NCBI GenBank assembly: GCA_013791855.1
Contig: VMTA01000004.1
Location: forward strand, 1-64,000
Reading direction: 5' to 3'
Length of the DNA: 64,000 nt
Source: Sideroxydans sp.
GTDB taxonomy: Bacteria; Pseudomonadota; Gammaproteobacteria; Burkholderiales; Gallionellaceae
A program made the position numbers and the translations under genes. Under the pieces are notes generated by a model. It worked only from the letters and a program-made list of their open reading frames with translations, had not been told where the DNA came from and searched no databases. Below, piece by piece: positions 1 through 64,000 of the stretch. The stretch's first letter is position 1; each line of letters opens with the position of its first letter.

Positions 1-1608
1 CCTCAAGCCGCATTGCAGGACAAATCTACCCGATATTTCTTTCGCGACACGATCAAGCTTGGGCGGGGCGAGGTGTATGTCTCGCCGCTTGATCTGAACA
101 TCGAGCATGGTGAGATCGAGCAGCCATTCAAGCCGATGATCCGCTTCGGCACGCCCGTATTCGACAGAGAAGGACGCAAGCGCGGCGTTTTGATACTCAA
201 TTACTTCGGGCAAGATGCTATCGAGCATTTCCTGGGCATCATGAGCGACGGAGGCCTGCGCGGCGCGATGCTGCTCAACAGCGATGGCTACTGGCTGAGT
301 GCTCCTGATGCGGAGGATGAATGGGGGTTCATGTTCGGCAGAGCGGAAAAGACATTCGGGCACAGACATCCGCAGGCGTGGCGGGAGATCGCATCGAAAG
401 ACAAAGGCGAAGTGGAGACTGAAGAGGGACTGTTCGTGTATGACACGGTCTATCCGCTGCAGGCAGAGTTGCATTCATCCAGCGGGTCAGCCATGCCGCA
501 TGCGCCCAGTAGCCATGAGATCGCAGCGTCCGAATATTACTGGAAGGTCATATCCTTTGTTTCGAAGCACACCCTGCATGAGCGCGCGCTCTACCGGGAA
601 CCTGTCGGTATCTTGGCGCTGTTCGTCGCATATCTCCTGTTGGCTATCGGCATAGCGATCATCGCGTATGTGACATTGGCCAAGGAGAAGGTGAATAGGG
701 AGTTACAGGCGAGGGAGCGCAGGCTGAGCGAGATCACCAACACGATGAGTGACGGCTTGCTGGTGATGGATCGGGACGGACGGATCACCTTTGCCAATCC
801 GGAGGCCCTTGCTTTGCTGGGTTACAGCATGGACGAACTGTTGGGCGGGGACATGCATGAGATGTTACATGTCAGCCTGGATGGCACACCGGAGCCTAGG
901 GCCGAGTGCCGGATGCTGGCAGTAAGGCAGACAGGGGCGACCTATCGCGGTGAAGAAGAGACATTCAGATGCAAGGATGGCGCCATCCTGCCTGTATCGG
1001 TGAGCGCGTCTGTGATCGCGAGGGAAGGTGAGATTAACAGTATCGTGGTTGCCTTTCATGACATCACGCTACGTAAACAGTTAGAGCTTGAACTGGAGCG
1101 ACGTGCACAGACTGACGCCTTGACCGGACTGAACAATCGCCGCCATTTCTACGAATTGGCAGAATCCGAACTGTCTCGCTCCAGACGTTATTCTGCGCCG
1201 ATGGCAGTGCTGATGCTGGATCTGGATAACTTTAAACTGATCAACGATACGCATGGCCATCATGCCGGCGATGCGGTGTTGCAGTCGTTCAGCCAGACCT
1301 GCCTGAAGACTTTGCGAGAGATCGACATAATCGCCCGCATCGGCGGCGAGGAATTCGCGGTGCTGATGCCGGAAACAACTTCCGAACAAGGCTTGGACGC
1401 GGCAGAAAGGTTGCGGGTCGCGCTGGCGGAAAGTGAAGTGGTAGTGGAGCACGGGGAACGGTTGCACTTTACCGTCTCGATCGGCGTCACCTGCCTGTGT
1501 TCCGCCGATCAGAACATCGATGAAGTATTGAAACGTGCCGATGAAGCCATGTATCAGGCGAAACACGCCGGGCGCAATACGGTCCGCATGGTTCCCGCCA
1601 AGCAGTGA
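1..1608 (+). CDS. Diguanylate cyclase with Cache-like sensor, PAS and GGDEF domains (5' truncated)
   Basis: The reading frame is open from the first base, so the N-terminus lies outside the window; 535 codons are visible. Codons 1-190 look like the membrane-distal part of an extracytoplasmic Cache-type sensor. A hydrophobic segment follows at about 201-227, then a PAS domain at about 245-355 and a GGDEF domain at about 375-530. The active-site motif is GGEEF (codons 448-452). An RxxD inhibitory site (REID) sits five residues before it, which in this family binds c-di-GMP for product inhibition. The protein should make c-di-GMP in response to a periplasmic signal. Ligand unknown. Confidence 0.88.
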   Translation, partial: PQAALQDKSTRYFFRDTIKLGRGEVYVSPLDLNIEHGEIEQPFKPMIRFGTPVFDREGRKRGVLILNYFGQDAIEHFLGIMSDGGLRGAMLLNSDGYWLSAPDAEDEWGFMFGRAEKTFGHRHPQAWREIASKDKGEVETEEGLFVYDTVYPLQAELHSSSGSAMPHAPSSHEIAASEYYWKVISFVSKHTLHERALYREPVGILALFVAYLLLAIGIAIIAYVTLAKEKVNRELQARERRLSEITNTMSDGLLVMDRDGRITFANPEALALLGYSMDELLGGDMHEMLHVSLDGTPEPRAECRMLAVRQTGATYRGEEETFRCKDGAILPVSVSASVIAREGEINSIVVAFHDITLRKQLELELERRAQTDALTGLNNRRHFYELAESELSRSRRYSAPMAVLMLDLDNFKLINDTHGHHAGDAVLQSFSQTCLKTLREIDIIARIGGEEFAVLMPETTSEQGLDAAERLRVALAESEVVVEHGERLHFTVSIGVTCLCSADQNIDEVLKRADEAMYQAKHAGRNTVRMVPAKQ

Positions 1609-1651
1609 CGCACTCGTTAATGCGGTTCACTGCTTCCACCGGTATCGAAAA

Positions 1652-2038
1652 TCAGGCAAAGCGCTGCTGAAGATATCGGATGATGTCTCCGGACTCATAC
1701 AGCCACTGCACCTGACCGTCTTTGCCGGTGATGCGCAGGCAGGGTGTCTGCACCTTGCTGCCGCCTTGCAGTAAAGCTTCTTTATGTTCCGCATCATGCT
1801 GCGCATCGCGCAATTCTATCGGCAACGACAAGCGTCCCATCTCATGCCGTACCTTGATGCAGAACGGGCAGGTCTTGAAGTGGTACAGCGCCATCTTTGC
1901 GCATTCGCGCTCGACCTGCTGTTGGGCATCTGCACTGCGCACCACGCCTTTCGGCATCGCCAGCTTCGCCCATAGCAGCATGAACGGCATCAACACCAAA
2001 CGCAGTGTGCGGAAAAACATTCGTATCAAAGTTCTCAT
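1652..2038 (-). CDS. Membrane-anchored glutaredoxin-like protein
   Basis: 128 aa. A hydrophobic N-terminal stretch (about residues 5-28) suggests a signal anchor, followed by a thioredoxin-fold glutaredoxin domain with a CPFC redox motif (in TCPFCIK) and a conserved TPC-like segment (VQTPCLRI). The C-terminal part (LYESGDIIRYLQ) resembles the glutathione-binding end of glutaredoxins. It should perform thiol-disulfide exchange or glutathione-dependent reduction at the membrane. The start is supported by an AGGAA Shine-Dalgarno. It lies 49 bp downstream of the secreted nuclease gene on the same strand in the order glutaredoxin first, so the two may be co-transcribed. Confidence 0.8.
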   Translation of the reverse strand: MRTLIRMFFRTLRLVLMPFMLLWAKLAMPKGVVRSADAQQQVERECAKMALYHFKTCPFCIKVRHEMGRLSLPIELRDAQHDAEHKEALLQGGSKVQTPCLRITGKDGQVQWLYESGDIIRYLQQRFA

Positions 2039-2087
2039 GATCTATTCCTGAAGTTGTTGTGATTTCTGGAGGAAGGATATCGCCGGC

Positions 2088-2825
2088 TCAACTGCCCCGG
2101 TAGTTCGGCAAGAAACTGATGCCTGTGCGCTTCACCAACTCAGTGTAGCTGATTGGCGCGCCTGCTTTCGCAACATCCTGATTGTCGATCCAGTGTGCCC
2201 AGGCCTTGTTCGTTGACGGGTCGTAAACGAGCTTGAACAGATGTTTCGGCACCCAGACGCGGTTGCTGCCGATGGTGGATGGTACGGTGTCGAACACCGG
2301 ACCGGTGATCACGTACACATCCCCCTGCGCACGCAACACGTATTTGCGTGTCGCCTTCTCGATCTTTGCCCACGCTTTGCGATTGTTGACCGGTGCCTGC
2401 GGCACCATGTTGGCGAGCGAGAAGCTCTGCGCCATGGATTCCGGTGTGGTCATGTCTGCGGCGGGCGCCATATGGCCGCGGTCGTAACCGGAACCTTTGT
2501 AGTCGTCCAGTTCGGCGCGTTCCGCGCGGGGCAGGCGTGCATCGGCGAAGAACTTGTCCTTACGTTTCTGATGTGCAGCTTGCAACGTATTGCGGTTCAG
2601 TCTCTCGGCGACGTAGAGCGGCGTGTGACTTTGGCCGGAATGCAACACGGCGAATGCAGTGAAGCACAGCGCGCGCGTCTCCTTGGCTTGCGGTTGAAGG
2701 ACGACGGGCGGATTCTGTTCGGCGAATATCTGGCGGCATTGTTCAAAATCGTTTTGGTCGGCAGATGCTTGAGACGAGAAAGCGAATGAGGCGGCGAAGA
2801 CAAGTGCGTAGAGGAGGCGCTGCAT
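2088..2825 (-). CDS. Secreted DNA/RNA non-specific endonuclease (NUC family)
   Basis: 245 aa with a signal peptide (residues 1-22, ending SQASA). The ββα-metal nuclease core is shown by DRGHM (residues 115-119), in which the His is the general base in Serratia-nuclease relatives, and by the downstream NMVPQ...N segment that provides the metal-binding Asn. Predicted product: a periplasmic or secreted sugar-nonspecific nuclease that degrades DNA and RNA for nutrient salvage or defence. The Shine-Dalgarno is weak, but the signal peptide begins right at this ATG. Length is normal for small bacterial members. Confidence 0.85.
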   Translation of the reverse strand: MQRLLYALVFAASFAFSSQASADQNDFEQCRQIFAEQNPPVVLQPQAKETRALCFTAFAVLHSGQSHTPLYVAERLNRNTLQAAHQKRKDKFFADARLPRAERAELDDYKGSGYDRGHMAPAADMTTPESMAQSFSLANMVPQAPVNNRKAWAKIEKATRKYVLRAQGDVYVITGPVFDTVPSTIGSNRVWVPKHLFKLVYDPSTNKAWAHWIDNQDVAKAGAPISYTELVKRTGISFLPNYRGS

Positions 2826-2870
2826 AAGACTCTTGTTGAAAAAATGACGCGCGAGTCTATAACAATAAGA

Positions 2871-2899
2871 AGGGGCGACTCACCGAATGAGTCGCCCCT
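2871..2899 (-). terminator. Rho-independent terminator after the EamA permease
   Basis: A perfect 12-bp stem (AGGGGCGACTCA with TGAGTCGCCCCT, 5-nt loop) lies 33 bp beyond the permease stop codon. On the minus strand it is followed by a T-rich tail (TTCTTATTGTT). It would separate the permease transcript from the nuclease gene. Confidence 0.7.
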
Positions 2900-2931
2900 G
2901 AGTGCCAGTAGTCACAATCTTCTTGCGGCTT

Positions 2932-3807
2932 TTATGCTGTTCTCATCCAGCGCCCGCCCCACTGATGCAACCCCAGTCCGAGCACGATGCTGGCCGTGCC
3001 CAGCCATACCTGCGGCAGGATGGCTTCGTCGTTCAGCGCGTGGCCCAACAGCAATGCCATTACCGGCGTGATGAGGGTGATCAGCGCGACGCGGGCGGTG
3101 TCCATGTGCTTGATCAGGTAGTAATACAGCGCGAAGCCAAGCACTGAACCGAACACGCCCAAGTACAAAGTCGCCGCGATGGACTGTTGCGGTGCGTCGT
3201 GCGGCACATGGCCGTCCAGCGCGAACCACGCCAGCAGGAACAGCGGCAGCGACACGGCCAGCGTGCCGCAGGTCATCGCCAGCGGCGGGCTGTCGTCGCC
3301 GATGCGTTTGATCCACACCAGACCCAGCGATTGCGCGGTGACGGCGCACAGCAGTGTGACGATGCCGAAGCCCGCATTCGAGCCGAGGTCGAGTCCGCCG
3401 TAGAACACCATCAGCAGGCCGAGTACGCCAAGCAGCATGCCCGCGACCTTGTTGCGGGTGAGCGTTTCCTCTTCCAGCCACAGCATGGCCCCGAGGCTGG
3501 TGATCAGCGGTGACAGGCCGAACAGCACGGCGATCATGCCCGAGCTGACGTATTGCGCAGACCAGTAGGTGAGCGCCATCGCGGTGAACATGCTCACGCC
3601 GCCCGCGACATAGGCCATACGCGCTTTGCGGTGCAGTGGGAAGCGGATGCGGAACAGCGCCAGCAGGGCGATGCACAGCAGGACACCGATCGCCATACGT
3701 GCAAACACCGCAAAGCTGAACCCGATACCGAGCGAGCTCCACTTTATGGCGAGCGGCGTGGTGGACCAGATCAGGACGACAGAAACAAATGCTGCCGGTA
3801 GGGACAT
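2932..3807 (-). CDS. EamA/RhaT-type DMT-superfamily permease
   Basis: 291 aa, almost entirely hydrophobic with about ten transmembrane helices arranged as two EamA repeats (approximately residues 5-135 and 148-285). Features such as the GLSPLITSLGAMLWLEE segment at the end of repeat one and the matching TLITPVMALLLGH segment in repeat two are typical of drug/metabolite exporters (RhtA, YddG and relatives). Substrate cannot be read from sequence; amino-acid or metabolite export is common in the family. The start has a good GGAGAG Shine-Dalgarno. The gene is preceded by a structured leader with a terminator-like hairpin (3834-4007), so expression may be attenuated. Confidence 0.85.
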   Translation of the reverse strand: MSLPAAFVSVVLIWSTTPLAIKWSSLGIGFSFAVFARMAIGVLLCIALLALFRIRFPLHRKARMAYVAGGVSMFTAMALTYWSAQYVSSGMIAVLFGLSPLITSLGAMLWLEEETLTRNKVAGMLLGVLGLLMVFYGGLDLGSNAGFGIVTLLCAVTAQSLGLVWIKRIGDDSPPLAMTCGTLAVSLPLFLLAWFALDGHVPHDAPQQSIAATLYLGVFGSVLGFALYYYLIKHMDTARVALITLITPVMALLLGHALNDEAILPQVWLGTASIVLGLGLHQWGGRWMRTA

Positions 3808-3833
3808 GATGCTCTCCAGGGCTCAACTAACAG

Positions 3834-4007
3834 GCCGTTCGCTTGAGCCAAGAGGCGAACGGTGAAAAAACAAAAAGGCCACAGAGGGAAGTCTGTGGCC
3901 TTGGGGATGTCGTTACGACGGACTACGAAACTACTGCGAACCTCCCGGGCCACTGCGCGCAATGCGCCATACCGCGCGCTTCATCGCGACGGGTAGTGGT
4001 CGTACAT
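3834..4007 (-). promoter_or_regulatory. Attenuator-like leader upstream of the EamA permease
   Basis: Read on the minus strand, the leader contains two tiny overlapping ORFs: MYDHYPSR (3981-4007) and a 17-codon frame beginning MKRAVWRIA (3931-3984), joined by an ATGA overlap. Next comes a 10-bp-stem hairpin (AAGGCCACAG / CTGTGGCCTT, 3876-3903) followed by a T5-G-T6 run, which is a good intrinsic terminator. A second hairpin with an 8-bp stem (CCGTTCGC / GCGAACGG, 3834-3861) sits between it and the Shine-Dalgarno. This arrangement fits transcription attenuation. Neither small ORF has a clear ribosome site, so translation of a leader peptide is unproven. Confidence 0.5.
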
Positions 4008-4187
4008 TGCAGTGGTGGAGGTGTGGGGATTTCATGGGGCGGATTATGCAGAGTGCGTTCGGGTGGCGTCAACGGAAATCTGCAGCGCGCGGCGCGCTGC
4101 AAAATTTACAGCCGAGGAAGCGCTGACGTATGATGTCTGCAACCTTACACGCGGTAGCTTCCAGCCAACTCCGGCCCTGTCCTCATC

Positions 4188-5099
4188 ATGCTGACCTTGC
4201 CCACGACCACATCGAGATCACGGCTTGTCTGGCTGCCGCTCCTGTTGTGTCTATCCTTTTATGTCCCCTTCGCCGCTGCCGAGAGCACGGCGCAAAAAGC
4301 GCACGATTTCGCGCTCGAACTGCGCGGACAGGCGGCCGCTACGGTGCAGAAAGCGCAGGATCGCCTGTCCGTCGCGGAATCCGATCTGCGCGTGGCGCAG
4401 GCGGTGCTGCGTGACTCGACGCTGGCGAACGACAGGGAGGCGATCGACATTTCCGAAGCGGCGGTGGCCGAAGCAAGGTTAGGCATGTCCGATGCGCGGA
4501 ACCTGCTGAAACGCGCACAGGCCCTGCTGGCGCAACGCGAGCGCACCGTGCAGGAGATGGCTTTCTGGACCGGGTCGAACCGCCCGGTGGGTGCGCTGGT
4601 GGTGCCTGTGGAAGGCGAGGTGCGCGTGCGCCAGGCGGACGGTTCCTATCGTTCGACAGTGCTGGGTTCGGCACAGGCCGGTGAGCGCATCGAGACGGCG
4701 GCAGGCAGCAAGGCACGCCTGTTCGTGGCGGATGGTAGTGGCGAGATCCAGTTGAACGAGAACACCGCCTTCACTGTGGTTGAGGACGACGGGGTGTCCG
4801 GTTTCGTGGGCGAACTGGAATACGGCTACGGTCGTTTCCTCAAGGGCGTAAAGGCGAAACTCGGCAAGAAGTTCCAGGTGCGCACGCCCAGCGTGGCGAT
4901 CGCGGTGCGCGGCACGCGCTTCGAGGTGGCGGCGAGCGCCGAATCGACTTGGGTCGGGGTGAGTGAAGGCGTCGTCTCTGTCACGGCGCTGGCGGGCGAG
5001 CAGGCGGTCGAGATCGCGGCGGGCACGCAGCGCCGCTATCTCAAAGGTCAAGGATTCCTGCCGTCCGAACCGTTGGCACCAGCGGGGAGCAGACAATGA
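4188..5099 (+). CDS. Exported FecR-domain protein
   Basis: 303 aa. A signal peptide (about residues 1-31, FAAAES) is followed by a long charged helical region (about 35-125, Ala/Arg/Glu rich, coiled-coil-like) and a FecR-type beta domain (about 135-250: GALVVPVEGEVRV, ERIETAAGSKARLFVADGSG, FQVRTPSVAIAVRGTRF). Proteins of this type are periplasmic or surface proteins, not classical sigma regulators, because there is no cytoplasmic anti-sigma part. It is the first gene of a compact three-gene operon: its TGA overlaps the next ATG by four bases. Role unknown. Confidence 0.75.
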   Translation: MLTLPTTTSRSRLVWLPLLLCLSFYVPFAAAESTAQKAHDFALELRGQAAATVQKAQDRLSVAESDLRVAQAVLRDSTLANDREAIDISEAAVAEARLGMSDARNLLKRAQALLAQRERTVQEMAFWTGSNRPVGALVVPVEGEVRVRQADGSYRSTVLGSAQAGERIETAAGSKARLFVADGSGEIQLNENTAFTVVEDDGVSGFVGELEYGYGRFLKGVKAKLGKKFQVRTPSVAIAVRGTRFEVAASAESTWVGVSEGVVSVTALAGEQAVEIAAGTQRRYLKGQGFLPSEPLAPAGSRQ

Positions 5100-5977
5100 G
5101 CGGAGGTGTATTTCGAATCGGTACTGCGGCCGGCATGCTGGTCTGGAGCATGCTGGCACAGGCGGAATATTGTCTGGATTGGTCGGCCGTGGTGCGGCAA
5201 CACTCGGGTTCGTCCGGCCATTGCTGGAACAGCGAGAGGGAATGCGATTCCTACCGCATGAGCCGGCCGGCCGGCGACTATAGCGGCGGTTGCTATTTTA
5301 AGCCGGGCCAGTATCCGCGCACCGGACAGGAGAAGAGCAAAGCCAAACCGGTAGAAGACAAGGCTGCCGCCGAGTTGCAAAAAAAGCAGCAAGCCGCCAA
5401 GCAGAGACAGGCCGAGCAGGAACGGCAGCAAGCCGCGACGGATCGCCAGCAACTGTTGGATAGTCTGAAGGACGCGGGATCGTTGACGCCGGAGCGCACC
5501 ATCATGCTCAAACCCATCCCATCCGCCGGCGGAACGGCAAGGTCGCAACTGGATTGCGTGCACAACAATGCCGTGTTGCGGCCGGAAGAGACGCGCGGCA
5601 GTTGGGAGAATCGTGCCAAGGATTGCAGCCCGGTGACGCCGGCCGTGCCCGAAGTGCCTGCGCCGACGGCGGTGGATGAGGCCGCCCCGGCAAGTGCGGA
5701 GCAGCTCGCCACGATGCTGCAGGCACTCATGCGGCAGATCACCGCTACACGCGCTCTGCTGTCGAAACAGGAGGGCGCGGTCGCGCAGGCTACACGCGAA
5801 GTCGAACGCGAAGAGGCGAACAAGCGCGACAAGCCGGCAGGCGAGAGCGACGCGCTGCGTCGCGCCAAGGCAGCGCTGGCCAAAGCCAAGGCGGACCGGG
5901 AGAAGACGGCGACCGAACTGACCGCGCTGGAGAAACAGGAATCCATCGCCCGGCAACAGGCGGAGCCACAACAATGA
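5096..5977 (+). CDS. Exported Cys-rich/coiled-coil protein of unknown function
   Basis: 293 aa. Signal peptide at residues 1-22 (ending LAQA). The mature N-terminus (about 23-75) carries several cysteines (YCLDWSA, GHCWNSERECDSYR, GGCYFKPGQY) that probably form disulfides. The remainder is low-complexity Gln/Ala/Lys/Glu helix in two blocks (about 78-130 and 200-290) with a Pro/Ala linker between them, predicted coiled coil. I do not recognise the family. Translational coupling (ATGA) to the FecR-domain gene and a 14-bp gap to the TPR-PDZ gene indicate one envelope-associated operon. Confidence 0.7.
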   Translation: MSGGVFRIGTAAGMLVWSMLAQAEYCLDWSAVVRQHSGSSGHCWNSERECDSYRMSRPAGDYSGGCYFKPGQYPRTGQEKSKAKPVEDKAAAELQKKQQAAKQRQAEQERQQAATDRQQLLDSLKDAGSLTPERTIMLKPIPSAGGTARSQLDCVHNNAVLRPEETRGSWENRAKDCSPVTPAVPEVPAPTAVDEAAPASAEQLATMLQALMRQITATRALLSKQEGAVAQATREVEREEANKRDKPAGESDALRRAKAALAKAKADREKTATELTALEKQESIARQQAEPQQ

Positions 5978-5991
5978 ATCAATGATCGGAG

Positions 5992-7101
5992 ATGAAGATG
6001 AGAACGTTCTTGTACATGATGTCGGTGGCGGCGCTGTTATCCGTAAATGTCGCCGCAGCGGAAGAGACGGCGGCGGACGCGCGCAAGCACATGGTGCGCG
6101 GGGTGGCGGCCATCGAGATGGCGAAGAGCAATTCAGAACTGGAGCTGGCCGCGAACGAGTTCGGCCGTGCGACGGAACTCGATCCGGTACTGTCGTCGGC
6201 CTGGTTCAATCTGGGGTCGGTGCAGTCCAAGCTGGGCAAGTACGAGGAGGCGATCAAGAGTTACCGCCGCTATCTGGAACTGGTGCCGAACGCGGAAGAC
6301 GCGATGAAGGTGGAGGACGAGATAATCAAGCTGGAGTTCCGGCAGGAGCAGGTGGCCAAGGTCACCTCCATGGTCGGCACTTGGCTGGCACCCGACAACA
6401 CACCCTATCGCCTGGACGTGAAGGGTAACCGCCTCACGCTGGCGACCGATCATCACCCTGTGACCGAGAATGAAGTGCTGTCGACCTATACGCTGGTCGG
6501 GGCGGTTCCGGTCGGGGGCAACGAACAGGTCGCGTTCCGGCTGGAACGCGTCGGTTCGAATCTTTCAGGTACCTGGTGGCACAGCGCGATCAAGGCGGAC
6601 AAGTGCAAAGTCCCCGAAGAGACGGGCGAGGTGGCGGGCGAGATCAGTGCGGACAATGGCACCATCGTTCTGCGCTACACGCGCAACAAGTATCGCGCCT
6701 CGACGCAGATGTCGTTGCTGACCGATGACTTTTGCAGTGACGTATCGGTGGCGGAGAAACGCAAGGTCGAACTGGTGCTGAAAGGGCCGTTGCCCGTCGC
6801 ATCCATCACCGGGCTTTCGTTCGTGAGTGGTAGCTTCGACCGCGTGCCATCACTGCAAGTGTATTCGGTCGAAGAGAACAGTACCGCCGCTGCCGCTGGT
6901 CTGAAAGAGGACGATCAGGTCGTGGCGATAGACGGTGTCGCGGTGCAGGAGATAGCTGCTCCAGGTATCTGGTTCAGGCTGCGCGGCGAGGTCGGTTCGG
7001 AAGTCGTGCTGAGTGTGCAGCGCGAAGGCGAGAAGCAGCTTTTGGAACTGCGCGCGAAGCGGCTCGCGTTCCCGGACTATCGGCCGAAGGCGGCTGATTA
7101 G
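5992..7101 (+). CDS. Exported TPR-PDZ protein
   Basis: 369 aa. Signal peptide at residues 1-22 (VNVAAAEE). TPR repeats at about 35-110 (AWFNLGSVQSKLGKYEEAIKSYRRYLELVP is a textbook repeat), a middle domain of unknown type (about 120-260), and a PDZ-like domain at about 265-350 (VYSVEENSTAAAAGLKEDDQVVAIDGVAV). No protease triad is visible, so it is probably a protein-binding scaffold and not a peptidase. Third gene of the FecR/coiled-coil/TPR-PDZ operon. ATG at 5992 is used; a second in-frame ATG lies two codons later. Confidence 0.75.
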   Translation: MKMRTFLYMMSVAALLSVNVAAAEETAADARKHMVRGVAAIEMAKSNSELELAANEFGRATELDPVLSSAWFNLGSVQSKLGKYEEAIKSYRRYLELVPNAEDAMKVEDEIIKLEFRQEQVAKVTSMVGTWLAPDNTPYRLDVKGNRLTLATDHHPVTENEVLSTYTLVGAVPVGGNEQVAFRLERVGSNLSGTWWHSAIKADKCKVPEETGEVAGEISADNGTIVLRYTRNKYRASTQMSLLTDDFCSDVSVAEKRKVELVLKGPLPVASITGLSFVSGSFDRVPSLQVYSVEENSTAAAAGLKEDDQVVAIDGVAVQEIAAPGIWFRLRGEVGSEVVLSVQREGEKQLLELRAKRLAFPDYRPKAAD

Positions 7102-7105
7102 ATAC

Positions 7106-7423
7106 TCAGCCGATCGCAGCGGCCAGCGCCGCCGCAAGACTTTCAACACCGTTCCAATCCATGACCAGATCGCCCGCGCGCAGGGCGACATGCATGCCGG
7201 ACTCCTGCGCCGTGCCAACGAAGGCATCGTCACTGGCGATGGGACTCATGTAGATCTCGCGTTCGGGGCTGATGCCGCGACTGACGGCAACCAGCGCGAG
7301 CGACAGGCTGGAAGCCTCGGCGGGGGTGAGGCGCAGCTCGATGTCATCGGCGAAACGCAGACGGATCTGCTGGCCCATCACGCGATGCTGCACACTCGCC
7401 ACCGTGTAGCGTTGCTCAGGCAT
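7106..7423 (-). CDS. Small unknown protein coupled to the ankyrin gene
   Basis: 105 aa, beginning MPEQRYTVASVQHRV. The longer upstream frame reads through the ankyrin gene and is rejected. The start lies inside the end of the ankyrin gene (8-bp overlap), indicating translational coupling. It is soluble, with no signal peptide, cysteines or recognisable catalytic motif. I do not recognise the family. Its position at the 3' end of the nif accessory block suggests, but does not prove, a role with the ankyrin protein. It converges with the TPR-PDZ gene with only 4 bp between stop codons. Confidence 0.6.
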   Translation of the reverse strand: MPEQRYTVASVQHRVMGQQIRLRFADDIELRLTPAEASSLSLALVAVSRGISPEREIYMSPIASDDAFVGTAQESGMHVALRAGDLVMDWNGVESLAAALAAAIG

Positions 7424-7886
7424 GCTCGGTGCGCTTGGTGTCTTTGAGCAAGCGCAGACACGCCAGATCGGCGGCCAGCTCCAGCGCGGTGAAATCGTCG
7501 TGCGTCTGCAGTTCGGTGTTCGCACCCGCTTCCAACAACAGTTTCACCAATGGGGATTTACCTGCCGAGGCGCAGTAGATCAGCGCGGTCGCGCCGTTCA
7601 CGTTCTGCGTGTCCAGCGGCGCGCCGGCCTTGATGAGCTCGGCAACGCATGCCGCGTTGTCGGAATAGCAGGCGAACCACAATGCGCCGTTACGGTCGGC
7701 GTTCAGCATGGCCGGGTCGGCACCGCGCTTGAGCAGCGATCTGACCACATCCAGATCGCCGGTCTGCGCGGCATACATCAAGGGCGTGGTGCTGTTCGCC
7801 AGTGGGCGGTTGATGTCGGTCTCCACCGGGTCGCTGACATGGAATCTGGCCTGGGCCAGCCAGCAGCGGAGTTGATTGTCGTTCAT
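7416..7886 (-). CDS. Ankyrin-repeat protein
   Basis: 156 aa with three to four ankyrin repeats (about residues 30-62, 64-95, 97-128, and a partial last unit). Diagnostic pieces are STTPLMYAAQTGDLDVVRSL, NGALWFACYSDNAACVAELI and GATALIYCASAGKSPLVKLL. There is no signal peptide, so it should be a cytosolic protein-protein interaction module. A strong Shine-Dalgarno (GGAAAGGAAC) supports the start. It lies 123 bp downstream of the SagB-type gene on the same strand; small ankyrin proteins are found in several betaproteobacterial nif regions, but the partner is unknown. Confidence 0.8.
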   Translation of the reverse strand: MNDNQLRCWLAQARFHVSDPVETDINRPLANSTTPLMYAAQTGDLDVVRSLLKRGADPAMLNADRNGALWFACYSDNAACVAELIKAGAPLDTQNVNGATALIYCASAGKSPLVKLLLEAGANTELQTHDDFTALELAADLACLRLLKDTKRTEHA

Positions 7887-8009
7887 GCGTGTTCCTTTCC
7901 GGGATCGGTTGCCATTCTGCGGGTGTTGCCGCGTGCAGGCCGCTATGAGTACGCAATGGGGAAAGAGTTCATTTTGATGGATAAATTCGCCAATATCTGC
8001 TGCTATGGT

Positions 8010-9545
8010 TCATGCGTAGGCGGGTAGGGTGGAGATGCGTGCATCCTCCAGCGCCATGCCGACGGCGTAGTGATATATCACCTGAAACTGTGTGTCTTTT
8101 AAGCCGATCACTTCATGGTCGGCATCGTCGAAGAAACAGCCGATACCGGTGCCGCGCCAACCGGCGGCTTCGGCTTCCAGTGTGATGATGTGGCCCAGCA
8201 TGCCCGCTTCCCAATGCAGATGACGGTAGGCGGCGGGATCGGCTGCGATGGGCGCGGCAAACTCGGCCACCATCATGAAGGTGACGGCGCAATGTGTGGC
8301 GATGTCTTGATGACATGACAAAGTGCGCGCGGTCTTGCCTGCGCGTGCGGCGATCAGTTGATATAGCGGTAGTTCATCATCGGCGCGTTGCCAAGTGAAG
8401 CTGTCACGCATCGCGGCGCGCAAGGAAGCGACGGCAGACTCGGCACGCGGCAATACATACACGCCGGGCGCAACACCTTCAACGCGATGCACCAGCAACA
8501 CCGGATGCACGCGCGGTGTATGCGGCCACAGATTCCACACCGGCGAACCACCTGCTAGCAGTGCGTTCAGCATATGTTTGAGCAGCGCGTGCGGCATCAC
8601 CGACTCGCCATCAAACGCCTGCGCGCTGCGCCGTTTGAGGATGACTTGCGTGGCGCGGATGTCGGCGGCATCGACTTGAATAGAGGCGGTCTGCGGGTAT
8701 GCAGAAGTCGCTGGTGCTGCGCCGCGTGTCGCTGCGGCGACTTCTTCGATCACCGGCCATTGGTACAGCGGTCGCGGATCGAGCAGGCTGGGCGTGCCCG
8801 CGTAGTGCTGCCATGTCGTGGCGGGTGCGTTCTCATCCGCATGCAGCGCCACGATCACTTCCGCTTCTTCCGCTTCCACGTTTGCAAAATCCTCGGCGCG
8901 ATCAACGCCGAGCGCCTGTGCGACCTCGTTGGCATCCAGGCTTAACAAGTGCGGCCGCCAGCCATGCAGCGCTGCCGCGTAACTCACCGCCGCCAGCACA
9001 TGCCCCATATCGAGCTGGCAATAGCGGAAGGCGCGTTCGCCGTATTTCCACGCTTCGCGCCAGTGGATGGAACTGAAGCCCAGCCACACACCGGGCGCGG
9101 AGGCTTCATCGTTCCAGGCGCGGCGTTCGAGCGCGTGAAGCAGGTTTTGATAGTGGTGCAGGCCGTCGGTGATGCCGGGCACTTGCGAGGTGATGAGCCA
9201 ACTTTCGGTGGGATGCAGATTTCCGGAAGAAGGATGCGCGCGCAGCGACCAGCGCGCAGCGCCGTATTCTTTCCATGCGGTGAGGCCGAGCGAGAGACGG
9301 AAGAATGAGCCGAGGCTGTGCGCATCGAACGGCAAAGGTTCACGCTTCGCAGCAAGTTCACCCCATGCGATGTCGCCCGCCAACACCTCGCGCGACAACA
9401 CAGTCTGCGCGCAGCCTGTCCAATCGCGGAACGCTTTGGGCTGTGCCTCCCAGTCCAGTGTGCCGGGGCCTGCAGCGTAGCGATCCAGTGCGTGTTTGCT
9501 GCGCGCGTGATATGCCATCACGAGAGCAGCGCGCGGATCCACCAT
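8010..9545 (-). CDS. SagB/ThcOx-type double nitroreductase-family protein
   Basis: 511 aa, about twice the length of a single nitroreductase domain. The N-terminal half (about 85-260) has RAHPSSGNLHPTESWL, the usual SagB-family signature around the FMN site; the C-terminal half (about 300-500) repeats the fold (VILKRRSAQAFDGE...WEAGMLGHIITLEAEAAGWRGTGIGCFFDD). Members are FMN oxidoreductases; SagB/ThcOx enzymes oxidise azolines in peptide maturation, but no precursor peptide or YcaO partner is present here. It starts two bases after the NifZ-like stop codon, so it belongs to the SIR2-hemerythrin-NifZ operon. The likely job is a redox reaction in nitrogenase support; substrate unknown. Confidence 0.8.
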   Translation of the reverse strand: MVDPRAALVMAYHARSKHALDRYAAGPGTLDWEAQPKAFRDWTGCAQTVLSREVLAGDIAWGELAAKREPLPFDAHSLGSFFRLSLGLTAWKEYGAARWSLRAHPSSGNLHPTESWLITSQVPGITDGLHHYQNLLHALERRAWNDEASAPGVWLGFSSIHWREAWKYGERAFRYCQLDMGHVLAAVSYAAALHGWRPHLLSLDANEVAQALGVDRAEDFANVEAEEAEVIVALHADENAPATTWQHYAGTPSLLDPRPLYQWPVIEEVAAATRGAAPATSAYPQTASIQVDAADIRATQVILKRRSAQAFDGESVMPHALLKHMLNALLAGGSPVWNLWPHTPRVHPVLLVHRVEGVAPGVYVLPRAESAVASLRAAMRDSFTWQRADDELPLYQLIAARAGKTARTLSCHQDIATHCAVTFMMVAEFAAPIAADPAAYRHLHWEAGMLGHIITLEAEAAGWRGTGIGCFFDDADHEVIGLKDTQFQVIYHYAVGMALEDARISTLPAYA

Positions 9546-9547
9546 CC

Positions 9548-9817
9548 TTAGTTCAGTCCGCTCAATTCGTCAGTCAGACAACCGATGGGTTCGCCCAGCG
9601 TGCCCTCGGCATTGATCTCGAAGCGCACCAGATAGATCTCTTCGTCCGGCAGTTCCTTGGCGTGACCGACGTTGACCACCACGCCGCGCGTACCGGCCGC
9701 GGCCAGCAATGCGCCCACCGCCACATCGGGGATGCCGCTCTCGCCGGTCTCTTCCATCGGTTCGTTGAAAAGGTCGTATGCGGCGAACACCATATCGCCC
9801 ATGTTGTACATGCTCAT
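9548..9817 (-). CDS. nifZ: NifZ-family protein
   Basis: 89 aa. The core GVVVNVG...EEIYLVRFE...LGEPIGCLTDEL matches the SH3-like NifZ fold, which helps mature the second P-cluster of NifDK in Azotobacter. The N-terminal part (MYNMGDMVFAAYDLFNE) also fits the usual opening of NifZ, where the strand following MG-D starts the barrel. The ATG overlaps the hemerythrin stop (ATGA) and the stop is two bases before the SagB-type start, so translation is coupled on both sides. Assignment rests on these short motifs, so some uncertainty remains. Confidence 0.72.
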   Translation of the reverse strand: MSMYNMGDMVFAAYDLFNEPMEETGESGIPDVAVGALLAAAGTRGVVVNVGHAKELPDEEIYLVRFEINAEGTLGEPIGCLTDELSGLN

Positions 9818-10218
9818 ACCGTCTCCTTCTGTTTCTTCAGGTGCATCGCCAATGCCGCGTCCATCATCGCGACGTGCGTGTCGAACCAGTCCATCAGGCC
9901 TTCCTTCACATAGGCACGCACCAGCGGCAGGTGACCGCGCTTGAGGCTGCGGTTGAGCTGTTGCATCTCGCCCAGCACGCGGTGATGCTCGCCTTCGTGT
10001 TCCGGCAGGCCGCGATATTTCGATTCGCGCATCAGTTTACCCTCTGCGATGAAATGTTCACGCGTATGTGCCACCAGCGTCTGGAACAGCGCGGGGAACT
10101 CGGCCGGACTGGCGGCGTTGAGCGCGGCCACCTGCGCGATGAATTCGCGGTGCGTGTCGTCGAACTCCGCCATACCTATCGTATGGCGCGCGTCGTCCCA
10201 TACAGCCGGATGCGTCAT
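9814..10218 (-). CDS. Bacteriohemerythrin
   Basis: 134 aa single-domain hemerythrin. The di-iron ligand pattern is visible: H in DDTHREF (about residue 23), HTREHF (about 50-55), HEGEHHRVL (about 73-81) and WFDTHVAMMD (about 111-120). It should bind O2 reversibly, or sense it, in the cytosol. The start overlaps the SIR2-like stop codon by four bases and its own stop overlaps the NifZ-like start. In a nif accessory operon, O2 buffering or delivery control to protect nitrogenase is the simplest inference. Confidence 0.9.
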   Translation of the reverse strand: MTHPAVWDDARHTIGMAEFDDTHREFIAQVAALNAASPAEFPALFQTLVAHTREHFIAEGKLMRESKYRGLPEHEGEHHRVLGEMQQLNRSLKRGHLPLVRAYVKEGLMDWFDTHVAMMDAALAMHLKKQKETV

Positions 10219-11072
10219 GCAGCTTCCAGTGTGGTGTTCACGCCCTGTGCCGCGCTGAGGAAGTCGGTCACATCGGCGTTCACGATCTCGATGTTGAGAC
10301 GGTCGAGGTAGCGTTTCTCCTTGTCGGTCGGATGCGGGATCAGCGCCCAGCCTGCTGGCTTGTCCGCGCCGAAGATGATGTCGGAGAACACCATGCGGTC
10401 GGTGTCTCGGTTCAGGCGCAGGCCCAGTGTCACGTAGCGTTTGTTCTGGCGCGAGCGCTTGATGAAGGACGGGATGGCGAAGCCGCCCATCAGCTCTGTG
10501 ATGTAGTCGACGAAGTCGGCGTCGGACGCGATGTAGTTCGATTCCGGTGTGGGCGTTCCCAAGGGTTTGAACAGGATGGGCAGGCTGCTGTCGACCGCTT
10601 CCTGTTCGACGGAGGTGTAGCTGGTGCCGTCGTAATGGAACAGGCGGAAGCGGAATGCCGTGCCAGACATGCGCGCGATGCCCACCACCAGCGTGTGCGG
10701 TGTGCCCGCATATTGCAGTTGCATCTGCGTGTCACGATTGGCATCGATCATGTAGGGCAGCTTCTGCTCTCCCAGCCAGGCATGCAGGGGCGAGGTGCTC
10801 CACTTTGTGTCTTTATAGGTCGCGTCGAGGAAGTTGTTCACTGCCTTGCGGCCGCGCTTCAATTCGATGTTCATCGCCGCGCGCGGGAATTCGTACATCA
10901 GCTTCGGTGCCATCGGCTGGCCGTTGTTCATCGCCAGAATCAGGCTGTCGCTGTCGGCGGGGATCGCTTTGCCGGTCGGGTCGGTCACGCCGTTCAGCGC
11001 GCCGGGCCCGAGGTAAGGTATGACGCTACCATCGCGCAGGCCGGAAAAGATGTCGTCGAATGCAGTGCTCAT
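10215..11072 (-). CDS. SIR2-like domain protein, first gene of a nif accessory operon
   Basis: 285 aa. The N-terminus (SGLRDGSVIPYLGPGAL) resembles the opening of SIR2-like Rossmann domains (the GAGAS-type NAD loop), but the canonical catalytic His and zinc-finger cysteines of deacetylase sirtuins are not evident. The rest has no motif I can name. It starts with a CAGGAG Shine-Dalgarno and is preceded by a sigma54-type promoter (11110-11125). It is the first of four overlapping genes (SIR2-like, hemerythrin, NifZ-like, SagB-type). Biochemical role unknown; NAD binding or hydrolysis is possible. Confidence 0.68.
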   Translation of the reverse strand: MSTAFDDIFSGLRDGSVIPYLGPGALNGVTDPTGKAIPADSDSLILAMNNGQPMAPKLMYEFPRAAMNIELKRGRKAVNNFLDATYKDTKWSTSPLHAWLGEQKLPYMIDANRDTQMQLQYAGTPHTLVVGIARMSGTAFRFRLFHYDGTSYTSVEQEAVDSSLPILFKPLGTPTPESNYIASDADFVDYITELMGGFAIPSFIKRSRQNKRYVTLGLRLNRDTDRMVFSDIIFGADKPAGWALIPHPTDKEKRYLDRLNIEIVNADVTDFLSAAQGVNTTLEAA

Positions 11073-11109
11073 GGGGTGTGACTCCTGTCAGTAGGGATGC
11101 CATACCATT

Positions 11110-11125
11110 CGCAATAATCGCGCCA
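11110..11125 (-). promoter_or_regulatory. Sigma54 (-24/-12) promoter for the SIR2-hemerythrin-NifZ-SagB operon
   Basis: On the minus strand the sequence reads TGGCGC-GATTA-TTGC, one mismatch from TGGCAC-N5-TTGC with exact GG-N10-GC spacing. It is 38 bp upstream of the first start codon. No perfect TGT-N10-ACA NifA site was found upstream; a one-mismatch version (GGT-N10-ACA, ending near 11186) lies about 50-60 bp further up, overlapping the hairpin there. Confidence 0.7.
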
Positions 11126-11179
11126 GCCATGCGAAGCCTGTAACAGCGGGGTTTGTAGGGCAGGGAACTTGGTAGCAAA

Positions 11180-11206
11180 CCCGACAAAGGCCAAGCCGTT
11201 GTCGGG
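11180..11206 (-). terminator. Hairpin/terminator after the Fe-S protein gene
   Basis: CCCGACAA and TTGTCGGG form a perfect 8-bp stem, 28 bp beyond the Fe-S gene stop. The T tail on the minus strand is short (TTTGCT), so termination may be partial. It separates the GST/Fe-S pair from the SIR2-led operon. Confidence 0.5.
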
Positions 11207-11233
11207 AACGGGTACGGGGGTAGAGCGGATCGC

Positions 11234-12616
11234 TTACTGGATCGCGCGTTGCAACACCTGCGCCAGATGTTGAGATTCGCGCGCTGCGCCGTCGCGGATC
11301 TGGTGGCGGCAACTGGTGCCGTTGGCGACCAGCAGCGTGTCGGCCTCGGCGGCGCGTACCTTGGGTAGCAATGAGAGTTCGCCCATCTGCATAGCCACGT
11401 CGTAATGCTCCGCCTCCATGCCGAACGAACCGGCCATACCGCAGCAGCTCGATTCGATGAATTTCACCTGCAAGCCCGGTAGCAGCCCCAATACTTTTTC
11501 CATCGCTGGCATCGCACCGAACGCCTTCTGGTGACAGTGGCCGTGTACCAGAACTTTCCCCGTCAGTGGCTTGAGCGGCAAGGTGAGCCTCTTGGCATCG
11601 TGCTCGCGCGCGAGAAACTCCTCCAGCAGCAATGCAGCATTGGCGACCTTGCCCACGCGCTCGCCCAATCCCAGCGAGTGGTATTCGTCGCGCAGCATCA
11701 GCAGGCAGGAAGGCTCCAGCCCGATGATGGGCAAGCCGCGTTCCGCGAACGGAGTCAGCACATCCAACAAACGTGTCGCTTCGGCGCGTGCCTCGTCTAT
11801 CAATCCATTGGAGTGGAACGTGCGGCCGCAGCACAGCGCGCGTTCGCCTGCAGCAGGTTGTGCGATGTGCACCGTGTAGCCCGCGGTCTGGAATACATCC
11901 AATGCCGCCTGCGCGATCTGCGGATCGAGATGGTTGGAGAAGGTATCCACCAGTAGCACGACCTCGCGTGCGCCGTCGGTCGCCGTGAGCGATTGGGATT
12001 TCGTGGAAATGAAATCGCGCGCTGCCGCTTTGGGCAGTGAACGTTTCGCGGCGATGCCCAGCCAACTTTCCATCGCCTTCGCGATCAGCGGTACACGTTT
12101 GCGAAAAGTGCACACCCAGTTGAGAAGTTTCAGATACTTCGCGTAGCGCGGTATGAAAGCAAACATACGCTCACGTAGTGGCACATGTCCGAGTTGGTGC
12201 CAACGCTGCGCCATCGCTTCCACGCGTAGCAACGCCATGTCCACACCATGCGGGCATTCGCTTTTGCAGCCTTTGCAACTCACGCAATATTCCATCGCCT
12301 CGGCCAGCTCTTCACTCAGGAACGGATGCTCACCCAGCTCGCCATCGAGCGCGGCCTTGAGCGTGACGGCGCGATGATGGGTGGAATGTTTCTCGTCGTC
12401 GGTGACGCGATAGCTGGGACACATCACGCCTTTGTCTTTGTCCTGACAATGGCGCTTGCCCATACACACAGCTGCTGCCTTGGCATAACCGCCGCCTGAA
12501 GCGGGTGCGGCTTCGCTCTCGCCAAAGCCACCGAAATCGAAGCTGCCAAAACTGCCGTAGCTCTCGTAGCCCGACCAATCGAGCTTGGTCTGAATCTGTG
12601 CAGGCTTCTCGCTCAT
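11234..12616 (-). CDS. Fe-S oxidoreductase subunit with CCG domains (GlpC/GlcF-like)
   Basis: 460 aa from the ATG at 12616, which overlaps the GST stop (ATGA); the longer frame is rejected. Two Cys clusters (about residues 42-65: CMGKRHCQDKDKGVMCPSY; about 116-127: CVSCKGCKSECP) should bind Fe-S clusters. Two CCG segments follow (ALCCGRTFHSNG near 260; SSCCGMAGSFG near 385), as in heterodisulfide reductase B, GlpC and the C-terminal half of YdiJ/D-lactate dehydrogenases. No FAD domain is fused or adjacent, so it is an electron-transfer half looking for a partner. Association with the nif accessory genes is by position. Confidence 0.82.
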   Translation of the reverse strand: MSEKPAQIQTKLDWSGYESYGSFGSFDFGGFGESEAAPASGGGYAKAAAVCMGKRHCQDKDKGVMCPSYRVTDDEKHSTHHRAVTLKAALDGELGEHPFLSEELAEAMEYCVSCKGCKSECPHGVDMALLRVEAMAQRWHQLGHVPLRERMFAFIPRYAKYLKLLNWVCTFRKRVPLIAKAMESWLGIAAKRSLPKAAARDFISTKSQSLTATDGAREVVLLVDTFSNHLDPQIAQAALDVFQTAGYTVHIAQPAAGERALCCGRTFHSNGLIDEARAEATRLLDVLTPFAERGLPIIGLEPSCLLMLRDEYHSLGLGERVGKVANAALLLEEFLAREHDAKRLTLPLKPLTGKVLVHGHCHQKAFGAMPAMEKVLGLLPGLQVKFIESSCCGMAGSFGMEAEHYDVAMQMGELSLLPKVRAAEADTLLVANGTSCRHQIRDGAARESQHLAQVLQRAIQ

Positions 12617-13230
12617 ACCCGGTAACCTTCTTCCATCAACACCCTGCGCACCGCAGGGCGTTGCAACATGCGCCGGTAATGCGCCAAGCAATTCGGAGGC
12701 AGTTCCAGCTTGATCTTGTCCGCCCAGAACTCCACATAGAACAAGGCCGCATCGGCGATGCTGAAACTGCCGACGACGTATTCCTTGCCAGCTAATACGT
12801 CGTTCATCAGCGCAAGCCCCTTACTCACGATCTCGCGCCCGCGCGCCTGGATCGCCGCGTGTTCGGCTGTGTTGGGTGAATAATTCTCGGTAGTGAAGAT
12901 GCGCGTGTAGCCGGAACCGTGGATCGTGCCCACCACGTAATCCAGCGTTTCAATCACCCGCACCTCGCCCTCGATGTCATCCGGTAGCAACTTCGCTTTG
13001 GGATATGCACGTGCCAGCCACCATGCGATGGCCTGGAATTCGGTGATGACCGAACCGTCGTCGCGCACCAGCGTCGGGATGGTGCCCTTGGGATTCACCG
13101 CCAGATTCACCGGCCGCAGATGATCGCCCGCCATCAGATTCACCAGAGTCACCTCGAACACCAGCTCCAGTTCTTCGAGCAGGATATGGATACCGGTCGA
13201 GCAAGAGCCGGGCGTCATGTAGAACTTCAT
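12613..13230 (-). CDS. Glutathione S-transferase family protein
   Basis: 205 aa from the ATG at 13230 (MKFYMTPGSCSTGIHILLEE). The thioredoxin-like N-domain has the catalytic-loop pattern near residues 5-15 and the cis-Pro/Glu-Ser-type segment (GTIPTLVRDDGSVITEFQAI); the helical C-domain ends YRRMLQRPAVRRVLMEEG. GST-like genes are recurrent companions of nif clusters; a role in thiol or cofactor protection is plausible but untested. Its stop overlaps the Fe-S protein start. A TGT-N10-ACA sequence (13282-13297) lies just upstream, but I found no matching sigma54 promoter. Confidence 0.85.
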   Translation of the reverse strand: MKFYMTPGSCSTGIHILLEELELVFEVTLVNLMAGDHLRPVNLAVNPKGTIPTLVRDDGSVITEFQAIAWWLARAYPKAKLLPDDIEGEVRVIETLDYVVGTIHGSGYTRIFTTENYSPNTAEHAAIQARGREIVSKGLALMNDVLAGKEYVVGSFSIADAALFYVEFWADKIKLELPPNCLAHYRRMLQRPAVRRVLMEEGYRV

Positions 13231-13607
13231 CGTCTTTTCCTGAATAAATATCGAACGCGACTCGGCAAAAAGCGCCGGCAATGTCGGATTGCCTACAACC
13301 GTGATGCGCCACCTGAGAAGTCGGCAGATGTTGGGGTTGCGGGAATCAGACTGATGTCAGCCGATGTTGCAGAGCGCTACAGGGAGGTATTGAGCAAGAA
13401 GCCGGCCAGTGATGCAGGTGCGGGCGGCAAAAGAAAGTTCGTTCCACGGGAAATTATCGGCTTGCAACTCGGTTGGCGAGGTATAAAATCCATCCCAACT
13501 ATAAATAGTGACGGCATCCACTAAATGAGCCGGCCTCCTTTCCTCGAGATTATTTCCATCGGCAAGTCAGATGGTCGGCTTCCTTTCGACTTTCAGGATA
13601 TGAACCT
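13231..13607. other. Intergenic region between GST and PAS-GGDEF genes
   Basis: 377 bp between divergent genes. It holds a TGT-N10-ACA sequence at 13282-13297 (NifA-site-like; such sites occur by chance about once per 4 kb) and a short plus-strand ORF at 13354-13524. No -24/-12 promoter was found in either direction. Nothing else is recognisable. Confidence 0.5.
13354..13524 (+). CDS. Possible small ORF, unknown
   Basis: 56 codons starting MSADVAERYREVLSK, with a GGGAA-like Shine-Dalgarno a few bases upstream. Residue composition is plausible for a real small basic protein (VPREIIGLQLGWRG), but nothing identifies it. It could also be a remnant of a longer gene, since the same frame is open for some distance upstream into the GST gene on the other strand. 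Weak call. Confidence 0.25.
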   Translation: MSADVAERYREVLSKKPASDAGAGGKRKFVPREIIGLQLGWRGIKSIPTINSDGIH

Positions 13608-15125
13608 ATGGCCGATGATTCCAAGACACTGATCATGAAAGAGCCCCGCCAGTCGGCGGTATGGATGCTGACCGTATTGGCGGTGTCCGTATTCATCATC
13701 GAAGTAATGGTGATGGTCCTTTTGCCATCTCTGCCACCCATGTCCGAGACGGCAAGGGCGATGATCGATGCGGCCATGCTCTCGCTGTTCCTTTTTCCAA
13801 TATTCTATTTTCTGGTCTTCAGGCCGCTGATCGTCAATATCACCGAGCGCAGGATGGCCGAGGAGGCGCTGCGCGAAAGCGAGATGCGTTTCCGCAGGAT
13901 GGCAGACCACGCTCCCGCACTCATCTGGCTGTCGGATACCCGGAACATGGGCATCTGGTACAACAAACACTGGCTCGACTATACGGGCCGCAGCATGGGG
14001 CAGGAGTTGGGCTTCGGCTGGCTGGAGGGTATGCATCCGGAGGACCGGGCACGCAGTGCGGCTTTTTGTCAGACCTCTTTCGACGCGCGCAAAAAGTTCG
14101 AGATGGAGTTCCGCCTGCGCCGAGCCGACGGAAAATACGCCTGGATAGCCGATGTCGGGGTGCCGCGTTTCGACGATAGCGGCGAATTCCTCGGATATAT
14201 AGGCTATTGCTGGGACATCAATAGCCGGAAAGCGACCGAAGCCAGATTGCAACTTGCCGCGAACGTGTTCACGCATGCGCGCGAGGGGATACTGATCGCG
14301 GATGCGGACGGCGCCATCATCGATGTCAACGACACCTTCACCCGTATCACCGGCTATGGCCGCGAAGAGGTGCTGGGCAAGAATCCCCGGATACTTCAAT
14401 CCGGTCGCCAGCCCCCCGAGTTCTATACAGCCATGTGGCATGAACTCCTCGAGAACGGCCACTGGACCGGGGAAATGTGGAACCGGCGCAAGAGCGGCGA
14501 GGTCTTTGCCGAGATGCTCACCATCAGTGCCGTATACGCCGCCGACAAAGTCATACAGAACTATGTCGCCTTGTTCACCGATATCACCTCGATGAAGGAA
14601 CATCAGCGCGAGCTTGAGCACATCGCACACTTCGATGCGCTGACCGGTCTGCCCAATCGCATACTGCTGGGCGACCGCTTGCACCAGGCCATGGCTCAAA
14701 GCCAGCGCCGCAATCAACCGCTGGCGGTGGTGTTCGTCGATCTGGACGGATTCAAAACAGTGAATGACACCCACGGTCACAAGATCGGTGATGAACTGCT
14801 CATCATCGTCTCGCAGCGTATGAGGTCTGTACTGCGCGAGGGGGACACGCTGGCGCGTATCGGCGGCGACGAATTCGTGGCGGTACTGGTCGATCTTGAG
14901 ATGCCACAGGATTGGCAGCAACTGATCTCCCGTCTATTGGAAGCCGCCTCGGCGCCTGTTCAGATCAGTGATTTTGAAGTGAATGTATCCGCCAGCATCG
15001 GCGTAACACTCTATCCTGAAGATTATTCCGATGCCGATATCCTGATGCGGCATGCAGACCAAGCGATGTATCTGGCAAAACAGGCAGGCAAGAATTGCTA
15101 TCGCCTCTTTGATGCGGGCCGGTAA
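13608..15125 (+). CDS. Membrane diguanylate cyclase with two PAS domains
   Basis: 505 aa. Two hydrophobic helices at about residues 20-45 and 54-78 anchor it. PAS/PAC 1 at about 85-200, PAS 2 at about 210-325, GGDEF at about 340-500. The catalytic motif is GGDEF (ARIGGDEFVAVL), with an RxxD inhibitory site (REGD) five residues before. No EAL domain follows. It should synthesise c-di-GMP in response to a PAS-sensed cue such as redox or O2; no haem or FAD ligand can be assigned from sequence. It lies between the nif accessory block and draT. Confidence 0.9.
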   Translation: MADDSKTLIMKEPRQSAVWMLTVLAVSVFIIEVMVMVLLPSLPPMSETARAMIDAAMLSLFLFPIFYFLVFRPLIVNITERRMAEEALRESEMRFRRMADHAPALIWLSDTRNMGIWYNKHWLDYTGRSMGQELGFGWLEGMHPEDRARSAAFCQTSFDARKKFEMEFRLRRADGKYAWIADVGVPRFDDSGEFLGYIGYCWDINSRKATEARLQLAANVFTHAREGILIADADGAIIDVNDTFTRITGYGREEVLGKNPRILQSGRQPPEFYTAMWHELLENGHWTGEMWNRRKSGEVFAEMLTISAVYAADKVIQNYVALFTDITSMKEHQRELEHIAHFDALTGLPNRILLGDRLHQAMAQSQRRNQPLAVVFVDLDGFKTVNDTHGHKIGDELLIIVSQRMRSVLREGDTLARIGGDEFVAVLVDLEMPQDWQQLISRLLEAASAPVQISDFEVNVSASIGVTLYPEDYSDADILMRHADQAMYLAKQAGKNCYRLFDAGR

Positions 15126-15174
15126 AGTCTAGTCAGAAGGACTTGATCGCCAAGTTCCGCTTCAAGTCGGCTGG

Positions 15175-16065
15175 TTAGTACGCCGCAATACTCACCTCAT
15201 ACACACCGCCCACCACGGTGTACTCGTCCTCCCCCTGCAACATCCCGGGTAGCAATCTCGTGTAGCAGAACACTTTCGACAACGGCACTTGTGCGGTGAG
15301 CAGGTGGTCGCCGAATTCGTCGGCGCGTTCGCGGTTGGCGGTGAAGGAGTTGAGGTTGTTGAGCAGGACGATGCGGTGATTGTTGTCCAGCGTGGCGAGA
15401 GTCTCGTGTTCGTCCATGCGGTTTGCGCCGCGATATAGCGTGAGGTGTGTCTGGCCGGGATGCTGTCTTGTGAGTTCGTATTGGCAGTAGGTGTAGAGCA
15501 GGTCGAACTGGGATTCGAGGGCGTTGGTGCCGTACAGGGCGGTTGCGCGTTTCTCCAGGTAGCCTCGGTATGCCTCGCCGGAGAAGTCTCTGATCTGTCC
15601 GCCGTGGTGTCTGGGCAGCAAGCCGAACCTTGATTCCACCCAGCCTTTCAACGCCGCGCCTTCCGTGCCGTCCGAATCGAAACTCCAGCCGCGCATCATG
15701 CGCAGGTAGTCGGCCTTTTGCCGTTTGTGCAGGGTGCTGTCGGTGTAGCCCGCTTGTTCCGGTTGGTCCAGATAGAACGATGCATTCATATGGATGCTGA
15801 ATGCGCGGGCGCGTTCGTTTGCATCGTCCAGCTTATCCAGTAGTTCGAACAATCCGCGATGGAACTGCGCGACGCCGTCGAGTTCGAGCGGCACGGGGGC
15901 GCGCTGGAAGGTGAGGCCGCCGAGGATGTCGGCGGGCAGATTGCAGCGGTTGATGGGCAGGCGGGCGTAGCGCGGCAGGCTTGTCGTTACTCCTACAAAG
16001 CGCTCGTCCTTGTTGTGTTCCCCATCCCCTTTGTGGGTTTGCGCTTGAGTGGAATTACGTTTCAT
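15175..16065 (-). CDS. draT: Dinitrogenase reductase ADP-ribosyltransferase
   Basis: 296 aa from the ATG at 16065; the longer frame uses a TTG and overlaps the nifH promoter, so it is rejected. The segment NRCNLPADILGGLTFQRAPVPLELDGV is the hallmark DraT N-terminus, and the internal YRGANR and NNLNSFTANRERADEFGD segments fit the ADP-ribosyltransferase NAD site. DraT adds ADP-ribose to the cluster-side Arg of NifH to switch nitrogenase off on ammonium or energy stress. It is divergent from nifH. The partner hydrolase gene draG is not adjacent and not in this window. No clear Shine-Dalgarno is seen. Confidence 0.9.
   Translation of the reverse strand: MKRNSTQAQTHKGDGEHNKDERFVGVTTSLPRYARLPINRCNLPADILGGLTFQRAPVPLELDGVAQFHRGLFELLDKLDDANERARAFSIHMNASFYLDQPEQAGYTDSTLHKRQKADYLRMMRGWSFDSDGTEGAALKGWVESRFGLLPRHHGGQIRDFSGEAYRGYLEKRATALYGTNALESQFDLLYTYCQYELTRQHPGQTHLTLYRGANRMDEHETLATLDNNHRIVLLNNLNSFTANRERADEFGDHLLTAQVPLSKVFCYTRLLPGMLQGEDEYTVVGGVYEVSIAAY
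15982..15997 (+). promoter_or_regulatory. NifA upstream activator site for nifH
   Basis: TGT-CGTTACTCCT-ACA matches the NifA consensus TGT-N10-ACA exactly and sits 98 bp upstream of the -24 element, the usual distance for looping activation. It lies within the first codons of the divergent draT gene. Confidence 0.85.
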
Positions 16066-16094
16066 TTCAGTCGCTTGGGGTTTTGTAAGGGGGG

Positions 16095-16110
16095 TGGCAC
16101 AGAGCTTGCG
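16095..16110 (+). promoter_or_regulatory. Sigma54 promoter of nifHDK
   Basis: TGGCAC-AGAGC-TTGCG is a perfect -24/-12 element. Transcription should begin near 16121, about 58 bp before the nifH ATG. Confidence 0.95.
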
Positions 16111-16151
16111 ATGTAAAGGGTGCGAGCGAGAGAACTTCAATCGCGACTTAA

Positions 16152-17051
<900 letters not shown>

Positions 17052-17064
17052 TGTGATGTTGTAA

Positions 17065-17086
17065 CGGCGGGTCATCCGGCCCGCCG
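17065..17086 (+). repeat. Hairpin between nifH and nifD
   Basis: CGGCGGG and CCCGCCG form a 7-bp GC stem 13 bp after the nifH stop, with no T tail. In other nif operons such hairpins stabilise the nifH 3' end and raise NifH over NifDK; that role is inferred here. Confidence 0.55.
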
Positions 17087-17136
17087 CTCTCTCTAACACT
17101 GGGCTCCACAGATTGGTGGGCCATAAGGAGAATGAA

Positions 17137-18585
17137 ATGACAGCAATGACCAGAGAAGAGACTCAGGCCCTCATTCAAGAGGTGCTCGAGGTCTATCCAG
17201 AGAAAGCACGTAAAGATCGCGAGAAGCATCTCGCCGTCAACGATCAATCTGTTGAACAGTCCAAGAAGTGCATCACTTCCAACCGCAAATCTTTGCCGGG
17301 TGTGATGACGATTCGTGGTTGCGCATACGCCGGTTCCAAAGGTGTGGTGTGGGGCCCGATCAAGGACATGATCCATATTTCACACGGCCCGGTCGGCTGC
17401 GGTCAGTATTCCCGCGCCGGTCGCCGTAACTACTACGTTGGTACAACCGGCGTAAACGCTTTCGGCACCATGAACTTCACTTCTGACTTCCAGGAGAAAG
17501 ACATTGTGTTCGGTGGCGACAAGAAACTTGCCAAGCTGATCACCGAGATCGAAGGCCTGTTCCCGCTGCACAAAGGTATCTCGATCCAGTCCGAGTGCCC
17601 GATCGGTCTGATCGGTGACGACATCGAAGCCGTCTCCAAGAAGGCAGCTAAGGAAATCAACAAGCCAGTCGTTCCGGTGCGTTGCGAAAGTTTCCGTGGC
17701 GTGTCGCAATCGCTGGGTCACCACATCGCTAACGATGCGATCCGTGATTGGGTGTTGGGCAACCGCGATGAAAGCAAGTTCGAATCCACACCTTACGACG
17801 TGACCATCATCGGCGACTACAACATCGGCGGTGACGCTTGGGCAACTCGTACGATCCTGGAAGAGATGGGTCTGCGCGTGATCGCTCAGTGGTCCGGCGA
17901 CGGTACATTGGCTGAAATGGAAAACACACCCAAGGCCAAGCTGAACCTGCTGCACTGCTATCGCTCGATGAACTACATCAGCCGCCACATGGAAGAGAAG
18001 TATGGCATTCCTTACATGGAATACAACTTCTTCGGCCCGACCAAGATCGAGAACTCGCTGCGTGAGATCGCTGCTTTCTTCGACGACACCATCAAGGCTA
18101 ACACCGAGAAGGTCATCGCCAAGTACAAGCCGATGATGCAAGCCGTGATCGACAAGTACAAGCCGCGACTGGAAGGCAAACGCGTCATGTTGTACGTGGG
18201 TGGTCTGCGTCCGCGTCACGTGATCGGTGCTTATGAAGACCTGGGCATGGAAGTGGTCGGTACAGGTTACGAGTTCGGTCACAACGACGACTACGACCGC
18301 ACCATCAAGGAAATGGGTAACGCCACACTGTTGTATGACGATGTCACCGGCCTCGAGTTCGAAGAGTTCGTGAAGCGCGTCAAGCCCGACCTGGTCGGCT
18401 CCGGCATCAAGGAAAAGTTCATCTTCCAAAAGATGGGCATCCCCTTCCGCCAGATGCACTCGTGGGACTACTCCGGCCCGTATCACAGCTACGACGGCTT
18501 CGCCATCTTCGCTCGCGATATGGATATGACCTTGAACAATCCTTGCTGGAGCCAACTGACTCCGCCCTGGAAAAAGGCCGCGTAA
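17137..18585 (+). CDS. nifD: Nitrogenase molybdenum-iron protein alpha chain
   Basis: 482 aa from the ATG at 17137 (AAGGAG upstream). P-cluster ligands are recognisable in [16 protein letters not shown] and SECPIGLIG. The FeMo-cofactor ligands are Cys in [10 protein letters not shown] and His in [12 protein letters not shown]. Together these identify a molybdenum NifD and not the shorter VnfD/AnfD types. It forms the alpha2beta2 dinitrogenase with NifK. The longer frame start at 17113 is rejected because the ribosome site precedes 17137. Confidence 0.98.
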
Positions 18586-18593
18586 TGTACTGA

Positions 18594-18613
18594 AGCCGGA
18601 CTCCGGTCCGGCT
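18594..18613 (+). repeat. Hairpin between nifD and nifK
   Basis: AGCCGGAC-TCCG-GTCCGGCT is a perfect 8-bp stem with a tetraloop, 8 bp after nifD, with no T tail. It may stabilise mRNA ends or tune nifK. Confidence 0.5.
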
Positions 18614-18667
18614 AACCCTTAACGATGCTCGCGTCCGCAGATTGGCGGCCGAGCCAAGGAGATAAAC

Positions 18668-20236
18668 ATGCAAAAAGTCGATGACATCAAGCCTTGCTAT
18701 CCTCTGTTCCGTCAGGACGAGTACAAGGATTCACTGGCCAACAAAAAAGCGAAGTTCGAAGAAGGTCACGCCGACGCCAAGGTCCAAGAGACCTTCGCTT
18801 GGACGACCACGATGGAATATCGTGAACTGAACTTCAAACGCGAAGCCCTGACCGTTAACCCGGCCAAGGCCTGCCAGCCACTCGGCGCCGTGCTGTGTGC
18901 GTTGGGCTTCGAAAAGACCATGCCGTATGTGCACGGTTCGCAAGGTTGCGTGGCGTACTTCCGTACCTACTTCAACCGTCACTTCCGCGAGCCCGTGTCT
19001 TGCGTATCCGACTCCATGACTGAAGACGCAGCCGTTTTCGGCGGTCAGAAGAACATGATCGACGGTCTGGAAAATGCCATGACCATGTACAAGCCGGACA
19101 TGATCGCTGTTTCCACAACCTGTATGGCTGAGGTGATCGGCGACGACTTGAACGCCTTCATCACCAACACCAAAAAGGCTGGCGGCGTGCCGCAGGAGTT
19201 CCCGACACCTTACGCGCACACCCCGTCTTTCGTGGGTTCGCACGTGACAGGTTGGGACAACATGTTCGAAGGCATCATCCGCTACTTCACGCTGAACACC
19301 ATGGAAGGCAAAGAAGTCGGCAAGAACGGCAAGATCAACATCGTTCCCGGTTTCGAGACTTACCTCGGCAACTACCGCGTGATCCATCGCATGCTGGACG
19401 AGATGGGCGTTGAGCACACCATGCTGTCCGATCCTACCGAAGTGCTGGATACACCGGCCGACGGCGAGTTCCGCATGTATGCAGGCGGAACCACTCAGGA
19501 CGAAGTTAAGGATGCGCCGAACGCCAAGACCACTTTCCTGCTGCAGCCTATGCAACTGGAAAAGACCAAGAAGTTCGTGGAAGGCACCTGGAAGCACGAA
19601 GTGCCGAAGATGGTCATCCCGATGGGTTTGGAGTCCACTGACGAGTTCCTGATGAAGGTCGCGGAAGCTACCGGAAAAGAGATCCCCGCTTCGCTGGCCA
19701 AAGAGCGCGGTCGTCTGGTCGACATGATGATGGATAGCCACACCTGGCTGCACGGCAAGAAGATCAGCCTGTACGGTGATCCCGACTTCACGCTGGGCAT
19801 GACCAAGTTCCTGATGGAGCTGGGCGTCGAGCCGCTGCACGTGCTGTGCAACAACGGCAGCAAGAAGTGGACGAAGGCCATGGAAAAGATGCTGGCCGAG
19901 TCTCCTTACGGTGCGAAGACCCAGTTGTTCGCAGGTGCTGACTTGTGGCACTTCCGCTCACTGGTGCTAACCGAGAAGCCGGACTTCATGATCGGCAACT
20001 CTTACGGCAAGTTCATCCAGCGCGACACACTGCACAAGGGTAAAGAGTTCGAAGTTCCGCTGATCCGTATCGGCTTCCCGATCTTCGACCGTCATCACCT
20101 GCATCGTGCAACAACGCTGGGTTACGAAGGTGCGATGCAAATGCTGACCACCCTGGTGAACGCCGTGATGGAGCGTCTGGACGAGGAAACTCGTGGCATG
20201 GGTACTACCGACTACAACCACGATCTGGTCAGGTAA
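18668..20236 (+). CDS. nifK: Nitrogenase molybdenum-iron protein beta chain
   Basis: 522 aa, the usual length of betaproteobacterial NifK. P-cluster cysteines are visible in AKACQPLGA, HGSQGCVAYF and STTCMAEVIGDD. The sequence between (FRTYFNRHFREPVSCVSDSMTEDAAVFGG) is strongly conserved in NifK. The CAAGGAG Shine-Dalgarno lies just before the ATG. It pairs with NifD. The 82-bp gap to nifD contains a hairpin; the 170-bp gap to nifT contains a long imperfect palindrome. Confidence 0.98.
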   Translation: MQKVDDIKPCYPLFRQDEYKDSLANKKAKFEEGHADAKVQETFAWTTTMEYRELNFKREALTVNPAKACQPLGAVLCALGFEKTMPYVHGSQGCVAYFRTYFNRHFREPVSCVSDSMTEDAAVFGGQKNMIDGLENAMTMYKPDMIAVSTTCMAEVIGDDLNAFITNTKKAGGVPQEFPTPYAHTPSFVGSHVTGWDNMFEGIIRYFTLNTMEGKEVGKNGKINIVPGFETYLGNYRVIHRMLDEMGVEHTMLSDPTEVLDTPADGEFRMYAGGTTQDEVKDAPNAKTTFLLQPMQLEKTKKFVEGTWKHEVPKMVIPMGLESTDEFLMKVAEATGKEIPASLAKERGRLVDMMMDSHTWLHGKKISLYGDPDFTLGMTKFLMELGVEPLHVLCNNGSKKWTKAMEKMLAESPYGAKTQLFAGADLWHFRSLVLTEKPDFMIGNSYGKFIQRDTLHKGKEFEVPLIRIGFPIFDRHHLHRATTLGYEGAMQMLTTLVNAVMERLDEETRGMGTTDYNHDLVR

Positions 20237-20237
20237 T

Positions 20238-20371
20238 GCGGCGATGAGCCTGCTGCGCGGCCCGATGGCGGCGTTGGGCGGTGCTCGGGACCTCACGTAC
20301 TTCATGTACGTTCCGGCCCCTCCGCTCCGTCCGCCTTGCCCTCGGGTCGCTCACGACGGCTCCTCATCCGC
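20238..20371. repeat. Long imperfect palindromic element between nifK and nifT
   Basis: Outer arms GCGGCGATGAGCC (20238-20250) and GGCTCCTCATCCGC (20358-20371) pair with few mismatches. Inside, GGCGG... pairs with CCGCC around 20277-20332, closing on GTAC-TTCAT-GTAC. It resembles dispersed palindromic intergenic repeats of betaproteobacteria and would form a 130-nt hairpin in the nifHDKT message. Confidence 0.65.
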
Positions 20372-20406
20372 ATTAGTAACCGGATGAAATTTGAAAGGAA
20401 GTAGGC

Positions 20407-20631
20407 ATGGCAAACATCATGATCCAGCGCGACAGCAAAGGCGGCTATCAGTTCTATCTGCCCAAGCGTGATCTCGAGGACGGCATCGATTCGATGGAGT
20501 TCGATACCCCGGAAAAGTGGGGCGGTGAGATCAAGCTGAGCAGCGGTGGTACGTATTACATCGAGCCGCAGCCTGCGCCAGCGCGACTGCCTTATTCGGT
20601 GCGCGCCAAGCGTATCGATGCGGCGGAATAA
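20407..20631 (+). CDS. nifT: NifT/FixU protein
   Basis: 74 aa. The family pattern is clear: MIQRDSKGGYQFYLPKRDLED at the start and EKWGGEIKLSSGGTYYIEP in the middle. NifT is a small soluble protein next to nifK in many diazotrophs, where its loss has little phenotype; a role in maturation is assumed. It has a GGAAG Shine-Dalgarno. It is separated from nifK by a palindromic element that could lower its expression. Confidence 0.95.
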   Translation: MANIMIQRDSKGGYQFYLPKRDLEDGIDSMEFDTPEKWGGEIKLSSGGTYYIEPQPAPARLPYSVRAKRIDAAE

Positions 20632-20649
20632 CCGACAAGGAGAAACATC

Positions 20650-20850
20650 ATGGCTTACAAGATCGACACAGACTTGTGCACCAGTTGCGACGATTGCCTA
20701 CCAGAGTGCCCCACGGCTTCCATCAGCGTGAAGAAGGGCTTCTATGTCATCAACGCAAGTGAATGTACCGAGTGCGAAGGCGACTTCGACAAACCGCAGT
20801 GTGTGAAACTTTGCCCGATCAAGGGCTGCATCACGCAAGTCGCGGCGTAA
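20650..20850 (+). CDS. Two-[4Fe-4S] ferredoxin
   Basis: 66 aa. First cluster [12 protein letters not shown]; second cluster CTECEG...CVKLCP with the extended spacer between the second and third Cys that is typical of FdxN/YfhL-type nif ferredoxins. It should carry low-potential electrons to NifH or serve in cofactor assembly. It follows nifT after 18 bp with an AAGGAG Shine-Dalgarno, so it belongs to the nifH operon. Confidence 0.92.
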
Positions 20851-20857
20851 TGAAACG

Positions 20858-20887
20858 CTGTCATTCCCGCGAGTGCGGGAATGACAG
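20858..20887. repeat. dRS3-like hairpin repeat
   Basis: CTGTCATTCCCGC-GAGT-GCGGGAATGACAG is a perfect 13-bp stem with a 4-nt loop. The ATTCCC/GGGAAT core resembles the dRS3-type repeats known from Neisseria and seen in other betaproteobacteria. It lies between the ferredoxin and nafY. Confidence 0.75.
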
Positions 20888-20922
20888 ATCCATGCTCCAC
20901 CCCGAATCCAGAAGAGGTAATC

Positions 20923-21633
20923 ATGACTAGCAACGGCATCATCACCAAAGAAGCGGCACTGCGCATCGCGCTGGCAGCGCGCACGCTGGACGATGTGGAT
21001 GTCGCCGCGCTGGCATCCAAGATGGGCAGCCAAGTCGGCCTGCCGATCACAGAAGAGAAGTTAGCCAAGGTCACCGTGGCCGATCTCAAACTCATGTTGT
21101 CCGGTGAAGAGACCGTCGAGCCGGATGTCGACCCCGCCAGCATCAAGCTCGCCGTGCGCCAATTGTGGGGCGACAGTGCTGATGCGGATACCTTGCCCGC
21201 AGTGCAGGCATATCAGGAAGGCGACATTCCCGGCAGTCTGCGCGTGGCCGTGGCATCAAACAGCGAAGAGAACCTGGACGGCCACTTCGGTTCCTGTCCG
21301 CGCTTTCTGGTGTATCAGGTCGGACGCGAAGAGATCCGCCTGATCGCCATCCGCTCGACCGCCAGTGCGGATGTAGAAGAAGACAAGAACGTGGCACGCG
21401 CCGCACTCATCAACGATTGCCAGATCGTGTACGTGCAATCCATCGGCGGCCCTGCGGCAGCCAAGGCCGTGCGTGCCAACGTGCATCCGGTGAAAGCGCC
21501 GGAAGGCGGCGCGGCACTGATCGCATTGCAGCGTCTGCAAGCCGTGCTCGATGCACCGCCGCCCTGGTTGGCGAAGATACTCGGCGTGGAAGCTCAATCG
21601 CTGAGACGTTTCAGCACTGTAGAGGAAGAGTGA
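20923..21633 (+). CDS. nafY: NafY-type nitrogenase/FeMo-cofactor accessory protein
   Basis: 236 aa from the ATG at 20923 (AGAGG upstream); the earlier start is within the dRS3-like repeat and is rejected. The N-terminal helical half (about 1-100) corresponds to the apo-NifDK-binding domain of NafY, and the C-terminal half (about 105-215: LRVAVASNSEENLDGHFGSCPRF) is a NifX/NifB-C-type FeMo-cofactor-binding domain. The His in DGHFG corresponds to the cofactor-binding His of Azotobacter NafY. It would hold apo-dinitrogenase open and help insert cofactor. Its stop overlaps the next gene by one base. Confidence 0.9.
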   Translation: MTSNGIITKEAALRIALAARTLDDVDVAALASKMGSQVGLPITEEKLAKVTVADLKLMLSGEETVEPDVDPASIKLAVRQLWGDSADADTLPAVQAYQEGDIPGSLRVAVASNSEENLDGHFGSCPRFLVYQVGREEIRLIAIRSTASADVEEDKNVARAALINDCQIVYVQSIGGPAAAKAVRANVHPVKAPEGGAALIALQRLQAVLDAPPPWLAKILGVEAQSLRRFSTVEEE

Positions 21634-21902
21634 TGATCGCCGCCGATACGCTCAGCCAGATCGCACAGCGCGCCGCGCAAGGTGCACTGGGCGAGGCCAC
21701 GCTGGCCACGCTGAAACAGGCGTGGCCCGAGCTGCGTTTCACCCTGTGCAGTGACGACGACATGCCGGCGCGCATGAAACCGGCGCTGAGCGAAGAACGA
21801 TTCAACTTGTATCTGATCGGCGGCAGCGAGCATTGCCTCAGTCTCACCGACGATCCCGAACGCGCCATCGGTGTGGTGCTGGCGCAGGTGGACGAAGAAT
21901 AG
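21633..21902 (+). CDS. Nif-associated DUF6129-type small protein
   Basis: 89 aa from the ATG that shares a base with the nafY stop (TGATG). The pattern FTLCSDDDM...FNLYLIGGSEHCLSLTDDPERAIGVVLA is one I associate with the small conserved protein encoded after nafY in betaproteobacterial nif operons. No cofactor motif is visible apart from single cysteines in LCSDD and EHCLS. Function unknown. The long upstream frame is a shadow of nafY and is rejected. Confidence 0.7.
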   Translation: MIAADTLSQIAQRAAQGALGEATLATLKQAWPELRFTLCSDDDMPARMKPALSEERFNLYLIGGSEHCLSLTDDPERAIGVVLAQVDEE

Positions 21903-21972
21903 ATAGGAGCGGATCAAAAAAACCAACGCTTGCACAACAAACAACAAGACAAGCGATCAAGGGAGAAGCACC

Positions 21973-22239
21973 ATGCTGGACGCAGCGACGATGGCCTTGC
22001 TGGCCAAGGTGAAGATGTTGGCTAAAAAGATTGGCATCAACGTCGATCTGGTCAGGATGAGCAACGAGAAGTCCTACGCCGAAATCACCCTCAATGAACT
22101 CAGTAACGCCGACGACCCCGAACTGGTGTTGATTGTGATCCAGTTGATGAACCAGTTGGGCTTGATCGGCGTGCCGAGCGCGGAAGCTAAGCCGGAACCG
22201 AAAAATGAAAAGGTGCGTTACGTCGGCTCGCTACGCTGA
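21973..22239 (+). CDS. Small unknown protein at the end of the nifH operon
   Basis: 88 aa, mostly helical, with no cysteines. It opens MLDAATMALLAKVKMLAKKIG and has a Pro/Lys/Glu-rich tail. A GGGAGAAG Shine-Dalgarno gives good support for the start. I do not recognise the family. It is 70 bp after the DUF6129-type gene and overlaps the 3' end of the convergent GGDEF gene by 9 bp. Probably co-transcribed with nifHDKT. Confidence 0.65.
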   Translation: MLDAATMALLAKVKMLAKKIGINVDLVRMSNEKSYAEITLNELSNADDPELVLIVIQLMNQLGLIGVPSAEAKPEPKNEKVRYVGSLR

Positions 22240-24042
22240 GGTCTTCTTGCTCGATTCCGAGAAGTAGCTATGGCAATTCCTGCCTTTGTTCTTGGATAGA
22301 TACATCGCCTGATCGGCATTCTTGACCAAGCTTCCTGCATCGGTGCTATCAGTCGGATAGAACGTGATGCCGATACTGGCTGAGGTGGTGACGTCATCGC
22401 CGAGCTGCTCGAACGGGCGCGCGAGTGAGTGAATGATGTTCACGGCTACTCTTTCGACATGGGCCTCGTCCGTGATGCGTGACAGGATGACAGTGAACTC
22501 GTCACCGCCGAGTCGGGCTACGGTATCCGATTCGCGCACACAGGAACTGATGCGGCGTGCGGCCTCCACCAGCAGCGCATCGCCGGCATCGTGACCCAAC
22601 GTGTCGTTCACGTCCTTGAAGTGGTCGAGGTCGATGAATAGCAGTGCCATGCCCAGTTTGGCACGGTCTGCCATCTTGATCTCCTGTGCCAGTCGATCGC
22701 GGAACAGGCGCCTGTTGGGTAGCTGCGTCAGATGGTCGAAGTTGGCGTGGTTCCAGATCAGCTCGTCTGCCTGCTTCTTCTCGGTGATGTCCGAGAAGAA
22801 AGCGAGATGGTGCGACACTTTGCCTTCTTCATTGAACACCAGATTGATGGTGAGCCATTCGATGAACGTCTCGCCGTTCTTGCGCCGGTTCCACACTTCG
22901 CCCTGCCAGTAACCGATCTTGCTCAGGGAGCGCCACATGTCGCGATAGAAGGTTTTGTCCTGACGGCCCGAACTCAGGACGCGCGGATTCATGCCGATCA
23001 CTTCTTCCACGCTGTAGCCGGTGATCTGGGTGAAGGCCGGATTGACGTTGATGATGTTGTTGTCGGCATCGGTGATCAGCATCGCCTCGCTGCTGTGCTC
23101 AAAGATGGTGGCTGCCAGACGCAGCTTTTCTTCCGTCTCCTTGCGTGCCGTGATGTCGCGCCCCAGCACCACCAGCCCGTGGCGGGAACCGTCGTCGTTG
23201 AACAGCGGGATCTTGTAGGTATCGAAGCTGCGCGTGCCGCCTTCGGGAAGCGGGATAGTCTCTTCCAGCCGGGACAGCGTATGTGTCTGCCACGCAAGCT
23301 CGTCGGAATGCACGCATGTGCGGAACGCTTCCTGATAGATGGGGTGCGTATTCTCTGCCAGTTCCAGATCGGTCTTGCCTTGATAGTCCACGCCCTCAAG
23401 ATGGAACAATTGCAGCCCGCTCTTGTTCGCGGTCTGCCAGCGTCCTTCGCCATCCTTGAAACAGATGAAGTCCGGGCTGGCGTTGATCAGCGTGCTCAGC
23501 ACCTTTTGCGTTTGATGCAGTTCGCGCAAGTGCTGTCTGACCTGGCTGTGTGAGCGGCGCAGTTCGAACTGGGTGATGATGTGGCTGGCCAGCGCCTTCA
23601 GGGCCAGCAGCTGGTCATCGTTCAATTGGCGGGGTACGCGATCGATGACACAGATGGTGCCAAGCGGAAAACCTTCGGAAGTGATCAGCGGCGCACCGGC
23701 ATAGAAACGAATCTTGGGTTCAGAAGTGACCAAGCCGTTGTCGGCGAAGCGCGGATCCTGCAACGCGTCGTTCACCACCATCACTTCCTTTTCGAGGATG
23801 GCATGTGCGCAAAAGGCCAGATCGCGCGAGGTTTCTTTCGCATCCAGTCCGACGATGGCTTTGAACCATTGGCGATCTTGGTCGATCAGACTGATCACGG
23901 CGATGGGGGTCTCGCAGATGGAAGATGCCAGATGAACCATGCCGTCGAATTCGGCCTCAGGCTCGGTATCCAGGATGTCGTAACTTAGCAGGGCCTCCAG
24001 GCGCTCCTGCTCGTTAGCGGGCAACGGTGCTTTCATGAACAC
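22231..24042 (-). CDS. Soluble GAF-PAS-PAS-GGDEF diguanylate cyclase
   Basis: 603 aa with no transmembrane segment. GAF domain at about 20-160 (SSICETPIAVISLIDQDRQWFKAIVGL, the type often used in cyanobacterial and proteobacterial sensors), PAS 1 at about 185-300, PAS 2 at about 310-420 and GGDEF at about 430-595. The active site ARLGGDEFTVIL is intact, with RESD as the inhibitory RxxD site. No EAL domain. A cytosolic c-di-GMP synthase next to the nif operon; signal unknown. Confidence 0.9.
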   Translation of the reverse strand: MFMKAPLPANEQERLEALLSYDILDTEPEAEFDGMVHLASSICETPIAVISLIDQDRQWFKAIVGLDAKETSRDLAFCAHAILEKEVMVVNDALQDPRFADNGLVTSEPKIRFYAGAPLITSEGFPLGTICVIDRVPRQLNDDQLLALKALASHIITQFELRRSHSQVRQHLRELHQTQKVLSTLINASPDFICFKDGEGRWQTANKSGLQLFHLEGVDYQGKTDLELAENTHPIYQEAFRTCVHSDELAWQTHTLSRLEETIPLPEGGTRSFDTYKIPLFNDDGSRHGLVVLGRDITARKETEEKLRLAATIFEHSSEAMLITDADNNIINVNPAFTQITGYSVEEVIGMNPRVLSSGRQDKTFYRDMWRSLSKIGYWQGEVWNRRKNGETFIEWLTINLVFNEEGKVSHHLAFFSDITEKKQADELIWNHANFDHLTQLPNRRLFRDRLAQEIKMADRAKLGMALLFIDLDHFKDVNDTLGHDAGDALLVEAARRISSCVRESDTVARLGGDEFTVILSRITDEAHVERVAVNIIHSLARPFEQLGDDVTTSASIGITFYPTDSTDAGSLVKNADQAMYLSKNKGRNCHSYFSESSKKTSA

Positions 24043-24252
24043 TCCTCACTACAGGACGTCCTGTTATTCAGGATCTGTCGTTTTTCCCGTACTTGGCGGG
24101 GTTATTTTCGTAAATATTAGTTTATGAGGTACGTTGTATCACCAATTTGGTGCATAGGGAATCTGGCGCAGGTGAGTGCCCGACTTATTAGTGGGGGTTA
24201 GAGGGTGGGGGAGCACATCTTCTTTGTCATGAAAGCACAGAGATTCAATAAG

Positions 24253-25326
24253 TTATGGTTGTTGCGCCATGCGCAGCCAGTTTGCGTTGTAGATCTCCGG
24301 TATCGCCCCTATTTGCATCTCGGGAATGTTGCCGATACGGCAGTGCTGTGCATCGAGTTGTTGCTGCCAGACACGATAGTGCAACAGGCTGGCCGGGTTC
24401 ATCACACATGCCTGTTGTCCGAACGGGTGGCCGAACTTGAACAGCAAGTGGCCGACTTCGTGTGCCAGATAGGCACCGGAAAGTTCAGCCGCCTGTGTTG
24501 CGTTGTAATCCTCATTGCCACGCAGTGCATGACTTTGCGCCGATGTGTCGGTGAACGGAAACGTGCTCCAGAACACGAATGAGCCGTAAGGACTGTTGCG
24601 GCTGAAGGTGGTGGTGCCGGTGGTCAAGCCGCCGCGTATCGCGGTATGCACTTCCACGGCGGTGTATTCCGCACTTGCCACCAACTGATTGGTGATCACC
24701 AGGTCATAAGGCAGTTCGCCATAGCCCACCGTATCCCAGAATATCCACTCGTTGCGTGGCGTGTCGTCCAGCACAGGTTTGCCATCGGCCGCCTTAATCG
24801 CGCGCCAACCTTCAAGTCTGGCCAACATCACATCGGCCAACAGGATCGAGAATTCTTCAAGCGATTTGGGGGCGGCAGTATCGGGCAGGTAAGGGCGGGC
24901 ATAAGCGAGCGCCTCAGTCAGTTTCGTCTTGCGCTCAAGCAGCGTGGTCAGGATGCCGCTGGCCAGTTGCTTGCGATCACCCATGCCGGATTTGAAATCA
25001 TAGATCTCGTTCATGCGCGCCTGACGTACTTTGGGCGGAATCAGTGCCAGCAGCACATCGACAGAGGTTTCGCTTATCTCGCTGAATTCCAGATGCACAC
25101 CGAAATGTTCGAGTGCGGTCTTGCGTGTTGCGGCCAGCAAGGTGTCCAGCTGTTCCGGTGTCATGCGCGGCAGTCTGTCGTTCACTGCATGCGCCACGCG
25201 CAGATGGATGGTTTGCCCCGGCTGGATCGGCACGATCTCGGTATGACGCCATACGTCAGCGCCACGGCAGCCGGTCAGCAACAAAATGAAAATAAGCAGC
25301 AAGGCGGGACGTCTGCTCGCAGTCAT
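24253..25326 (-). CDS. Lipoprotein with metzincin-like zinc-protease motif
   Basis: 357 aa. A lipobox (LLLTGC) at residues 15-20 predicts a lipoprotein. The motif HEVGHLLFKFGH lies near residue 290, followed by ACVMNPAS, which together resemble HExxH zinc proteases with a Met-turn, most like archaemetzincin (whose third His is one position closer). Substrate unknown; the rest (about 30-280) has no named domain. Anchored in the outer or inner membrane facing the periplasm. It stands alone and is divergent from modA. A TATATAGGTC sequence precedes it (25395-25404), similar to a repeated motif found upstream of other genes here. Confidence 0.65.
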   Translation of the reverse strand: MTASRRPALLLIFILLLTGCRGADVWRHTEIVPIQPGQTIHLRVAHAVNDRLPRMTPEQLDTLLAATRKTALEHFGVHLEFSEISETSVDVLLALIPPKVRQARMNEIYDFKSGMGDRKQLASGILTTLLERKTKLTEALAYARPYLPDTAAPKSLEEFSILLADVMLARLEGWRAIKAADGKPVLDDTPRNEWIFWDTVGYGELPYDLVITNQLVASAEYTAVEVHTAIRGGLTTGTTTFSRNSPYGSFVFWSTFPFTDTSAQSHALRGNEDYNATQAAELSGAYLAHEVGHLLFKFGHPFGQQACVMNPASLLHYRVWQQQLDAQHCRIGNIPEMQIGAIPEIYNANWLRMAQQP

Positions 25327-25466
25327 GACATGTCCGGAAGCAAGGGAGTGAATGCAAGCTACGCGCCTCGCCGGAATCGGTCAACATCTCAAAAGACCTA
25401 TATAAGGTTGTTATGCTCAGCCATGAATGACCGGAAGGATCGGTCACCTCACTTTCGGGGCATGTC

Positions 25467-25481
25467 TGGCCTTTAACTTGC
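25467..25481 (+). promoter_or_regulatory. Possible sigma54 promoter of modABC
   Basis: TGGCCT-TTAAC-TTGC has exact GG-N10-GC spacing and two mismatches in the -24 hexamer. No TGT-N10-ACA site was found upstream. It would start transcription near 25493, shortly before modA. Confidence 0.4.
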
Positions 25482-25518
25482 TTGCTATCATGGGGCACAC
25501 TTTGCAATGGAGCAGAAG

Positions 25519-26286
25519 ATGAACACCGAAATATTCCGCAGTTCCTGGCTCGCAATCATTCCTCTGGCACTTTCGCTCGCCATGCCGGCGCATGCGGGCG
25601 AGGTGCGCGTCGCGGTCGCGTCCAACTTCACGGCACCGATGGAGCGCATCGTGCCCATGTTTGAGCAGGCGACCGGACACAAGGCCAAAGTCAGTTATGG
25701 TTCCACCGGCAAGTTCTATGCACAGATCGGGAACGGTGCCCCCTACGATGTGTTTCTGGCAGCGGATGATGAGACGCCCAAGAAACTGGTGCAGAAGGGA
25801 ACGGCCGTCGGCCAGTCGCGTTTCGTCTACGCCCTCGGCAAGCTGGTGCTGTGGAGTGTGCAGCCGGACATCGTGGACGACAATGCGCAGGTGCTGAACA
25901 AGGGCAACTTCAACAAGCTGTCCATCGCCAATCCACGCTTGGCTCCCTATGGCGTGGCGGCGAAAGAGACGCTGACCAAGCTGACGATGTGGAACGCCAT
26001 GCAGCGCAAACTGGTGCAGGGCGAGAACATCACGCAGGCCTACCAGTTCATCGCCAGCGAGAATGCCGATCTGGGATTCATCGCACTGTCGCAGATCATG
26101 CGCGACGGCAAGATCAGTCAGGGCTCGTGGTGGATCGTGCCGCCGACCATGTATTCACCCATCAAACAAAGCGCAGTGCAATTGACCGATGCGCAGGATG
26201 CCGAAGCGGCGCAAGCCCTGCTGACTTTCCTGCGCGGCAAACAGGCCGCCGCCATCATTCGCAGCTATGGCTACGAACTGCCCTGA
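25519..26286 (+). CDS. modA: Molybdate ABC transporter substrate-binding protein
   Basis: 255 aa from the ATG at 25519, chosen because GGAG lies 7 nt upstream. Signal peptide about residues 1-26 (LALSLAMPAHA). The family pattern GEVRVAVASNFTAPMERI and YGSTGKFYAQIGNGAPYDVFLAADDE is the oxyanion-binding signature of ModA. It binds molybdate/tungstate in the periplasm and passes it to ModBC. Nitrogenase needs the molybdenum for FeMo-cofactor. modB follows after 6 bp. Confidence 0.95.
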   Translation: MNTEIFRSSWLAIIPLALSLAMPAHAGEVRVAVASNFTAPMERIVPMFEQATGHKAKVSYGSTGKFYAQIGNGAPYDVFLAADDETPKKLVQKGTAVGQSRFVYALGKLVLWSVQPDIVDDNAQVLNKGNFNKLSIANPRLAPYGVAAKETLTKLTMWNAMQRKLVQGENITQAYQFIASENADLGFIALSQIMRDGKISQGSWWIVPPTMYSPIKQSAVQLTDAQDAEAAQALLTFLRGKQAAAIIRSYGYELP

Positions 26287-26292
26287 GCCTCC

Positions 26293-26979
26293 ATGTCCAT
26301 CCTGACTCCCGATGACCTGCAAGCCGTCTGGCTCACGCTCAAACTGGCGAGCGTGAGCACGGTGTTGCTGTTGTGCATCGCCACGCCTTTGGCTTGGTGG
26401 CTCGCACACAGTACGCGCTGGTACAAAGGTCTGGTGGCGGCATGCGTGGCCTTGCCGCTGGTTGTGCCGCCTACGGTGCTGGGTTTTTATCTGCTGTTGC
26501 TGATGGGGCCGCAGGGCATGGTGGGCGAGTTCACGCGCTGGCTCGGCATCGGCGCGTTGCCGTTCACCTTCGCCGGTCTGGTCATCGGCTCCATCGTGTT
26601 CTCGCTACCGTTCGCCGTGCAGCCGATCCAGAACGCGTTTGAAGCGATGGGCAAGCGCCCGCTGGAAGTTGCCGCCACTTTGCGCGCATCACCGTGGGAC
26701 AGATTCCTTAGCGTCGCGCTGCCTCTGGCACGCCCCGGTTTCCTCACCGCGATCATCCTGGCTTTCGCGCACACCGTCGGCGAGTTCGGCGTGGTGCTGA
26801 TGTTGGGCGGCAGCATCCCCGGCGAAACGGAAGTGTTGTCGGTCGCCATCTACACCCACGTCGAAGCGATGGAATACAGCGAAGCGCACTGGTTGGCGGG
26901 CGGCATGGTGCTGTTCTCCTTCCTCGTACTGCTCGGTCTGTATCGCGTCGGCGGTAATTGGGCGAAGGGGGCGCGATGA
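26293..26979 (+). CDS. modB: Molybdate ABC transporter permease
   Basis: 228 aa with about five transmembrane helices and the binding-protein-dependent transport loop ([33 protein letters not shown], about residues 118-150), which contacts ModC. Length matches ModB. modC starts within the stop codon of modB (ATGA overlap), so the permease and ATPase are translationally coupled. Confidence 0.95.
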
Positions 26980-28049
26980 GCGGCATCCGTGCACAGTTCA
27001 GATTGCAGCGCGACAGCTTCGCGCTCGACGCGGAATTCGAAGCGCCCATGCGTGGCGTCACGGCGATATTCGGACATTCCGGCTCGGGCAAGACCACGCT
27101 GCTGCGCTGCATCGCGGGGCTGGAGCGCGCGCCGGGCGTGCTGCATGTGAACGACAACGTATGGCAGGACGAAAAGACATTCGAGCCGGTGCACAAGCGC
27201 GCACTGGCTTATGTGTTCCAGGAAGCCAGCCTGTTCCCGCATCTGTCGGTGCGCGCCAATCTGGAATATGGCTACCAGCGCATCACGGCCGCGCAACGCA
27301 AAGTGAAGCCTGAGCAGGTCATCGAGTGGCTGGGCCTGTCGCATCTGGTGGATAGGCGCGATGTGCACAGTCTTTCCGGCGGCGAACGCCAGCGCGTCGC
27401 CATCGGTCGCGCCTTGCTGGTCAGTCCCGACATCCTGCTGATGGACGAACCATTGTCCGCACTCGACACGCGCAGCAAGCAGGAGATATTGCCTTACCTC
27501 GAACGTCTGCACCGCGAGCTGGATATACCTGTGCTGTATGTGAGCCACGCGATGGATGAGGTCACACGTCTGGCCGACCATCTGGTGCTGATGGAAAAAG
27601 GCAAAGTCATCGCCAGCGGTGAACTGCACGAGACCTTGGCACGCCTCGATCTGCCCATCGCGCATTTCGACGATGCAGGCACGGTCATCGAAGCCATCGT
27701 TGCGCAGCACGACGAAAAATATCATCTGACCCGCCTCGATTTTGTCGGCGGCGAACTCTGGGTGGGCAAAGTGGATCAGCCGTTCGGCAGCGATGTGCGC
27801 GCCCGTGTGTTGGCGCGAGATGTCAGTATCGCCACGCAAGCCCCGCACGGCAGCAGCATCAACAACATCCTCAACGCGCGCATCGACGAGATTCGCGACG
27901 AAGGGCCGGACAAGGTGCTGGTGCGCATGCAGGTCGGCGCGTCGCAGATGCTGTTGTCGCGAATCACACGCCGCTCGCGCGACCATCTGGGGCTGAAGCC
28001 GGGGCTGTTCGTATGCGCACAGGTGAAGAGTGTCGCGCTGATGTCATGA
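26976..28049 (+). CDS. modC: Molybdate ABC transporter ATP-binding protein
   Basis: 357 aa from the ATG at 26976. Walker [10 protein letters not shown] (about residues 35-43), signature [16 protein letters not shown] (about 130-145), Walker [13 protein letters not shown], and a C-terminal TOBE/Mop-like domain (about 295-355: [23 protein letters not shown]) that binds molybdate and inhibits transport. It overlaps both neighbours (ATGA with modB and with the acetyltransferase). Confidence 0.95.
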
Positions 28050-28498
28050 ACATCGACATCGACTTCGCCACGGCGGACGACCTGCCGCAACTCGCCGACC
28101 TGCTCGCCGAGCTATTCGCGCTGGAGAGTGACTTCACTCCCGACCGCGAAAAACAATTGCGCGGCCTGCGCCTTATTCTCGACGAACCCGCCTTGGGCAG
28201 ATTGTTCGTACTACGCATTGCCGGGCAAGTGGCGGGTATGGCCAACGCGCTCATCACCGTCAGCACGGCAGAGGGCGGCAAGGTGTTGCTGCTGGAAGAT
28301 GTGATCGTTAGCCGCGCCCATCGCGGCGGTGGTTATGGTCGCAAGCTGATCGAGCATGTACTGGACTGGGCGCGCGAGCATGGCATGACCCGCGTCACCC
28401 TGCTGGCCGATCGCGACAACGCCCCTGCGCTGGATTTCTACCGCGCGCTCGGTTTCGACGGATCGAACATGACGGTGCTGCGCAAACGCCTGGATTGA
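28046..28498 (+). CDS. GNAT-family N-acetyltransferase
   Basis: 150 aa from the ATG at 28046, which overlaps the modC stop. GNAT motif A is visible as VIVSRAHRGGGYGRKLIEHVLDWAREHG (about residues 85-115), with the acetyl-CoA pyrophosphate loop HRGGGYGRK; a DNAPALDFYRALGF segment forms motif B. Substrate unknown. Coupled translation to modC suggests one operon, but a functional tie to molybdate is not known. Confidence 0.85.
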   Translation: MNIDIDFATADDLPQLADLLAELFALESDFTPDREKQLRGLRLILDEPALGRLFVLRIAGQVAGMANALITVSTAEGGKVLLLEDVIVSRAHRGGGYGRKLIEHVLDWAREHGMTRVTLLADRDNAPALDFYRALGFDGSNMTVLRKRLD

Positions 28499-28509
28499 GT
28501 GACATCGTC

Positions 28510-28525
28510 TGTAGCATTCGCGACA
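28510..28525 (+). promoter_or_regulatory. NifA upstream activator site for the LRV operon
   Basis: TGT-AGCATTCGCG-ACA, a perfect match to TGT-N10-ACA, 75 bp before the -24 element and just after the acetyltransferase stop. Confidence 0.85.
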
Positions 28526-28599
28526 AAATCGTCCGCTCCCTTTTACCTCATCATCCCTAACTCACTGTCTGCAATGGATTTGTAGCATGGCATGCGGAT

Positions 28600-28615
28600 T
28601 GGCACGGGTGTTGCA
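28600..28615 (+). promoter_or_regulatory. Sigma54 promoter of the LRV operon
   Basis: TGGCAC-GGGTG-TTGCA is a perfect -24/-12 element. It would start transcription near 28626, ahead of the ATG at 28655. Confidence 0.93.
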
Positions 28616-28654
28616 GTCATAGTGGCGATGTCTATTTTTAAAGCAGGGATCCCC

Positions 28655-29416
28655 ATGCCGGAACGCCATTCGGAGGCATCGCCGCCGGTCGCCCTTGCAG
28701 ATTGCGCGACTTGTCCGCACCGCGCGCTGTTGGCGGAAGGTCGCTGTGTGCCGGGCGACATCTGCGTGACCGCACACAGTGGGCGGCAGATTGACCGTTT
28801 TCTGCGGCGCAACAAAGAATTCGCCGAAGGCTATCTGCACGATTCCTTCTGGGAGCGGCGCGCCATCGCCGCGCAGCATGCGCCGCTGGCAGCCTTGCGC
28901 CCCTTGCCGCGCGACGAGGACGAAGTAGTGCGGCGCGTGATGGTGATGCGTCTGCCCATAGACGAGTTGGACGACTATCTGCACGACACTGACCGCGAGG
29001 TGCGCATGACGGCGGCGGACCGTCTGGCGCCGGAGAAGCTGGGCGTGTTGCAGAACGATGTGGATTATCTGGTGCGCATGCAGGTGGCCAAACGCCTGCC
29101 GCACGGCCAGTTGCCGAAGATGGCACACGACGAAGAACGCGAGGTGCGCAAGGTGGTGGCGCGCCGTCTGCCGCCGTTCGCGCTGGGGCGCATGGCGCAT
29201 GATGAAGATGTCGAAGTGCGGCGCATCGTGGCCGAACGCGTATTGCCGGACGATGCGGTGAAGATGCTGCACGACGAAGACTGGGTGGTGCGGCTGCGCG
29301 CGGCGGAGCATGCACCGCTTGAGTCTATCGCCGAACTAGTGGACGATGCCGAGCCTGACGTGCGCGCCGTGGTGCGCCAGCGATTGAACGAATACCTGAT
29401 GGGAGAAGAGAAATGA
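28655..29416 (+). CDS. LRV (leucine-rich repeat variant) 4Fe-4S protein
   Basis: 253 aa from the ATG at 28655. The N-terminal Cys pattern CATCPHRALLAEGRC...C (about residues 16-40) is the LRV Fe-S cluster site, followed by about eight tandem 24-residue LRV repeats (units such as LPKMAHDEEREVRKVVARRLP and LGRMAHDEDVEVRRIVAERVLP). This architecture was first characterised in the Azotobacter vinelandii nif-linked LRV protein. Likely a redox-responsive protein-interaction scaffold. A perfect sigma54 promoter and NifA site just upstream make it a member of the nif regulon. Confidence 0.92.
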   Translation: MPERHSEASPPVALADCATCPHRALLAEGRCVPGDICVTAHSGRQIDRFLRRNKEFAEGYLHDSFWERRAIAAQHAPLAALRPLPRDEDEVVRRVMVMRLPIDELDDYLHDTDREVRMTAADRLAPEKLGVLQNDVDYLVRMQVAKRLPHGQLPKMAHDEEREVRKVVARRLPPFALGRMAHDEDVEVRRIVAERVLPDDAVKMLHDEDWVVRLRAAEHAPLESIAELVDDAEPDVRAVVRQRLNEYLMGEEK

Positions 29417-30378
29417 CGATCATGACGCCCGACGAAACAGCGCTGCAGGAACTCGCGCGCAAGATCGAAGCGTTGTCGCCGCGCCCGCATCACGCCGGGC
29501 TAATGGAGATCGCCAACCGCATCCGTCCCGGCTGCACCTTTGAATACGCGCTGAACCGTGGCGGCTGGTATCGCCCGGGCGGCGTCATCGCGCCGAACGG
29601 CGACCGTCTCTCGGATGAACTGGAACGCTGGGCGCGCAGCGAGTTGGAAGCCTGCGACGGCGACATGGCCGACCTGGTCGAGCGCTATCTCGACAAATGT
29701 CTGCAAGTCACCCGTCATTCCGGCCGCACGCATTATTTCGTCTGCGCCTACGGCCCAGCCCCGTCAGACTTCATGCAACTGGAAGTGGAAGAACTGCAGG
29801 AAGTGCTGGACCGCGAACTGATCGATCCCGATGCGCTGCCCGAAGACATGCAGGAACTCATCGACCCCATCTCGCCGCTGCTGCTCGAAGGGCAGGCCGT
29901 GGGTTCGCCGCGTTACAAATTCCGCCGACTGCTCGACATGAAGCAAACGGTGGCACGCGTGGGCCTGGCGACCGGGCGCGACAACGGCCTGCCGCGCCTG
30001 CTCAAGGAATGGTCACACAGCAGCGCCGCCACGCGCGGCCACTTCAGCGACCACTGGGTCGTCGGCCTGCGCGAACATCTGGACCGCTATCGCAACCCCG
30101 TGGTGTCAGCCTCGCTGGTGTCGCGCCACGCGCGCGAACTCAAATCGTTCCATTGGAACGCCGAACTGTCCGGCGTCGAGATGTCTCACCAGTTGCAAGC
30201 CTTCGACCGCGCGGCAGGCTATCCCTCCGCCTGGTATTTCCATCTCGTCTCCAACACCATCACCCCGCCCGCCGTAGCCTACGCCGTGGTGCGCGATCTG
30301 GAAGCCGGCTTCAGCTATCTGCCGGACACCGAAGCAGCATTGGTGCAGGGCTGGGCAGCGGCACCGTATTCCGTTTGA
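29413..30378 (+). CDS. Unknown nif-regulon protein downstream of LRV
   Basis: 321 aa; the ATG overlaps the LRV stop (ATGA), so translation is coupled. It is soluble, Arg/Trp-rich, with no signal peptide and only three cysteines (GCTF, EACDG, DKCLQ). I recognise no domain. Distinct segments are HSGRTHYFVCAYGPAPSDFMQLEVEELQEVLD (about residues 96-127) and HSSAATRGHFSDHWVVGLREHLDRY. It is probably the partner of the LRV protein and under NifA control through the same promoter. Function unknown. Confidence 0.7.
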   Translation: MTIMTPDETALQELARKIEALSPRPHHAGLMEIANRIRPGCTFEYALNRGGWYRPGGVIAPNGDRLSDELERWARSELEACDGDMADLVERYLDKCLQVTRHSGRTHYFVCAYGPAPSDFMQLEVEELQEVLDRELIDPDALPEDMQELIDPISPLLLEGQAVGSPRYKFRRLLDMKQTVARVGLATGRDNGLPRLLKEWSHSSAATRGHFSDHWVVGLREHLDRYRNPVVSASLVSRHARELKSFHWNAELSGVEMSHQLQAFDRAAGYPSAWYFHLVSNTITPPAVAYAVVRDLEAGFSYLPDTEAALVQGWAAAPYSV

Positions 30379-30427
30379 TACCGCAGGCGGTATGATCCCG
30401 ACCTCGTAAAGAGCGAAAGGAACCGCC

Positions 30428-30994
30428 ATGCCCACCCCCGACAGATTCCGTCTGCAAGCCGACCACTCCATCTTGCTGGTGGTCGACGTGCAGGAACGCC
30501 TGAGCGCCGCAATGGATCAGGATGGATTGCAACGCGCCGTGAAGCACATCGGCATCCTGCTCGAAAGCGCGCACGCCTTGTCCGTCCCCGTCATCGTCAC
30601 CGAGCAATACGTCAAAGGCCTCGGCCCCACTGTCGCCGCAGTGAAAGAAAAGACCGGCAACGCCACCTTCTTTGAGAAGATCAGCTTCAGTTGCTGCGGC
30701 AATGCAGGCCTCTTGGCGCAACTGCGCCAGAGCGGACGCACGCAGATCGTGGTGTGCGGCATGGAGACGCACGTGTGCGTGCAACAGACCGTGCTCGACC
30801 TGCTGCAGGAAGGCTTCGTCGTGCATGTCGTGAAAGACGCCGTGATGAGCCGCGCCCCCGCCAACCGCGACACCGCTATAGAAGCCATGACCCTCGCCGG
30901 TGCCGTGCCCACCAGCACCGAGTCGGTCGTGTTTCAGTGGCTAAAGGTCGCGGGGACGGATGTGTTCAAGCAGATGTCGAAGCTGGTTAAATAA
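30428..30994 (+). CDS. Isochorismatase/nicotinamidase-family hydrolase
   Basis: 188 aa. The cysteine-hydrolase catalytic triad is visible: Asp in LLVVDVQ (about residue 19), Lys in FEKISFS (about 80) and Cys in GMETHVCVQQ (about 115), with the cis-peptide region before the Cys. Substrate cannot be read; relatives cleave amides or isochorismate. It begins 49 bp after the LRV-linked unknown gene with a GAAAGGAA Shine-Dalgarno and could be the third gene of the NifA-driven unit. Nothing else identifies a nitrogen-fixation role. Confidence 0.85.
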   Translation: MPTPDRFRLQADHSILLVVDVQERLSAAMDQDGLQRAVKHIGILLESAHALSVPVIVTEQYVKGLGPTVAAVKEKTGNATFFEKISFSCCGNAGLLAQLRQSGRTQIVVCGMETHVCVQQTVLDLLQEGFVVHVVKDAVMSRAPANRDTAIEAMTLAGAVPTSTESVVFQWLKVAGTDVFKQMSKLVK

Positions 30995-31003
30995 GCCATC
31001 AAG

Positions 31004-31069
31004 AAAATATATAGGCCAAATTTCCGCTTGGAGTGGAGCGAGGTGTCGGGCTAGGATTCGGGGCGAAAA
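31004..31069 (+). repeat. AAAATATATAGGCC repeat, copy 1
   Basis: Begins AAAATATATAGGCCAAATTT and ends TAGGATTCGGGGCGAAAA, with a variable middle. The same ends and order recur at 32764-32827. CCAA...TTGG within it forms a small inverted repeat. It lies 79 bp upstream of the CSD-DUF1294 gene. Confidence 0.75.
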
Positions 31070-31147
31070 TGAATGGGCACGAAAGAATGCTTCGATGCTC
31101 TTCCCAACAATTCTCTAGGCGCCACGTGAGCCCTTGTGGAAATCTAT

Positions 31148-31762
31148 ATGCGCTATCAGGGAAAGATACAGAACTGGAAAGACGACAAAGGCTTTGGATT
31201 CATAAAACCGAATGGAGGCGGGAATCAGGTCTTCGTTCACATCAAGTCGTTTTTGAATCGGCAGAGAAGGCCGGTCGGAGATGAACTTGTGACCTATGAA
31301 CTCAAGGTCGATGCCAAGGGTCGCGCACAAGCTGAGAATGTCGCTTTCGTCGGAGAGCGGGCACCGTCAAACACCTCAACAGAGCGGAGCAATACCGCCC
31401 TCATATTTGCCTCTGCCTTTATAGTCTTTGTGTCGGTATCTACCCTTGTCGGGAAGTTGCCGTTCGCTGTCTTATGGCTCTACCTTTTTGGCAGCACCGT
31501 TACATTCCTTGTCTATGCCTTTGATAAGTCCGCTGCCATGAATGATCGATGGCGTACTAAAGAAGATACCTTGCACCTCTTCGCGCTAGTCGGCGGTTGG
31601 CCCGGTGCTTTAGCGGCTCAAAATTTACTCCGTCACAAATCCAAGAAGCGGTCTTTTCAGATCGGTTTTTGGTTCACCGTCGTTCTCAATTGCAGTGCGC
31701 TTGCCTGGTTGTTCTCGCCATCAGGCTCCGAGGTGCTGCGTGCCCTGCTGAGTTCGGAGTGA
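31148..31762 (+). CDS. Cold-shock-domain/DUF1294 membrane protein
   Basis: 204 aa from the ATG at 31148; a GTG at 31136 is in frame but less likely. The N-terminus (about 1-65) is a cold-shock domain with the RNA-binding motifs KGFGFIKP and QVFVHIKSF. The C-terminal half (about 85-200) is a DUF1294 membrane domain with hydrophobic helices (LIFASAFIVFVSVSTLV, LWLYLFGSTVTFLVYA) and the typical KSKKRSFQIGFW end. This fusion is known in proteobacteria but its role is not established. It is the first gene of the stretch that interrupts the nif cluster. Confidence 0.85.
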   Translation: MRYQGKIQNWKDDKGFGFIKPNGGGNQVFVHIKSFLNRQRRPVGDELVTYELKVDAKGRAQAENVAFVGERAPSNTSTERSNTALIFASAFIVFVSVSTLVGKLPFAVLWLYLFGSTVTFLVYAFDKSAAMNDRWRTKEDTLHLFALVGGWPGALAAQNLLRHKSKKRSFQIGFWFTVVLNCSALAWLFSPSGSEVLRALLSSE

Positions 31763-31790
31763 GCTGTACAAATCGTATTTCAATAGCCGG

Positions 31791-32642
31791 CTAGGTTCGC
31801 ATCGACGCGACAAAGTGGGCGCGGTGGCCGACTGCGCCGAGCAGCGAGACAGCAAACTTGGGGTGTGTGCTGACCATGTCCAGAAACACATCGCGGCTGA
31901 TCGCCAACAGTTCGCACTCTGTCTTGGCGGTGGCACTGGCAAGGCGTTCCGCACGCGAGATCAGCGCCATCTCGCCGATCATCCCGCCCGGCCCAATCGA
32001 GCCCACCACATTGTTCTGAATCGCGACCTCCACCGTACCGCTCAACACCACATACATGAGCGCGCCTATCTGGCCTTCCTCGATGATGCGCTTGCCCGCC
32101 GGGTAGCGTATGCGCGCGCTGTGGTCGAACTCGTCCGCCAGATTCTTCAGCAGCTTCTTGTCGAATACCGCGGAATCTTTCAGCATCGCATCACTGCCGC
32201 TACCGCCCTGCGCATTCAATTGTGCGAGCGAATCGCGCAAGCGCGTGATCATGAAGTACATCAGCAACAGCGCGAATTCGGGCGCAGTCTGCAACGCAGC
32301 CTGAAGCTGCTCCTTATCCAACATGATGAGTCGGCAGTCCGTCTGGGTCTTTGCGGTCGCCGTGCGCGGCAAGCCGGTGATCAGCGTCATCTCGCCAAAC
32401 AACTCACCCGCACGCACCAGCCCGACTGGCGCATTGTTCGCTGACAGCTCCACCGCGCCTTCCAGTAGGTAATACATCTTGTCCTTTTGCAGCAGAAGCG
32501 AGTTGGCACGGCTGTTCTCCTCGAACAGCGTCTTGCCTGCCTTCACGTCCTTTGTTTTTCCGGCAGCCTCGAAAAACTGCAACGCGGCTTTTGCATCGTA
32601 GGTGGATTTGGAAGGGGGAATCGTAAAATCGAAATCGTTCAT
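31791..32642 (-). CDS. Protein with two cyclic-nucleotide-binding (Crp-like) domains
   Basis: 283 aa with two cNMP-binding beta-roll domains (about residues 20-135 and 150-275). Each has the phosphate-binding-cassette style GELFGEMTLITGLPRTATAKT and GGMIGEMALISRAERLASATAKT. No HTH domain follows, so it is not a DNA-binding Crp. It is probably a sensor or regulatory subunit that binds cAMP or a related ligand; the Arg that contacts the cyclic phosphate is present in the first cassette. Partner unknown. It is convergent with the CSD-DUF1294 gene. Confidence 0.85.
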   Translation of the reverse strand: MNDFDFTIPPSKSTYDAKAALQFFEAAGKTKDVKAGKTLFEENSRANSLLLQKDKMYYLLEGAVELSANNAPVGLVRAGELFGEMTLITGLPRTATAKTQTDCRLIMLDKEQLQAALQTAPEFALLLMYFMITRLRDSLAQLNAQGGSGSDAMLKDSAVFDKKLLKNLADEFDHSARIRYPAGKRIIEEGQIGALMYVVLSGTVEVAIQNNVVGSIGPGGMIGEMALISRAERLASATAKTECELLAISRDVFLDMVSTHPKFAVSLLGAVGHRAHFVASMRT

Positions 32643-32763
32643 AACTGGATGATCACCTTGAAGGAAGTTGCAGCACTGCGGCCCGCAACAAACAGATGGC
32701 GCATTATCCCCGCGGAGAGAGTGGCGTCAACACGAGAGGAGGCGGGCTTCGATCTCGCTAGAA

Positions 32764-32827
32764 AAAATATATAGGCCAAATTTCTGCTTGGTGCTGGGAG
32801 TGGGGACGGATAGGATTCGGGGCGCAA
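32764..32827 (+). repeat. AAAATATATAGGCC repeat, copy 2
   Basis: Shares AAAATATATAGGCCAAATTT and TAGGATTCGGGGCG with copy 1 (31004), in the same orientation, with a divergent middle. It sits 40 bp before the HEPN gene. Confidence 0.75.
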
Positions 32828-32866
32828 ACGGATTTCCCCGTTTAATTATTGAATAGGAAAGAAATC

Positions 32867-34684
32867 ATGCGTTTTAGAAATCTATTCCGTTGGTCCGCCG
32901 AGGTTGCTTTGGACGGACTTAAGTTTTTTGCACAACGTCTAGATGAATTGTTATTCGACTACACGCTAGACTCATATAAGCCCTCGGCGCTTAACTCCAC
33001 CTTTTTGACAAAGGAGGCTCTTAGCCTTATATCCGACATTGAGGATGGGAACATTGAATATCCAACTCTCTCCCACGTTCTTGAAGAGTTAGTGTGGGCA
33101 ATCCAAAACGATAAGGTTGCGAAATCACTTCTTGATACGGAAGTTGATTACTATGTGGCAATCGCCAATGAAGCAGAACTTCCTGCATTAAAGTTGCGAC
33201 TTGAGGTGCTGCATAGGACCTTAAACTCACCTAGATATTTAGCGGCAATATTCGATGCTCTGGAGAAGGCAATTGCTTCAAATGGAAAAAAAGAAATTGA
33301 CGCGTTAGCAAGCACACTTATAACGACACTAATTAATGCAGGTGTCTCGAAGCAACATCTTTATAACGAAGTGCTTCGAAATTTCTTTCTTGAGGGGCCT
33401 CAAATCTCAGACTTGACGTGTTTGCGTCCGTTTTTGAATTCACTTATACCCAAGATGCATCGTTTTGAGGTTCTGCTCATTGCAAGTAAGCATATTGATG
33501 CTGTCTCGGAGTCTATTAAATCATTTGGTCTTCAGTTTCCTGAAGCCATTCCAGATATGCTCACGCCTGTCTGTGAGAAGAATGAATTTATACCAGGTGA
33601 TGACGAGCGCTATATTCTTGCAGCCTCTATTGAAGCGCAGGATGTATATAGTGCAAGGCAAAAAGCCATCCGAAGCTTGGATAATCTCAGTGATCTTCTT
33701 TCGCTCTTCCAGCACAAAAGTAGAATTGTTTGGCGTCCAGAAGTTGTTGTTGCTTATCGCTGCTGTAGCAAGGATGTTCGATGGGTCGCTTCCCCCAAGG
33801 GGCCAATGGAAAAATCGTCTGATCTTCGGCCGGAAAAAGCAGCTAAAGAACTAAACGCGTTGATACGCTCATTTTCGGCAAAGGGAACAAGCTTCATAAA
33901 ATTTAATCGAGTCGCAGATATTCACGGTATTTGTATTAGTCACAACGTAATCGAGAATCAGTTGGTTAATCTTTGGACCGCTCTCGAAACATTGACGCCT
34001 TCAAATTCTGGAGCATCAAAAATAACCACTGTAATTCGCGCCTCGCTGCCATTCCTTATGCACACATATGTCGATCGGATTGTGCAACAACTTGTTTTTG
34101 ATTTGATGTTATGGGATAAGTGGCGCGCAAAAAAAATTCTCAATAAAGTGCAGTGTGATGAAAAGACATCTTTGAAAGCTAGGTGCCTACGTTTATTGTG
34201 CTTGGAAGAAAATGAAGCTCTTCGTGAACAGTTATACGATCAAGTCAAAGACTTTCATCTTCTGCGGTATCGCGTATATCAACTTAGCGAAGTTCTTTCA
34301 GACAATAAGAAGCTTCATAAGCTAATTGATACACATGAAAAGAAGATTGTTTGGCAAATTCGCCGAATTTATCGGGCTAGAAATTTGATAGTGCACTCGG
34401 GCCGTACGCCACCTGCATATATAGATACTTTGGTGGAGAATGGTCATGATTATGTAGATGTCATCACCTTTGAATTGATGAAAGTCTCATGTGGTGAATA
34501 CAGTGCTAGTACGCTTGAACAAATATTTGAAATTGAAAAAATACGGTATCAAGCTTTTTTACGCAGACTCTCCGAAAAGGCACTTCTAACATCTGCTAAC
34601 TGTGACTTCTTGCTTGCGCCCAAGCATAATCCCAAGCCTCATGTTGCCTCTCAAGAATCGAAAGTGGCAGGTGATTTACAGTAG
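32867..34684 (+). CDS. AT-rich ApeA-like HEPN-domain protein (candidate RNase/defence)
   Basis: 605 aa from the ATG at 32867 (AGGAAAG upstream). The gene is clearly AT-richer and uses different codons than its neighbours, which points to horizontal acquisition. The C-terminal part contains IENQLVNLWTALETLTP (about residue 362) and RARNLIVHSGRTP with the RNLIVH (Rx4H) motif at 505-510. This is the HEPN RNase signature, in the arrangement of ApeA-like HEPN proteins. The N-terminal 350 residues have no recognisable domain. HEPN proteins often cleave RNA in phage defence or toxin systems; no antitoxin gene is adjacent. Function inferred. Confidence 0.65.
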   Translation: MRFRNLFRWSAEVALDGLKFFAQRLDELLFDYTLDSYKPSALNSTFLTKEALSLISDIEDGNIEYPTLSHVLEELVWAIQNDKVAKSLLDTEVDYYVAIANEAELPALKLRLEVLHRTLNSPRYLAAIFDALEKAIASNGKKEIDALASTLITTLINAGVSKQHLYNEVLRNFFLEGPQISDLTCLRPFLNSLIPKMHRFEVLLIASKHIDAVSESIKSFGLQFPEAIPDMLTPVCEKNEFIPGDDERYILAASIEAQDVYSARQKAIRSLDNLSDLLSLFQHKSRIVWRPEVVVAYRCCSKDVRWVASPKGPMEKSSDLRPEKAAKELNALIRSFSAKGTSFIKFNRVADIHGICISHNVIENQLVNLWTALETLTPSNSGASKITTVIRASLPFLMHTYVDRIVQQLVFDLMLWDKWRAKKILNKVQCDEKTSLKARCLRLLCLEENEALREQLYDQVKDFHLLRYRVYQLSEVLSDNKKLHKLIDTHEKKIVWQIRRIYRARNLIVHSGRTPPAYIDTLVENGHDYVDVITFELMKVSCGEYSASTLEQIFEIEKIRYQAFLRRLSEKALLTSANCDFLLAPKHNPKPHVASQESKVAGDLQ

Positions 34685-34761
34685 AGGCGCAATGGGGGGC
34701 GGTTTCAAAGTTTTGCCGAAGTTGCCCCCTGTCTTGTTGGCTTTGTCGCCCTCACCCCGTT

Positions 34762-34777
34762 TGTTAGCTTCCCTACA
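34762..34777 (+). promoter_or_regulatory. NifA upstream activator site for nifE
   Basis: TGT-TAGCTTCCCT-ACA matches TGT-N10-ACA exactly and lies 45 bp upstream of the -24 element. This is shorter than usual for NifA but workable. Confidence 0.75.
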
Positions 34778-34821
34778 ATCCCCCTCCCCATAAATCCCCA
34801 ATAAATCAACCTTGTGTCGGT

Positions 34822-34836
34822 TGGCATGTTTCCTGC
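34822..34836 (+). promoter_or_regulatory. Sigma54 promoter of nifENX
   Basis: TGGCAT-GTTTC-CTGC with exact GG-N10-GC spacing; one mismatch in each half. It is 36 bp upstream of the nifE ATG. Confidence 0.78.
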
Positions 34837-34871
34837 GAGTAGGAGGGCGTCAATACTCGTGAGCTACTGCC

Positions 34872-36278
34872 ATGCAAGCCAAGGACATCGCCGAACTGCT
34901 GAACGAACCGGCCTGTACGCATAACAAGAAGGAGAAATCCGGTTGTGCGCGTCCCAAGCCCGGGGCGACTGCGGGCGGCTGCTCGTTCGACGGGGCGCAG
35001 ATCGCTTTGCTGCCTATCGCAGACGTTGCACATATCGTGCACGGGCCGATCGCCTGTGCAGGCAGTTCCTGGGACAACCGCGGCACACGTTCTTCCGGGC
35101 CGACTTTGTATCGCATCGGTATGACCACCGACCTCACCGAGCAGGATGTGATCATGGGGCGCGGCGAGAAGCGTTTGTTCCATGCCATCAAGCAGGCGGT
35201 CGATTCCTATTCCCCCAAGGCAGTCTTTGTCTACAACACCTGCGTGCCTGCGCTGACCGGCGACGACATCAGCGCGGTGTGCAAGGCCGCTGCCGAGAAG
35301 ACCGGCGTGCCGGTGGTGCCGGTGGACTGTGCCGGTTTCTACGGCACGAAGAATCTGGGCAACCGCATCGCCGGTGAGGCGATGTTCAAATATGTGGTGG
35401 GGACGGGCGAACCTTTGCCGGTGCCTGATGAATTGCAGCGTCCCGGCATCACCGTGCACGATGTGAACCTGATCGGCGAATACAACATCGCGGGTGAGTT
35501 CTGGAACGTGGCACCGTTGTTCGACGAACTGGGGCTGCGCATCCTGTGCACTTTGTCCGGCGATGCGCGCTTCCACGAAGTGCAGACCATGCACCGCGCC
35601 GAAGCCAGCATGGTGGTATGCGCCAAGGCCTTGCTCAACATCGCACGCAAACTGCAAGCCGATCACAAGGTGCCGTTCTTCGAAGGCAGCTTCTACGGCG
35701 TGACCGATACCTCGAATGCCTTTAGAGATTTTGCCAAGCTGCTGAACGACCCTTCGCTTACCGAGCGCACCGAGGCGATGATCGTGCGCGAGGAAGCCAA
35801 GATCAACGCCGAGCTCGACCCGTGGCGCGCGAAGCTGCGTGGCAAGCGTGTGTTGCTCTACACCGGCGGCGTGAAGTCGTGGTCCATCGTTTCTGCCTTG
35901 CAGGATTTGGGCATGGACGTGGTCGCCACCGGCACCAGCAAATCCACCGAGGAAGACAAGGCGCGCATCCGCGAGATCATGGGCGACAAGACCAAGATGA
36001 TCACCGACGGCAGCCCCAAGGCGCTGCTCGGCGTGGTGAAGGAATACCAGGCCGACATCCTCATCGCGGGCGGCCGCAACATGTACACCGCGCTCAAGGC
36101 GCGCATCCCTTTCCTCGACATCAATCAGGAACGTGAATTCGGTTACGAGGGTTACAGCGGCATGGTGGAACTCGCACGCCAATTGGCGCTGACGATACAG
36201 AGTCCGGTGTGGGCGAGTGTGCGCAAGACTGCGCCGTGGGCGAAGTCATCCGTCCCAGGCATCGAATTGGGAGCATGA
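34872..36278 (+). CDS. nifE: Nitrogenase iron-molybdenum cofactor biosynthesis protein NifE
   Basis: 468 aa. NifE hallmarks are the N-terminal [41 protein letters not shown], and [17 protein letters not shown], whose cysteines hold the NifEN cluster. NifEN is the scaffold on which the NifB-cofactor is converted to FeMo-cofactor. nifN begins one base after the nifE stop. A sigma54 promoter and NifA site precede the gene, so it is a separate nif transcription unit from nifHDK. Confidence 0.97.
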
Positions 36279-36279
36279 C

Positions 36280-37773
36280 ATGGCCGAGATACTGAAACGC
36301 AACAAAGCACTCGCGGTGAATCCGCTCAAGGCCAGCCAGCCGGTCGGTGCGTCGCTCGCCTTCCTCGGCATCAACAAGGCCATCCCGATGATGCACGGTT
36401 CGCAGGGCTGCACCGCGTTCGGCAAGGTGTATTTCGTGCGCCACTTCCGCGAGCCGATCCCGCTGCAGACCACGGCGATGGATCAGGTATCCACGGTGAT
36501 GAGCGCGGACGAGAACGTGATCCTGGGTCTGGCGACCATCTGCGAGAAGAGCAAGCCGGCGCTGATCGGGCTGCCGACGACAGGCTTGTCGGAGACGCAA
36601 GGCACGGACATCAAACGTCTGGTGCGGGATTTCTACATCGCGCATCCCGAGTTCGCGCACATCCCGGTGGTGCCGGTGAACACGCCGGATTTCACCGGCT
36701 GTCTGGAGAGCGGTTATGCGCTGGCGGTGAAGGCGACACTGGAAGTGATGTTGCCGAAAAGCGGCCCTCACCCTAACCCTGATGGAACTACTAGCCATTC
36801 GACTAAGCCCGCAAGCGGGCAAGTCGCTGGTTATCTCCCGCAAGCGGGCGAGGGGGCGAACGCGAAAAGCAATGTTGGACGCCGCAAGAAGCAGGTCAAC
36901 GTGTTGGCCGGTTCTTTCCTCACGCCGGGCGATGTGGAGCACATCAAGGAACTGATCGAGGCATTCGGTCTGCGTCCGCTGGTATTGCCGGACATCGGCG
37001 ATTCGCTCGACGGTCATCTCACCGAGATGGAAAGCTCGCCGCTCACCGTGGGCGGTACGCCGGTGAGCGACATCGCTAGCATGGGCGAATCCATCGCCAC
37101 GTTGGTGCTGGGTAATTCGCTGTTCGATGCGGCGGACGTCCTCAAGACGCAGACCGGCGTGCCGGACTATCGCTTCGACTGCCTGATGGGTTTGGAGGCG
37201 GTGGACAGTTTCGTCGCCGCGCTGGCTGAGATCAGCGGCAAGCCGGTGCCGGAGAAGCTCGAACGCCAGCGCGCGCAGTTGCAGGACGCGATGGTGGATG
37301 TGCATTTCATGCTGGGCTTTGCGCGCGTCGCCATCGCGGCGGATGCCGATCTGCTCTACGGCTTCTCGCGGCTGGTGACGGAGATGGGCTGCGAGGTGGT
37401 GGCCGCTGTCGCACCGGCGCGCGCCAACATTCTGCAGAGCGTGCTGGCGGAGCAGGTGGCCATCGGCGATCTGGAAGACCTGGAGATAGCGGCCAAGCGC
37501 AAAGGCGCGCAATTGGTGATCAGCAATTCGCACGCGCTTGAAACGGCGCGCCGTCTCGGTGTGCCGCTGCTGCGCGCGGGCTTCCCGCAATACGACCTGC
37601 TCGGCGGATATCAGCGCCTGTGGGTGGGCTATCGCGGCACGCGCCAGTCGTTGTTCGATCTGGCGAACCTGCTGGTGGAGCACGGACACATCGAGCCGGA
37701 GCCGTATGTCTCCATCTATGCACAGCGGACAGGAGAAAGTCGTGCGACACCTGCGTCTGGTCAAACCCACTGA
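36280..37773 (+). CDS. nifN: Nitrogenase iron-molybdenum cofactor biosynthesis protein NifN
   Basis: 497 aa, about 40 longer than usual for NifN. The core is normal: [47 protein letters not shown] and the [21 protein letters not shown] segment. Residues about 162-198 are a Pro/Gly/Ser/Thr-rich insertion ([19 protein letters not shown] and following) encoded by a palindromic repeat at 36763-36866, kept in frame. It lies at a loop where NifN length varies, so the protein may still work. NifN pairs with NifE. The nifX start lies within its last codons. Confidence 0.95.
36763..36866 (+). repeat. Palindromic repeat inserted in frame within nifN
   Basis: CCCTCACCCTAACCCT opens and TCTCCCGCAAGCGGGCGAGGG-type sequence closes the element, a form seen as a common intergenic repeat in proteobacteria; a second hairpin (GCCCGCAAGCGGGC) lies inside. 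Both read through as codons of nifN. Confidence 0.75.
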
Positions 37774-38194
37774 GGAGACAGCGATGACAGTGAAGATCGC
37801 ATTCGCCACCAGCGACCGCAAGGCGGTGAACCAGCATTTCGGCGCGGCGGAGGCATTCGCCATCTACGAGGTGAGCGAGACGGACGCGAAGCTGATCGAG
37901 GTGGCCGAGTTCATCGAGACCGCGATGGACGGGCATGAAGGCAAGTTGGCGGCAAAGGTAGAGCTGCTCGGCGATTGTGCAGCGGTGTATTGCAACGCGG
38001 CGGGTGCATCCGCGATCCAGCAATTATTGGCGGGCGGCATCCAGCCGATGCGCGTGGATGAAGGGTTGTGCATCGACGGTCTGCTGAGCGGTTTGCAGCA
38101 GAGCATGGTGAGCGAGCCGCCGGTGTGGCTGACGAAATATCTGAAGAAGAAATCGAGCAAGAGCTTCGCGGACGACGAGGAGTGGCAGGAATGA
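37742..38194 (+). CDS. nifX: NifX, FeMo-cofactor carrier protein
   Basis: 150 aa from a GTG at 37742 with AGGAGA upstream; this gives the RHLRLVKP N-terminus common in NifX. An ATG at 37784 with GGAG is an alternative. The NifX/NifB-C domain is clear ([27 protein letters not shown], with [25 protein letters not shown]). It binds NifB-cofactor or VK-cluster and carries it to NifEN. It overlaps nifN by 32 bp and rseC by four bases. Confidence 0.92.
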
Positions 38195-38631
38195 TCAGCG
38201 CACCGGTACGCGTGATCGCTGTGCAGAACCGTGTGGCGCAGGTGATGCCCACCGAGAAGTCCGGCTGCGGCGGTTGCGCATCGCGCGAGTCGTGCGGCGT
38301 GTCGGGCTTGGGCAAATATTTCTCATCTCGGCGCAAGACCATAGGCGTGGCATGCGATGCACACGTGCGCGCGGGTGATGAGTTGCAGTTGTCGCTGAGC
38401 GAGGGTGATCTGGTCAAGGCCGGGCTGCTGGCTTATCTGTTTCCGTGCGTGACGGCGGTGACCGGCGCGGCACTCGCTTCGGGATATGGGGATGTCGGTT
38501 CGGCAGTGGGCGCGGCCGTCGGCGCAGCAAGCGGTTTCGTTTTGGCGCGCGTGTCCAGCTGGACGCCGCGTGTGAGTGTGAAAAGCGAAAGGCAATTTGC
38601 CACAGAGAACACAGAGGTCACAGAGCGATAG
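38191..38631 (+). CDS. rseC: RseC/SoxR-reducing-type membrane protein with repeat-derived tail
   Basis: 146 aa from the ATG that overlaps the nifX stop. The N-terminus has CGGCASRESCG (a Cys-rich site as in RseC), followed by two hydrophobic helices at about 70-95 and 100-118. In E. coli RseC helps an Rnf-type complex reduce SoxR; in nif clusters it may relate to electron supply to nitrogenase. The last 15 or so residues (SERQFATENTEVTER) are encoded by the left arm of a palindromic repeat (38599-38625), so the original C-terminus was altered or extended. Confidence 0.82.
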   Translation: MISAPVRVIAVQNRVAQVMPTEKSGCGGCASRESCGVSGLGKYFSSRRKTIGVACDAHVRAGDELQLSLSEGDLVKAGLLAYLFPCVTAVTGAALASGYGDVGSAVGAAVGAASGFVLARVSSWTPRVSVKSERQFATENTEVTER

Positions 38632-38736
38632 GCGGGACTTCGTTCTTTCTTCATGTCATCTCTAAAGCAGAAGTCGACTTGCAGGAATGGTTGAGTGGCA
38701 GCTGGACTTCTCTGTGGTCTCTGTGTGCTCTGTGGC
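38599..38736. repeat. Inverted-repeat (MITE-like) element between rseC and DUF269
   Basis: Arms 38599-38625 and 38710-38736 are 27 bp, 24 of 27 complementary (GCCACAGAG, ACACAGAG and CACAGAG blocks), around an 84-bp centre. This CACAGAG-type palindrome is a common dispersed repeat in betaproteobacteria. It separates nifX-rseC from the downstream nif genes. Confidence 0.75.
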
Positions 38737-38771
38737 TAAAAAGGTTTTGAACTTAACAAAGGAGAAACACC

Positions 38772-39233
38772 ATGAATCAGGCAGTCGCAGCAGATCCGTT
38801 GTTGTCCACCGATTTCATCCAGGAGATGGTCAAGCAGATGCGCGCCGTCGACAGCTACGGCACGTATGACGGCTGGCCCGCCGAGCGCGTGCTGGCGCCG
38901 TATGTGCTGACCAAGGAACAGAAACGCGAGATCCCGATCATCGGCGATCCTGACGAGATCCTGCTGTCACGCATCAAGTGTTTCTATAACGCGGTCGCTT
39001 CACTGATCGAAAAGGAATGCGGTCTGATGGCGGTGCCGATGATCAACATCACGCACGAAGGTTTCGGCCGTGGCGTGATCACCGTCGGCAAGCTGGTGGT
39101 GATGGACAAGACATTGCGTGACGTGCACCGCTACGGTTACGAGAGTCTGTCCAAGATGAAGGACGAAGGCGACAAGCTGCTCTCAGTCGCGCTGGAGATC
39201 ATCGGCAAGCACCCGGATGTTGCGGGTCTGTGA
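38772..39233 (+). CDS. NifX-associated nitrogen fixation protein (DUF269)
   Basis: 153 aa. The family pattern is clear from AVDSYGTYDGWPAERVLAPYVLTKEQKREIPIIGDPDEI to the GFGRGVITVGKLVVMDKTLRDVHRYG segment, both strongly conserved in DUF269 proteins located next to nifX. Its role is not established; it is assumed to act in FeMo-cofactor assembly or transfer. An AAAGGAGAAACACC ribosome site precedes the ATG. It follows a palindromic element, so translation may be independent of rseC. Confidence 0.93.
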   Translation: MNQAVAADPLLSTDFIQEMVKQMRAVDSYGTYDGWPAERVLAPYVLTKEQKREIPIIGDPDEILLSRIKCFYNAVASLIEKECGLMAVPMINITHEGFGRGVITVGKLVVMDKTLRDVHRYGYESLSKMKDEGDKLLSVALEIIGKHPDVAGL

Positions 39234-39262
39234 GTGCCGGGTACTGAGTAACGGAGTCAGAG

Positions 39263-39475
39263 ATGAATGAAGACGAACTGAAAGCACTCGACAAGGAAGT
39301 GAAGAAGCTCAAGCGCATCTCCACGGAGTGGGCGGGGCAATTGCACGATCTGGTCGAGGATAAGTTGCCGGCGGGCTACAAGGAGCTGCCGGGCATCGCG
39401 CAATCCACTTACGATGCTTGCCAGGCATGGGCCGAGGCGAGCGCAAGATTATCCGAAGCACAGAAGGAAGCATGA
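39263..39475 (+). CDS. CCE_0567/DUF683-family small metalloprotein
   Basis: 70 aa, two helices, typical of DUF683 proteins encoded between DUF269 and FdxB in nif operons (KALDKEVKKLKRISTEWAGQLHDLVEDKLPAGYKEL). Cyanothece CCE_0567 of this family forms a helical bundle with metal bound. Function unknown. Its stop is followed by fdxB after 2 bp (or overlaps it if the upstream ATG is used). Confidence 0.9.
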   Translation: MNEDELKALDKEVKKLKRISTEWAGQLHDLVEDKLPAGYKELPGIAQSTYDACQAWAEASARLSEAQKEA

Positions 39476-39477
39476 CC

Positions 39478-39768
39478 ATGTCAAACATCACTGGCGTCAC
39501 CCGAGGTGGCACCCCTTACGAACCGACTTTCGTCACCGAACTGAATCCGGCCAACTGCATCGGCTGCGGGCGCTGTTTCAAAGTCTGCCCGCGCAGCGTG
39601 TTCGAGCTGCTGGAGCGCGACGAGGATGACGAGAATTACGACGAAGACGAAGACAACATGATGGTGATGTCCATCGCGAATGCGCTGGATTGCATCGGCT
39701 GCGGATCGTGCGCACGTGTCTGTCCCAAGCAATGCCACACGCATCAAGCGATGCCGGTAGGAGCCTGA
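39478..39768 (+). CDS. fdxB: Ferredoxin III, nif-specific (FdxB)
   Basis: 96 aa from the ATG at 39478, which has AAGGAAG at good spacing; an ATG at 39472 would add two residues and overlap the previous stop. Two [4Fe-4S] sites are visible: CIGCGRCFKVCP and CIGCGSCARVCP, with an acidic insertion between them (DEDDENYDEDEDNM). The opening TGVTRGGTPYEP is standard for FdxB. It likely transfers electrons during cofactor assembly or to nitrogenase. Confidence 0.93.
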   Translation: MSNITGVTRGGTPYEPTFVTELNPANCIGCGRCFKVCPRSVFELLERDEDDENYDEDEDNMMVMSIANALDCIGCGSCARVCPKQCHTHQAMPVGA

Positions 39769-39769
39769 T

Positions 39770-40093
39770 ATGCCAAAACCAACCAGACATGTATTCGTGT
39801 GTTCGCAGAATCGTCCCGCCGGTCATCCGCGCGGTTCATGCGGCGCAAAGGGTTGCGCGGCCGTGGTGGACGAGTTCATGCAGCAATGGCAGCAGCGCCA
39901 GTGTTTCGCCGAAGTGGCCGTGACACCGACCGGCTGCATCGGCCCGTGCGGTATGGGGCCGAACGTGCTGGTCTATCCGGAAGGCGTGATGTACTGCAAC
40001 GTGACCAAGGAAGATGTGAGCGCGATATTCGACGAGCATCTGCTGGGCGGCACGCCGGTCGAGCGGCTGAAGGCGCCTGCCGACATATGGTAG
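39770..40093 (+). CDS. Thioredoxin-like [2Fe-2S] ferredoxin
   Basis: 107 aa. Thioredoxin-fold ferredoxin with Cys in HVFVCSQNRP and GAKGC at the N-terminal side and CIGPCGMGPNVLVYPEG on the other, the four-Cys pattern of this family (also found in Azotobacter nif-linked FeSII-like and Clostridium ferredoxins). Should act as a one-electron carrier. One base separates its start from fdxB's stop, so the two are coupled. Its stop overlaps the next gene's start region by a few bases. Confidence 0.9.
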   Translation: MPKPTRHVFVCSQNRPAGHPRGSCGAKGCAAVVDEFMQQWQQRQCFAEVAVTPTGCIGPCGMGPNVLVYPEGVMYCNVTKEDVSAIFDEHLLGGTPVERLKAPADIW

Positions 40094-40461
40094 TGCTGGA
40101 CACATCGCGGCAGTTGCCTGCCGCGTTGGAGGCGGTGGCGAAACGTATCGTCATCGCCTTGCAGTTGGAGGCCGAGCGTTTCACCGCGACCGGTGCTGCG
40201 CCTTACATAGACCTCGCAGCGGCGCAGTTCACCCGCGTGGTCGATCCAGCCAACCAGTTGCCGGGTTACGAAGGCGTGTGGCGCAACGCGCGCAAGGAGC
40301 GTTGCGGCAGCATCAATTTCAACAGTGACGGTAGCTTCTTCGCCGAGTACGACATGTTCTGCCCGCATCCGCGCGATGCGCGCTGGTTCGTGGAAATGGT
40401 CACCGTCTGGGGTAACACCGATCACATCAGCAGCGAAGCGACGCTGATCCCCGCCCTGTAA
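40087..40461 (+). CDS. Small unknown protein in the nifE operon
   Basis: 124 aa from the ATG at 40087, which overlaps the end of the ferredoxin gene. It has Arg/Phe-rich soluble content with CGSINFNSDGSFFAEYDMFCPHP and WFVEMVTVWGN as conspicuous segments. I do not recognise the family. The long frame that starts at 39799 reads through the ferredoxin gene and is rejected. Its coupling to the ferredoxin suggests a linked role in electron transfer or cofactor assembly, unproven. Confidence 0.6.
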   Translation: MVVLDTSRQLPAALEAVAKRIVIALQLEAERFTATGAAPYIDLAAAQFTRVVDPANQLPGYEGVWRNARKERCGSINFNSDGSFFAEYDMFCPHPRDARWFVEMVTVWGNTDHISSEATLIPAL

Positions 40462-40544
40462 GCCGACGCGCCACGAAATCGGGCGAACGGCTATGATGCG
40501 CACCGTTCGCGGCAGCTGTGCCGCAGTGCTGGAAGGTGGGCATC

Positions 40545-41888
40545 ATGTCTGAAGAGAACCGTGAGATGAATACCGAAGAGGCGCGCGAGGAATTGCACGT
40601 CTCCTTACCTATGGAAGCGTTCAAGGCGGCGCTGCCTTATCTGCTCGCTTTGTTGGTGATCGCGGGTGTCGGCTACTGGCTGATCGATCCGGCACCGCCG
40701 AAGAAGATGGTGATCTCCATCAGCAAGGAAGATGGCAACTATCAGGCGTACGCCAGTCTGTATGCCGCGCTGTTGCAACAGGAAGGCATCACGCTGGAGA
40801 TACGCGAGACGGAAGGGCCGTTACAGAGTCTGGAAGAATTGCACCAGCCGGACTCGGGTGTCGATCTCGCTTTGGTGCCGGGCGGTATGGCGGGCGGGCG
40901 ATCCACGGTAGGTTTGGAATCACTGGGCAGTCTTTACTACGAACCGCTGTGGATATTCCACAAGGGCAAGCAGAAGATCGAACATCTGTCGCAATTGAAG
41001 GGGCTGCGTGTCGGGGTGGGGCGGCCGGACAGCAGCACCCGTCTGATAACGAAAGTGTTGCTGGATGCGGCCGGGGTGACCGAGCAGAACACCACGCTGT
41101 ACGAGATCGGTCTGGACGATTCCATGGAAGCGTTGCGGCATAACATCGTGGATGTGATCTTCCTGACCGGTGTGCCGAATTCGCCGCTGGTCGCCGAGGT
41201 GGCGAACATGCGCGGCGTGTCGCTGGTCGACCTGAACGACTCCGAGGCGATCGCGCGCCAGTACAGCTTCCTGCATCACCTGGTGTTGCCGGAGAGCGCG
41301 CTGAGTCTGCAGGCCAATATCCCGCCGCGCAGCGCGCATCTGTTAGCGCCCACTGTCACGTTGGTGGCGCGGGATACGCTGCATCCGGCTCTGACCTATC
41401 TGTTACTCAAGGTGTTGACCCGTGTGCACGGCAACGCGGGCATGCTGCAACAGGAGCATGAGTTCCCGGCCGACAAGGATTCCGATTTCGAACTGAGCAG
41501 TCAGGCCGAGTATTTTTACCAGTCCGGCCCGCCTTTCCTAGATCGTTATTTGCCGTTCTGGGCGGCTACCTTCGTTAGCCGCGTGCTGATCATCCTGTTG
41601 CCGCTGCTGGCCCTGGCTATCCCGTTGAGCCGGGCGGCACCCGCCGCCTACAACTGGCTGATCAAATCGCGCATCCACAAGCTGTACGGTGAGCTGCGCT
41701 TCCTGGAATTGCAGTTGCGCACTGCCACACAGCCGGTGGATATCGCGCGCTTCCGTAGCGAAGTGGATGCTATAGAGAACAAAGTCAACCACTTGCGCTT
41801 GCCGGTCGCTTTCTCCAGTCATCTGTATGAGCTGCGCAGTCATATCGGGTTGGTGCGTGCTCGCATCGAGCAATACGCGAAAGCCTAA
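40545..41888 (+). CDS. Membrane-anchored TAXI-type TRAP solute-binding protein
   Basis: 447 aa from the ATG at 40545. An N-terminal transmembrane anchor (about residues 30-50: ALPYLLALLVIAGVGYWLI) precedes a TAXI-type periplasmic binding domain (about 60-340: KEDGNYQAYASLYAALLQQEGITLEIRETEG). A second hydrophobic segment (about 345-365) leads to a coiled C-terminal cytosolic tail. No TRAP membrane subunits are adjacent. The anchored, two-membrane-segment form suggests a sensor and not a free transporter subunit. Ligand unknown. It lies at the end of the nif operon. Confidence 0.72.
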   Translation: MSEENREMNTEEAREELHVSLPMEAFKAALPYLLALLVIAGVGYWLIDPAPPKKMVISISKEDGNYQAYASLYAALLQQEGITLEIRETEGPLQSLEELHQPDSGVDLALVPGGMAGGRSTVGLESLGSLYYEPLWIFHKGKQKIEHLSQLKGLRVGVGRPDSSTRLITKVLLDAAGVTEQNTTLYEIGLDDSMEALRHNIVDVIFLTGVPNSPLVAEVANMRGVSLVDLNDSEAIARQYSFLHHLVLPESALSLQANIPPRSAHLLAPTVTLVARDTLHPALTYLLLKVLTRVHGNAGMLQQEHEFPADKDSDFELSSQAEYFYQSGPPFLDRYLPFWAATFVSRVLIILLPLLALAIPLSRAAPAAYNWLIKSRIHKLYGELRFLELQLRTATQPVDIARFRSEVDAIENKVNHLRLPVAFSSHLYELRSHIGLVRARIEQYAKA

Positions 41889-41959
41889 ACTTTCATCGCG
41901 GCAGGCCGATACATTGTTCACAGGGGCGCGTTGTCGCTCCGCAGTGAAGGAGGTGTGAA

Positions 41960-42175
41960 ATGACTATCGTGATGAATATGGGCAGCTACGAGATCGAGCG
42001 CGTGGAGCAGGTCGTCGAGTCTTACGGCGACGAGGTGATGTACGCAGGCTGGAACCCGCAACTGGCACAGACCGAGGTCACGCACATCGCACCGGCGCAT
42101 GCTGCTTTCCCGCCCTCTCTGGCGGAAGCCGACATCGAAGCCTTCCTGCACAAGATGTACGCGAACCAGCGTTAA
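41960..42175 (+). CDS. Small unknown protein ending the nif region
   Basis: 71 aa, opening MTIVMNMGSYEIERVEQV. GGAGGTG gives a good Shine-Dalgarno. No cysteines, no signal peptide and no domain I can name. A strong terminator follows within 25 bp, so it is probably the last gene of the nifE transcription unit. Function unknown. Confidence 0.65.
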   Translation: MTIVMNMGSYEIERVEQVVESYGDEVMYAGWNPQLAQTEVTHIAPAHAAFPPSLAEADIEAFLHKMYANQR

Positions 42176-42198
42176 GACGGTTGTTGTGCCCCGTCTGA

Positions 42199-42227
42199 GA
42201 CGCTCCCGAATGGGGGCGTTTTTTTTG
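42199..42227 (+). terminator. Rho-independent terminator ending the nif region
   Basis: ACGCTCCC-GAAT-GGGGGCGT is an 8-bp stem (one G-T pair) followed by eight T. It closes the nif gene cluster. Confidence 0.9.
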
Positions 42228-42279
42228 TGGTTTTCCCCGTCAACCGGACAGCGGCTGGCAGGGAAGGGCGGGCGGGCTG

Positions 42280-42288
42280 TGCTATGCT
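42280..42288 (+). promoter_or_regulatory. Possible extended -10 promoter of slt
   Basis: TGC-TATGCT (extended -10) lies 28 bp before the slt ATG. No clear -35 element is present. Confidence 0.35.
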
Positions 42289-42315
42289 TTACCGCGATCC
42301 ACTCGGACTATTTCC

Positions 42316-44241
42316 ATGCGCTTTTTCTATCTCATTTTGCTGTTGCTGCCACTGACCTCCAGTGCCGACCAGGCGCAGGATTTCATGGACGCGCGCGCGG
42401 CGTTCGCCGCCGGCAAAGTGCCTGTGCTGGAAGCGGCGGCCAAGCGCCTGCAGGACACACCACTGGAACCTTACGCCACGTATTACCGTCTGCGCCTGCA
42501 CTGGGACGAGCCCAATACCCGTGCCGTTCACGAATATCTGGCGCGCGAGGAAGATACGCCGGTGATCGACCAGTTCCGCGGCGAATGGCTGAAGCAGATG
42601 GCGAAGAAGCAGCGCTGGGACGAATTCGCCGCCGAATACCCTTATCTCATCAACACCGATGACGAGCTGACCTGCCATGCCATCGCCTGGCAGCGCATGC
42701 AGGACGAGGCGCTGGCGTTGCGCGCCGCGCGCAAACAGTGGTTCGCGGGTGCGAAGGCCGACAGTTGCGGGCCGGTGTTCGATGTCGCCATCCAGCGCGG
42801 GGTGATCACCGAGCAGGATATCGCGCAACGTATCCGCACCTTGCTTGAGACCGGTGAGGTGAATGATGCGAAGAAATTTGTTCGTTACTTGCCCAAGGCT
42901 GAGCAACTGCCGCTGACGGAGCTGGATGAGGCACGCCGCAATCCGCAACGCTATCTGGGGCACGTGAAGCTGGACAAGGCCGGTGTCGGGCGGCGCAAGG
43001 TGGCGATGTTCGCGCTGCAGCGGCTGGCACGTCAGGCTGTGAAGCCGGCTTATGTGCAATGGCAGCGGGTTGGCGAACATTTTCCCCCGGAAGAGCAGCA
43101 GTACTTCTATTCATGGCTGGGCTATGAAGCTGCCCGTCAGCATGATTCGCGTGCGCTGGAATGGTATGCCGCTGCCGGTGAGATCGAACTGAATCCACAG
43201 CAGCGCGCCTGGCGTGTGCGCGCCGCGTTGCGCGAGCAGGATTGGCATGCGGTGTGGGAAAGCATCAGTTCGATGTCGCTGGAGCAGCAGAACGAACGCA
43301 GTTGGCGCTACTGGAAGGCACGGGCTTTGATCGCGCTGGGACACGAGCGCGATGCCGAGGCGATCCTGACGCCGCTGAGTCGCGAGCATCGTTTCTACGG
43401 ACAACTGGCGGCGGAAGCGCTGGGTGCCGCGCCTGCGGCTGGCATCGTGACGGCGAGGTTCGTACCCGACGAGCAGGAAGTGACGGCTATGCAAGCGCGT
43501 CCCGAGATACAGCGCACCGTGCTGTTGTATCAGATGGGTCTGCGCACCGAGGCGATGAAGGAATGGGACTGGGCGATGCGCGGACTGGACGATCGCGAGC
43601 TGCTGGTGGCGGCCGAAGTCGCGCGCCGCAACGAGATGTACGACCGCTCCATCAACGCCGCCATCCGCACTGTTTCGCTGCACGATTTCAATCTGCGCTA
43701 TCCCGCGCCCTACCGCGATGCATTGCGCGTCTCGCTGGATGAGCACAATGTGGAAGAAGCATGGGTTTATGGCCTGATGCGCCAGGAGAGTCGTTTCGTC
43801 ACACATGCGAAATCGACTGTCGGCGCAGCCGGCCTGATGCAGATCATGCCCGATACCGCGCGCTGGGCGGCACGGCGTATCGGCCTCAAGGGTTATCGTA
43901 AAGGCCTCATCCATCAGCTGGATGTGAACCTGCGCCTCGGCACCTATTACATGAAGAGCGTTTACAGCCGCTTCGAGGACAATCCGGTGCTGGCTTCAGC
44001 TGCCTACAACGCCGGGCCCACGCGCGCCAATCGCTGGCGCGGTACCGTGCCGCTGGAAGGGGCGATCTATGCAGAGACCATCCCTTTCGACGAGACGCGC
44101 GACTATGTGCAGAAGGTGATGAGCAACACCATCTACTACGCCAAGTTGTTTGGCCATCCATCGGAATCGCTCAAGCAGCGGATGGGTGTGGTCGGCACCA
44201 ACAAACCCAAGCCGGCACAGGTACATGCCTCCGAGATGTGA
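42316..44241 (+). CDS. slt: Soluble lytic murein transglycosylase (Slt70 type)
   Basis: 641 aa, full length for Slt70. Signal peptide about residues 1-17 (SSADQAQD). A long alpha-superhelical U/L domain (about 30-460) is followed by the SLT domain (about 475-610). Catalytic Glu is in LMRQESRF; the other SLT motifs GAAGLMQIMPDTA and AYNAGPTR are intact. It cleaves peptidoglycan glycan strands in the periplasm for turnover. The cca gene begins within its last codons (17-bp overlap). Confidence 0.95.
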   Translation: MRFFYLILLLLPLTSSADQAQDFMDARAAFAAGKVPVLEAAAKRLQDTPLEPYATYYRLRLHWDEPNTRAVHEYLAREEDTPVIDQFRGEWLKQMAKKQRWDEFAAEYPYLINTDDELTCHAIAWQRMQDEALALRAARKQWFAGAKADSCGPVFDVAIQRGVITEQDIAQRIRTLLETGEVNDAKKFVRYLPKAEQLPLTELDEARRNPQRYLGHVKLDKAGVGRRKVAMFALQRLARQAVKPAYVQWQRVGEHFPPEEQQYFYSWLGYEAARQHDSRALEWYAAAGEIELNPQQRAWRVRAALREQDWHAVWESISSMSLEQQNERSWRYWKARALIALGHERDAEAILTPLSREHRFYGQLAAEALGAAPAAGIVTARFVPDEQEVTAMQARPEIQRTVLLYQMGLRTEAMKEWDWAMRGLDDRELLVAAEVARRNEMYDRSINAAIRTVSLHDFNLRYPAPYRDALRVSLDEHNVEEAWVYGLMRQESRFVTHAKSTVGAAGLMQIMPDTARWAARRIGLKGYRKGLIHQLDVNLRLGTYYMKSVYSRFEDNPVLASAAYNAGPTRANRWRGTVPLEGAIYAETIPFDETRDYVQKVMSNTIYYAKLFGHPSESLKQRMGVVGTNKPKPAQVHASEM

Positions 44242-45460
44242 AGGACTGCAGGTCTACTGTGTAGGTGGTGCCGTTCGCGACCGCCTGCTCGGCTTGCCGG
44301 TGCAGGACCACGACTGGGTCGTGGTCGGTAGCACACCCGAAGAGATGGAGGCGCGCGGCTTCAAGCCGGTGGGCAGCGATTTCCCGGTCTTTTTGCATCC
44401 CGACACGCATGAGGAATACGCGCTGGCGCGCACCGAGCGCAAGACGGCGGCGGGTTACAAGGGTTTCAACATCTACGCTTCACCAGAGGTCACGCTGGAG
44501 CAGGACCTGTTGCGGCGCGACTTCACCGTCAATGCCATCGCGCAGGATGAAGTCGGCAATCTCATCGATCCCCACAACGGACAAGCCGATCTGAAAGCGG
44601 GCGTGCTGCGCCATGTCAGCGCCGCCTTCGCCGAAGACCCGGTGCGCATCCTGCGCGGCGCGCGCTTCGCCGCGCGTTTCGGTTTCTCCATCGCGCCGGA
44701 GACACTTGAGCTGATGCGCGCCATGGTGGCGAACGGCGAGGTGGACGCGTTGGTGGCCGAACGCGTCTGGCAGGAACTGGCGCGCGGCCTGATGGAAAGA
44801 CATCCCTCGCGTTTCTTCCTCACGCTGCGCGAATGCGGTGCGCTGAAAAAGATATTGCCGGAAGTGGATGCTTTGTTCGGTGTGCCGCAACCCGTGCACT
44901 ACCATCCCGAGATCGACTGCGACGTGCATGTGATGATGGTGCTGGACGATACCGCCAAGCTCGAACGCTCACTCGAAGTGCGCTTCTCCGCACTCGGCCA
45001 CGACCTGGGCAAGGCCACCACGCCCGAAGAGACATTGCCCAGACACCTGGGGCACGAACAACGCAGCATTGATCTGGTGAAAGCAGTCTGCACACGCTTG
45101 CGCGTGCCCAGTGACTGTCGAGATCTGGCGCTGCTGGTCGCGCAGTTCCACAGCCACATCCACCGGGTGAAATCCTTGCGCCCAGACACCATCGTCAAAC
45201 TGTTCGATCGCTGCGACCTGTGGCGCAAACCAGAACGCTTCGAACTCATTCTCGAAGCCTGCATCTCCGACGCCCACGGACGTACCGGCCACGAGAACGA
45301 TAATTACCCGCAAGCCCCCTATCTGCTGGCTTGTGCACGCGCCGCCCAGGCGGTGAATGCAGGCGACATCGCGCGTGCCTGCCCGGACAAGAATCTCATC
45401 GCCGACAAGGTGCGCGAGGCGCGCATCGTGGCGGTGGAAGAGGCGATAAAAGGCAGTTGA
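44225..45460 (+). CDS. cca: Multifunctional CCA tRNA nucleotidyltransferase with HD domain
   Basis: 411 aa from the ATG at 44225, inside the slt 3' end. The nucleotidyltransferase signature VGGAVRDRLLGLPVQDHDWVVVG carries the catalytic DxD. An RNA-binding middle (RILRGARFAARFGF) and an HD phosphohydrolase domain (about 225-345, LGHDLGKATTP) follow, as in the E. coli-type enzyme. It adds or repairs the CCA 3' end of tRNAs. The start Shine-Dalgarno is weak, which fits coupling to slt. Confidence 0.95.
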   Translation: MPPRCEGLQVYCVGGAVRDRLLGLPVQDHDWVVVGSTPEEMEARGFKPVGSDFPVFLHPDTHEEYALARTERKTAAGYKGFNIYASPEVTLEQDLLRRDFTVNAIAQDEVGNLIDPHNGQADLKAGVLRHVSAAFAEDPVRILRGARFAARFGFSIAPETLELMRAMVANGEVDALVAERVWQELARGLMERHPSRFFLTLRECGALKKILPEVDALFGVPQPVHYHPEIDCDVHVMMVLDDTAKLERSLEVRFSALGHDLGKATTPEETLPRHLGHEQRSIDLVKAVCTRLRVPSDCRDLALLVAQFHSHIHRVKSLRPDTIVKLFDRCDLWRKPERFELILEACISDAHGRTGHENDNYPQAPYLLACARAAQAVNAGDIARACPDKNLIADKVREARIVAVEEAIKGS

Positions 45461-45486
45461 TGTATCTACTATGGAGATGAGATGAA

Positions 45487-45876
45487 ATGAGCAGCACCAA
45501 GAAAGCCAAAGGATCGGATAGCGAACGCAAGGTATTGGAACACGCGCATCGCGGCATACAGATGCTGACTGAATATCGCCCCAGACTGATGGGGAAGATC
45601 CAGGCATTCATGGCCGAGGCGATGCAGCCCGGTGTGCTGGACAAGAAGGAGAAAGAGCGCATCGCGCTCGGCATGGCGCTCACTCAGCAATGCCACTATT
45701 GCATCGGCCTGCACATCCGCGCTTGCAAACATGCGGGCGTGACGCTGGAAGAGATCATGGAGATCTGCTCGATCGGCATCATGATGGGCGGTGGCCCGGT
45801 GCTCACGCATATGGCCGAAGTCGAGCGTGCGCTGAACGAGTTCTTCGTGGATGAGGATGGCGAGGAAGTCGTCTAG
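45487..45876 (+). CDS. Carboxymuconolactone decarboxylase/AhpD-like protein
   Basis: 129 aa all-helical. The CxxC-type redox site in QQCHYCIGLHIRACKHAGVTLEEIMEICSIG is typical of the AhpD-like branch, which uses Cys pairs for peroxide or thiol chemistry, and not of true decarboxylases. Likely cytosolic redox protein. It ends four bases inside the convergent glycosylase gene. Confidence 0.82.
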   Translation: MSSTKKAKGSDSERKVLEHAHRGIQMLTEYRPRLMGKIQAFMAEAMQPGVLDKKEKERIALGMALTQQCHYCIGLHIRACKHAGVTLEEIMEICSIGIMMGGGPVLTHMAEVERALNEFFVDEDGEEVV

Positions 45877-46370
45877 TTATCGGTGGTGAGGATGCGCCAC
45901 TCGGACAGCTTCGCCTCATAAGGCATTCCCGCATGCGCCGGACTGGTTGACGGCAGGCGTTGCAACTTCAACTGCGGCAATGCCTGTTTTTCCGCTACGT
46001 GTCTCTTGAAACTCAGCTCAGCCTTGCTGCCGTTGAAGTACACGTGCGTGATGCGCGGGTGGTTTGCGAGGAAGGCGCTGAAGTCGTTGGCTTGTTCATG
46101 TTTGATGGCGGTATCGAGGCTGCCTTCGCGCTCACAGGTTTGCAGTACGTCCCACAACGCGATACCCGCTTGCTTAAGCGCTGCCATTCTTTGTTCGTAG
46201 GGCAGGTGAGGATGTGCGCTGACCAGTTCGCCCATGATCTTCCAGAAGGCGTTGTGCGGATGGGCATAGTACTGCTGCGCGTCGAGTGAACGCTGGCCGG
46301 GCATGCTGCCGAGGATGAGGATTCTGGCGTTACGGTTCGCGACGGGCGGGAAGCTGTTCAGGCGTTGCAT
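45873..46370 (-). CDS. DNA-deoxyinosine/uracil glycosylase (UDG-fold)
   Basis: 165 aa. UDG-superfamily motif 1 is LILGSMPGQRSL, followed by YYAHPHNAFWKIMGEL; motif 2 lies in RLPSTSPAHAGM. These match the family-6 hypoxanthine-DNA glycosylases, in which Asn near AFWK is catalytic. It should excise hypoxanthine or uracil from DNA in base-excision repair. It lies downstream of the methyltransferase gene, 4 bp apart, on the same strand. Confidence 0.85.
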   Translation of the reverse strand: MQRLNSFPPVANRNARILILGSMPGQRSLDAQQYYAHPHNAFWKIMGELVSAHPHLPYEQRMAALKQAGIALWDVLQTCEREGSLDTAIKHEQANDFSAFLANHPRITHVYFNGSKAELSFKRHVAEKQALPQLKLQRLPSTSPAHAGMPYEAKLSEWRILTTDN

Positions 46371-46374
46371 GCGC

Positions 46375-47529
46375 TCACAGCATGCGCGAGCGGTCGCCGG
46401 ACATGAAATTGTGCAGCGGCGCGTCGATGCCTTTTCCCATCACCAGCACTTTGAACAGTTCTCCCATCTCGGCCGGGCTGGTGAGCTTTTGTACTTGTTT
46501 TGAGAGCGGCAGGTATTCGCGCACGTTTTCGGGCGATGTTTCGCCGAGCAGGTCGGGCAGGCCGTTGTTGAGCAGGAAGTGTGCTTGCGTGGTGTAGCCC
46601 AGCAGGTGGGCGCCGTAGTCGATGGCGGCTTCGGCGGCGGCGGTGAAATCGACGTGCGCGGTGATGTCCTGCAGGCCCGGAAGGTAGAAGGGATCGTCGT
46701 GCGAGTGGTGGCGGTAGTGGCACATCAGCGTGCCGCGATGGCGCTGCGGATGGTAATACTCGCGTGCGCCGAAACCGTAGTCGATGAACAGCAACACGCC
46801 GCGCGTAAGCCGTTCGGCCAGACTGGAGACCAGACCGCGCGCAGTGAGTGACACTTCGCTCAGGTAGTCGTCCGGTACGGCGATGCCTTTGGCGATGTCA
46901 TGCAGAGTCTCGTTCTGCGGCAGGCGATCGGACCAGACGAAACGGTTGCCCTCGGTACTGACGCCGCGCTCCATGATCTTCCCTTCGTTCCAGAACACCA
47001 GATGCACCGGCAGTGCGTCCAGCACTTCGTTGCCGAACACCGCGCCGCTGATGGAGTCGGGCAGGGCATCCAGCCAGTGGATGCGCTCGAACAGGTGCGG
47101 CAGATGTTCCTGCAGCAGGGCTTGCTGGCGTTGTCGCAGGTCTGCGCTCACCTCGAGGATGGAATAGGTTTCGGGCAGGCTGCCGAGGCGTTCCAGTTCG
47201 CGCAGGATGTCCAGTGCCAGTTTGCCGCTGCCCGCGCCCAGTTCGAGAATATGCGGGGTGCTGGTCTGCATCACGGCCTGCAACTGGCGCGCCAGCGTGC
47301 GGCCGAACAGGGTGGAGATCTCGGGTGCGGTGACGAAGTCGCCCGATTCGCCGAACTTGCGCGCACCGGCGGTGTAATAGCCCAGCCCCGGTGCATACAA
47401 CGCCAGTTCCATGAAGCGGGAGAAAGGTATCCAACCGCCCTGACTCTGGATGTCATTGCGGATCAGCTCGCACAGGCGGGCGCTGTGGGCCAATGCATCG
47501 GTGCTGGGGGGCGGGAGGTTTACTTGCAT
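46375..47529 (-). CDS. MidA/NDUFAF7-type SAM-dependent methyltransferase (COG1565)
   Basis: 384 aa from the ATG at 47529. The N-terminal IPFSRFMELALYAPGLGYYTAGARKFGESGDFVTAPEIS block and the SAM-binding ILELGAGSGKLALDIL (about residues 85-100) are diagnostic of the NDUFAF7/MidA family, whose mitochondrial members methylate an Arg of complex I. A role in arginine methylation of NuoD-type subunits is inferred. Longer frame upstream is rejected. Confidence 0.88.
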   Translation of the reverse strand: MQVNLPPPSTDALAHSARLCELIRNDIQSQGGWIPFSRFMELALYAPGLGYYTAGARKFGESGDFVTAPEISTLFGRTLARQLQAVMQTSTPHILELGAGSGKLALDILRELERLGSLPETYSILEVSADLRQRQQALLQEHLPHLFERIHWLDALPDSISGAVFGNEVLDALPVHLVFWNEGKIMERGVSTEGNRFVWSDRLPQNETLHDIAKGIAVPDDYLSEVSLTARGLVSSLAERLTRGVLLFIDYGFGAREYYHPQRHRGTLMCHYRHHSHDDPFYLPGLQDITAHVDFTAAAEAAIDYGAHLLGYTTQAHFLLNNGLPDLLGETSPENVREYLPLSKQVQKLTSPAEMGELFKVLVMGKGIDAPLHNFMSGDRSRML

Positions 47530-47615
47530 GCTCGGGTATAATCTTGCGAGACGGCAGAGATCTACTGCGCGGCTCGTAGGTGTTGATGATGGGCCAAAGT
47601 TTAGAGGGGTTTCCG

Positions 47616-48356
47616 ATGCAGGGCAAAACAATATTGGTCACCGGTGGTGCGAAGCGCGTTGGCGCGGCCATCGTGCGTCGGTTGCATGCGGCGGGGGCGA
47701 ACGTCGCCATTCATTTCCGCAGCTCGGCCTACGAGGCCTTTGCGCTGCGCGGTGAACTGAACGACTTGCGCGAGAACTCCGCCATCAGCGTGCAGGCCGA
47801 TCTGCTGGAGACCGGCACGCTGCCGCGCATGGTGAATGAAGTGGTGCAGCATTTCGGTCATCTGGATGCGCTGGTAAATAACGCATCAAGTTTTTACGCC
47901 ACACCACTGGCCGAGATCGATGCCACGCAATGGAACGATCTGGTTGGCACCAATCTGCAGGCGCCGCTGTTCCTGGCGCAAGCTGCCGCCGCCGAACTGC
48001 GCCGCCAGCATGGTTGTATCGTGAACATCGTGGATATCCATGCCGAGCGTCCTATGCATGGGCATCTGTTGTACAGCGTGGCCAAGGCCGGTCTGGTGGC
48101 GCTGACCAAAGGACTGGCGCAGGAACTGGCGCCACAGGTGCGCGTGAACGCCGTCGCGCCGGGCGTTATCGTGTGGCCGGAAGGCGACGAGTGGAGCGAC
48201 GAGGAGAAACGCCGCAAGATCGTGGCGCACACGCTGCTCAAGCGCGAGGGCAGCCCGGACGACATCGCCAAGACAGTGCAATTTCTGATCGCCGATGCGC
48301 CATACATAACCGGCCAAGTCATCGCAGTCGATGGCGGCCGCAGCATAAATATTTGA
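47616..48356 (+). CDS. Pteridine reductase-type SDR
   Basis: 246 aa from the ATG at 47616 (GAGGG upstream). [19 protein letters not shown] is the glycine-rich nucleotide site with the Arg that marks pteridine reductase/FolM relatives (NADPH-specific). The catalytic Tyr-Lys pair is YSVAK, with a preceding Ser-type region (IVNIVDIH). It likely reduces dihydromonapterin or dihydrofolate. ttcA follows after 7 bp. Confidence 0.88.
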
Positions 48357-48363
48357 GACAAGC

Positions 48364-49212
48364 ATGAACGACATCATCCAACCCATCCATTTCGAACACC
48401 ATTCCACCAACTTCAACCGTCTCAAGGGACGGCTGGAAAGTTCGGTCGGCAAAGCTATCGGCGACTTCAACATGATCGAGGACGGCGACGTGGTGATGGT
48501 GTGCCTGTCCGGTGGCAAGGATTCCTACACGCTGCTGGATATCCTGCGCACCTTGCAGAAGCGCGCGCCTATCGATTTCAAGCTGATCGCGATGAACCTA
48601 GATCAGAAGCAGCCGGGATTTCCGGAAGATGTATTGCCGAATTACCTGAAGAACCTCGGCGTCGATTTCCATATCGAAGCACAGGACACCTACTCCATCG
48701 TCAAAGAGAAGATCCCCGAGGGCAAGACTACCTGTTCGTTGTGCTCGCGCCTGCGTCGCGGCATCATCTACAAGGTGGCGGGTGAATTGGGTGCGAACAA
48801 GATCGCGCTGGGGCATCACCGCGACGACATGGTAGAGACGCTGTTCCTCAACATGTTCTTCGGCGGCAAGCTGAAGGCCATGCCGCCCAAGCTGGTGACC
48901 GACAAGGGTGACCATGTGGTGATCCGACCGTTGGCCTATTGCGCCGAGAAGGACATCGCCCGCTATGCGCGCGGCATGGAGTTCCCCATCATCCCTTGCA
49001 ACTTGTGCGGCTCGCAGGAGAACCTGCAGCGCCAGAACATCAAACAGATGCTGACCGACTGGGAGCGCCAGTATCCGGGGCGTTCACAGACCATCTTCAC
49101 CGCCATGCAGAACGTGCGGCCCTCGCACCTGCTCGATGGCGAGCTGTTCGACTTCAAGGGAGTTAAGGCGGGTGATCACGTCGCGGAAGGCGACGTGGCG
49201 TTCGACGACTAG
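48364..49212 (+). CDS. ttcA: tRNA 2-thiocytidine biosynthesis protein
   Basis: 282 aa. The PP-loop [15 protein letters not shown] (about residues 44-58) binds ATP, and [11 protein letters not shown] (about 119-129) supplies the Cys pair for the [4Fe-4S] cluster, a conserved TtcA arrangement. It thiolates C32 of some tRNAs. Its stop overlaps the end of the convergent YhcH-type gene by four bases. Confidence 0.96.
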
Positions 49213-49664
49213 GCGGGTTTTACCGCCACTTTGAAGATCACTTTGCGCACCATGCCGGTTCCCACCAGCGGCGCATGCGCATCCTCCGGGAAGAAGATGC
49301 AGAAATGATCCGGTGGCACCGGCACGTATGAAGCCGGTGCATCGTGGAAGAAACGGATGTCCCGTTCTTCACTGTGGTCGCTCACCGGATTCAGGCAGTC
49401 CGCCAGCGGTTTCCATCCCATCGTCTCGTCACCTTCCAGCACCAGTTGGATGTCGATGTACTTCTTGTGCGCTTCCAGCTTCGCCATCTCTTTCGTTTTT
49501 GCAGGCACCTGCTCGACGATGGCGATCAGCTCGTCACCAATGATGGGATAGCGTCCCGGCGCAAGGCTGAAGAAATCCGTGCTGCGAATGTGCGCGAACG
49601 CGCGGGCGAACAGCGGATGCAGAGTTTCGTAACGTGCGGACTGGGAGAGAGCGGAGAGGATCAT
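49209..49664 (-). CDS. YhcH/YjgK/YiaL-family protein
   Basis: 151 aa from the ATG at 49664. The family pattern [19 protein letters not shown] and the ending [14 protein letters not shown] with conserved His/Asp and Glu metal ligands identify this cupin-like beta protein, thought to process sugars such as sialic-acid derivatives (anomerase or lyase). The function here is not known. Its start overlaps the PAP2 gene end (ATGA). Confidence 0.85.
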
Positions 49665-50257
49665 GGCGTGGTCTCTTCTGGTTGCTTTTTGCGATAGGGC
49701 GAGGTGAACCACGCGGCGCAGATGATGCCGATCAGGCAACCGGCGAGCACGGCAGAGAGCGTGTGGGCATCAAGCATCAGGCGTGCGCCCATGGTGAGCA
49801 GCAGGATGGGGACGAGATAGAACAGGTGCCACGGACCGTAGCGGCGGGCCACGAAATACACGGCGCAGGACGACATCGAGGAGTGGCCGGAGGGCATGTT
49901 GTGGCGGCTGTCCGGTGCGTAGGGGCGTTCGCCGATGCGTGTGCCGCCGACCTCCACATCATTGACGATGCGTTTCAAGCCTTGTGTGGCGACGGTGGCG
50001 GTGACGGCTACCGCGAGCAGTTGCACCATGCCTTCCTTGTCGCGCAGCAGCAGCGGCATGGCGACCTGGGCGATGGTGTTGACGAAGCGCAGTTTGGTTT
50101 CGGTAGGCTCGACCCAGAACGGTCGCTCGGCATTCAGTGTCTCGCGATAGCTGGCGAGGTCGGACGGATAGAACACGCAGACCAGCAGACTCAGCATGCA
50201 GGCGGCGATGAAGCCCATTGGGCGTTTCTTCGGCAGATGGTCGCGCCAGGTGCTCAA
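49661..50257 (-). CDS. PAP2-family lipid phosphatase
   Basis: 198 aa with about five transmembrane helices. The PAP2 motifs are visible: KRIVNDVEVGGTR near residue 91-103, PSGHSSMSS (about 122-130) with catalytic His, and the last motif MGARLMLDAHTLSAVLAGCLIG (SxxxHxxxD-like: His in DAHTLS, Asp-side replaced by LSAVLAG). Similar genes encode lipid A 1-phosphatases. Located next to the phosphoethanolamine transferase gene, consistent with lipid A modification. Confidence 0.8.
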   Translation of the reverse strand: MSTWRDHLPKKRPMGFIAACMLSLLVCVFYPSDLASYRETLNAERPFWVEPTETKLRFVNTIAQVAMPLLLRDKEGMVQLLAVAVTATVATQGLKRIVNDVEVGGTRIGERPYAPDSRHNMPSGHSSMSSCAVYFVARRYGPWHLFYLVPILLLTMGARLMLDAHTLSAVLAGCLIGIICAAWFTSPYRKKQPEETTP

Positions 50258-50266
50258 GCGGTTTCC

Positions 50267-51892
50267 TTATCGTTTCTTGTTCGCGGCATCTTTGAAGATG
50301 TCCAACTCAGGGTCGTAGATGTCGCTGCGCAGATCGAACGCGCCCATGATGCTGTGGAACACCGTCTGCTGCGCATGCTTGGCTTGGGCCAGCGCTGCAT
50401 CGGCCGCCAGCGTCTTGTGTTGCTTGAACGCGTCGGACATCCACACGATGTAGGGGATGTCCTTCTGCACATCGGGCGCCAGCGAATACGGGGTGCCATG
50501 CAAGTATAAGCCATACTCGCCGAGCGACTCGCCGTGGTCGGAGATGTACATCATCATCGTCTGCGTGTTCGGGATCGCGCGCAGTACGGAGATGGTCTCG
50601 GACAGGAAGCGGTCGGTGTAGAGGATGGTGTTGTCGTAGGCATTGGTCACCGTGTCGGGCGTGCAGTCCTGCAATTGCACCGAGCGGCACACCGGGCTGA
50701 ACTTTTCGCCGTCCGCCGGATAGTGGTTGTAGTAATCTGGGCCGTGGCTGCCGGACTGATGCAGCACGACGAACACCTTGTCGCTGTTCATGCTGGCGAT
50801 GCGCTGCTGCAGGCCGGTGAGCAGCACTTCATCGTAGTCGCAATGCGGACCGCTGCAGGTGCTGCGGATGTCGGTGTCACGCAGATAGGTGTTCACCTTG
50901 AGTGGCGGCTCGCCCCAGTTGCGCGTGAGCCAGATGGTGGCTATGCCGCTGCGTTGCAGATAGCTGGGCAGCGCTTCGTGGCTGTGGAACAGCGTGTTGC
51001 CGGTGTCGACGTGCGACAGCATACATTGCAGCGAGGCGGTGGTGTAGGTGGAGCAGGCACGCGCGTCGCGCAGGGCGGTGACGCCGGCTTGCCGCAGCAA
51101 TGGATTGGTGTCGCGCGCATAGCCGTACAGAGAGAAGTTCGCCGCGCGGGCCGATTCGCCGATCACCAGCACTACTATGGTCTTGCCTTGTGCGGTGAAG
51201 TGCGCGGAGGGTAGCAATTCCAGTTCGCGGGACTGCATGGCTTTCTCTGCCTGATAGCGCGTCGCGTTGATCACATACGACCAAGGCAGGATCATGCCGC
51301 CCAATTTGCGTCCGTGCTTGTCTATCCATAGCCAGCTCTGCGCGTTGCCATACAGCCAGCCTATGCCGACGATGAACGAGAGTAGCAGGGCGGCAATGGT
51401 GCGCAGGCGCGACACATGCCGGATGGTGACGCGCGAGATCAGCCAGGCGGGCAACACGCCGAACAGCAGCACATGCCACAGGAATGAGTAGCTGAGATAG
51501 CTGCCCGCTTCGCTGGTGTTGGTGTTGAATACGTTGCCCATCATCGCCTTGTCCAGCACGACCTGATAGGCTTGGATGAAATACAGCGCGAAGGCGTTGC
51601 TGAATACGATCAGCATCGCCAGCGGTTTGAGCAGGCGTTGCGATACCAGCGCAAACAGGAACATCACCAGCACCGTCAGCAACATCACCAATACGAACAG
51701 CGTCAGCAGCGTGAGGGTGCTCGGCAAAGTGAGCGGGGCGAGGTCTTTGACGGCGAAGGAGTACAGCGGCAGGTGATACAGCACGCCGTTGAGCGCGGCG
51801 AAGATCAGGATGAACTTCGTCGCGCTCGGATTGAAGCCTGTGCGCCGGTAGAGCGCGGTCAATCTTTCTGCTATCTGGTCACGCAGGCTCAT
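50267..51892 (-). CDS. eptA: Lipid A phosphoethanolamine transferase
   Basis: 541 aa. Four to five N-terminal transmembrane helices (about residues 20-180) and a periplasmic sulfatase-like domain (about 230-535). The catalytic Thr region is in VLVIGESARAANFSLYGYARDTNPLL and STYTTASLQCMLSH; zinc ligands include ISDHGESLGEYG. The enzyme adds phosphoethanolamine to lipid A and can confer polymyxin tolerance. It is 9 bp upstream of the PAP2 gene, so the two probably act together: dephosphorylation followed by or competing with pEtN addition. Confidence 0.92.
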   Translation of the reverse strand: MSLRDQIAERLTALYRRTGFNPSATKFILIFAALNGVLYHLPLYSFAVKDLAPLTLPSTLTLLTLFVLVMLLTVLVMFLFALVSQRLLKPLAMLIVFSNAFALYFIQAYQVVLDKAMMGNVFNTNTSEAGSYLSYSFLWHVLLFGVLPAWLISRVTIRHVSRLRTIAALLLSFIVGIGWLYGNAQSWLWIDKHGRKLGGMILPWSYVINATRYQAEKAMQSRELELLPSAHFTAQGKTIVVLVIGESARAANFSLYGYARDTNPLLRQAGVTALRDARACSTYTTASLQCMLSHVDTGNTLFHSHEALPSYLQRSGIATIWLTRNWGEPPLKVNTYLRDTDIRSTCSGPHCDYDEVLLTGLQQRIASMNSDKVFVVLHQSGSHGPDYYNHYPADGEKFSPVCRSVQLQDCTPDTVTNAYDNTILYTDRFLSETISVLRAIPNTQTMMMYISDHGESLGEYGLYLHGTPYSLAPDVQKDIPYIVWMSDAFKQHKTLAADAALAQAKHAQQTVFHSIMGAFDLRSDIYDPELDIFKDAANKKR

Positions 51893-51901
51893 GCAGTGGG
51901 T

Positions 51902-52450
51902 TCATTTCTTTTCCGGCAGCATGCGCGTCATGGTGTTGTCGCGCAAGATGAAGTGGTGATAGAGCGCCGCCACGAAATGCGCACCGATCAGGAAGTAACC
52001 GGCGCTGCCGACGAATTCATGCACTTCCTTGATCTGCTTGGCCAGCTCTTTGTTGGTATCGATCAGTGCTGGCAGTTCCAGTCCGAAGAAGGGGATGGGT
52101 TTGCCGGCGGCACTGAGCAGCAGATAGCCGCTGATCGGCATGGCGATCGTCAGCACATACAGCGCCAGATGCAACAGCTTGCCGGCGAGTTGCTGGATCT
52201 TCTCCGGTTCGGGCGTGATGGCGGGGGCGGGGCCGCTCAGGCGCGCGGCGATGCGCGGCAATACCAGCACGAACAGCAATATGCCGAGCATGAAGTGCCA
52301 GGACTTCAGCATCTCGCGCGGGTCGCTGCCTTTCTCGAACAGCTCGCGCAGTTCGATGCTGCCGTACACGCCGATGAATATCAGCAACATCAGCCAGTGC
52401 AGGCCGATGGAAAGTGAACCGTAGCGCAGGGTTGTGTTATGCCAATTCAT
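51902..52450 (-). CDS. Cytochrome b561-type membrane protein
   Basis: 182 aa with four transmembrane helices and His pairs for two b haems (HWLMLLIFIG near residue 18; WHFMLGILLFVLVLPRI near 50; LHLALYVLTIAMPISGYLLLS near 90; GAHFVAALYHHFILRD near 158). Family members oxidise quinol or accept electrons from superoxide (CybB). It stands 9 bp upstream of eptA on the same strand. Confidence 0.88.
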   Translation of the reverse strand: MNWHNTTLRYGSLSIGLHWLMLLIFIGVYGSIELRELFEKGSDPREMLKSWHFMLGILLFVLVLPRIAARLSGPAPAITPEPEKIQQLAGKLLHLALYVLTIAMPISGYLLLSAAGKPIPFFGLELPALIDTNKELAKQIKEVHEFVGSAGYFLIGAHFVAALYHHFILRDNTMTRMLPEKK

Positions 52451-52521
52451 CGTTCGTCTCCTGATAGGTTGTTAGGGGCGATGCTGTGGACAGGCAGAAT
52501 CCCATGGAGTTCAAAGGGAGA

Positions 52522-53859
52522 TCAAATAAAGCGGGCGATCATGCCGTTAGCCAGATTACCCTGCATCGGGATGCGCACATGGTGGCCGCTACCCGGCGCA
52601 ACGGTGAGCGTCTCGCCATCCAGGTTCGTCATCTTGCTCAGTTCGACGATGCTGTTGCCGGAGGGGTGGATGATCTCCAGCTTGTCGCCGACTGAGAACT
52701 TGTTCTTCACGGCAATCTCGGCCATGCCGTCCGCGCAGGCGACGATGTCGCCGACATACTGCTGGCGGAAACTCTCGGAGTGGCCGCGCATGTAGTTCTG
52801 CTGCTCGTGTGTATGGTGGCGCTCGTAGAAGCCGTCGGTGTAGCCGCGGCTGGCGAGTGCATCCAGTGCACCCAGCAGTTTCAGGTCGAACGGGCGGTTC
52901 TTCATCGCGTCGTCGATGGCTTGGCGGTACACCTGTGCGGTACGCGCCACGTAGTAGATAGACTTGGTGCGGCCTTCCACTTTCAGCGAATCGATGCCGA
53001 TCTTCACCAGTTTCTCGACATGCTCCACGGCGCGCAGGTCTTTGGAGTTCATGATGTAGGTGCCGTGTTCGTCTTCCAGCACGGGCATCAGTTCTTCCGG
53101 ATGGTCGGGGCGCGAGATCATGTACACGCGGTCGGCCATCGGATGGCGCGGTTGCGAACCGCAATCGGACAGTGCGCTTTCACCCAACGCCTTGTCGAAA
53201 TCGAAGTCGATCTTCTGGATGTGCCCGGTGCCGTCTTCGGTGGCGTTTTCCACTTTGTAATCCCAGCGGCAGGAGTTGGTGCAGGTGCCCTGGTTCGCGT
53301 CGCGGTGGTTGAAGTAGCCGGACAGCAGGCAGCGGCCGGAATAGGCGATGCACAGCGCGCCGTGCACGAACACCTCCAGCTCCATGTCAGGGCATTGCTG
53401 GCGGATCTCTTCGATCTCGTCCAGGGACAGTTCGCGCGACAAAATGACGCGCGACAGGCCGATGGACTTCCAGAACTTCACCGCCGCGTAGTTGACGGTG
53501 TTGGCCTGCACGGAGAGGTGGATGACCTGCTCCGGCCATTTTTCTCGCACCATGGCGATCAGGCCGGGGTCGGCCATGATCAGCGCATCTGGTTTCATCC
53601 TGATGATGGGTTCCATGTCCGCCATGTAGGTCTTCAGCTTGGCGTTGTGCGGCATCAGATTGCTGGCGACGTAGAACTGCTTGCCCAGCGCATGCGCTTC
53701 CTCGATGCCTTGGGATAGCTGCTCCATCATGAACTCGTTGTTGCGCACGCGCAGCGAGTAACGCGGCTGGCCGGCATACACTGCATCTGCGCCGTAGGAG
53801 TAGGCGGTGCGCATCTTTTCCAGCGAGGCGGCGGGCAACAACAGTTCGGGTTTCTTCAT
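52522..53859 (-). CDS. trhP: U32-family tRNA hydroxylation protein (TrhP/YegQ-like)
   Basis: 445 aa from the ATG at 53859. U32 signature ELEVFVHGALCIAYSGRCLLSGYFNHRDANQGTCTNSCRW (about residues 165-204) includes the conserved cysteines, probably for an Fe-S cluster. In E. coli YegQ/TrhP hydroxylates U34 of tRNAs using prephenate. Family members are often labelled peptidases. The long upstream frame is rejected; this ATG has a conserved MKKPELLLPAASLEK opening. Confidence 0.9.
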   Translation of the reverse strand: MKKPELLLPAASLEKMRTAYSYGADAVYAGQPRYSLRVRNNEFMMEQLSQGIEEAHALGKQFYVASNLMPHNAKLKTYMADMEPIIRMKPDALIMADPGLIAMVREKWPEQVIHLSVQANTVNYAAVKFWKSIGLSRVILSRELSLDEIEEIRQQCPDMELEVFVHGALCIAYSGRCLLSGYFNHRDANQGTCTNSCRWDYKVENATEDGTGHIQKIDFDFDKALGESALSDCGSQPRHPMADRVYMISRPDHPEELMPVLEDEHGTYIMNSKDLRAVEHVEKLVKIGIDSLKVEGRTKSIYYVARTAQVYRQAIDDAMKNRPFDLKLLGALDALASRGYTDGFYERHHTHEQQNYMRGHSESFRQQYVGDIVACADGMAEIAVKNKFSVGDKLEIIHPSGNSIVELSKMTNLDGETLTVAPGSGHHVRIPMQGNLANGMIARFI

Positions 53860-53878
53860 GGTTTCAACTTGCTTCAAA

Positions 53879-54721
53879 TTACGCGCGATAGCCCAGACGT
53901 TGCAGGATATCGATGGAGGCCTTGGCCTGATTAAGGGTGTAGAAATGCAGCGCGGGAGCGCCACCTGCAATGAGCTTCTCGCACAGTTGGGTCACGACAT
54001 CGAGACCGAAGTTCTGCACGGATTCCACATCGTCGCCGTAACTTTCCATGGTCTTGCGCATCCAGCGCGGGATCTCGGCGCCGCACATGTCCGAGAAGCG
54101 CGCCAGTTGCGAGTAACGCACGATGGGCATGATGCCGGGCACGACGGGCGCTTCCACGCCCAGCTTGCGTGTCTCTTCCACGAAACGGAAGTAGGCATCG
54201 GCGTTGTAGAAATACTGTGTGATGGCCGAGTTCGCGCCGGCGTTGATCTTGCGTTTGTAGTTGAGCATGTCTTCGCGTGCCGAGTTCGCCTGCGGATGGA
54301 ACTCGGGATAGGCGGCCACTTCGATGTGGAAGTGCTCGCCGGTCTGCGCGCGGATGAAACTCACCAGCTCGTTGGCATACTGGAACTCGCCGATGCTGGC
54401 CATGCCGGAAGGCAGGTCGCCGCGCAGCGCGACGATGCGCTGGATGCCCATTTCTTTATAGATGTTCAGCAACCCGCGGATGTTCTCGCGCGTGCTGCCC
54501 ACGCAGGACAGATGCGGGGCGGCGCTGTGACCTTCCGCGTGGATCTGCCTGATGGTGTCCAGCGTGCGGTCCTGCGTGGAGCCGCCTGCGCCGAAAGTGA
54601 CCGAGAAGAATTCCGGCTTGAATGCTGCCAGCCGCTGGCGTGCGGCAGTCAGTTTGGTGGCACCCTCCGGCGTTTGCGGAGGGAAGAATTCAAAGCTGAT
54701 CGGGGTGGTTGGATTTCCCAT
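53879..54721 (-). CDS. metF: 5,10-methylenetetrahydrofolate reductase
   Basis: 280 aa. The opening PISFEFFPPQTPEGATKL and SVTFGAGGSTQDRTLDTI with HLSCVGS and RGDLP are the MTHFR signatures; Glu in EFFPP acts in catalysis and the FAD site includes YANELV. It makes 5-methyl-THF for methionine synthesis. Its start lies within the last 32 bp of the upstream holin-like gene. Confidence 0.96.
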   Translation of the reverse strand: MGNPTTPISFEFFPPQTPEGATKLTAARQRLAAFKPEFFSVTFGAGGSTQDRTLDTIRQIHAEGHSAAPHLSCVGSTRENIRGLLNIYKEMGIQRIVALRGDLPSGMASIGEFQYANELVSFIRAQTGEHFHIEVAAYPEFHPQANSAREDMLNYKRKINAGANSAITQYFYNADAYFRFVEETRKLGVEAPVVPGIMPIVRYSQLARFSDMCGAEIPRWMRKTMESYGDDVESVQNFGLDVVTQLCEKLIAGGAPALHFYTLNQAKASIDILQRLGYRA

Positions 54722-55079
54722 GTTTTCTCACCAATAGTTGTGCGGCGGCTGCGGACAGCGCCCATGAAAATATACTGAACAACAGGGCACCCAGCACGGC
54801 ATGCCAGAAACTGTCGACCACGAAGCCGCGCAGGATGGAGCCCGCGAACCAGAACATCAGGCCGTTGATGACCAAGATGAACAGTCCCAGCGTGAGCACG
54901 GTGACCGGCAGTGTCAGTACCAAGAAGATCGGTCTGATCAATGTGTTCACCAGCCCCAGCACCAGCGCCGCCACGAAGGCGGCCATGAAGCCGTCCACAT
55001 GGATGCCCGGCACGAAGCTCGCCACGGCGATCAATGCCAGCGAGTTCAAACTCCAGATAAGTAGCAGTCGTAGCAGCAT
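54690..55079 (-). CDS. Phage holin family IV-type (YvlD-like) membrane protein
   Basis: 129 aa with four transmembrane helices (LLIWSLNSLALIAVASFV, AFVAALVLGLVNTLIRPIFLVLTLPVTVLTLG). Matches the YvlD/'phage holin family 4' membrane proteins, which in bacteria are not phage genes. Function unknown. It overlaps metF by 32 bp and follows ahcY after 71 bp, so it is likely in the methyl-cycle transcription unit. Confidence 0.8.
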   Translation of the reverse strand: MLLRLLLIWSLNSLALIAVASFVPGIHVDGFMAAFVAALVLGLVNTLIRPIFLVLTLPVTVLTLGLFILVINGLMFWFAGSILRGFVVDSFWHAVLGALLFSIFSWALSAAAAQLLVRKHGKSNHPDQL

Positions 55080-55150
55080 ATTTCCAATTTACAAGTTAAT
55101 AGGGGCGAACCTGACGTCCGCCCCTCGCCATCATACCTGTAAGTCGTTAA

Positions 55151-56554
<1,404 letters not shown>

Positions 56555-56561
56555 AAAGCAC

Positions 56562-56589
56562 TCCATTCATTCGATAAGTTGATGAATGG
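56562..56589 (-). promoter_or_regulatory. Shine-Dalgarno-sequestering hairpin of the SAH riboswitch
   Basis: CCATTCAT (56582-56589) and ATGAATGG (56563-56570) form a perfect 8-bp stem on the minus strand. The second arm includes the first G bases of the GGAG Shine-Dalgarno (56561-56564). The first arm overlaps the aptamer's pseudoknot strand by two bases. Confidence 0.7.
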
Positions 56590-56676
56590 GCGCCGTTGCT
56601 ACATGTTGAACCATCCTCGCCGAGCCTGACAGGTCCACCTTGCGGTGACTGCTGCAGCGCCCCTCGGCGGGATGGG
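56583..56676 (-). promoter_or_regulatory. S-adenosylhomocysteine (SAH) riboswitch
   Basis: Minus-strand RNA. CCATCCCGCCGAG pairs with CTCGGCGAGGATGG (P1/P2), GGGCGCTGCAGC follows, then CAGGCTCGG, and GGCGCCC pairs with GGGCGC in the pseudoknot. These elements are the conserved core of the SAH riboswitch. It precedes ahcY. SAH binding would stabilise the pseudoknot and free the Shine-Dalgarno. Confidence 0.93.
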
Positions 56677-56685
56677 TGATACGAA

Positions 56686-57849
56686 TTACAGTCCAGCGTC
56701 TGCGCGCAATGCCGCAGCCTTATCTGTCGCTTCCCAGCGGAACTCGGGCTCTTCACGACCGAAGTGGCCGTAAGCCGCTGTCTTCTGGTAGATCGGACGC
56801 AGCAAGTCGAGCATCTGCACGATGCCTTTCGGACGCAGGTCAAAATGCTTCTTGACCAGTTCGGTGATCTTCTCGTCGGAAATCTTGCCCGTACCGTAGG
56901 TGCTGACCATGATGCTGGTCGGCTGAGCTACGCCGATCGCATAGCTCACTTGTACCTGACACTTGTCTGCCAGACCGGCGGCGACGATGTTCTTTGCGAC
57001 GTAACGGCCAGCATACGCGGCAGAACGGTCAACCTTGGACGGGTCCTTGCCGGAGAATGCGCCGCCACCGTGCGGGGCTGCGCCGCCATAGGTGTCAACG
57101 ATGATCTTGCGGCCGGTCAGGCCGGCATCCCCGTGCGGGCCGCCGATGACGAAGCGTCCGGTCGGGTTCACCAGATACTTGATGTCGCCCTTGATTAGTT
57201 CTTTTGGAAGGATCGGCTTGATGATCTCTTCGATACATGCTTCACGGATCTGTTCGAGCGTGATGTCCGGTGTGTGTTGCGTGGATAGAACAACGGTATC
57301 GATACTGTCCGGCGCGCCGTTCACGTATCTGACGGTGACCTGGGACTTGGCATCCGGACGCAACCAGTTCAGGCGGCCGTCGCGGCGCAACTGCGCCTGA
57401 CGTTCGACGATGCGGTGCGACAGGTGGATGGGCAGCGGCATCAGCACGTCGGTCTCGCGGCAGGCGTAACCGAACATCAGGCCTTGGTCGCCCGCGCCCT
57501 GATCCATGTTGTCATCGTAGGCCTTGTCCACGCCTTGAGCGATGTCCGGGCTTTGCGTGCCGTAGCAAACGTGGACAGAACAGCCGTCAGCGTCGAAGCG
57601 CAGGCTGGGGTCGTCGTAGCCGATCTTGCGGATGGTTTCACGCGCGACCTTGGCATAGTTTACTTGTGCGTTGGTGGTGATCTCACCAGCGAGTACGACC
57701 AGTCCGGTCGTAACCAGAGTCTCTGCGGCGATGCGGGAATGGTTATCCTGCGCTAGAATCGCGTCCACGATGGCATCGGAGATCTGGTCTGCTACCTTGT
57801 CCGGATGGCCCTCGGACACGGATTCGGATGTAAAGAAAAACTCGCTCAT
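56686..57849 (-). CDS. metK: S-adenosylmethionine synthetase
   Basis: 387 aa, full length. [33 protein letters not shown] (P-loop like) and [25 protein letters not shown] are the MetK signatures. It makes SAM from methionine and ATP. It lies upstream of ahcY on the same strand, with the SAH riboswitch between them (8 bp from the metK stop), so ahcY can be regulated independently. Confidence 0.98.
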
Positions 57850-57931
57850 GGCTCTCCGATCACTTCTTCAATAGTTAAATGGGCGCGCAGTATATCAAAT
57901 CCCCCGCCAGTCAATTTATGGGTTTTCTTGA

Positions 57932-58798
57932 ATGACCTTGCTGTTCGACCTTCTTGCCCGCCTGCCGTTGTCCCTGCTTTACCGCTTGGGTGGCCCGTTC
58001 GGCTGGCTGGTCTACTGGTCATCCGGGCGCTATGCGTCACGGATGCGCGAGAATCTGCGCCTTGCCAAGCTTGCCGATTCGGATTCGGAGTATCGAAAGC
58101 TGTTGCATGCCAATATCCGCGAAGCGGGCAGGAGCGTGCTGGAACTGCCCTGGGTATGGCGTCGTCCCCTGCAGCAAGTGGTCGACAGTGTGGTGGCATG
58201 CCATGGCTGGGAACATATCGAGACTGCGCAGGCAGAAGGCAAAGGCGTGATCATGCTGACGCCGCATATCGGCTGCTTCGAAGTGATCGGTCTCTATCTG
58301 GCTGAGAAGTTTCCGATGACCTGCATGTATCGTCCGCCACGCTACCCCTCGCTCGACAAGTTGATGCATCAGGGCCGCGAGCGCGGCCACATGAAATTGG
58401 CGCCGACTGATCTGGGAGGGGTGCGTCTGCTGCTCAAAGCGCTCAAGCGCGGTGAGGTCATCGGTGTGTTGCCGGATCAGGCGCCGGGCAACGGAGAAGG
58501 GGAATGGGCACCATTCTTCGGGCGGCCAGCCTACACCATGACACTGCTGGGGCGGTTGGTCCAAGCCAGTGGGGCTTCAGTGGTGATGTGTCTGAGTGAG
58601 CGACTGCCACGCGGCGCGGGCTATGCACTGCATTTTTCTCCGCTCAGTTTTGATTCGGTCACTTCTGTGCCCGTGCAGTTGAATGCGGCGCTGGAAACAT
58701 TGATACGCCAACATCCCGAGCAGTATCTGTGGAGCTATAACCGTTATAAAGTACCGCGCGGTGCGAATCCGCCTGCAGTTGAAGGGATTGCCGAATGA
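57932..58798 (+). CDS. LpxL/HtrB-family lipid A acyltransferase (1)
   Basis: 288 aa. N-terminal hydrophobic helix (about 1-28) and the acyltransferase motif HIGCFE (HxxxxE; most family members have HxxxxD) at about residue 112. Other family motifs: YRPPRYPSLDKLMHQGR and GEVIGVLPDQAPGNGEG. Should add a secondary acyl chain to lipid A at the inner membrane. Its stop overlaps the start of the second acyltransferase (ATGATG). Confidence 0.87.
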   Translation: MTLLFDLLARLPLSLLYRLGGPFGWLVYWSSGRYASRMRENLRLAKLADSDSEYRKLLHANIREAGRSVLELPWVWRRPLQQVVDSVVACHGWEHIETAQAEGKGVIMLTPHIGCFEVIGLYLAEKFPMTCMYRPPRYPSLDKLMHQGRERGHMKLAPTDLGGVRLLLKALKRGEVIGVLPDQAPGNGEGEWAPFFGRPAYTMTLLGRLVQASGASVVMCLSERLPRGAGYALHFSPLSFDSVTSVPVQLNAALETLIRQHPEQYLWSYNRYKVPRGANPPAVEGIAE

Positions 58799-59664
58799 TG
58801 GTTCATCTGGGTGTATTCATCCTGTGGTTGATCCACTTCCTGCCTTTCCGCGTGATCGTCGCTATCGGTAATGTACTGGGTATGTTGAGCTATCTGTTGG
58901 CCGGCGAGCGGCGCAGAGTGGGCGACATCAATCTAAAATTGTGCTTCCCGGATATGGCCGAAGCAGCGCGCGCACAATTGTTGCGCGCCCATTTCAAGAT
59001 GTTCTTCCGTGGCCTGATCGAACGCTGCATCCTGTGGTGGTCCAGTGCTGCGCGCATCAATTCATTGATCCGGGTGGAAGGTGTGGAACATTTCGAGGCC
59101 ATGAAGGGGCAGCCGATGATTCTGCTGACGCCGCACTTCGTCGGCATGGATGCGGGCGGGCAGTGGGTGGCGCAGCAGGTCGATACCGTGTGCATGTATG
59201 CCAACCAGAAGAGTCGCTACCTGACAGAGCTGTTATTGCAAAAGCGCGCGCGTTTCCGCGACCAGCGCTTGTATTCGCGCCAACAAGGGTTGCGTCCCAT
59301 CCTGAAAGGCATGCGCGACAATATGCCTTTCATCTATCCGCCGGATCAGGATCAGGGCGTGAAGGATGGTGCGTTCATCCCGTTCTTCGGCGTGCAAGCT
59401 GCGACCATGACTTCATTGCCGCGCATCGCGCAGATGACCGGCGCCAAGGTGGTGCCCAGCATCACGCGCGTGCTGCCGGGTGGTGGCGGATATGTGCTGA
59501 CCTTCTATCCGGCATGGGAGAACTATCCGAGCGGCGATGATATCGCCGATGCGCGCCGCATGAATGAGTTCATCGAACAGCGCGTGCTGGAGATGCCGGA
59601 GCAGTATTTCTGGTTGCACAAGCGGTTCAAGACGCGCCCCGAGGGCGAGGAAAGGTTCTACTGA
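58795..59664 (+). CDS. LpxL/HtrB-family lipid A acyltransferase (2)
   Basis: 289 aa. Hydrophobic N-terminus and motif HFVGMD (HxxxxD) at about residue 115, with [23 protein letters not shown] as the second conserved block. A second, more typical LpxL-family member placed in tandem with the first. The two together likely provide the two secondary acyl chains. Stop shares a base with ubiD start (TGATG). Confidence 0.9.
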
Positions 59665-61127
59665 TGGAATATAAAGACCTTCGCGATTTCATCGCACAAC
59701 TGGAAAGCATCGGCGAACTAAAACGCGTCACTGCACCGGTCTCCACACATCTCGAGATGACCGAGATATGCGACCGCGTGTTGCGCGCGCAGGGACCGGC
59801 GCTGCTGTTCGAGAACGTCGCCGGCCACAACATGCCGGTGCTCGCCAATCTGTTCGGTACGCCGCGCCGCGTGGCGCTGGGCATGGGCGAAGAAGACATA
59901 GGTGCATTGCGCGAAGTCGGCAAACTGCTCGCCTACCTGAAAGAACCGGAGCCGCCCAAGGGGCTGAAAGATGCTTGGGACAAGTGGCCGATACTTAAAC
60001 AAGTGATGACCATGTCGCCCAAAGTCTTGTCATCGGCGCCATGTCAGGAAGTGGTGTGGGAAGGCGCGGATGTCGATCTTTCCAAGCTGCCGATCCAGCA
60101 TTGCTGGCCCGGCGACGTTGCGCCGCTGATCACCTGGGGGTTGGTGGTGACGCGCGGACCGAACAAGGCACGGCAGAACCTGGGTATCTATCGCCAGCAG
60201 GTGCTGGGGCCGAACAAGGTGATCATGCGCTGGCTGGCGCATCGCGGCGGCGCGCTGGACTTTCGTGATCACTGTGAGAAGAACCCGGGGCAGCCGTATC
60301 CGGTCGCGGTCGTTATCGGTGCAGACCCGGCGACCATACTCGGTGCAGTCACGCCGGTGCCCGATTCATTGTCCGAATATCAGTTCGCCGGATTGTTGCG
60401 CGGTAGCAAGACCGAGCTGGTGAAGTGCATCGGCAGCGACTTGCAAGTGCCTGCTTCCGCCGAGATCGTGCTGGAAGGCGTGATCCATCCGGACGAGACG
60501 GCGCTGGAAGGGCCATACGGTGACCACACCGGCTACTACAACGAGCAAGACAAGTTTCCGGTGTTCACCATCGAGCGCATCACCATGCGCCGCGAACCTA
60601 TCTACCACTCCACCTACACCGGAAAGCCGCCTGATGAACCGGCGATGCTGGGCGTGGCGCTGAACGAGGTGTTCGTGCCGCTGCTGCAAAAGCAATTCCC
60701 CGAGATCGTGGATTTCTACCTGCCGCCGGAAGGCTGTTCCTATCGTATGGCTGTGGTCAGCATCAGGAAGCAATACGCCGGGCACGCCAAGCGCGTGATG
60801 TTCGGTATCTGGAGTTTTCTGCGCCAGTTCATGTATACCAAGTTCATCATCGTGGTGGACGACGACATCGATGTGCGTGATTGGAAAGAAGTCATGTGGG
60901 CGATCACCACGCGCATGGATCCGGTGCGCGACACGCTACTGGTGGAGAACACGCCGATCGACTATCTGGATTTCGCTTCACCCGTGAGCGGTCTGGGTGG
61001 CAAGATGGGATTGGACGCTACCAATAAATTTCCGGGCGAGACGCAACGCGAATGGGGCACGCCTATCGTGATGGATGAGGCGGTGAAGGCTAAGGTAGAT
61101 GCGATGTGGGGTGAACTGGGGTTGTGA
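59664..61127 (+). CDS. ubiD: UbiD family 3-octaprenyl-4-hydroxybenzoate decarboxylase
   Basis: 487 aa, full length. The prFMN site is seen in [29 protein letters not shown] (Arg and Lys) and the catalytic Glu-Arg-Glu region around [45 protein letters not shown]. It decarboxylates the ubiquinone precursor, using prenylated FMN made by UbiX. Ubiquinone is the likely product chain. Confidence 0.95.
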
Positions 61128-61130
61128 GCG

Positions 61131-61928
61131 TCAGAACGGCCTGCGCAGTTCAAATCCGATCTCGGTCGTTTTGTTGTGCGGTTCCAGTCCATAGCTATAC
61201 AGCACGCCGTTGCGGTACACGGGATTGATGGCAGAATCCGCGATGTTCCAGTAATGCAGATACGGTCCCGCTGACCATCTGGCGGTCGCGTAGGACAGTC
61301 GCAACTTCATGCCGTAACCCTCCGTCTGTTTGCTGTCGAGGTCACTGTAGCCGAGGCCGGTGTCCGATAGTTTGCTGAACTGGTTCCCGGAAAGCAGATG
61401 GTCGTATTCGAGCGATCCGATCATCTCATCACCACTATTCAGGCCGGTACGGAAGATGACGCCCATCGGCAGATAGATATAGGTACTCTCTCGCCGATAT
61501 CCTGCGTGGCCCGTGCTGGTGATGCCGCGCCCATCATTGAGCAGGAAACGGTAGCCGAGTCCGGTATAGGTGGAGATCGTGGCGGTCTTGAGTAACCAGT
61601 CGCGCCCGATCAGTGCCCGCCCTTCGAAATACCAGTCCGGTTCTCCGCTGCTGCTGCCTGTGCTGTTGCTGCTGTAGTCGACGGTCCCGCCCGCATAGCG
61701 TAATTCACCGCGCAGGAAAGTTAGGCGCGCCGAATATGCCTTGGTCGCGCGCAGCTCGATGCCACTCTTGAGGCCTTTCAATGACATCAGGCCGGGTTCT
61801 TCGTACTTATATGAGCCGAGAGATAGGCTGATCTCGTTGCCTGTCTGGGTCGTCATTGGATCAGCCCGACTTATGGTTGGTAATGTCAGTATCAGAATGG
61901 CGATCGGGATCGCTGCCAAATTCTTCAT
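61131..61928 (-). CDS. Outer-membrane beta-barrel protein (unknown)
   Basis: 265 aa. Signal peptide about 1-22 (TLPTISRADP), then alternating aromatic/polar strands of a beta-barrel ending in a C-terminal Phe (ELRRPF), which is the Omp terminal signature. I do not recognise a subfamily. No Shine-Dalgarno is visible; the bases just before the ATG are AAAATATATAA, similar to the repeated motif elsewhere. Convergent with ubiD after 3 bp. Confidence 0.72.
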   Translation of the reverse strand: MKNLAAIPIAILILTLPTISRADPMTTQTGNEISLSLGSYKYEEPGLMSLKGLKSGIELRATKAYSARLTFLRGELRYAGGTVDYSSNSTGSSSGEPDWYFEGRALIGRDWLLKTATISTYTGLGYRFLLNDGRGITSTGHAGYRRESTYIYLPMGVIFRTGLNSGDEMIGSLEYDHLLSGNQFSKLSDTGLGYSDLDSKQTEGYGMKLRLSYATARWSAGPYLHYWNIADSAINPVYRNGVLYSYGLEPHNKTTEIGFELRRPF

Positions 61929-61986
61929 TTATATATTTTCAGACAGGAGAAGCCATTGATTGGCGGTGATGTGATATTGCCAGAAA

Positions 61987-62011
61987 AAAAGCCGGGCATC
62001 GCCCGGCTTTT
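61987..62011 (-). terminator. Rho-independent terminator after the small Omp
   Basis: AAAAGCCGGGC-ATC-GCCCGGCTTTT, an 11-bp stem (bidirectional), followed on the minus strand by seven T. It ends the transcript of the 62027-62557 gene. Confidence 0.9.
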
Positions 62012-62026
62012 AATGAATAACAAAAA

Positions 62027-62557
62027 TTAGAACGCGTATGCAACGCCGAAGCTCATGACGCTGGCTTTCAGAGGAGCTGAAGAGCTGTCATATTCACCCA
62101 GACTTATGTATTGAGCGCGCAGACTGGTTTTCTCGGACAGGCTATAGGATGCACCAACACCATACATCATGCCGCTCTTTGACGCGCTTGCGCTATAGCC
62201 AAAGTTGCTAGAGATATCAGTTTTGTTGCTGGTGATGCCAAGCTTGCCAAATAAGCTGAACTGATCATTGAGTGGGAAGGAGGCGACTGCGGCAGCATAT
62301 AACGAAGAGGTTTTAACTGTCGCGCTGTTACCGCCGGCAGTCAGAGTCGAATCGCCAAACATGGTGTAACCCACTTCAGCGGAAAACTGCGAACTGTAGT
62401 TGTAGCCGCCTGCAATGGTCACGTTGCCGGGCGTTGGGAAGGTGGCATTGTTAGTCCAAGTGGTTGTGCCGAAATCGCCGGCAATGTAGTAAGTGCCAGC
62501 CATTGCAGGTGCGGCGAACGATGCCAAAATGGCGAGAGCCAAGATATTTTTTTTCAT
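62027..62557 (-). CDS. Small outer-membrane beta-barrel (OmpA/Ail-like)
   Basis: 176 aa. Signal peptide about 1-20 (SFAAPAMAGT), then an eight-stranded type barrel pattern (TVAGGYNYSSQFSAEVGYTMFG, FSLFGKLGITSNKTDI, SLSEKTSLRAQYISLGEYDSS) ending in a Phe-terminated strand (SFGVAYAF). It resembles OmpA-like porin/Ail proteins without the periplasmic domain. It follows a GGAAAC-type Shine-Dalgarno and has tandem AAAATATATAGGCC motifs about 90-125 bp upstream. Confidence 0.85.
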   Translation of the reverse strand: MKKNILALAILASFAAPAMAGTYYIAGDFGTTTWTNNATFPTPGNVTIAGGYNYSSQFSAEVGYTMFGDSTLTAGGNSATVKTSSLYAAAVASFPLNDQFSLFGKLGITSNKTDISSNFGYSASASKSGMMYGVGASYSLSEKTSLRAQYISLGEYDSSSAPLKASVMSFGVAYAF

Positions 62558-62645
62558 GCTGTTTCCTTTTGTTATTGAATAACGCGAACAAAATCTCGCA
62601 GGCGCATAGTCGCTTATTGATTGTGGTTATGTAAACCAAAACGAC

Positions 62646-62681
62646 GGCCTATATATTTTCTGAAAAAGGCCTATATATTTT
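62646..62681 (-). repeat. Tandem AAAATATATAGGCC motifs upstream of the small Omp gene
   Basis: On the minus strand AAAATATATAGGCC occurs twice (62668-62681 and 62646-62659), 22 bp apart. The same 14-mer begins the repeats at 31004 and 32764 on the plus strand. Confidence 0.8.
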
Positions 62682-62715
62682 TTCGCGGCGATTCAGGATA
62701 ACTGTGCGGCTTAAT

Positions 62716-64000
62716 TCAGTGACGCGTCGCAAGCCACTCGACCAGCGCATCCTGCGCATCTTGTCCGTGCTTGGCATTGGGATGGTTGATGAAGAAAACT
62801 ACCACCCAATCCTTGTTGCGCTTCGAGCGTACATAACCCGCGAGTGTCTTCACGCCTTCCAGTGTGCCGGTCTTGAGATGGGCGTGGCGGGCGGCGGGGC
62901 TGTCGCTCAGCCGTTGCTGCACGGAGCCGTCGACGCCGAGGATGGGTAGCGAAGATCGCAGCTCGGCACTGAATGGATTTTCTGCAGCATGTTCCAGTAA
63001 CTGGGCCATGTGCGCGGCGCTGATGCGTTCGATGCGCGACAAGCCGGCACCGTTCTCCAGCACCAATTCCTTGAAATCCATACCGGTTCGCGTCAGCCAG
63101 TTTTGCATGGCGAAGATGCTGCGTTCGATGCCCATGCGCCGACTGGTTTCGCTGCCGGAGAAGACGGCCGGCATGTCGCCGGGTTCGTTCTCCAGCGGGA
63201 GCGTCTCGCCCAGCGTCAGGAACAATTGGCGCGCCATGACATTGTTGCTGTATTTGTTGATGTCGCGAATGACGGTAATCAGAGGCTCGGAGCGATGCGT
63301 GGAGAACAATCGCGCACTGGGTGCGACGGTCCCTTCGCGTTGTATGCCATTTAATGTGCCGCCCAGTTCTTGCCAGATGGCGCGGAAGACGGCTTCCACG
63401 TAGCGGGTGTGCGGCATCACGGACAGGCTCTGTTCGCGTTCGCCGCACTCGATGGGGTAGTCGCCTTGCAACACCACGCTGTCGCCGCCGGGCTGCACCG
63501 AAAGGCGGCCATCCCAGTCGCTGCAGTTGAACTTGCCGCTGGTCGGGGCGAGTTGGTTCTCCAGCGAGAATCCGGAGATGGGCGGCAGGCTCACGACATT
63601 CAGCGCTTCGCCGTTAGGCAGGTAACGCAGGCGCACGATGTTGAAGTTGAGCAACAAGGCATCCGGACCGACGTTGTAGGCGCGCAGCGGGTCGTTGTCG
63701 AATTCGGCGGGGTCGTGCGGTTGCAGGTCGAAATAGCTGCGGTCGAGTACCAGATCGCCCTTGATATCGCGCAAGCCGCGCGCGCGCAGATCGGAGAGCC
63801 ATAGCCAGAACTGCTCGATGGTGAACTTGGGGTCGCCGTAGCCTTTCAAGATCAGGTCGCCATACAACTCGCCATCCGAGAGCTCCCCGTCCAAGTAAGC
63901 CTCGGTCTTCCATGTATAGGCCGGGCCTAGCAGGTCGAGCCCGGCATAAGTGGTCAGCAGCTTCATGTTGGAAGCCGGATTCATCGCCCGCTGGGCATTC
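62716..64000 (-). CDS. dacB: D-alanyl-D-alanine carboxypeptidase/PBP4 (5' truncated by window end)
   Basis: At least 428 codons; the N-terminus continues past the window edge. SXXK is SNMK (in ASNMKLLTTY, just inside the edge), SXN is SNN (in NKYSNNVMARQ), and the KTG box is KTGTLEGVKT. These are the penicillin-binding protein motifs of class C type PBP4, with the family's long insertion between SXXK and SXN. It removes or cuts peptidoglycan peptides in the periplasm. Confidence 0.95.
   Translation of the reverse strand, partial: NAQRAMNPASNMKLLTTYAGLDLLGPAYTWKTEAYLDGELSDGELYGDLILKGYGDPKFTIEQFWLWLSDLRARGLRDIKGDLVLDRSYFDLQPHDPAEFDNDPLRAYNVGPDALLLNFNIVRLRYLPNGEALNVVSLPPISGFSLENQLAPTSGKFNCSDWDGRLSVQPGGDSVVLQGDYPIECGEREQSLSVMPHTRYVEAVFRAIWQELGGTLNGIQREGTVAPSARLFSTHRSEPLITVIRDINKYSNNVMARQLFLTLGETLPLENEPGDMPAVFSGSETSRRMGIERSIFAMQNWLTRTGMDFKELVLENGAGLSRIERISAAHMAQLLEHAAENPFSAELRSSLPILGVDGSVQQRLSDSPAARHAHLKTGTLEGVKTLAGYVRSKRNKDWVVVFFINHPNAKHGQDAQDALVEWLATRH

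Follow-up and report, generated by a model that had tools for sequence, protein, structure and literature searches.

The closest described system is pnfA of Pseudomonas stutzeri, which was reported in 2010. According to excerpts of that report (PMC2820453), pnfA depends on NifA and sigma54 and is required for full nitrogenase activity under microaerobic conditions. A pnfA mutant kept 23% of the activity microaerobically, was similar to the wild type under anaerobic conditions without nitrate, and lost the nitrogenase activity that is supported by nitrate. Transcription of nifH was unchanged in the mutant (PMC2820453, excerpts). SIR2-like genes are also found in the nif clusters of Zymomonas (ZMO1821; PMC8594446 and PMC8600466, excerpts) and of Rhodovulum, where the gene is described as SIR2-like or as “SIR2 family” (PMC9412634, excerpts). 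ZMO1821 was raised under N2 fixation, as stated in the excerpted part of PMC8600466.

We analyzed a stretch of 64,000 nucleotides from Sideroxydans sp., a member of the Gallionellaceae; we will call this stretch the window. The original prediction described four overlapping or nearly abutting genes on the minus strand (8010-11072), and the ORF coordinates bear this out: pnfA overlaps hem by 4 nt, hem overlaps nifZ2 by 4 nt, and sagB starts 2 nt past the end of nifZ2. Comparison with relatives indicates that the transcription unit also takes in ank and orf105. The features are:

7106..7423, minus strand: orf105, 105 aa, with its start set at the ATG at 7423; overlaps the end of ank
7416..7886, minus strand: ank, ankyrin-repeat protein, 156 aa
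8010..9545, minus strand: sagB-like gene, two nitroreductase-type halves, 511 aa
9548..9817, minus strand: nifZ2, short NifZ-domain paralogue, 89 aa
9814..10218, minus strand: hem, single-domain bacteriohemerythrin, 134 aa, with all seven di-iron ligands
10215..11072, minus strand: pnfA-like gene, 285 aa, 31.6 kDa, SIR2-type family protein without the conserved catalytic His
11111..11125, minus strand: -24/-12 (sigma54) element, TGGCGCGATTATTGC, which begins 53 nt upstream of pnfA
11171..11186, minus strand: NifA-type upstream site in degenerate form, TGT-N10-ACC, which differs from TGT-N10-ACA at one position
15175..16140, minus strand: draT (ORF limits), between pnfA and nifH
16155..20236, plus strand: nifH-nifD-nifK, divergent from pnfA
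34872..40461, plus strand: nifE-nifN-nifX-(NifX-associated)-Rop-like-ferredoxin-thioredoxin-like [2Fe-2S] protein-unnamed orf

The operon comprises two nif-linked cassettes, pnfA-hem and nifZ2-sagB-ank-orf. It lies about 5 kb from nifHDK, in the opposite orientation. The nifENX run lacks the second cassette here; in relatives, the cassette stands behind such a run. Since the DRAT domain begins at residue 63, the true start of draT is probably internal to the ORF.

The “SIR2-like” gene is most probably the pnfA of P. stutzeri (PST1325 in strain A1501), judging by where it lies, its size, its distribution, and its identity range. The published protein is 31.7 kDa, close to the mass given above; it too is encoded divergently from nifH behind a -24/-12 promoter and is largely confined to diazotrophs, and the family has two subfamilies, with the second about 20% identical as published (PMC2820453, excerpts). 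Unlike the arrangement described in those excerpts, draT and other genes separate pnfA from nifH in the window, hem and the cassette come after pnfA, and the upstream site is degenerate instead of canonical. Judging from their descriptions in the excerpted sources, ZMO1821 and the Rhodovulum gene would belong to subfamily B. Rhizobial plasmids also carry SIR2-like genes in a nif cluster (24-30% identical to the window's PnfA), but these come after nifZ-nifT, unlike pnfA in the window.

The distribution of PnfA upholds the predicted link to nitrogenase. In a sample of 200 genomes from the order, the family is present in 29 of the 30 genomes with nifD versus just 1 of the 170 without it (G135). 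In the phylum sample, 15 of the 18 genomes with the PnfA family had a nifD match, and the family was absent from 26 of the 41 genomes with nifD. In that sample nifD was searched for at a limit of E = 1e-100, so weak or broken nifD genes would go undetected; G266, G303 (weak, 8e-4), and G441 have the family and no nifD match at this limit. The G441 stretch contains a NifZ gene. Among 87 subfamily A loci, nifH was in the stretch for 51, and pnfA is divergent from nifH in all of these (both counts include a few repeats of one genome).

Is PnfA a SIR2 protein? Against Pfam's SIR2_2 (PF13289), the window's PnfA scored 17.9 bits, which is under the cut-off of 24.5, so the assignment failed by that measure; it is rescued by a profile of 75 PnfA relatives, which matches the NADase KomC (E = 2e-4). 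In profile comparisons, PnfA resembles both of the SIR2 NADases KomC and ThsA. The underlying alignment has 75 rows, namely the window and 74 of the 110 PnfA loci; we left out L146, rows outside the range of 250 to 330 aa, and rows that were at least 90% identical. The candidate catalytic His is present in 0/75 rows at column 148 and in 2/75 at column 171. However, His occurs at the neighboring columns 146 and 147 in 21 and 13 of the 75 rows, within part of subfamily A, so the loss of the catalytic His depends on the alignment for up to 34 of the 75. The Asn-x-Asp of the TxNxD motif is retained as N112 and D114 in 53/53 rows of subfamily A, including the window, whereas subfamily B lacks the Asn (W112 in 22/22 rows). 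The GAGxS motif is G[PA]GxL in the alignment. On this sequence evidence, PnfA appears to be a degenerate SIR2-type protein, which as far as our searches of the open PMC literature show is new here. The suggestion of a “possibly NAD-linked” protein is weakened because a SIR2 catalytic His is not conserved, though PnfA may still bind NAD. PADLOC gave no match for PnfA at E = 0.01, and given this and the tight nif linkage we reject anti-phage defence.

The predicted sigma54 element is present, at 11111-11125 against the proposed 11110-11125. A single match to TGGC-N7-TTGC says little, as there are 11 matches in the whole window versus 4.7 expected. Among the 74 PnfA loci of the alignment set (the length rule cost none), 21 of 52 non-redundant subfamily loci have a strict -24/-12 match within 150 nt upstream, compared with an expected 1.4% of random stretches from the same loci, and the matches lie mostly at -49 to -56. 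Because the element keeps its place in relatives, we rule out a chance promoter. Control by NifA is just partly supported, since the upstream site has one mismatch. The 500 nt upstream of the window's pnfA contain no perfect TGT-N10-ACA, and so no canonical NifA site over that distance. Relatives carry a similar sequence at the same place as the degenerate site, which in the window overlaps an inverted repeat at 11180-11206. With a spacing of 12, an upstream site is found in 6 of 31 Gallionellaceae-type loci, versus a background of 7%; with spacings of 8, 9, 10, or 11, it is found in 0 to 2 of the 31. The genome does encode nifA (690 bits joined).

The hemerythrin, NifZ-like, and nitroreductase or SagB-like assignments were all confirmed by Pfam or NCBIfam scores above the cut-offs. 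Bacteriohemerythrins bind their di-iron center with seven ligands: five His, one Glu, and one Asp. In Hem these are H23, H55, E59, H74, H78, H115, and D120, which are invariant in 52 sequences. Hem scored 30.7 bits against PF01814 (hemerythrin; cut-off 25.3), 65.9 bits against TIGR02481 (cut-off 51.75), and 66.9 bits against NF033749 (bact_hemeryth), under its cut-off of 84. The hem gene comes next after pnfA in 51 of the 87 subfamily A loci, or in 29/52 once near-copies are removed. In the other 36, some of which are cut by contig ends, no hem stands behind pnfA, so PnfA does not depend on Hem.

Other O2-binding proteins are encoded near nitrogenase genes. In Nostoc, the gene for GlbN sits between nifU and nifH. 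Methylococcus sp. EFPC2 and G058 have a truncated haemoglobin with SagB and Ank beside nifH; thus, Methylococcus sp. EFPC2 combines an O2-binding protein with SagB and ankyrin genes as the window does, but the protein is a globin and not a hemerythrin. The same difference holds for plasmids of Paraburkholderia aromaticivorans, with a truncated haemoglobin beside nifH. In a rhizobial symbiont of diatoms, a hemerythrin (“hr”) is drawn inside the nif cluster, as here, but with different neighbors, and the excerpted text does not give its function (PMC11208148). Elsewhere, again from excerpts, hemerythrins are treated in the context of magnetotaxis (PMC5088516), one appears in an expression table (PMC3188489), and YtfE-type hemerythrins are discussed in Fe-S repair (PMC8593673).

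In the second cassette, NifZ2 scored 45.6 bits against PF04319 (NifZ; cut-off 27), and the genome encodes a stronger NifZ elsewhere (G000:C8:9618-9830, 106.7 bits). NifZ has a role in the formation of the P-cluster on the MoFe protein, and we infer that its paralogue may also act in P-cluster maturation. SagB scored 36.6 bits against PF00881 (nitroreductase; cut-off 23.5) and 82.9 bits against TIGR03605 (cut-off 78.4), and its one match of solved structure is the putative nitroreductase 3eo7, whose chain also has 511 residues. The TIGR03605 score makes it similar to the SagB/ThcOx dehydrogenases of TOMM clusters. Unlike them, it is bound to nif genes and lacks a YcaO partner: no match to YcaO (PF02624) was found anywhere in the genome, and on this ground we reject TOMM or azole peptide biosynthesis. 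Orf105 has no Pfam match above the cut-off; of the 17 relatives inspected, 16 have a homologue behind the cassette. In PADLOC, general ankyrin models matched Ank.

Across the family, NifZ2 is ahead of SagB in 31/31 loci and Ank is behind SagB in 30/31. (This type of SagB occurs in 33 genomes, two of which, G672 and G686, gave no locus.) The original prediction treated the four genes as one module and named the absence of their order from every other nif cluster as one refuting outcome. Five further genomes do share the order, so the prediction withstands that check, but the module is clade-specific: just 6 of the 31 cassette-bearing Gallionellaceae genomes that we examined, all of one clade, have the joined operon. 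The other 25 keep the cassette apart from pnfA-hem, so a common step with pnfA-hem is not required. Of these 25 loci, we inspected 17, and in 17/17 the cassette is behind nifEN, NifX-type, and ferredoxin genes, which ties it to nitrogenase as had been predicted. Apparently, the cassette moved from behind nifENX and joined pnfA-hem once.

In the order sample, Ank is beside SagB in 12 of 15 loci from genomes with nifD, versus 0 of 15 from others, and 7 of the 12 belong to other families, where they are part of nif clusters and close to nifH. SagB relatives also turn up where nif is absent, and G132 and G187, both nif genomes, have SagB without Ank. The SagB tree was built without rows shorter than 420 aa and without the window's own locus (L173); one member of its “noANK” group, L182, is on a contig that stops behind SagB. 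Of 36 loci scanned, 7 have a gene for a thioredoxin-like [2Fe-2S] ferredoxin no more than 0.9 kb from SagB. Four of the seven are from genomes without nifD; L224 is from a nif genome but lies on a different contig, L220 is on a contig with no nif genes in view, and L223 is inside a nifENX gene run. Searches of open PMC full text, with closed journals outside their scope, found no paper on SagB or an ankyrin protein within nif clusters; F420-type nitroreductases of Frankia are named in an excerpt of PMC8951365. As far as these searches show, the cassette and its relocation are new within the open PMC literature.

It is likely that the operon supports nitrogenase. What it does is a more delicate question, and we see about an even chance that this sigma54-type nitrogen-fixation operon (pnfA-hem-nifZ2-sagB-ank-orf105) combines O2 buffering by Hem, a post-transcriptional action of PnfA, and a cassette for the maturation or repair of metalloclusters. 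Hem would bind or buffer O2 near nitrogenase under microaerobic conditions. PnfA would affect nitrogenase activity post-transcriptionally, perhaps by binding a nucleotide or a partner, and not through NADase or deacetylase activity. NifZ2, SagB, Ank, and Orf105 may support metallocluster maturation or repair, with SagB as the redox part, presumably with a flavin, and Ank as the adaptor; the nifENX run encodes a thioredoxin-like [2Fe-2S] ferredoxin that could be SagB's electron donor. By analogy with the published pnfA phenotype, an O2 role for the operon is plausible. But the mutant's phenotype under anaerobic conditions with nitrate could equally reflect electron supply, nitrite/NO stress, or O2 protection.

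PnfA and SagB might instead feed or gate reducing power to nitrogenase through a chain of NAD(H), flavin, and [2Fe-2S], with the hemerythrin being incidental. The excerpts of PMC2820453 list electron transfer as an option and describe the nitrate-dependent phenotype, PnfA resembles an NAD-binding fold, and the ferredoxin gene is near SagB in some loci. But PnfA has no conserved SIR2 catalytic His, the Asn is missing as well in subfamily B, and the cassette lies among cofactor-assembly genes in all 17 relatives inspected, so we consider electron supply somewhat unlikely. A further alternative is an active SIR2 enzyme. Similarity to KomC and ThsA, the retained N112 and D114, the His that part of subfamily A has at columns 146/147, and the view of the authors of PMC8600466 (excerpts) that ZMO1821 is a likely deacetylase all speak for a deacetylase or NADase. 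With His in 0/75 and 2/75 rows at columns 148 and 171, GAGxS replaced by G[PA]GxL, and no PADLOC match at E = 0.01, we think that this is very unlikely.

ADP-ribosylation uses NAD+, and SIR2-type proteins handle NAD or ADP-ribose, so PnfA might act with DraT/DraG in the post-translational control of NifH. In the window draT lies between pnfA and nifH, and of the 51 subfamily A loci in which nifH is in view, 35 have a DraT homologue. The remaining 16, which include Marinobacterium and Methylococcales and a few of which are cut by contig ends, have no DraT within 7 kb, and in P. stutzeri, which has pnfA, neither DraT nor DraG was found (PMC2820453, excerpts). On these grounds we reject DraT as the partner of PnfA and consider such control of NifH very unlikely. 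Another explanation is that one rearrangement united genes of the nif regulon under a shared promoter without a shared function, which would account for a joined arrangement that is limited to one clade with six genomes seen. But each cassette is nif-linked independently, and two other genomes also have SagB and Ank together with an O2-binding protein next to nifH; a shared promoter alone is improbable.

A bolder form of our proposal, which we offer tentatively and which is probably not correct in full, is that the cassette is an undescribed unit for the maturation or repair of nitrogenase, coupled, depending on the lineage, to a hemerythrin or truncated haemoglobin and to a PnfA that senses an NAD-type nucleotide. 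SagB would then be a flavin redox chaperone, docked by NifZ2 and the ankyrin adaptor, for repairing or completing oxidised metalloclusters, and PnfA, as a degenerate SIR2-type protein, would sense but not consume a nicotinamide nucleotide.

To engineer nitrogenase into aerobic hosts, all of its accessory and protective proteins are needed. PnfA is in nearly every nifD genome of the order sample, yet we found no biochemistry for its family, and its status as a putative degenerate SIR2-type protein opens concrete tests. Because the cassette moved as a unit and SagB-Ank recurs near nifH in other families, SagB and the ankyrin protein are likely accessory factors of nitrogenase.

The original prediction had placed a SIR2-like gene in a four-gene order at 8010-11072. 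This order is real and lies on the minus strand of the window, with 4-nt overlaps or a 2-nt gap between neighbors. The proposed identities hold for the hemerythrin, NifZ, and SagB/nitroreductase genes; the SIR2_2 match is under its cut-off. Two more genes follow, and orf105 lacks any domain match above cut-off.

Features of the probable pnfA operon and nearby nif genes:
10215-11072, minus strand: SIR2-like gene, most probably pnfA (SIR2_2 below the curated cut-off)
9814-10218, minus strand: hemerythrin gene, hem (curated cut-off passed)
9548-9817, minus strand: NifZ gene, nifZ2 (curated cut-off passed)
8010-9545, minus strand: SagB/nitroreductase gene, sagB (curated cut-off passed)
7416-7886, minus strand: ank, after sagB
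7106-7423, minus strand: orf105, after ank
16155-20236, plus strand: nifHDK, divergent from the pnfA operon, with draT between
34872-40461, plus strand: nifENX gene run, without nifZ2-sagB-ank-orf105; an NMT1-like gene is next

The host genome is 2.55 Mb (the window is C5:1-64000), and the closest named relatives of the SIR2-like gene are from metagenome assemblies of Sideroxydans and other Gallionellaceae. The stretch directly upstream of pnfA (11234-13281, also minus strand) encodes a GST and a 485-aa GlpC-like Fe-S oxidoreductase. Both recur at this position in several relatives, and several Methylococcales loci have another GlpC-like gene after pnfA. Two PAS-GGDEF proteins (13608-15125, plus strand; 22231-24042, minus strand) flank nifHDK within the nif region. 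The 357-aa ORF at 24253-25326 (minus strand) has no Pfam or NCBIfam match; a 56% identical homolog lies in the nif region of another locus (L223).

The SIR2-like gene resembles pnfA of Pseudomonas stutzeri A1501. According to the P. stutzeri study (PMC2820453), pnfA lies opposite nifHDK, has -24/-12 and TGT-N10-ACA elements, and depends on NifA and sigma54 for its activation; PnfA is 31.7 kDa, with close homologs in diazotrophs only, and the study describes another subfamily that is 20% identical. The same study reports that a non-polar mutant retained 23% of activity with normal nifH transcription, was similar to wild type under anaerobiosis without nitrate, and lost nitrate-supported activity (PMC2820453). 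The window protein is 31.6 kDa, and its gene is likewise divergent from nifHDK. By place, size, and distribution, the window gene is most probably pnfA.

When genome contigs were scanned, the SIR2-like gene had 100 relatives, of which we retained 80. Subfamily A, which includes the window protein, has members at least 50% identical to each other and divergent from nifH. Subfamily B (31% identity to A or less) is placed in nifZ gene runs, with NifZ within 6 kb in 21/23 loci. Among 200 genomes from the order, 30 encode the PnfA family, 30 encode nifD (29 above the cut-off and a fragment in G030; weaker matches from nifD relatives in other genomes were left out), and 29 encode both (Fisher p ~1e-32, not corrected for kinship). 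The exceptions are G132, with nifD only, and G135, with PnfA only. Among 398 genomes from the phylum, 18 encode the family, 41 encode nifD (at 1e-100), and 15 encode both; the family is absent from 26 of the 41. Given these counts, the PnfA family is almost always nif-linked. On plasmids, PnfA matched 71 records, each below 60% identity and 54 of them from Rhizobium. Among the 25 matches listed, the annotation 'SIR2 family protein' is given for 22; two others lack a feature at the site, and one record is unannotated. In R. etli Mim1, the homolog is preceded by nifB, a ferredoxin, nifZ, and nifT.

The operon had been proposed to be of the NifA/sigma54 type. It has a -24/-12 element at -53, and a strict match within 150 nt upstream is found in 21 of 52 non-redundant subfamily A loci (background 1.4%). 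TGT-N10-ACA occurs within 500 nt upstream in 30/52 (background 11%). Subfamily B has these sites in 0/22 and 1/22 loci, as expected for genes inside operons. A perfect TGT-N10-ACA between -400 and -60 was found in just 1/31 Gallionellaceae-type loci, equal to background; these loci keep a TGTCG-type sequence at the usual place, and the window has TGT-N10-ACC (11171-11186). The genome has nifA. Thus, sigma54 control is well supported, and NifA control is likely, though with a degenerate upstream site. The window's nifH has the canonical TGT-N10-ACA (15982-15997, plus strand) and -24/-12 element (16095-16109, plus strand). An inverted repeat (11180-11206, minus strand), conserved in Gallionellaceae-type loci, lies between the GlpC-like gene and pnfA and overlaps the degenerate site; it may be part of a terminator for the upstream gene or a regulator site.

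A profile of 75 PnfA relatives matches the SIR2 NADase KomC (E = 2e-4) and, more weakly, ThsA (E = 0.24 to 0.49). G22, D114, G172, and G217 are invariant in the alignment; N112 is present in 53/53 rows of subfamily A, while 22/22 B rows have Trp at this position. The HMMER alignment places KomC His146 (the entry title is KomC H146N) close to column 148; taking KPLG as the counterpart of the KLHG-like motif in SIR2_2 proteins would place it at column 171 instead. His is found in 0/75 rows at column 148 and in 2/75 at column 171. Since 21/75 rows have His at column 146 and 13/75 at 147, some subfamily A members could have a His at column 148 if the alignment were shifted. The sole His column common to both subfamilies, 97, aligns with another KomC His. 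Thus, PnfA resembles SIR2 proteins by sequence, and the catalytic His is apparently not conserved, depending on the alignment near column 148.

A hemerythrin gene with its stop no more than 1.3 kb away comes after pnfA in 51/87 subfamily A loci and 0/23 B loci, or in 29/52 A loci once near-copies are removed. The seven di-iron ligands, which we take to correspond to those of solved hemerythrins, are invariant in 52 sequences. In locus L229 (G266:C3), an unnamed ORF and then an ankyrin gene come after pnfA-hem, and nifD was not found in that genome at 1e-100.

The second half of the operon, nifZ2-sagB-ank-orf105, is a separate cassette. In a family-level sample of 150 genomes, 41 have a SagB match and 33 have cassette-type SagB; our counts rest on the 31 with a fetched locus. 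NifZ2 is immediately upstream of SagB in all 31, and Ank is downstream in 30. The cassette is joined to pnfA-hem in six: the window and G071, G602, G631, G634, and G655, so the four-gene order recurs in five other genomes. Where not joined, the cassette comes after nifE-nifN-NifX-type-ferredoxin genes in the same orientation (17/17 inspected), with an orf105 homolog after it in 16/17; among these 17, pnfA is far off in G578 and G587, and G593 has no PnfA match. The six joined SagB sequences form one clade (support 100/99), so a single relocation is the simplest history. In the window, the NMT1-like gene (40518-41888, plus strand) occupies the position after nifENX where relatives have nifZ2-sagB-ank.

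SagB and Ank are also paired beyond the family. Across 30 SagB loci from the order, Ank adjoins SagB in 12/15 from nifD genomes and in 0/15 from genomes without nifD; the three without Ank are from G132, G187, and G197 (cut by the contig end). Seven of the 12 pairs (G014, G037, G047, G058, G124, G160, and G196, from five families) are next to nifH and within ~6 kb of nifD. In G058, a globin accompanies SagB and Ank beside nifH. Divergent from nifH in Methylococcus sp. EFPC2 (L286 9147-9566) are a response regulator, a truncated hemoglobin, others, ArsC-like, SagB, GlpE, a hypothetical protein, and ankyrin; this nif cluster is on a 90 kb plasmid. In Paraburkholderia aromaticivorans, globin occurs with two ankyrin genes and an ArsC-like gene, in a stretch without SagB. 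Across all loci searched, 4 distinct genomes have the globin, so its presence is not a general feature. A thioredoxin-like [2Fe-2S] ferredoxin gene is within 0.9 kb of SagB in 7/36 loci scanned.

Given its linkage, the pnfA operon very likely supports nitrogenase. The main rival for how it does so is electron supply to nitrogenase. In the reading that we prefer, the hemerythrin would buffer O2 and PnfA would support nitrogenase post-transcriptionally, both of which fit the published microaerobic phenotype, and the cassette would act in maturation or repair, which fits its position behind nifENX.
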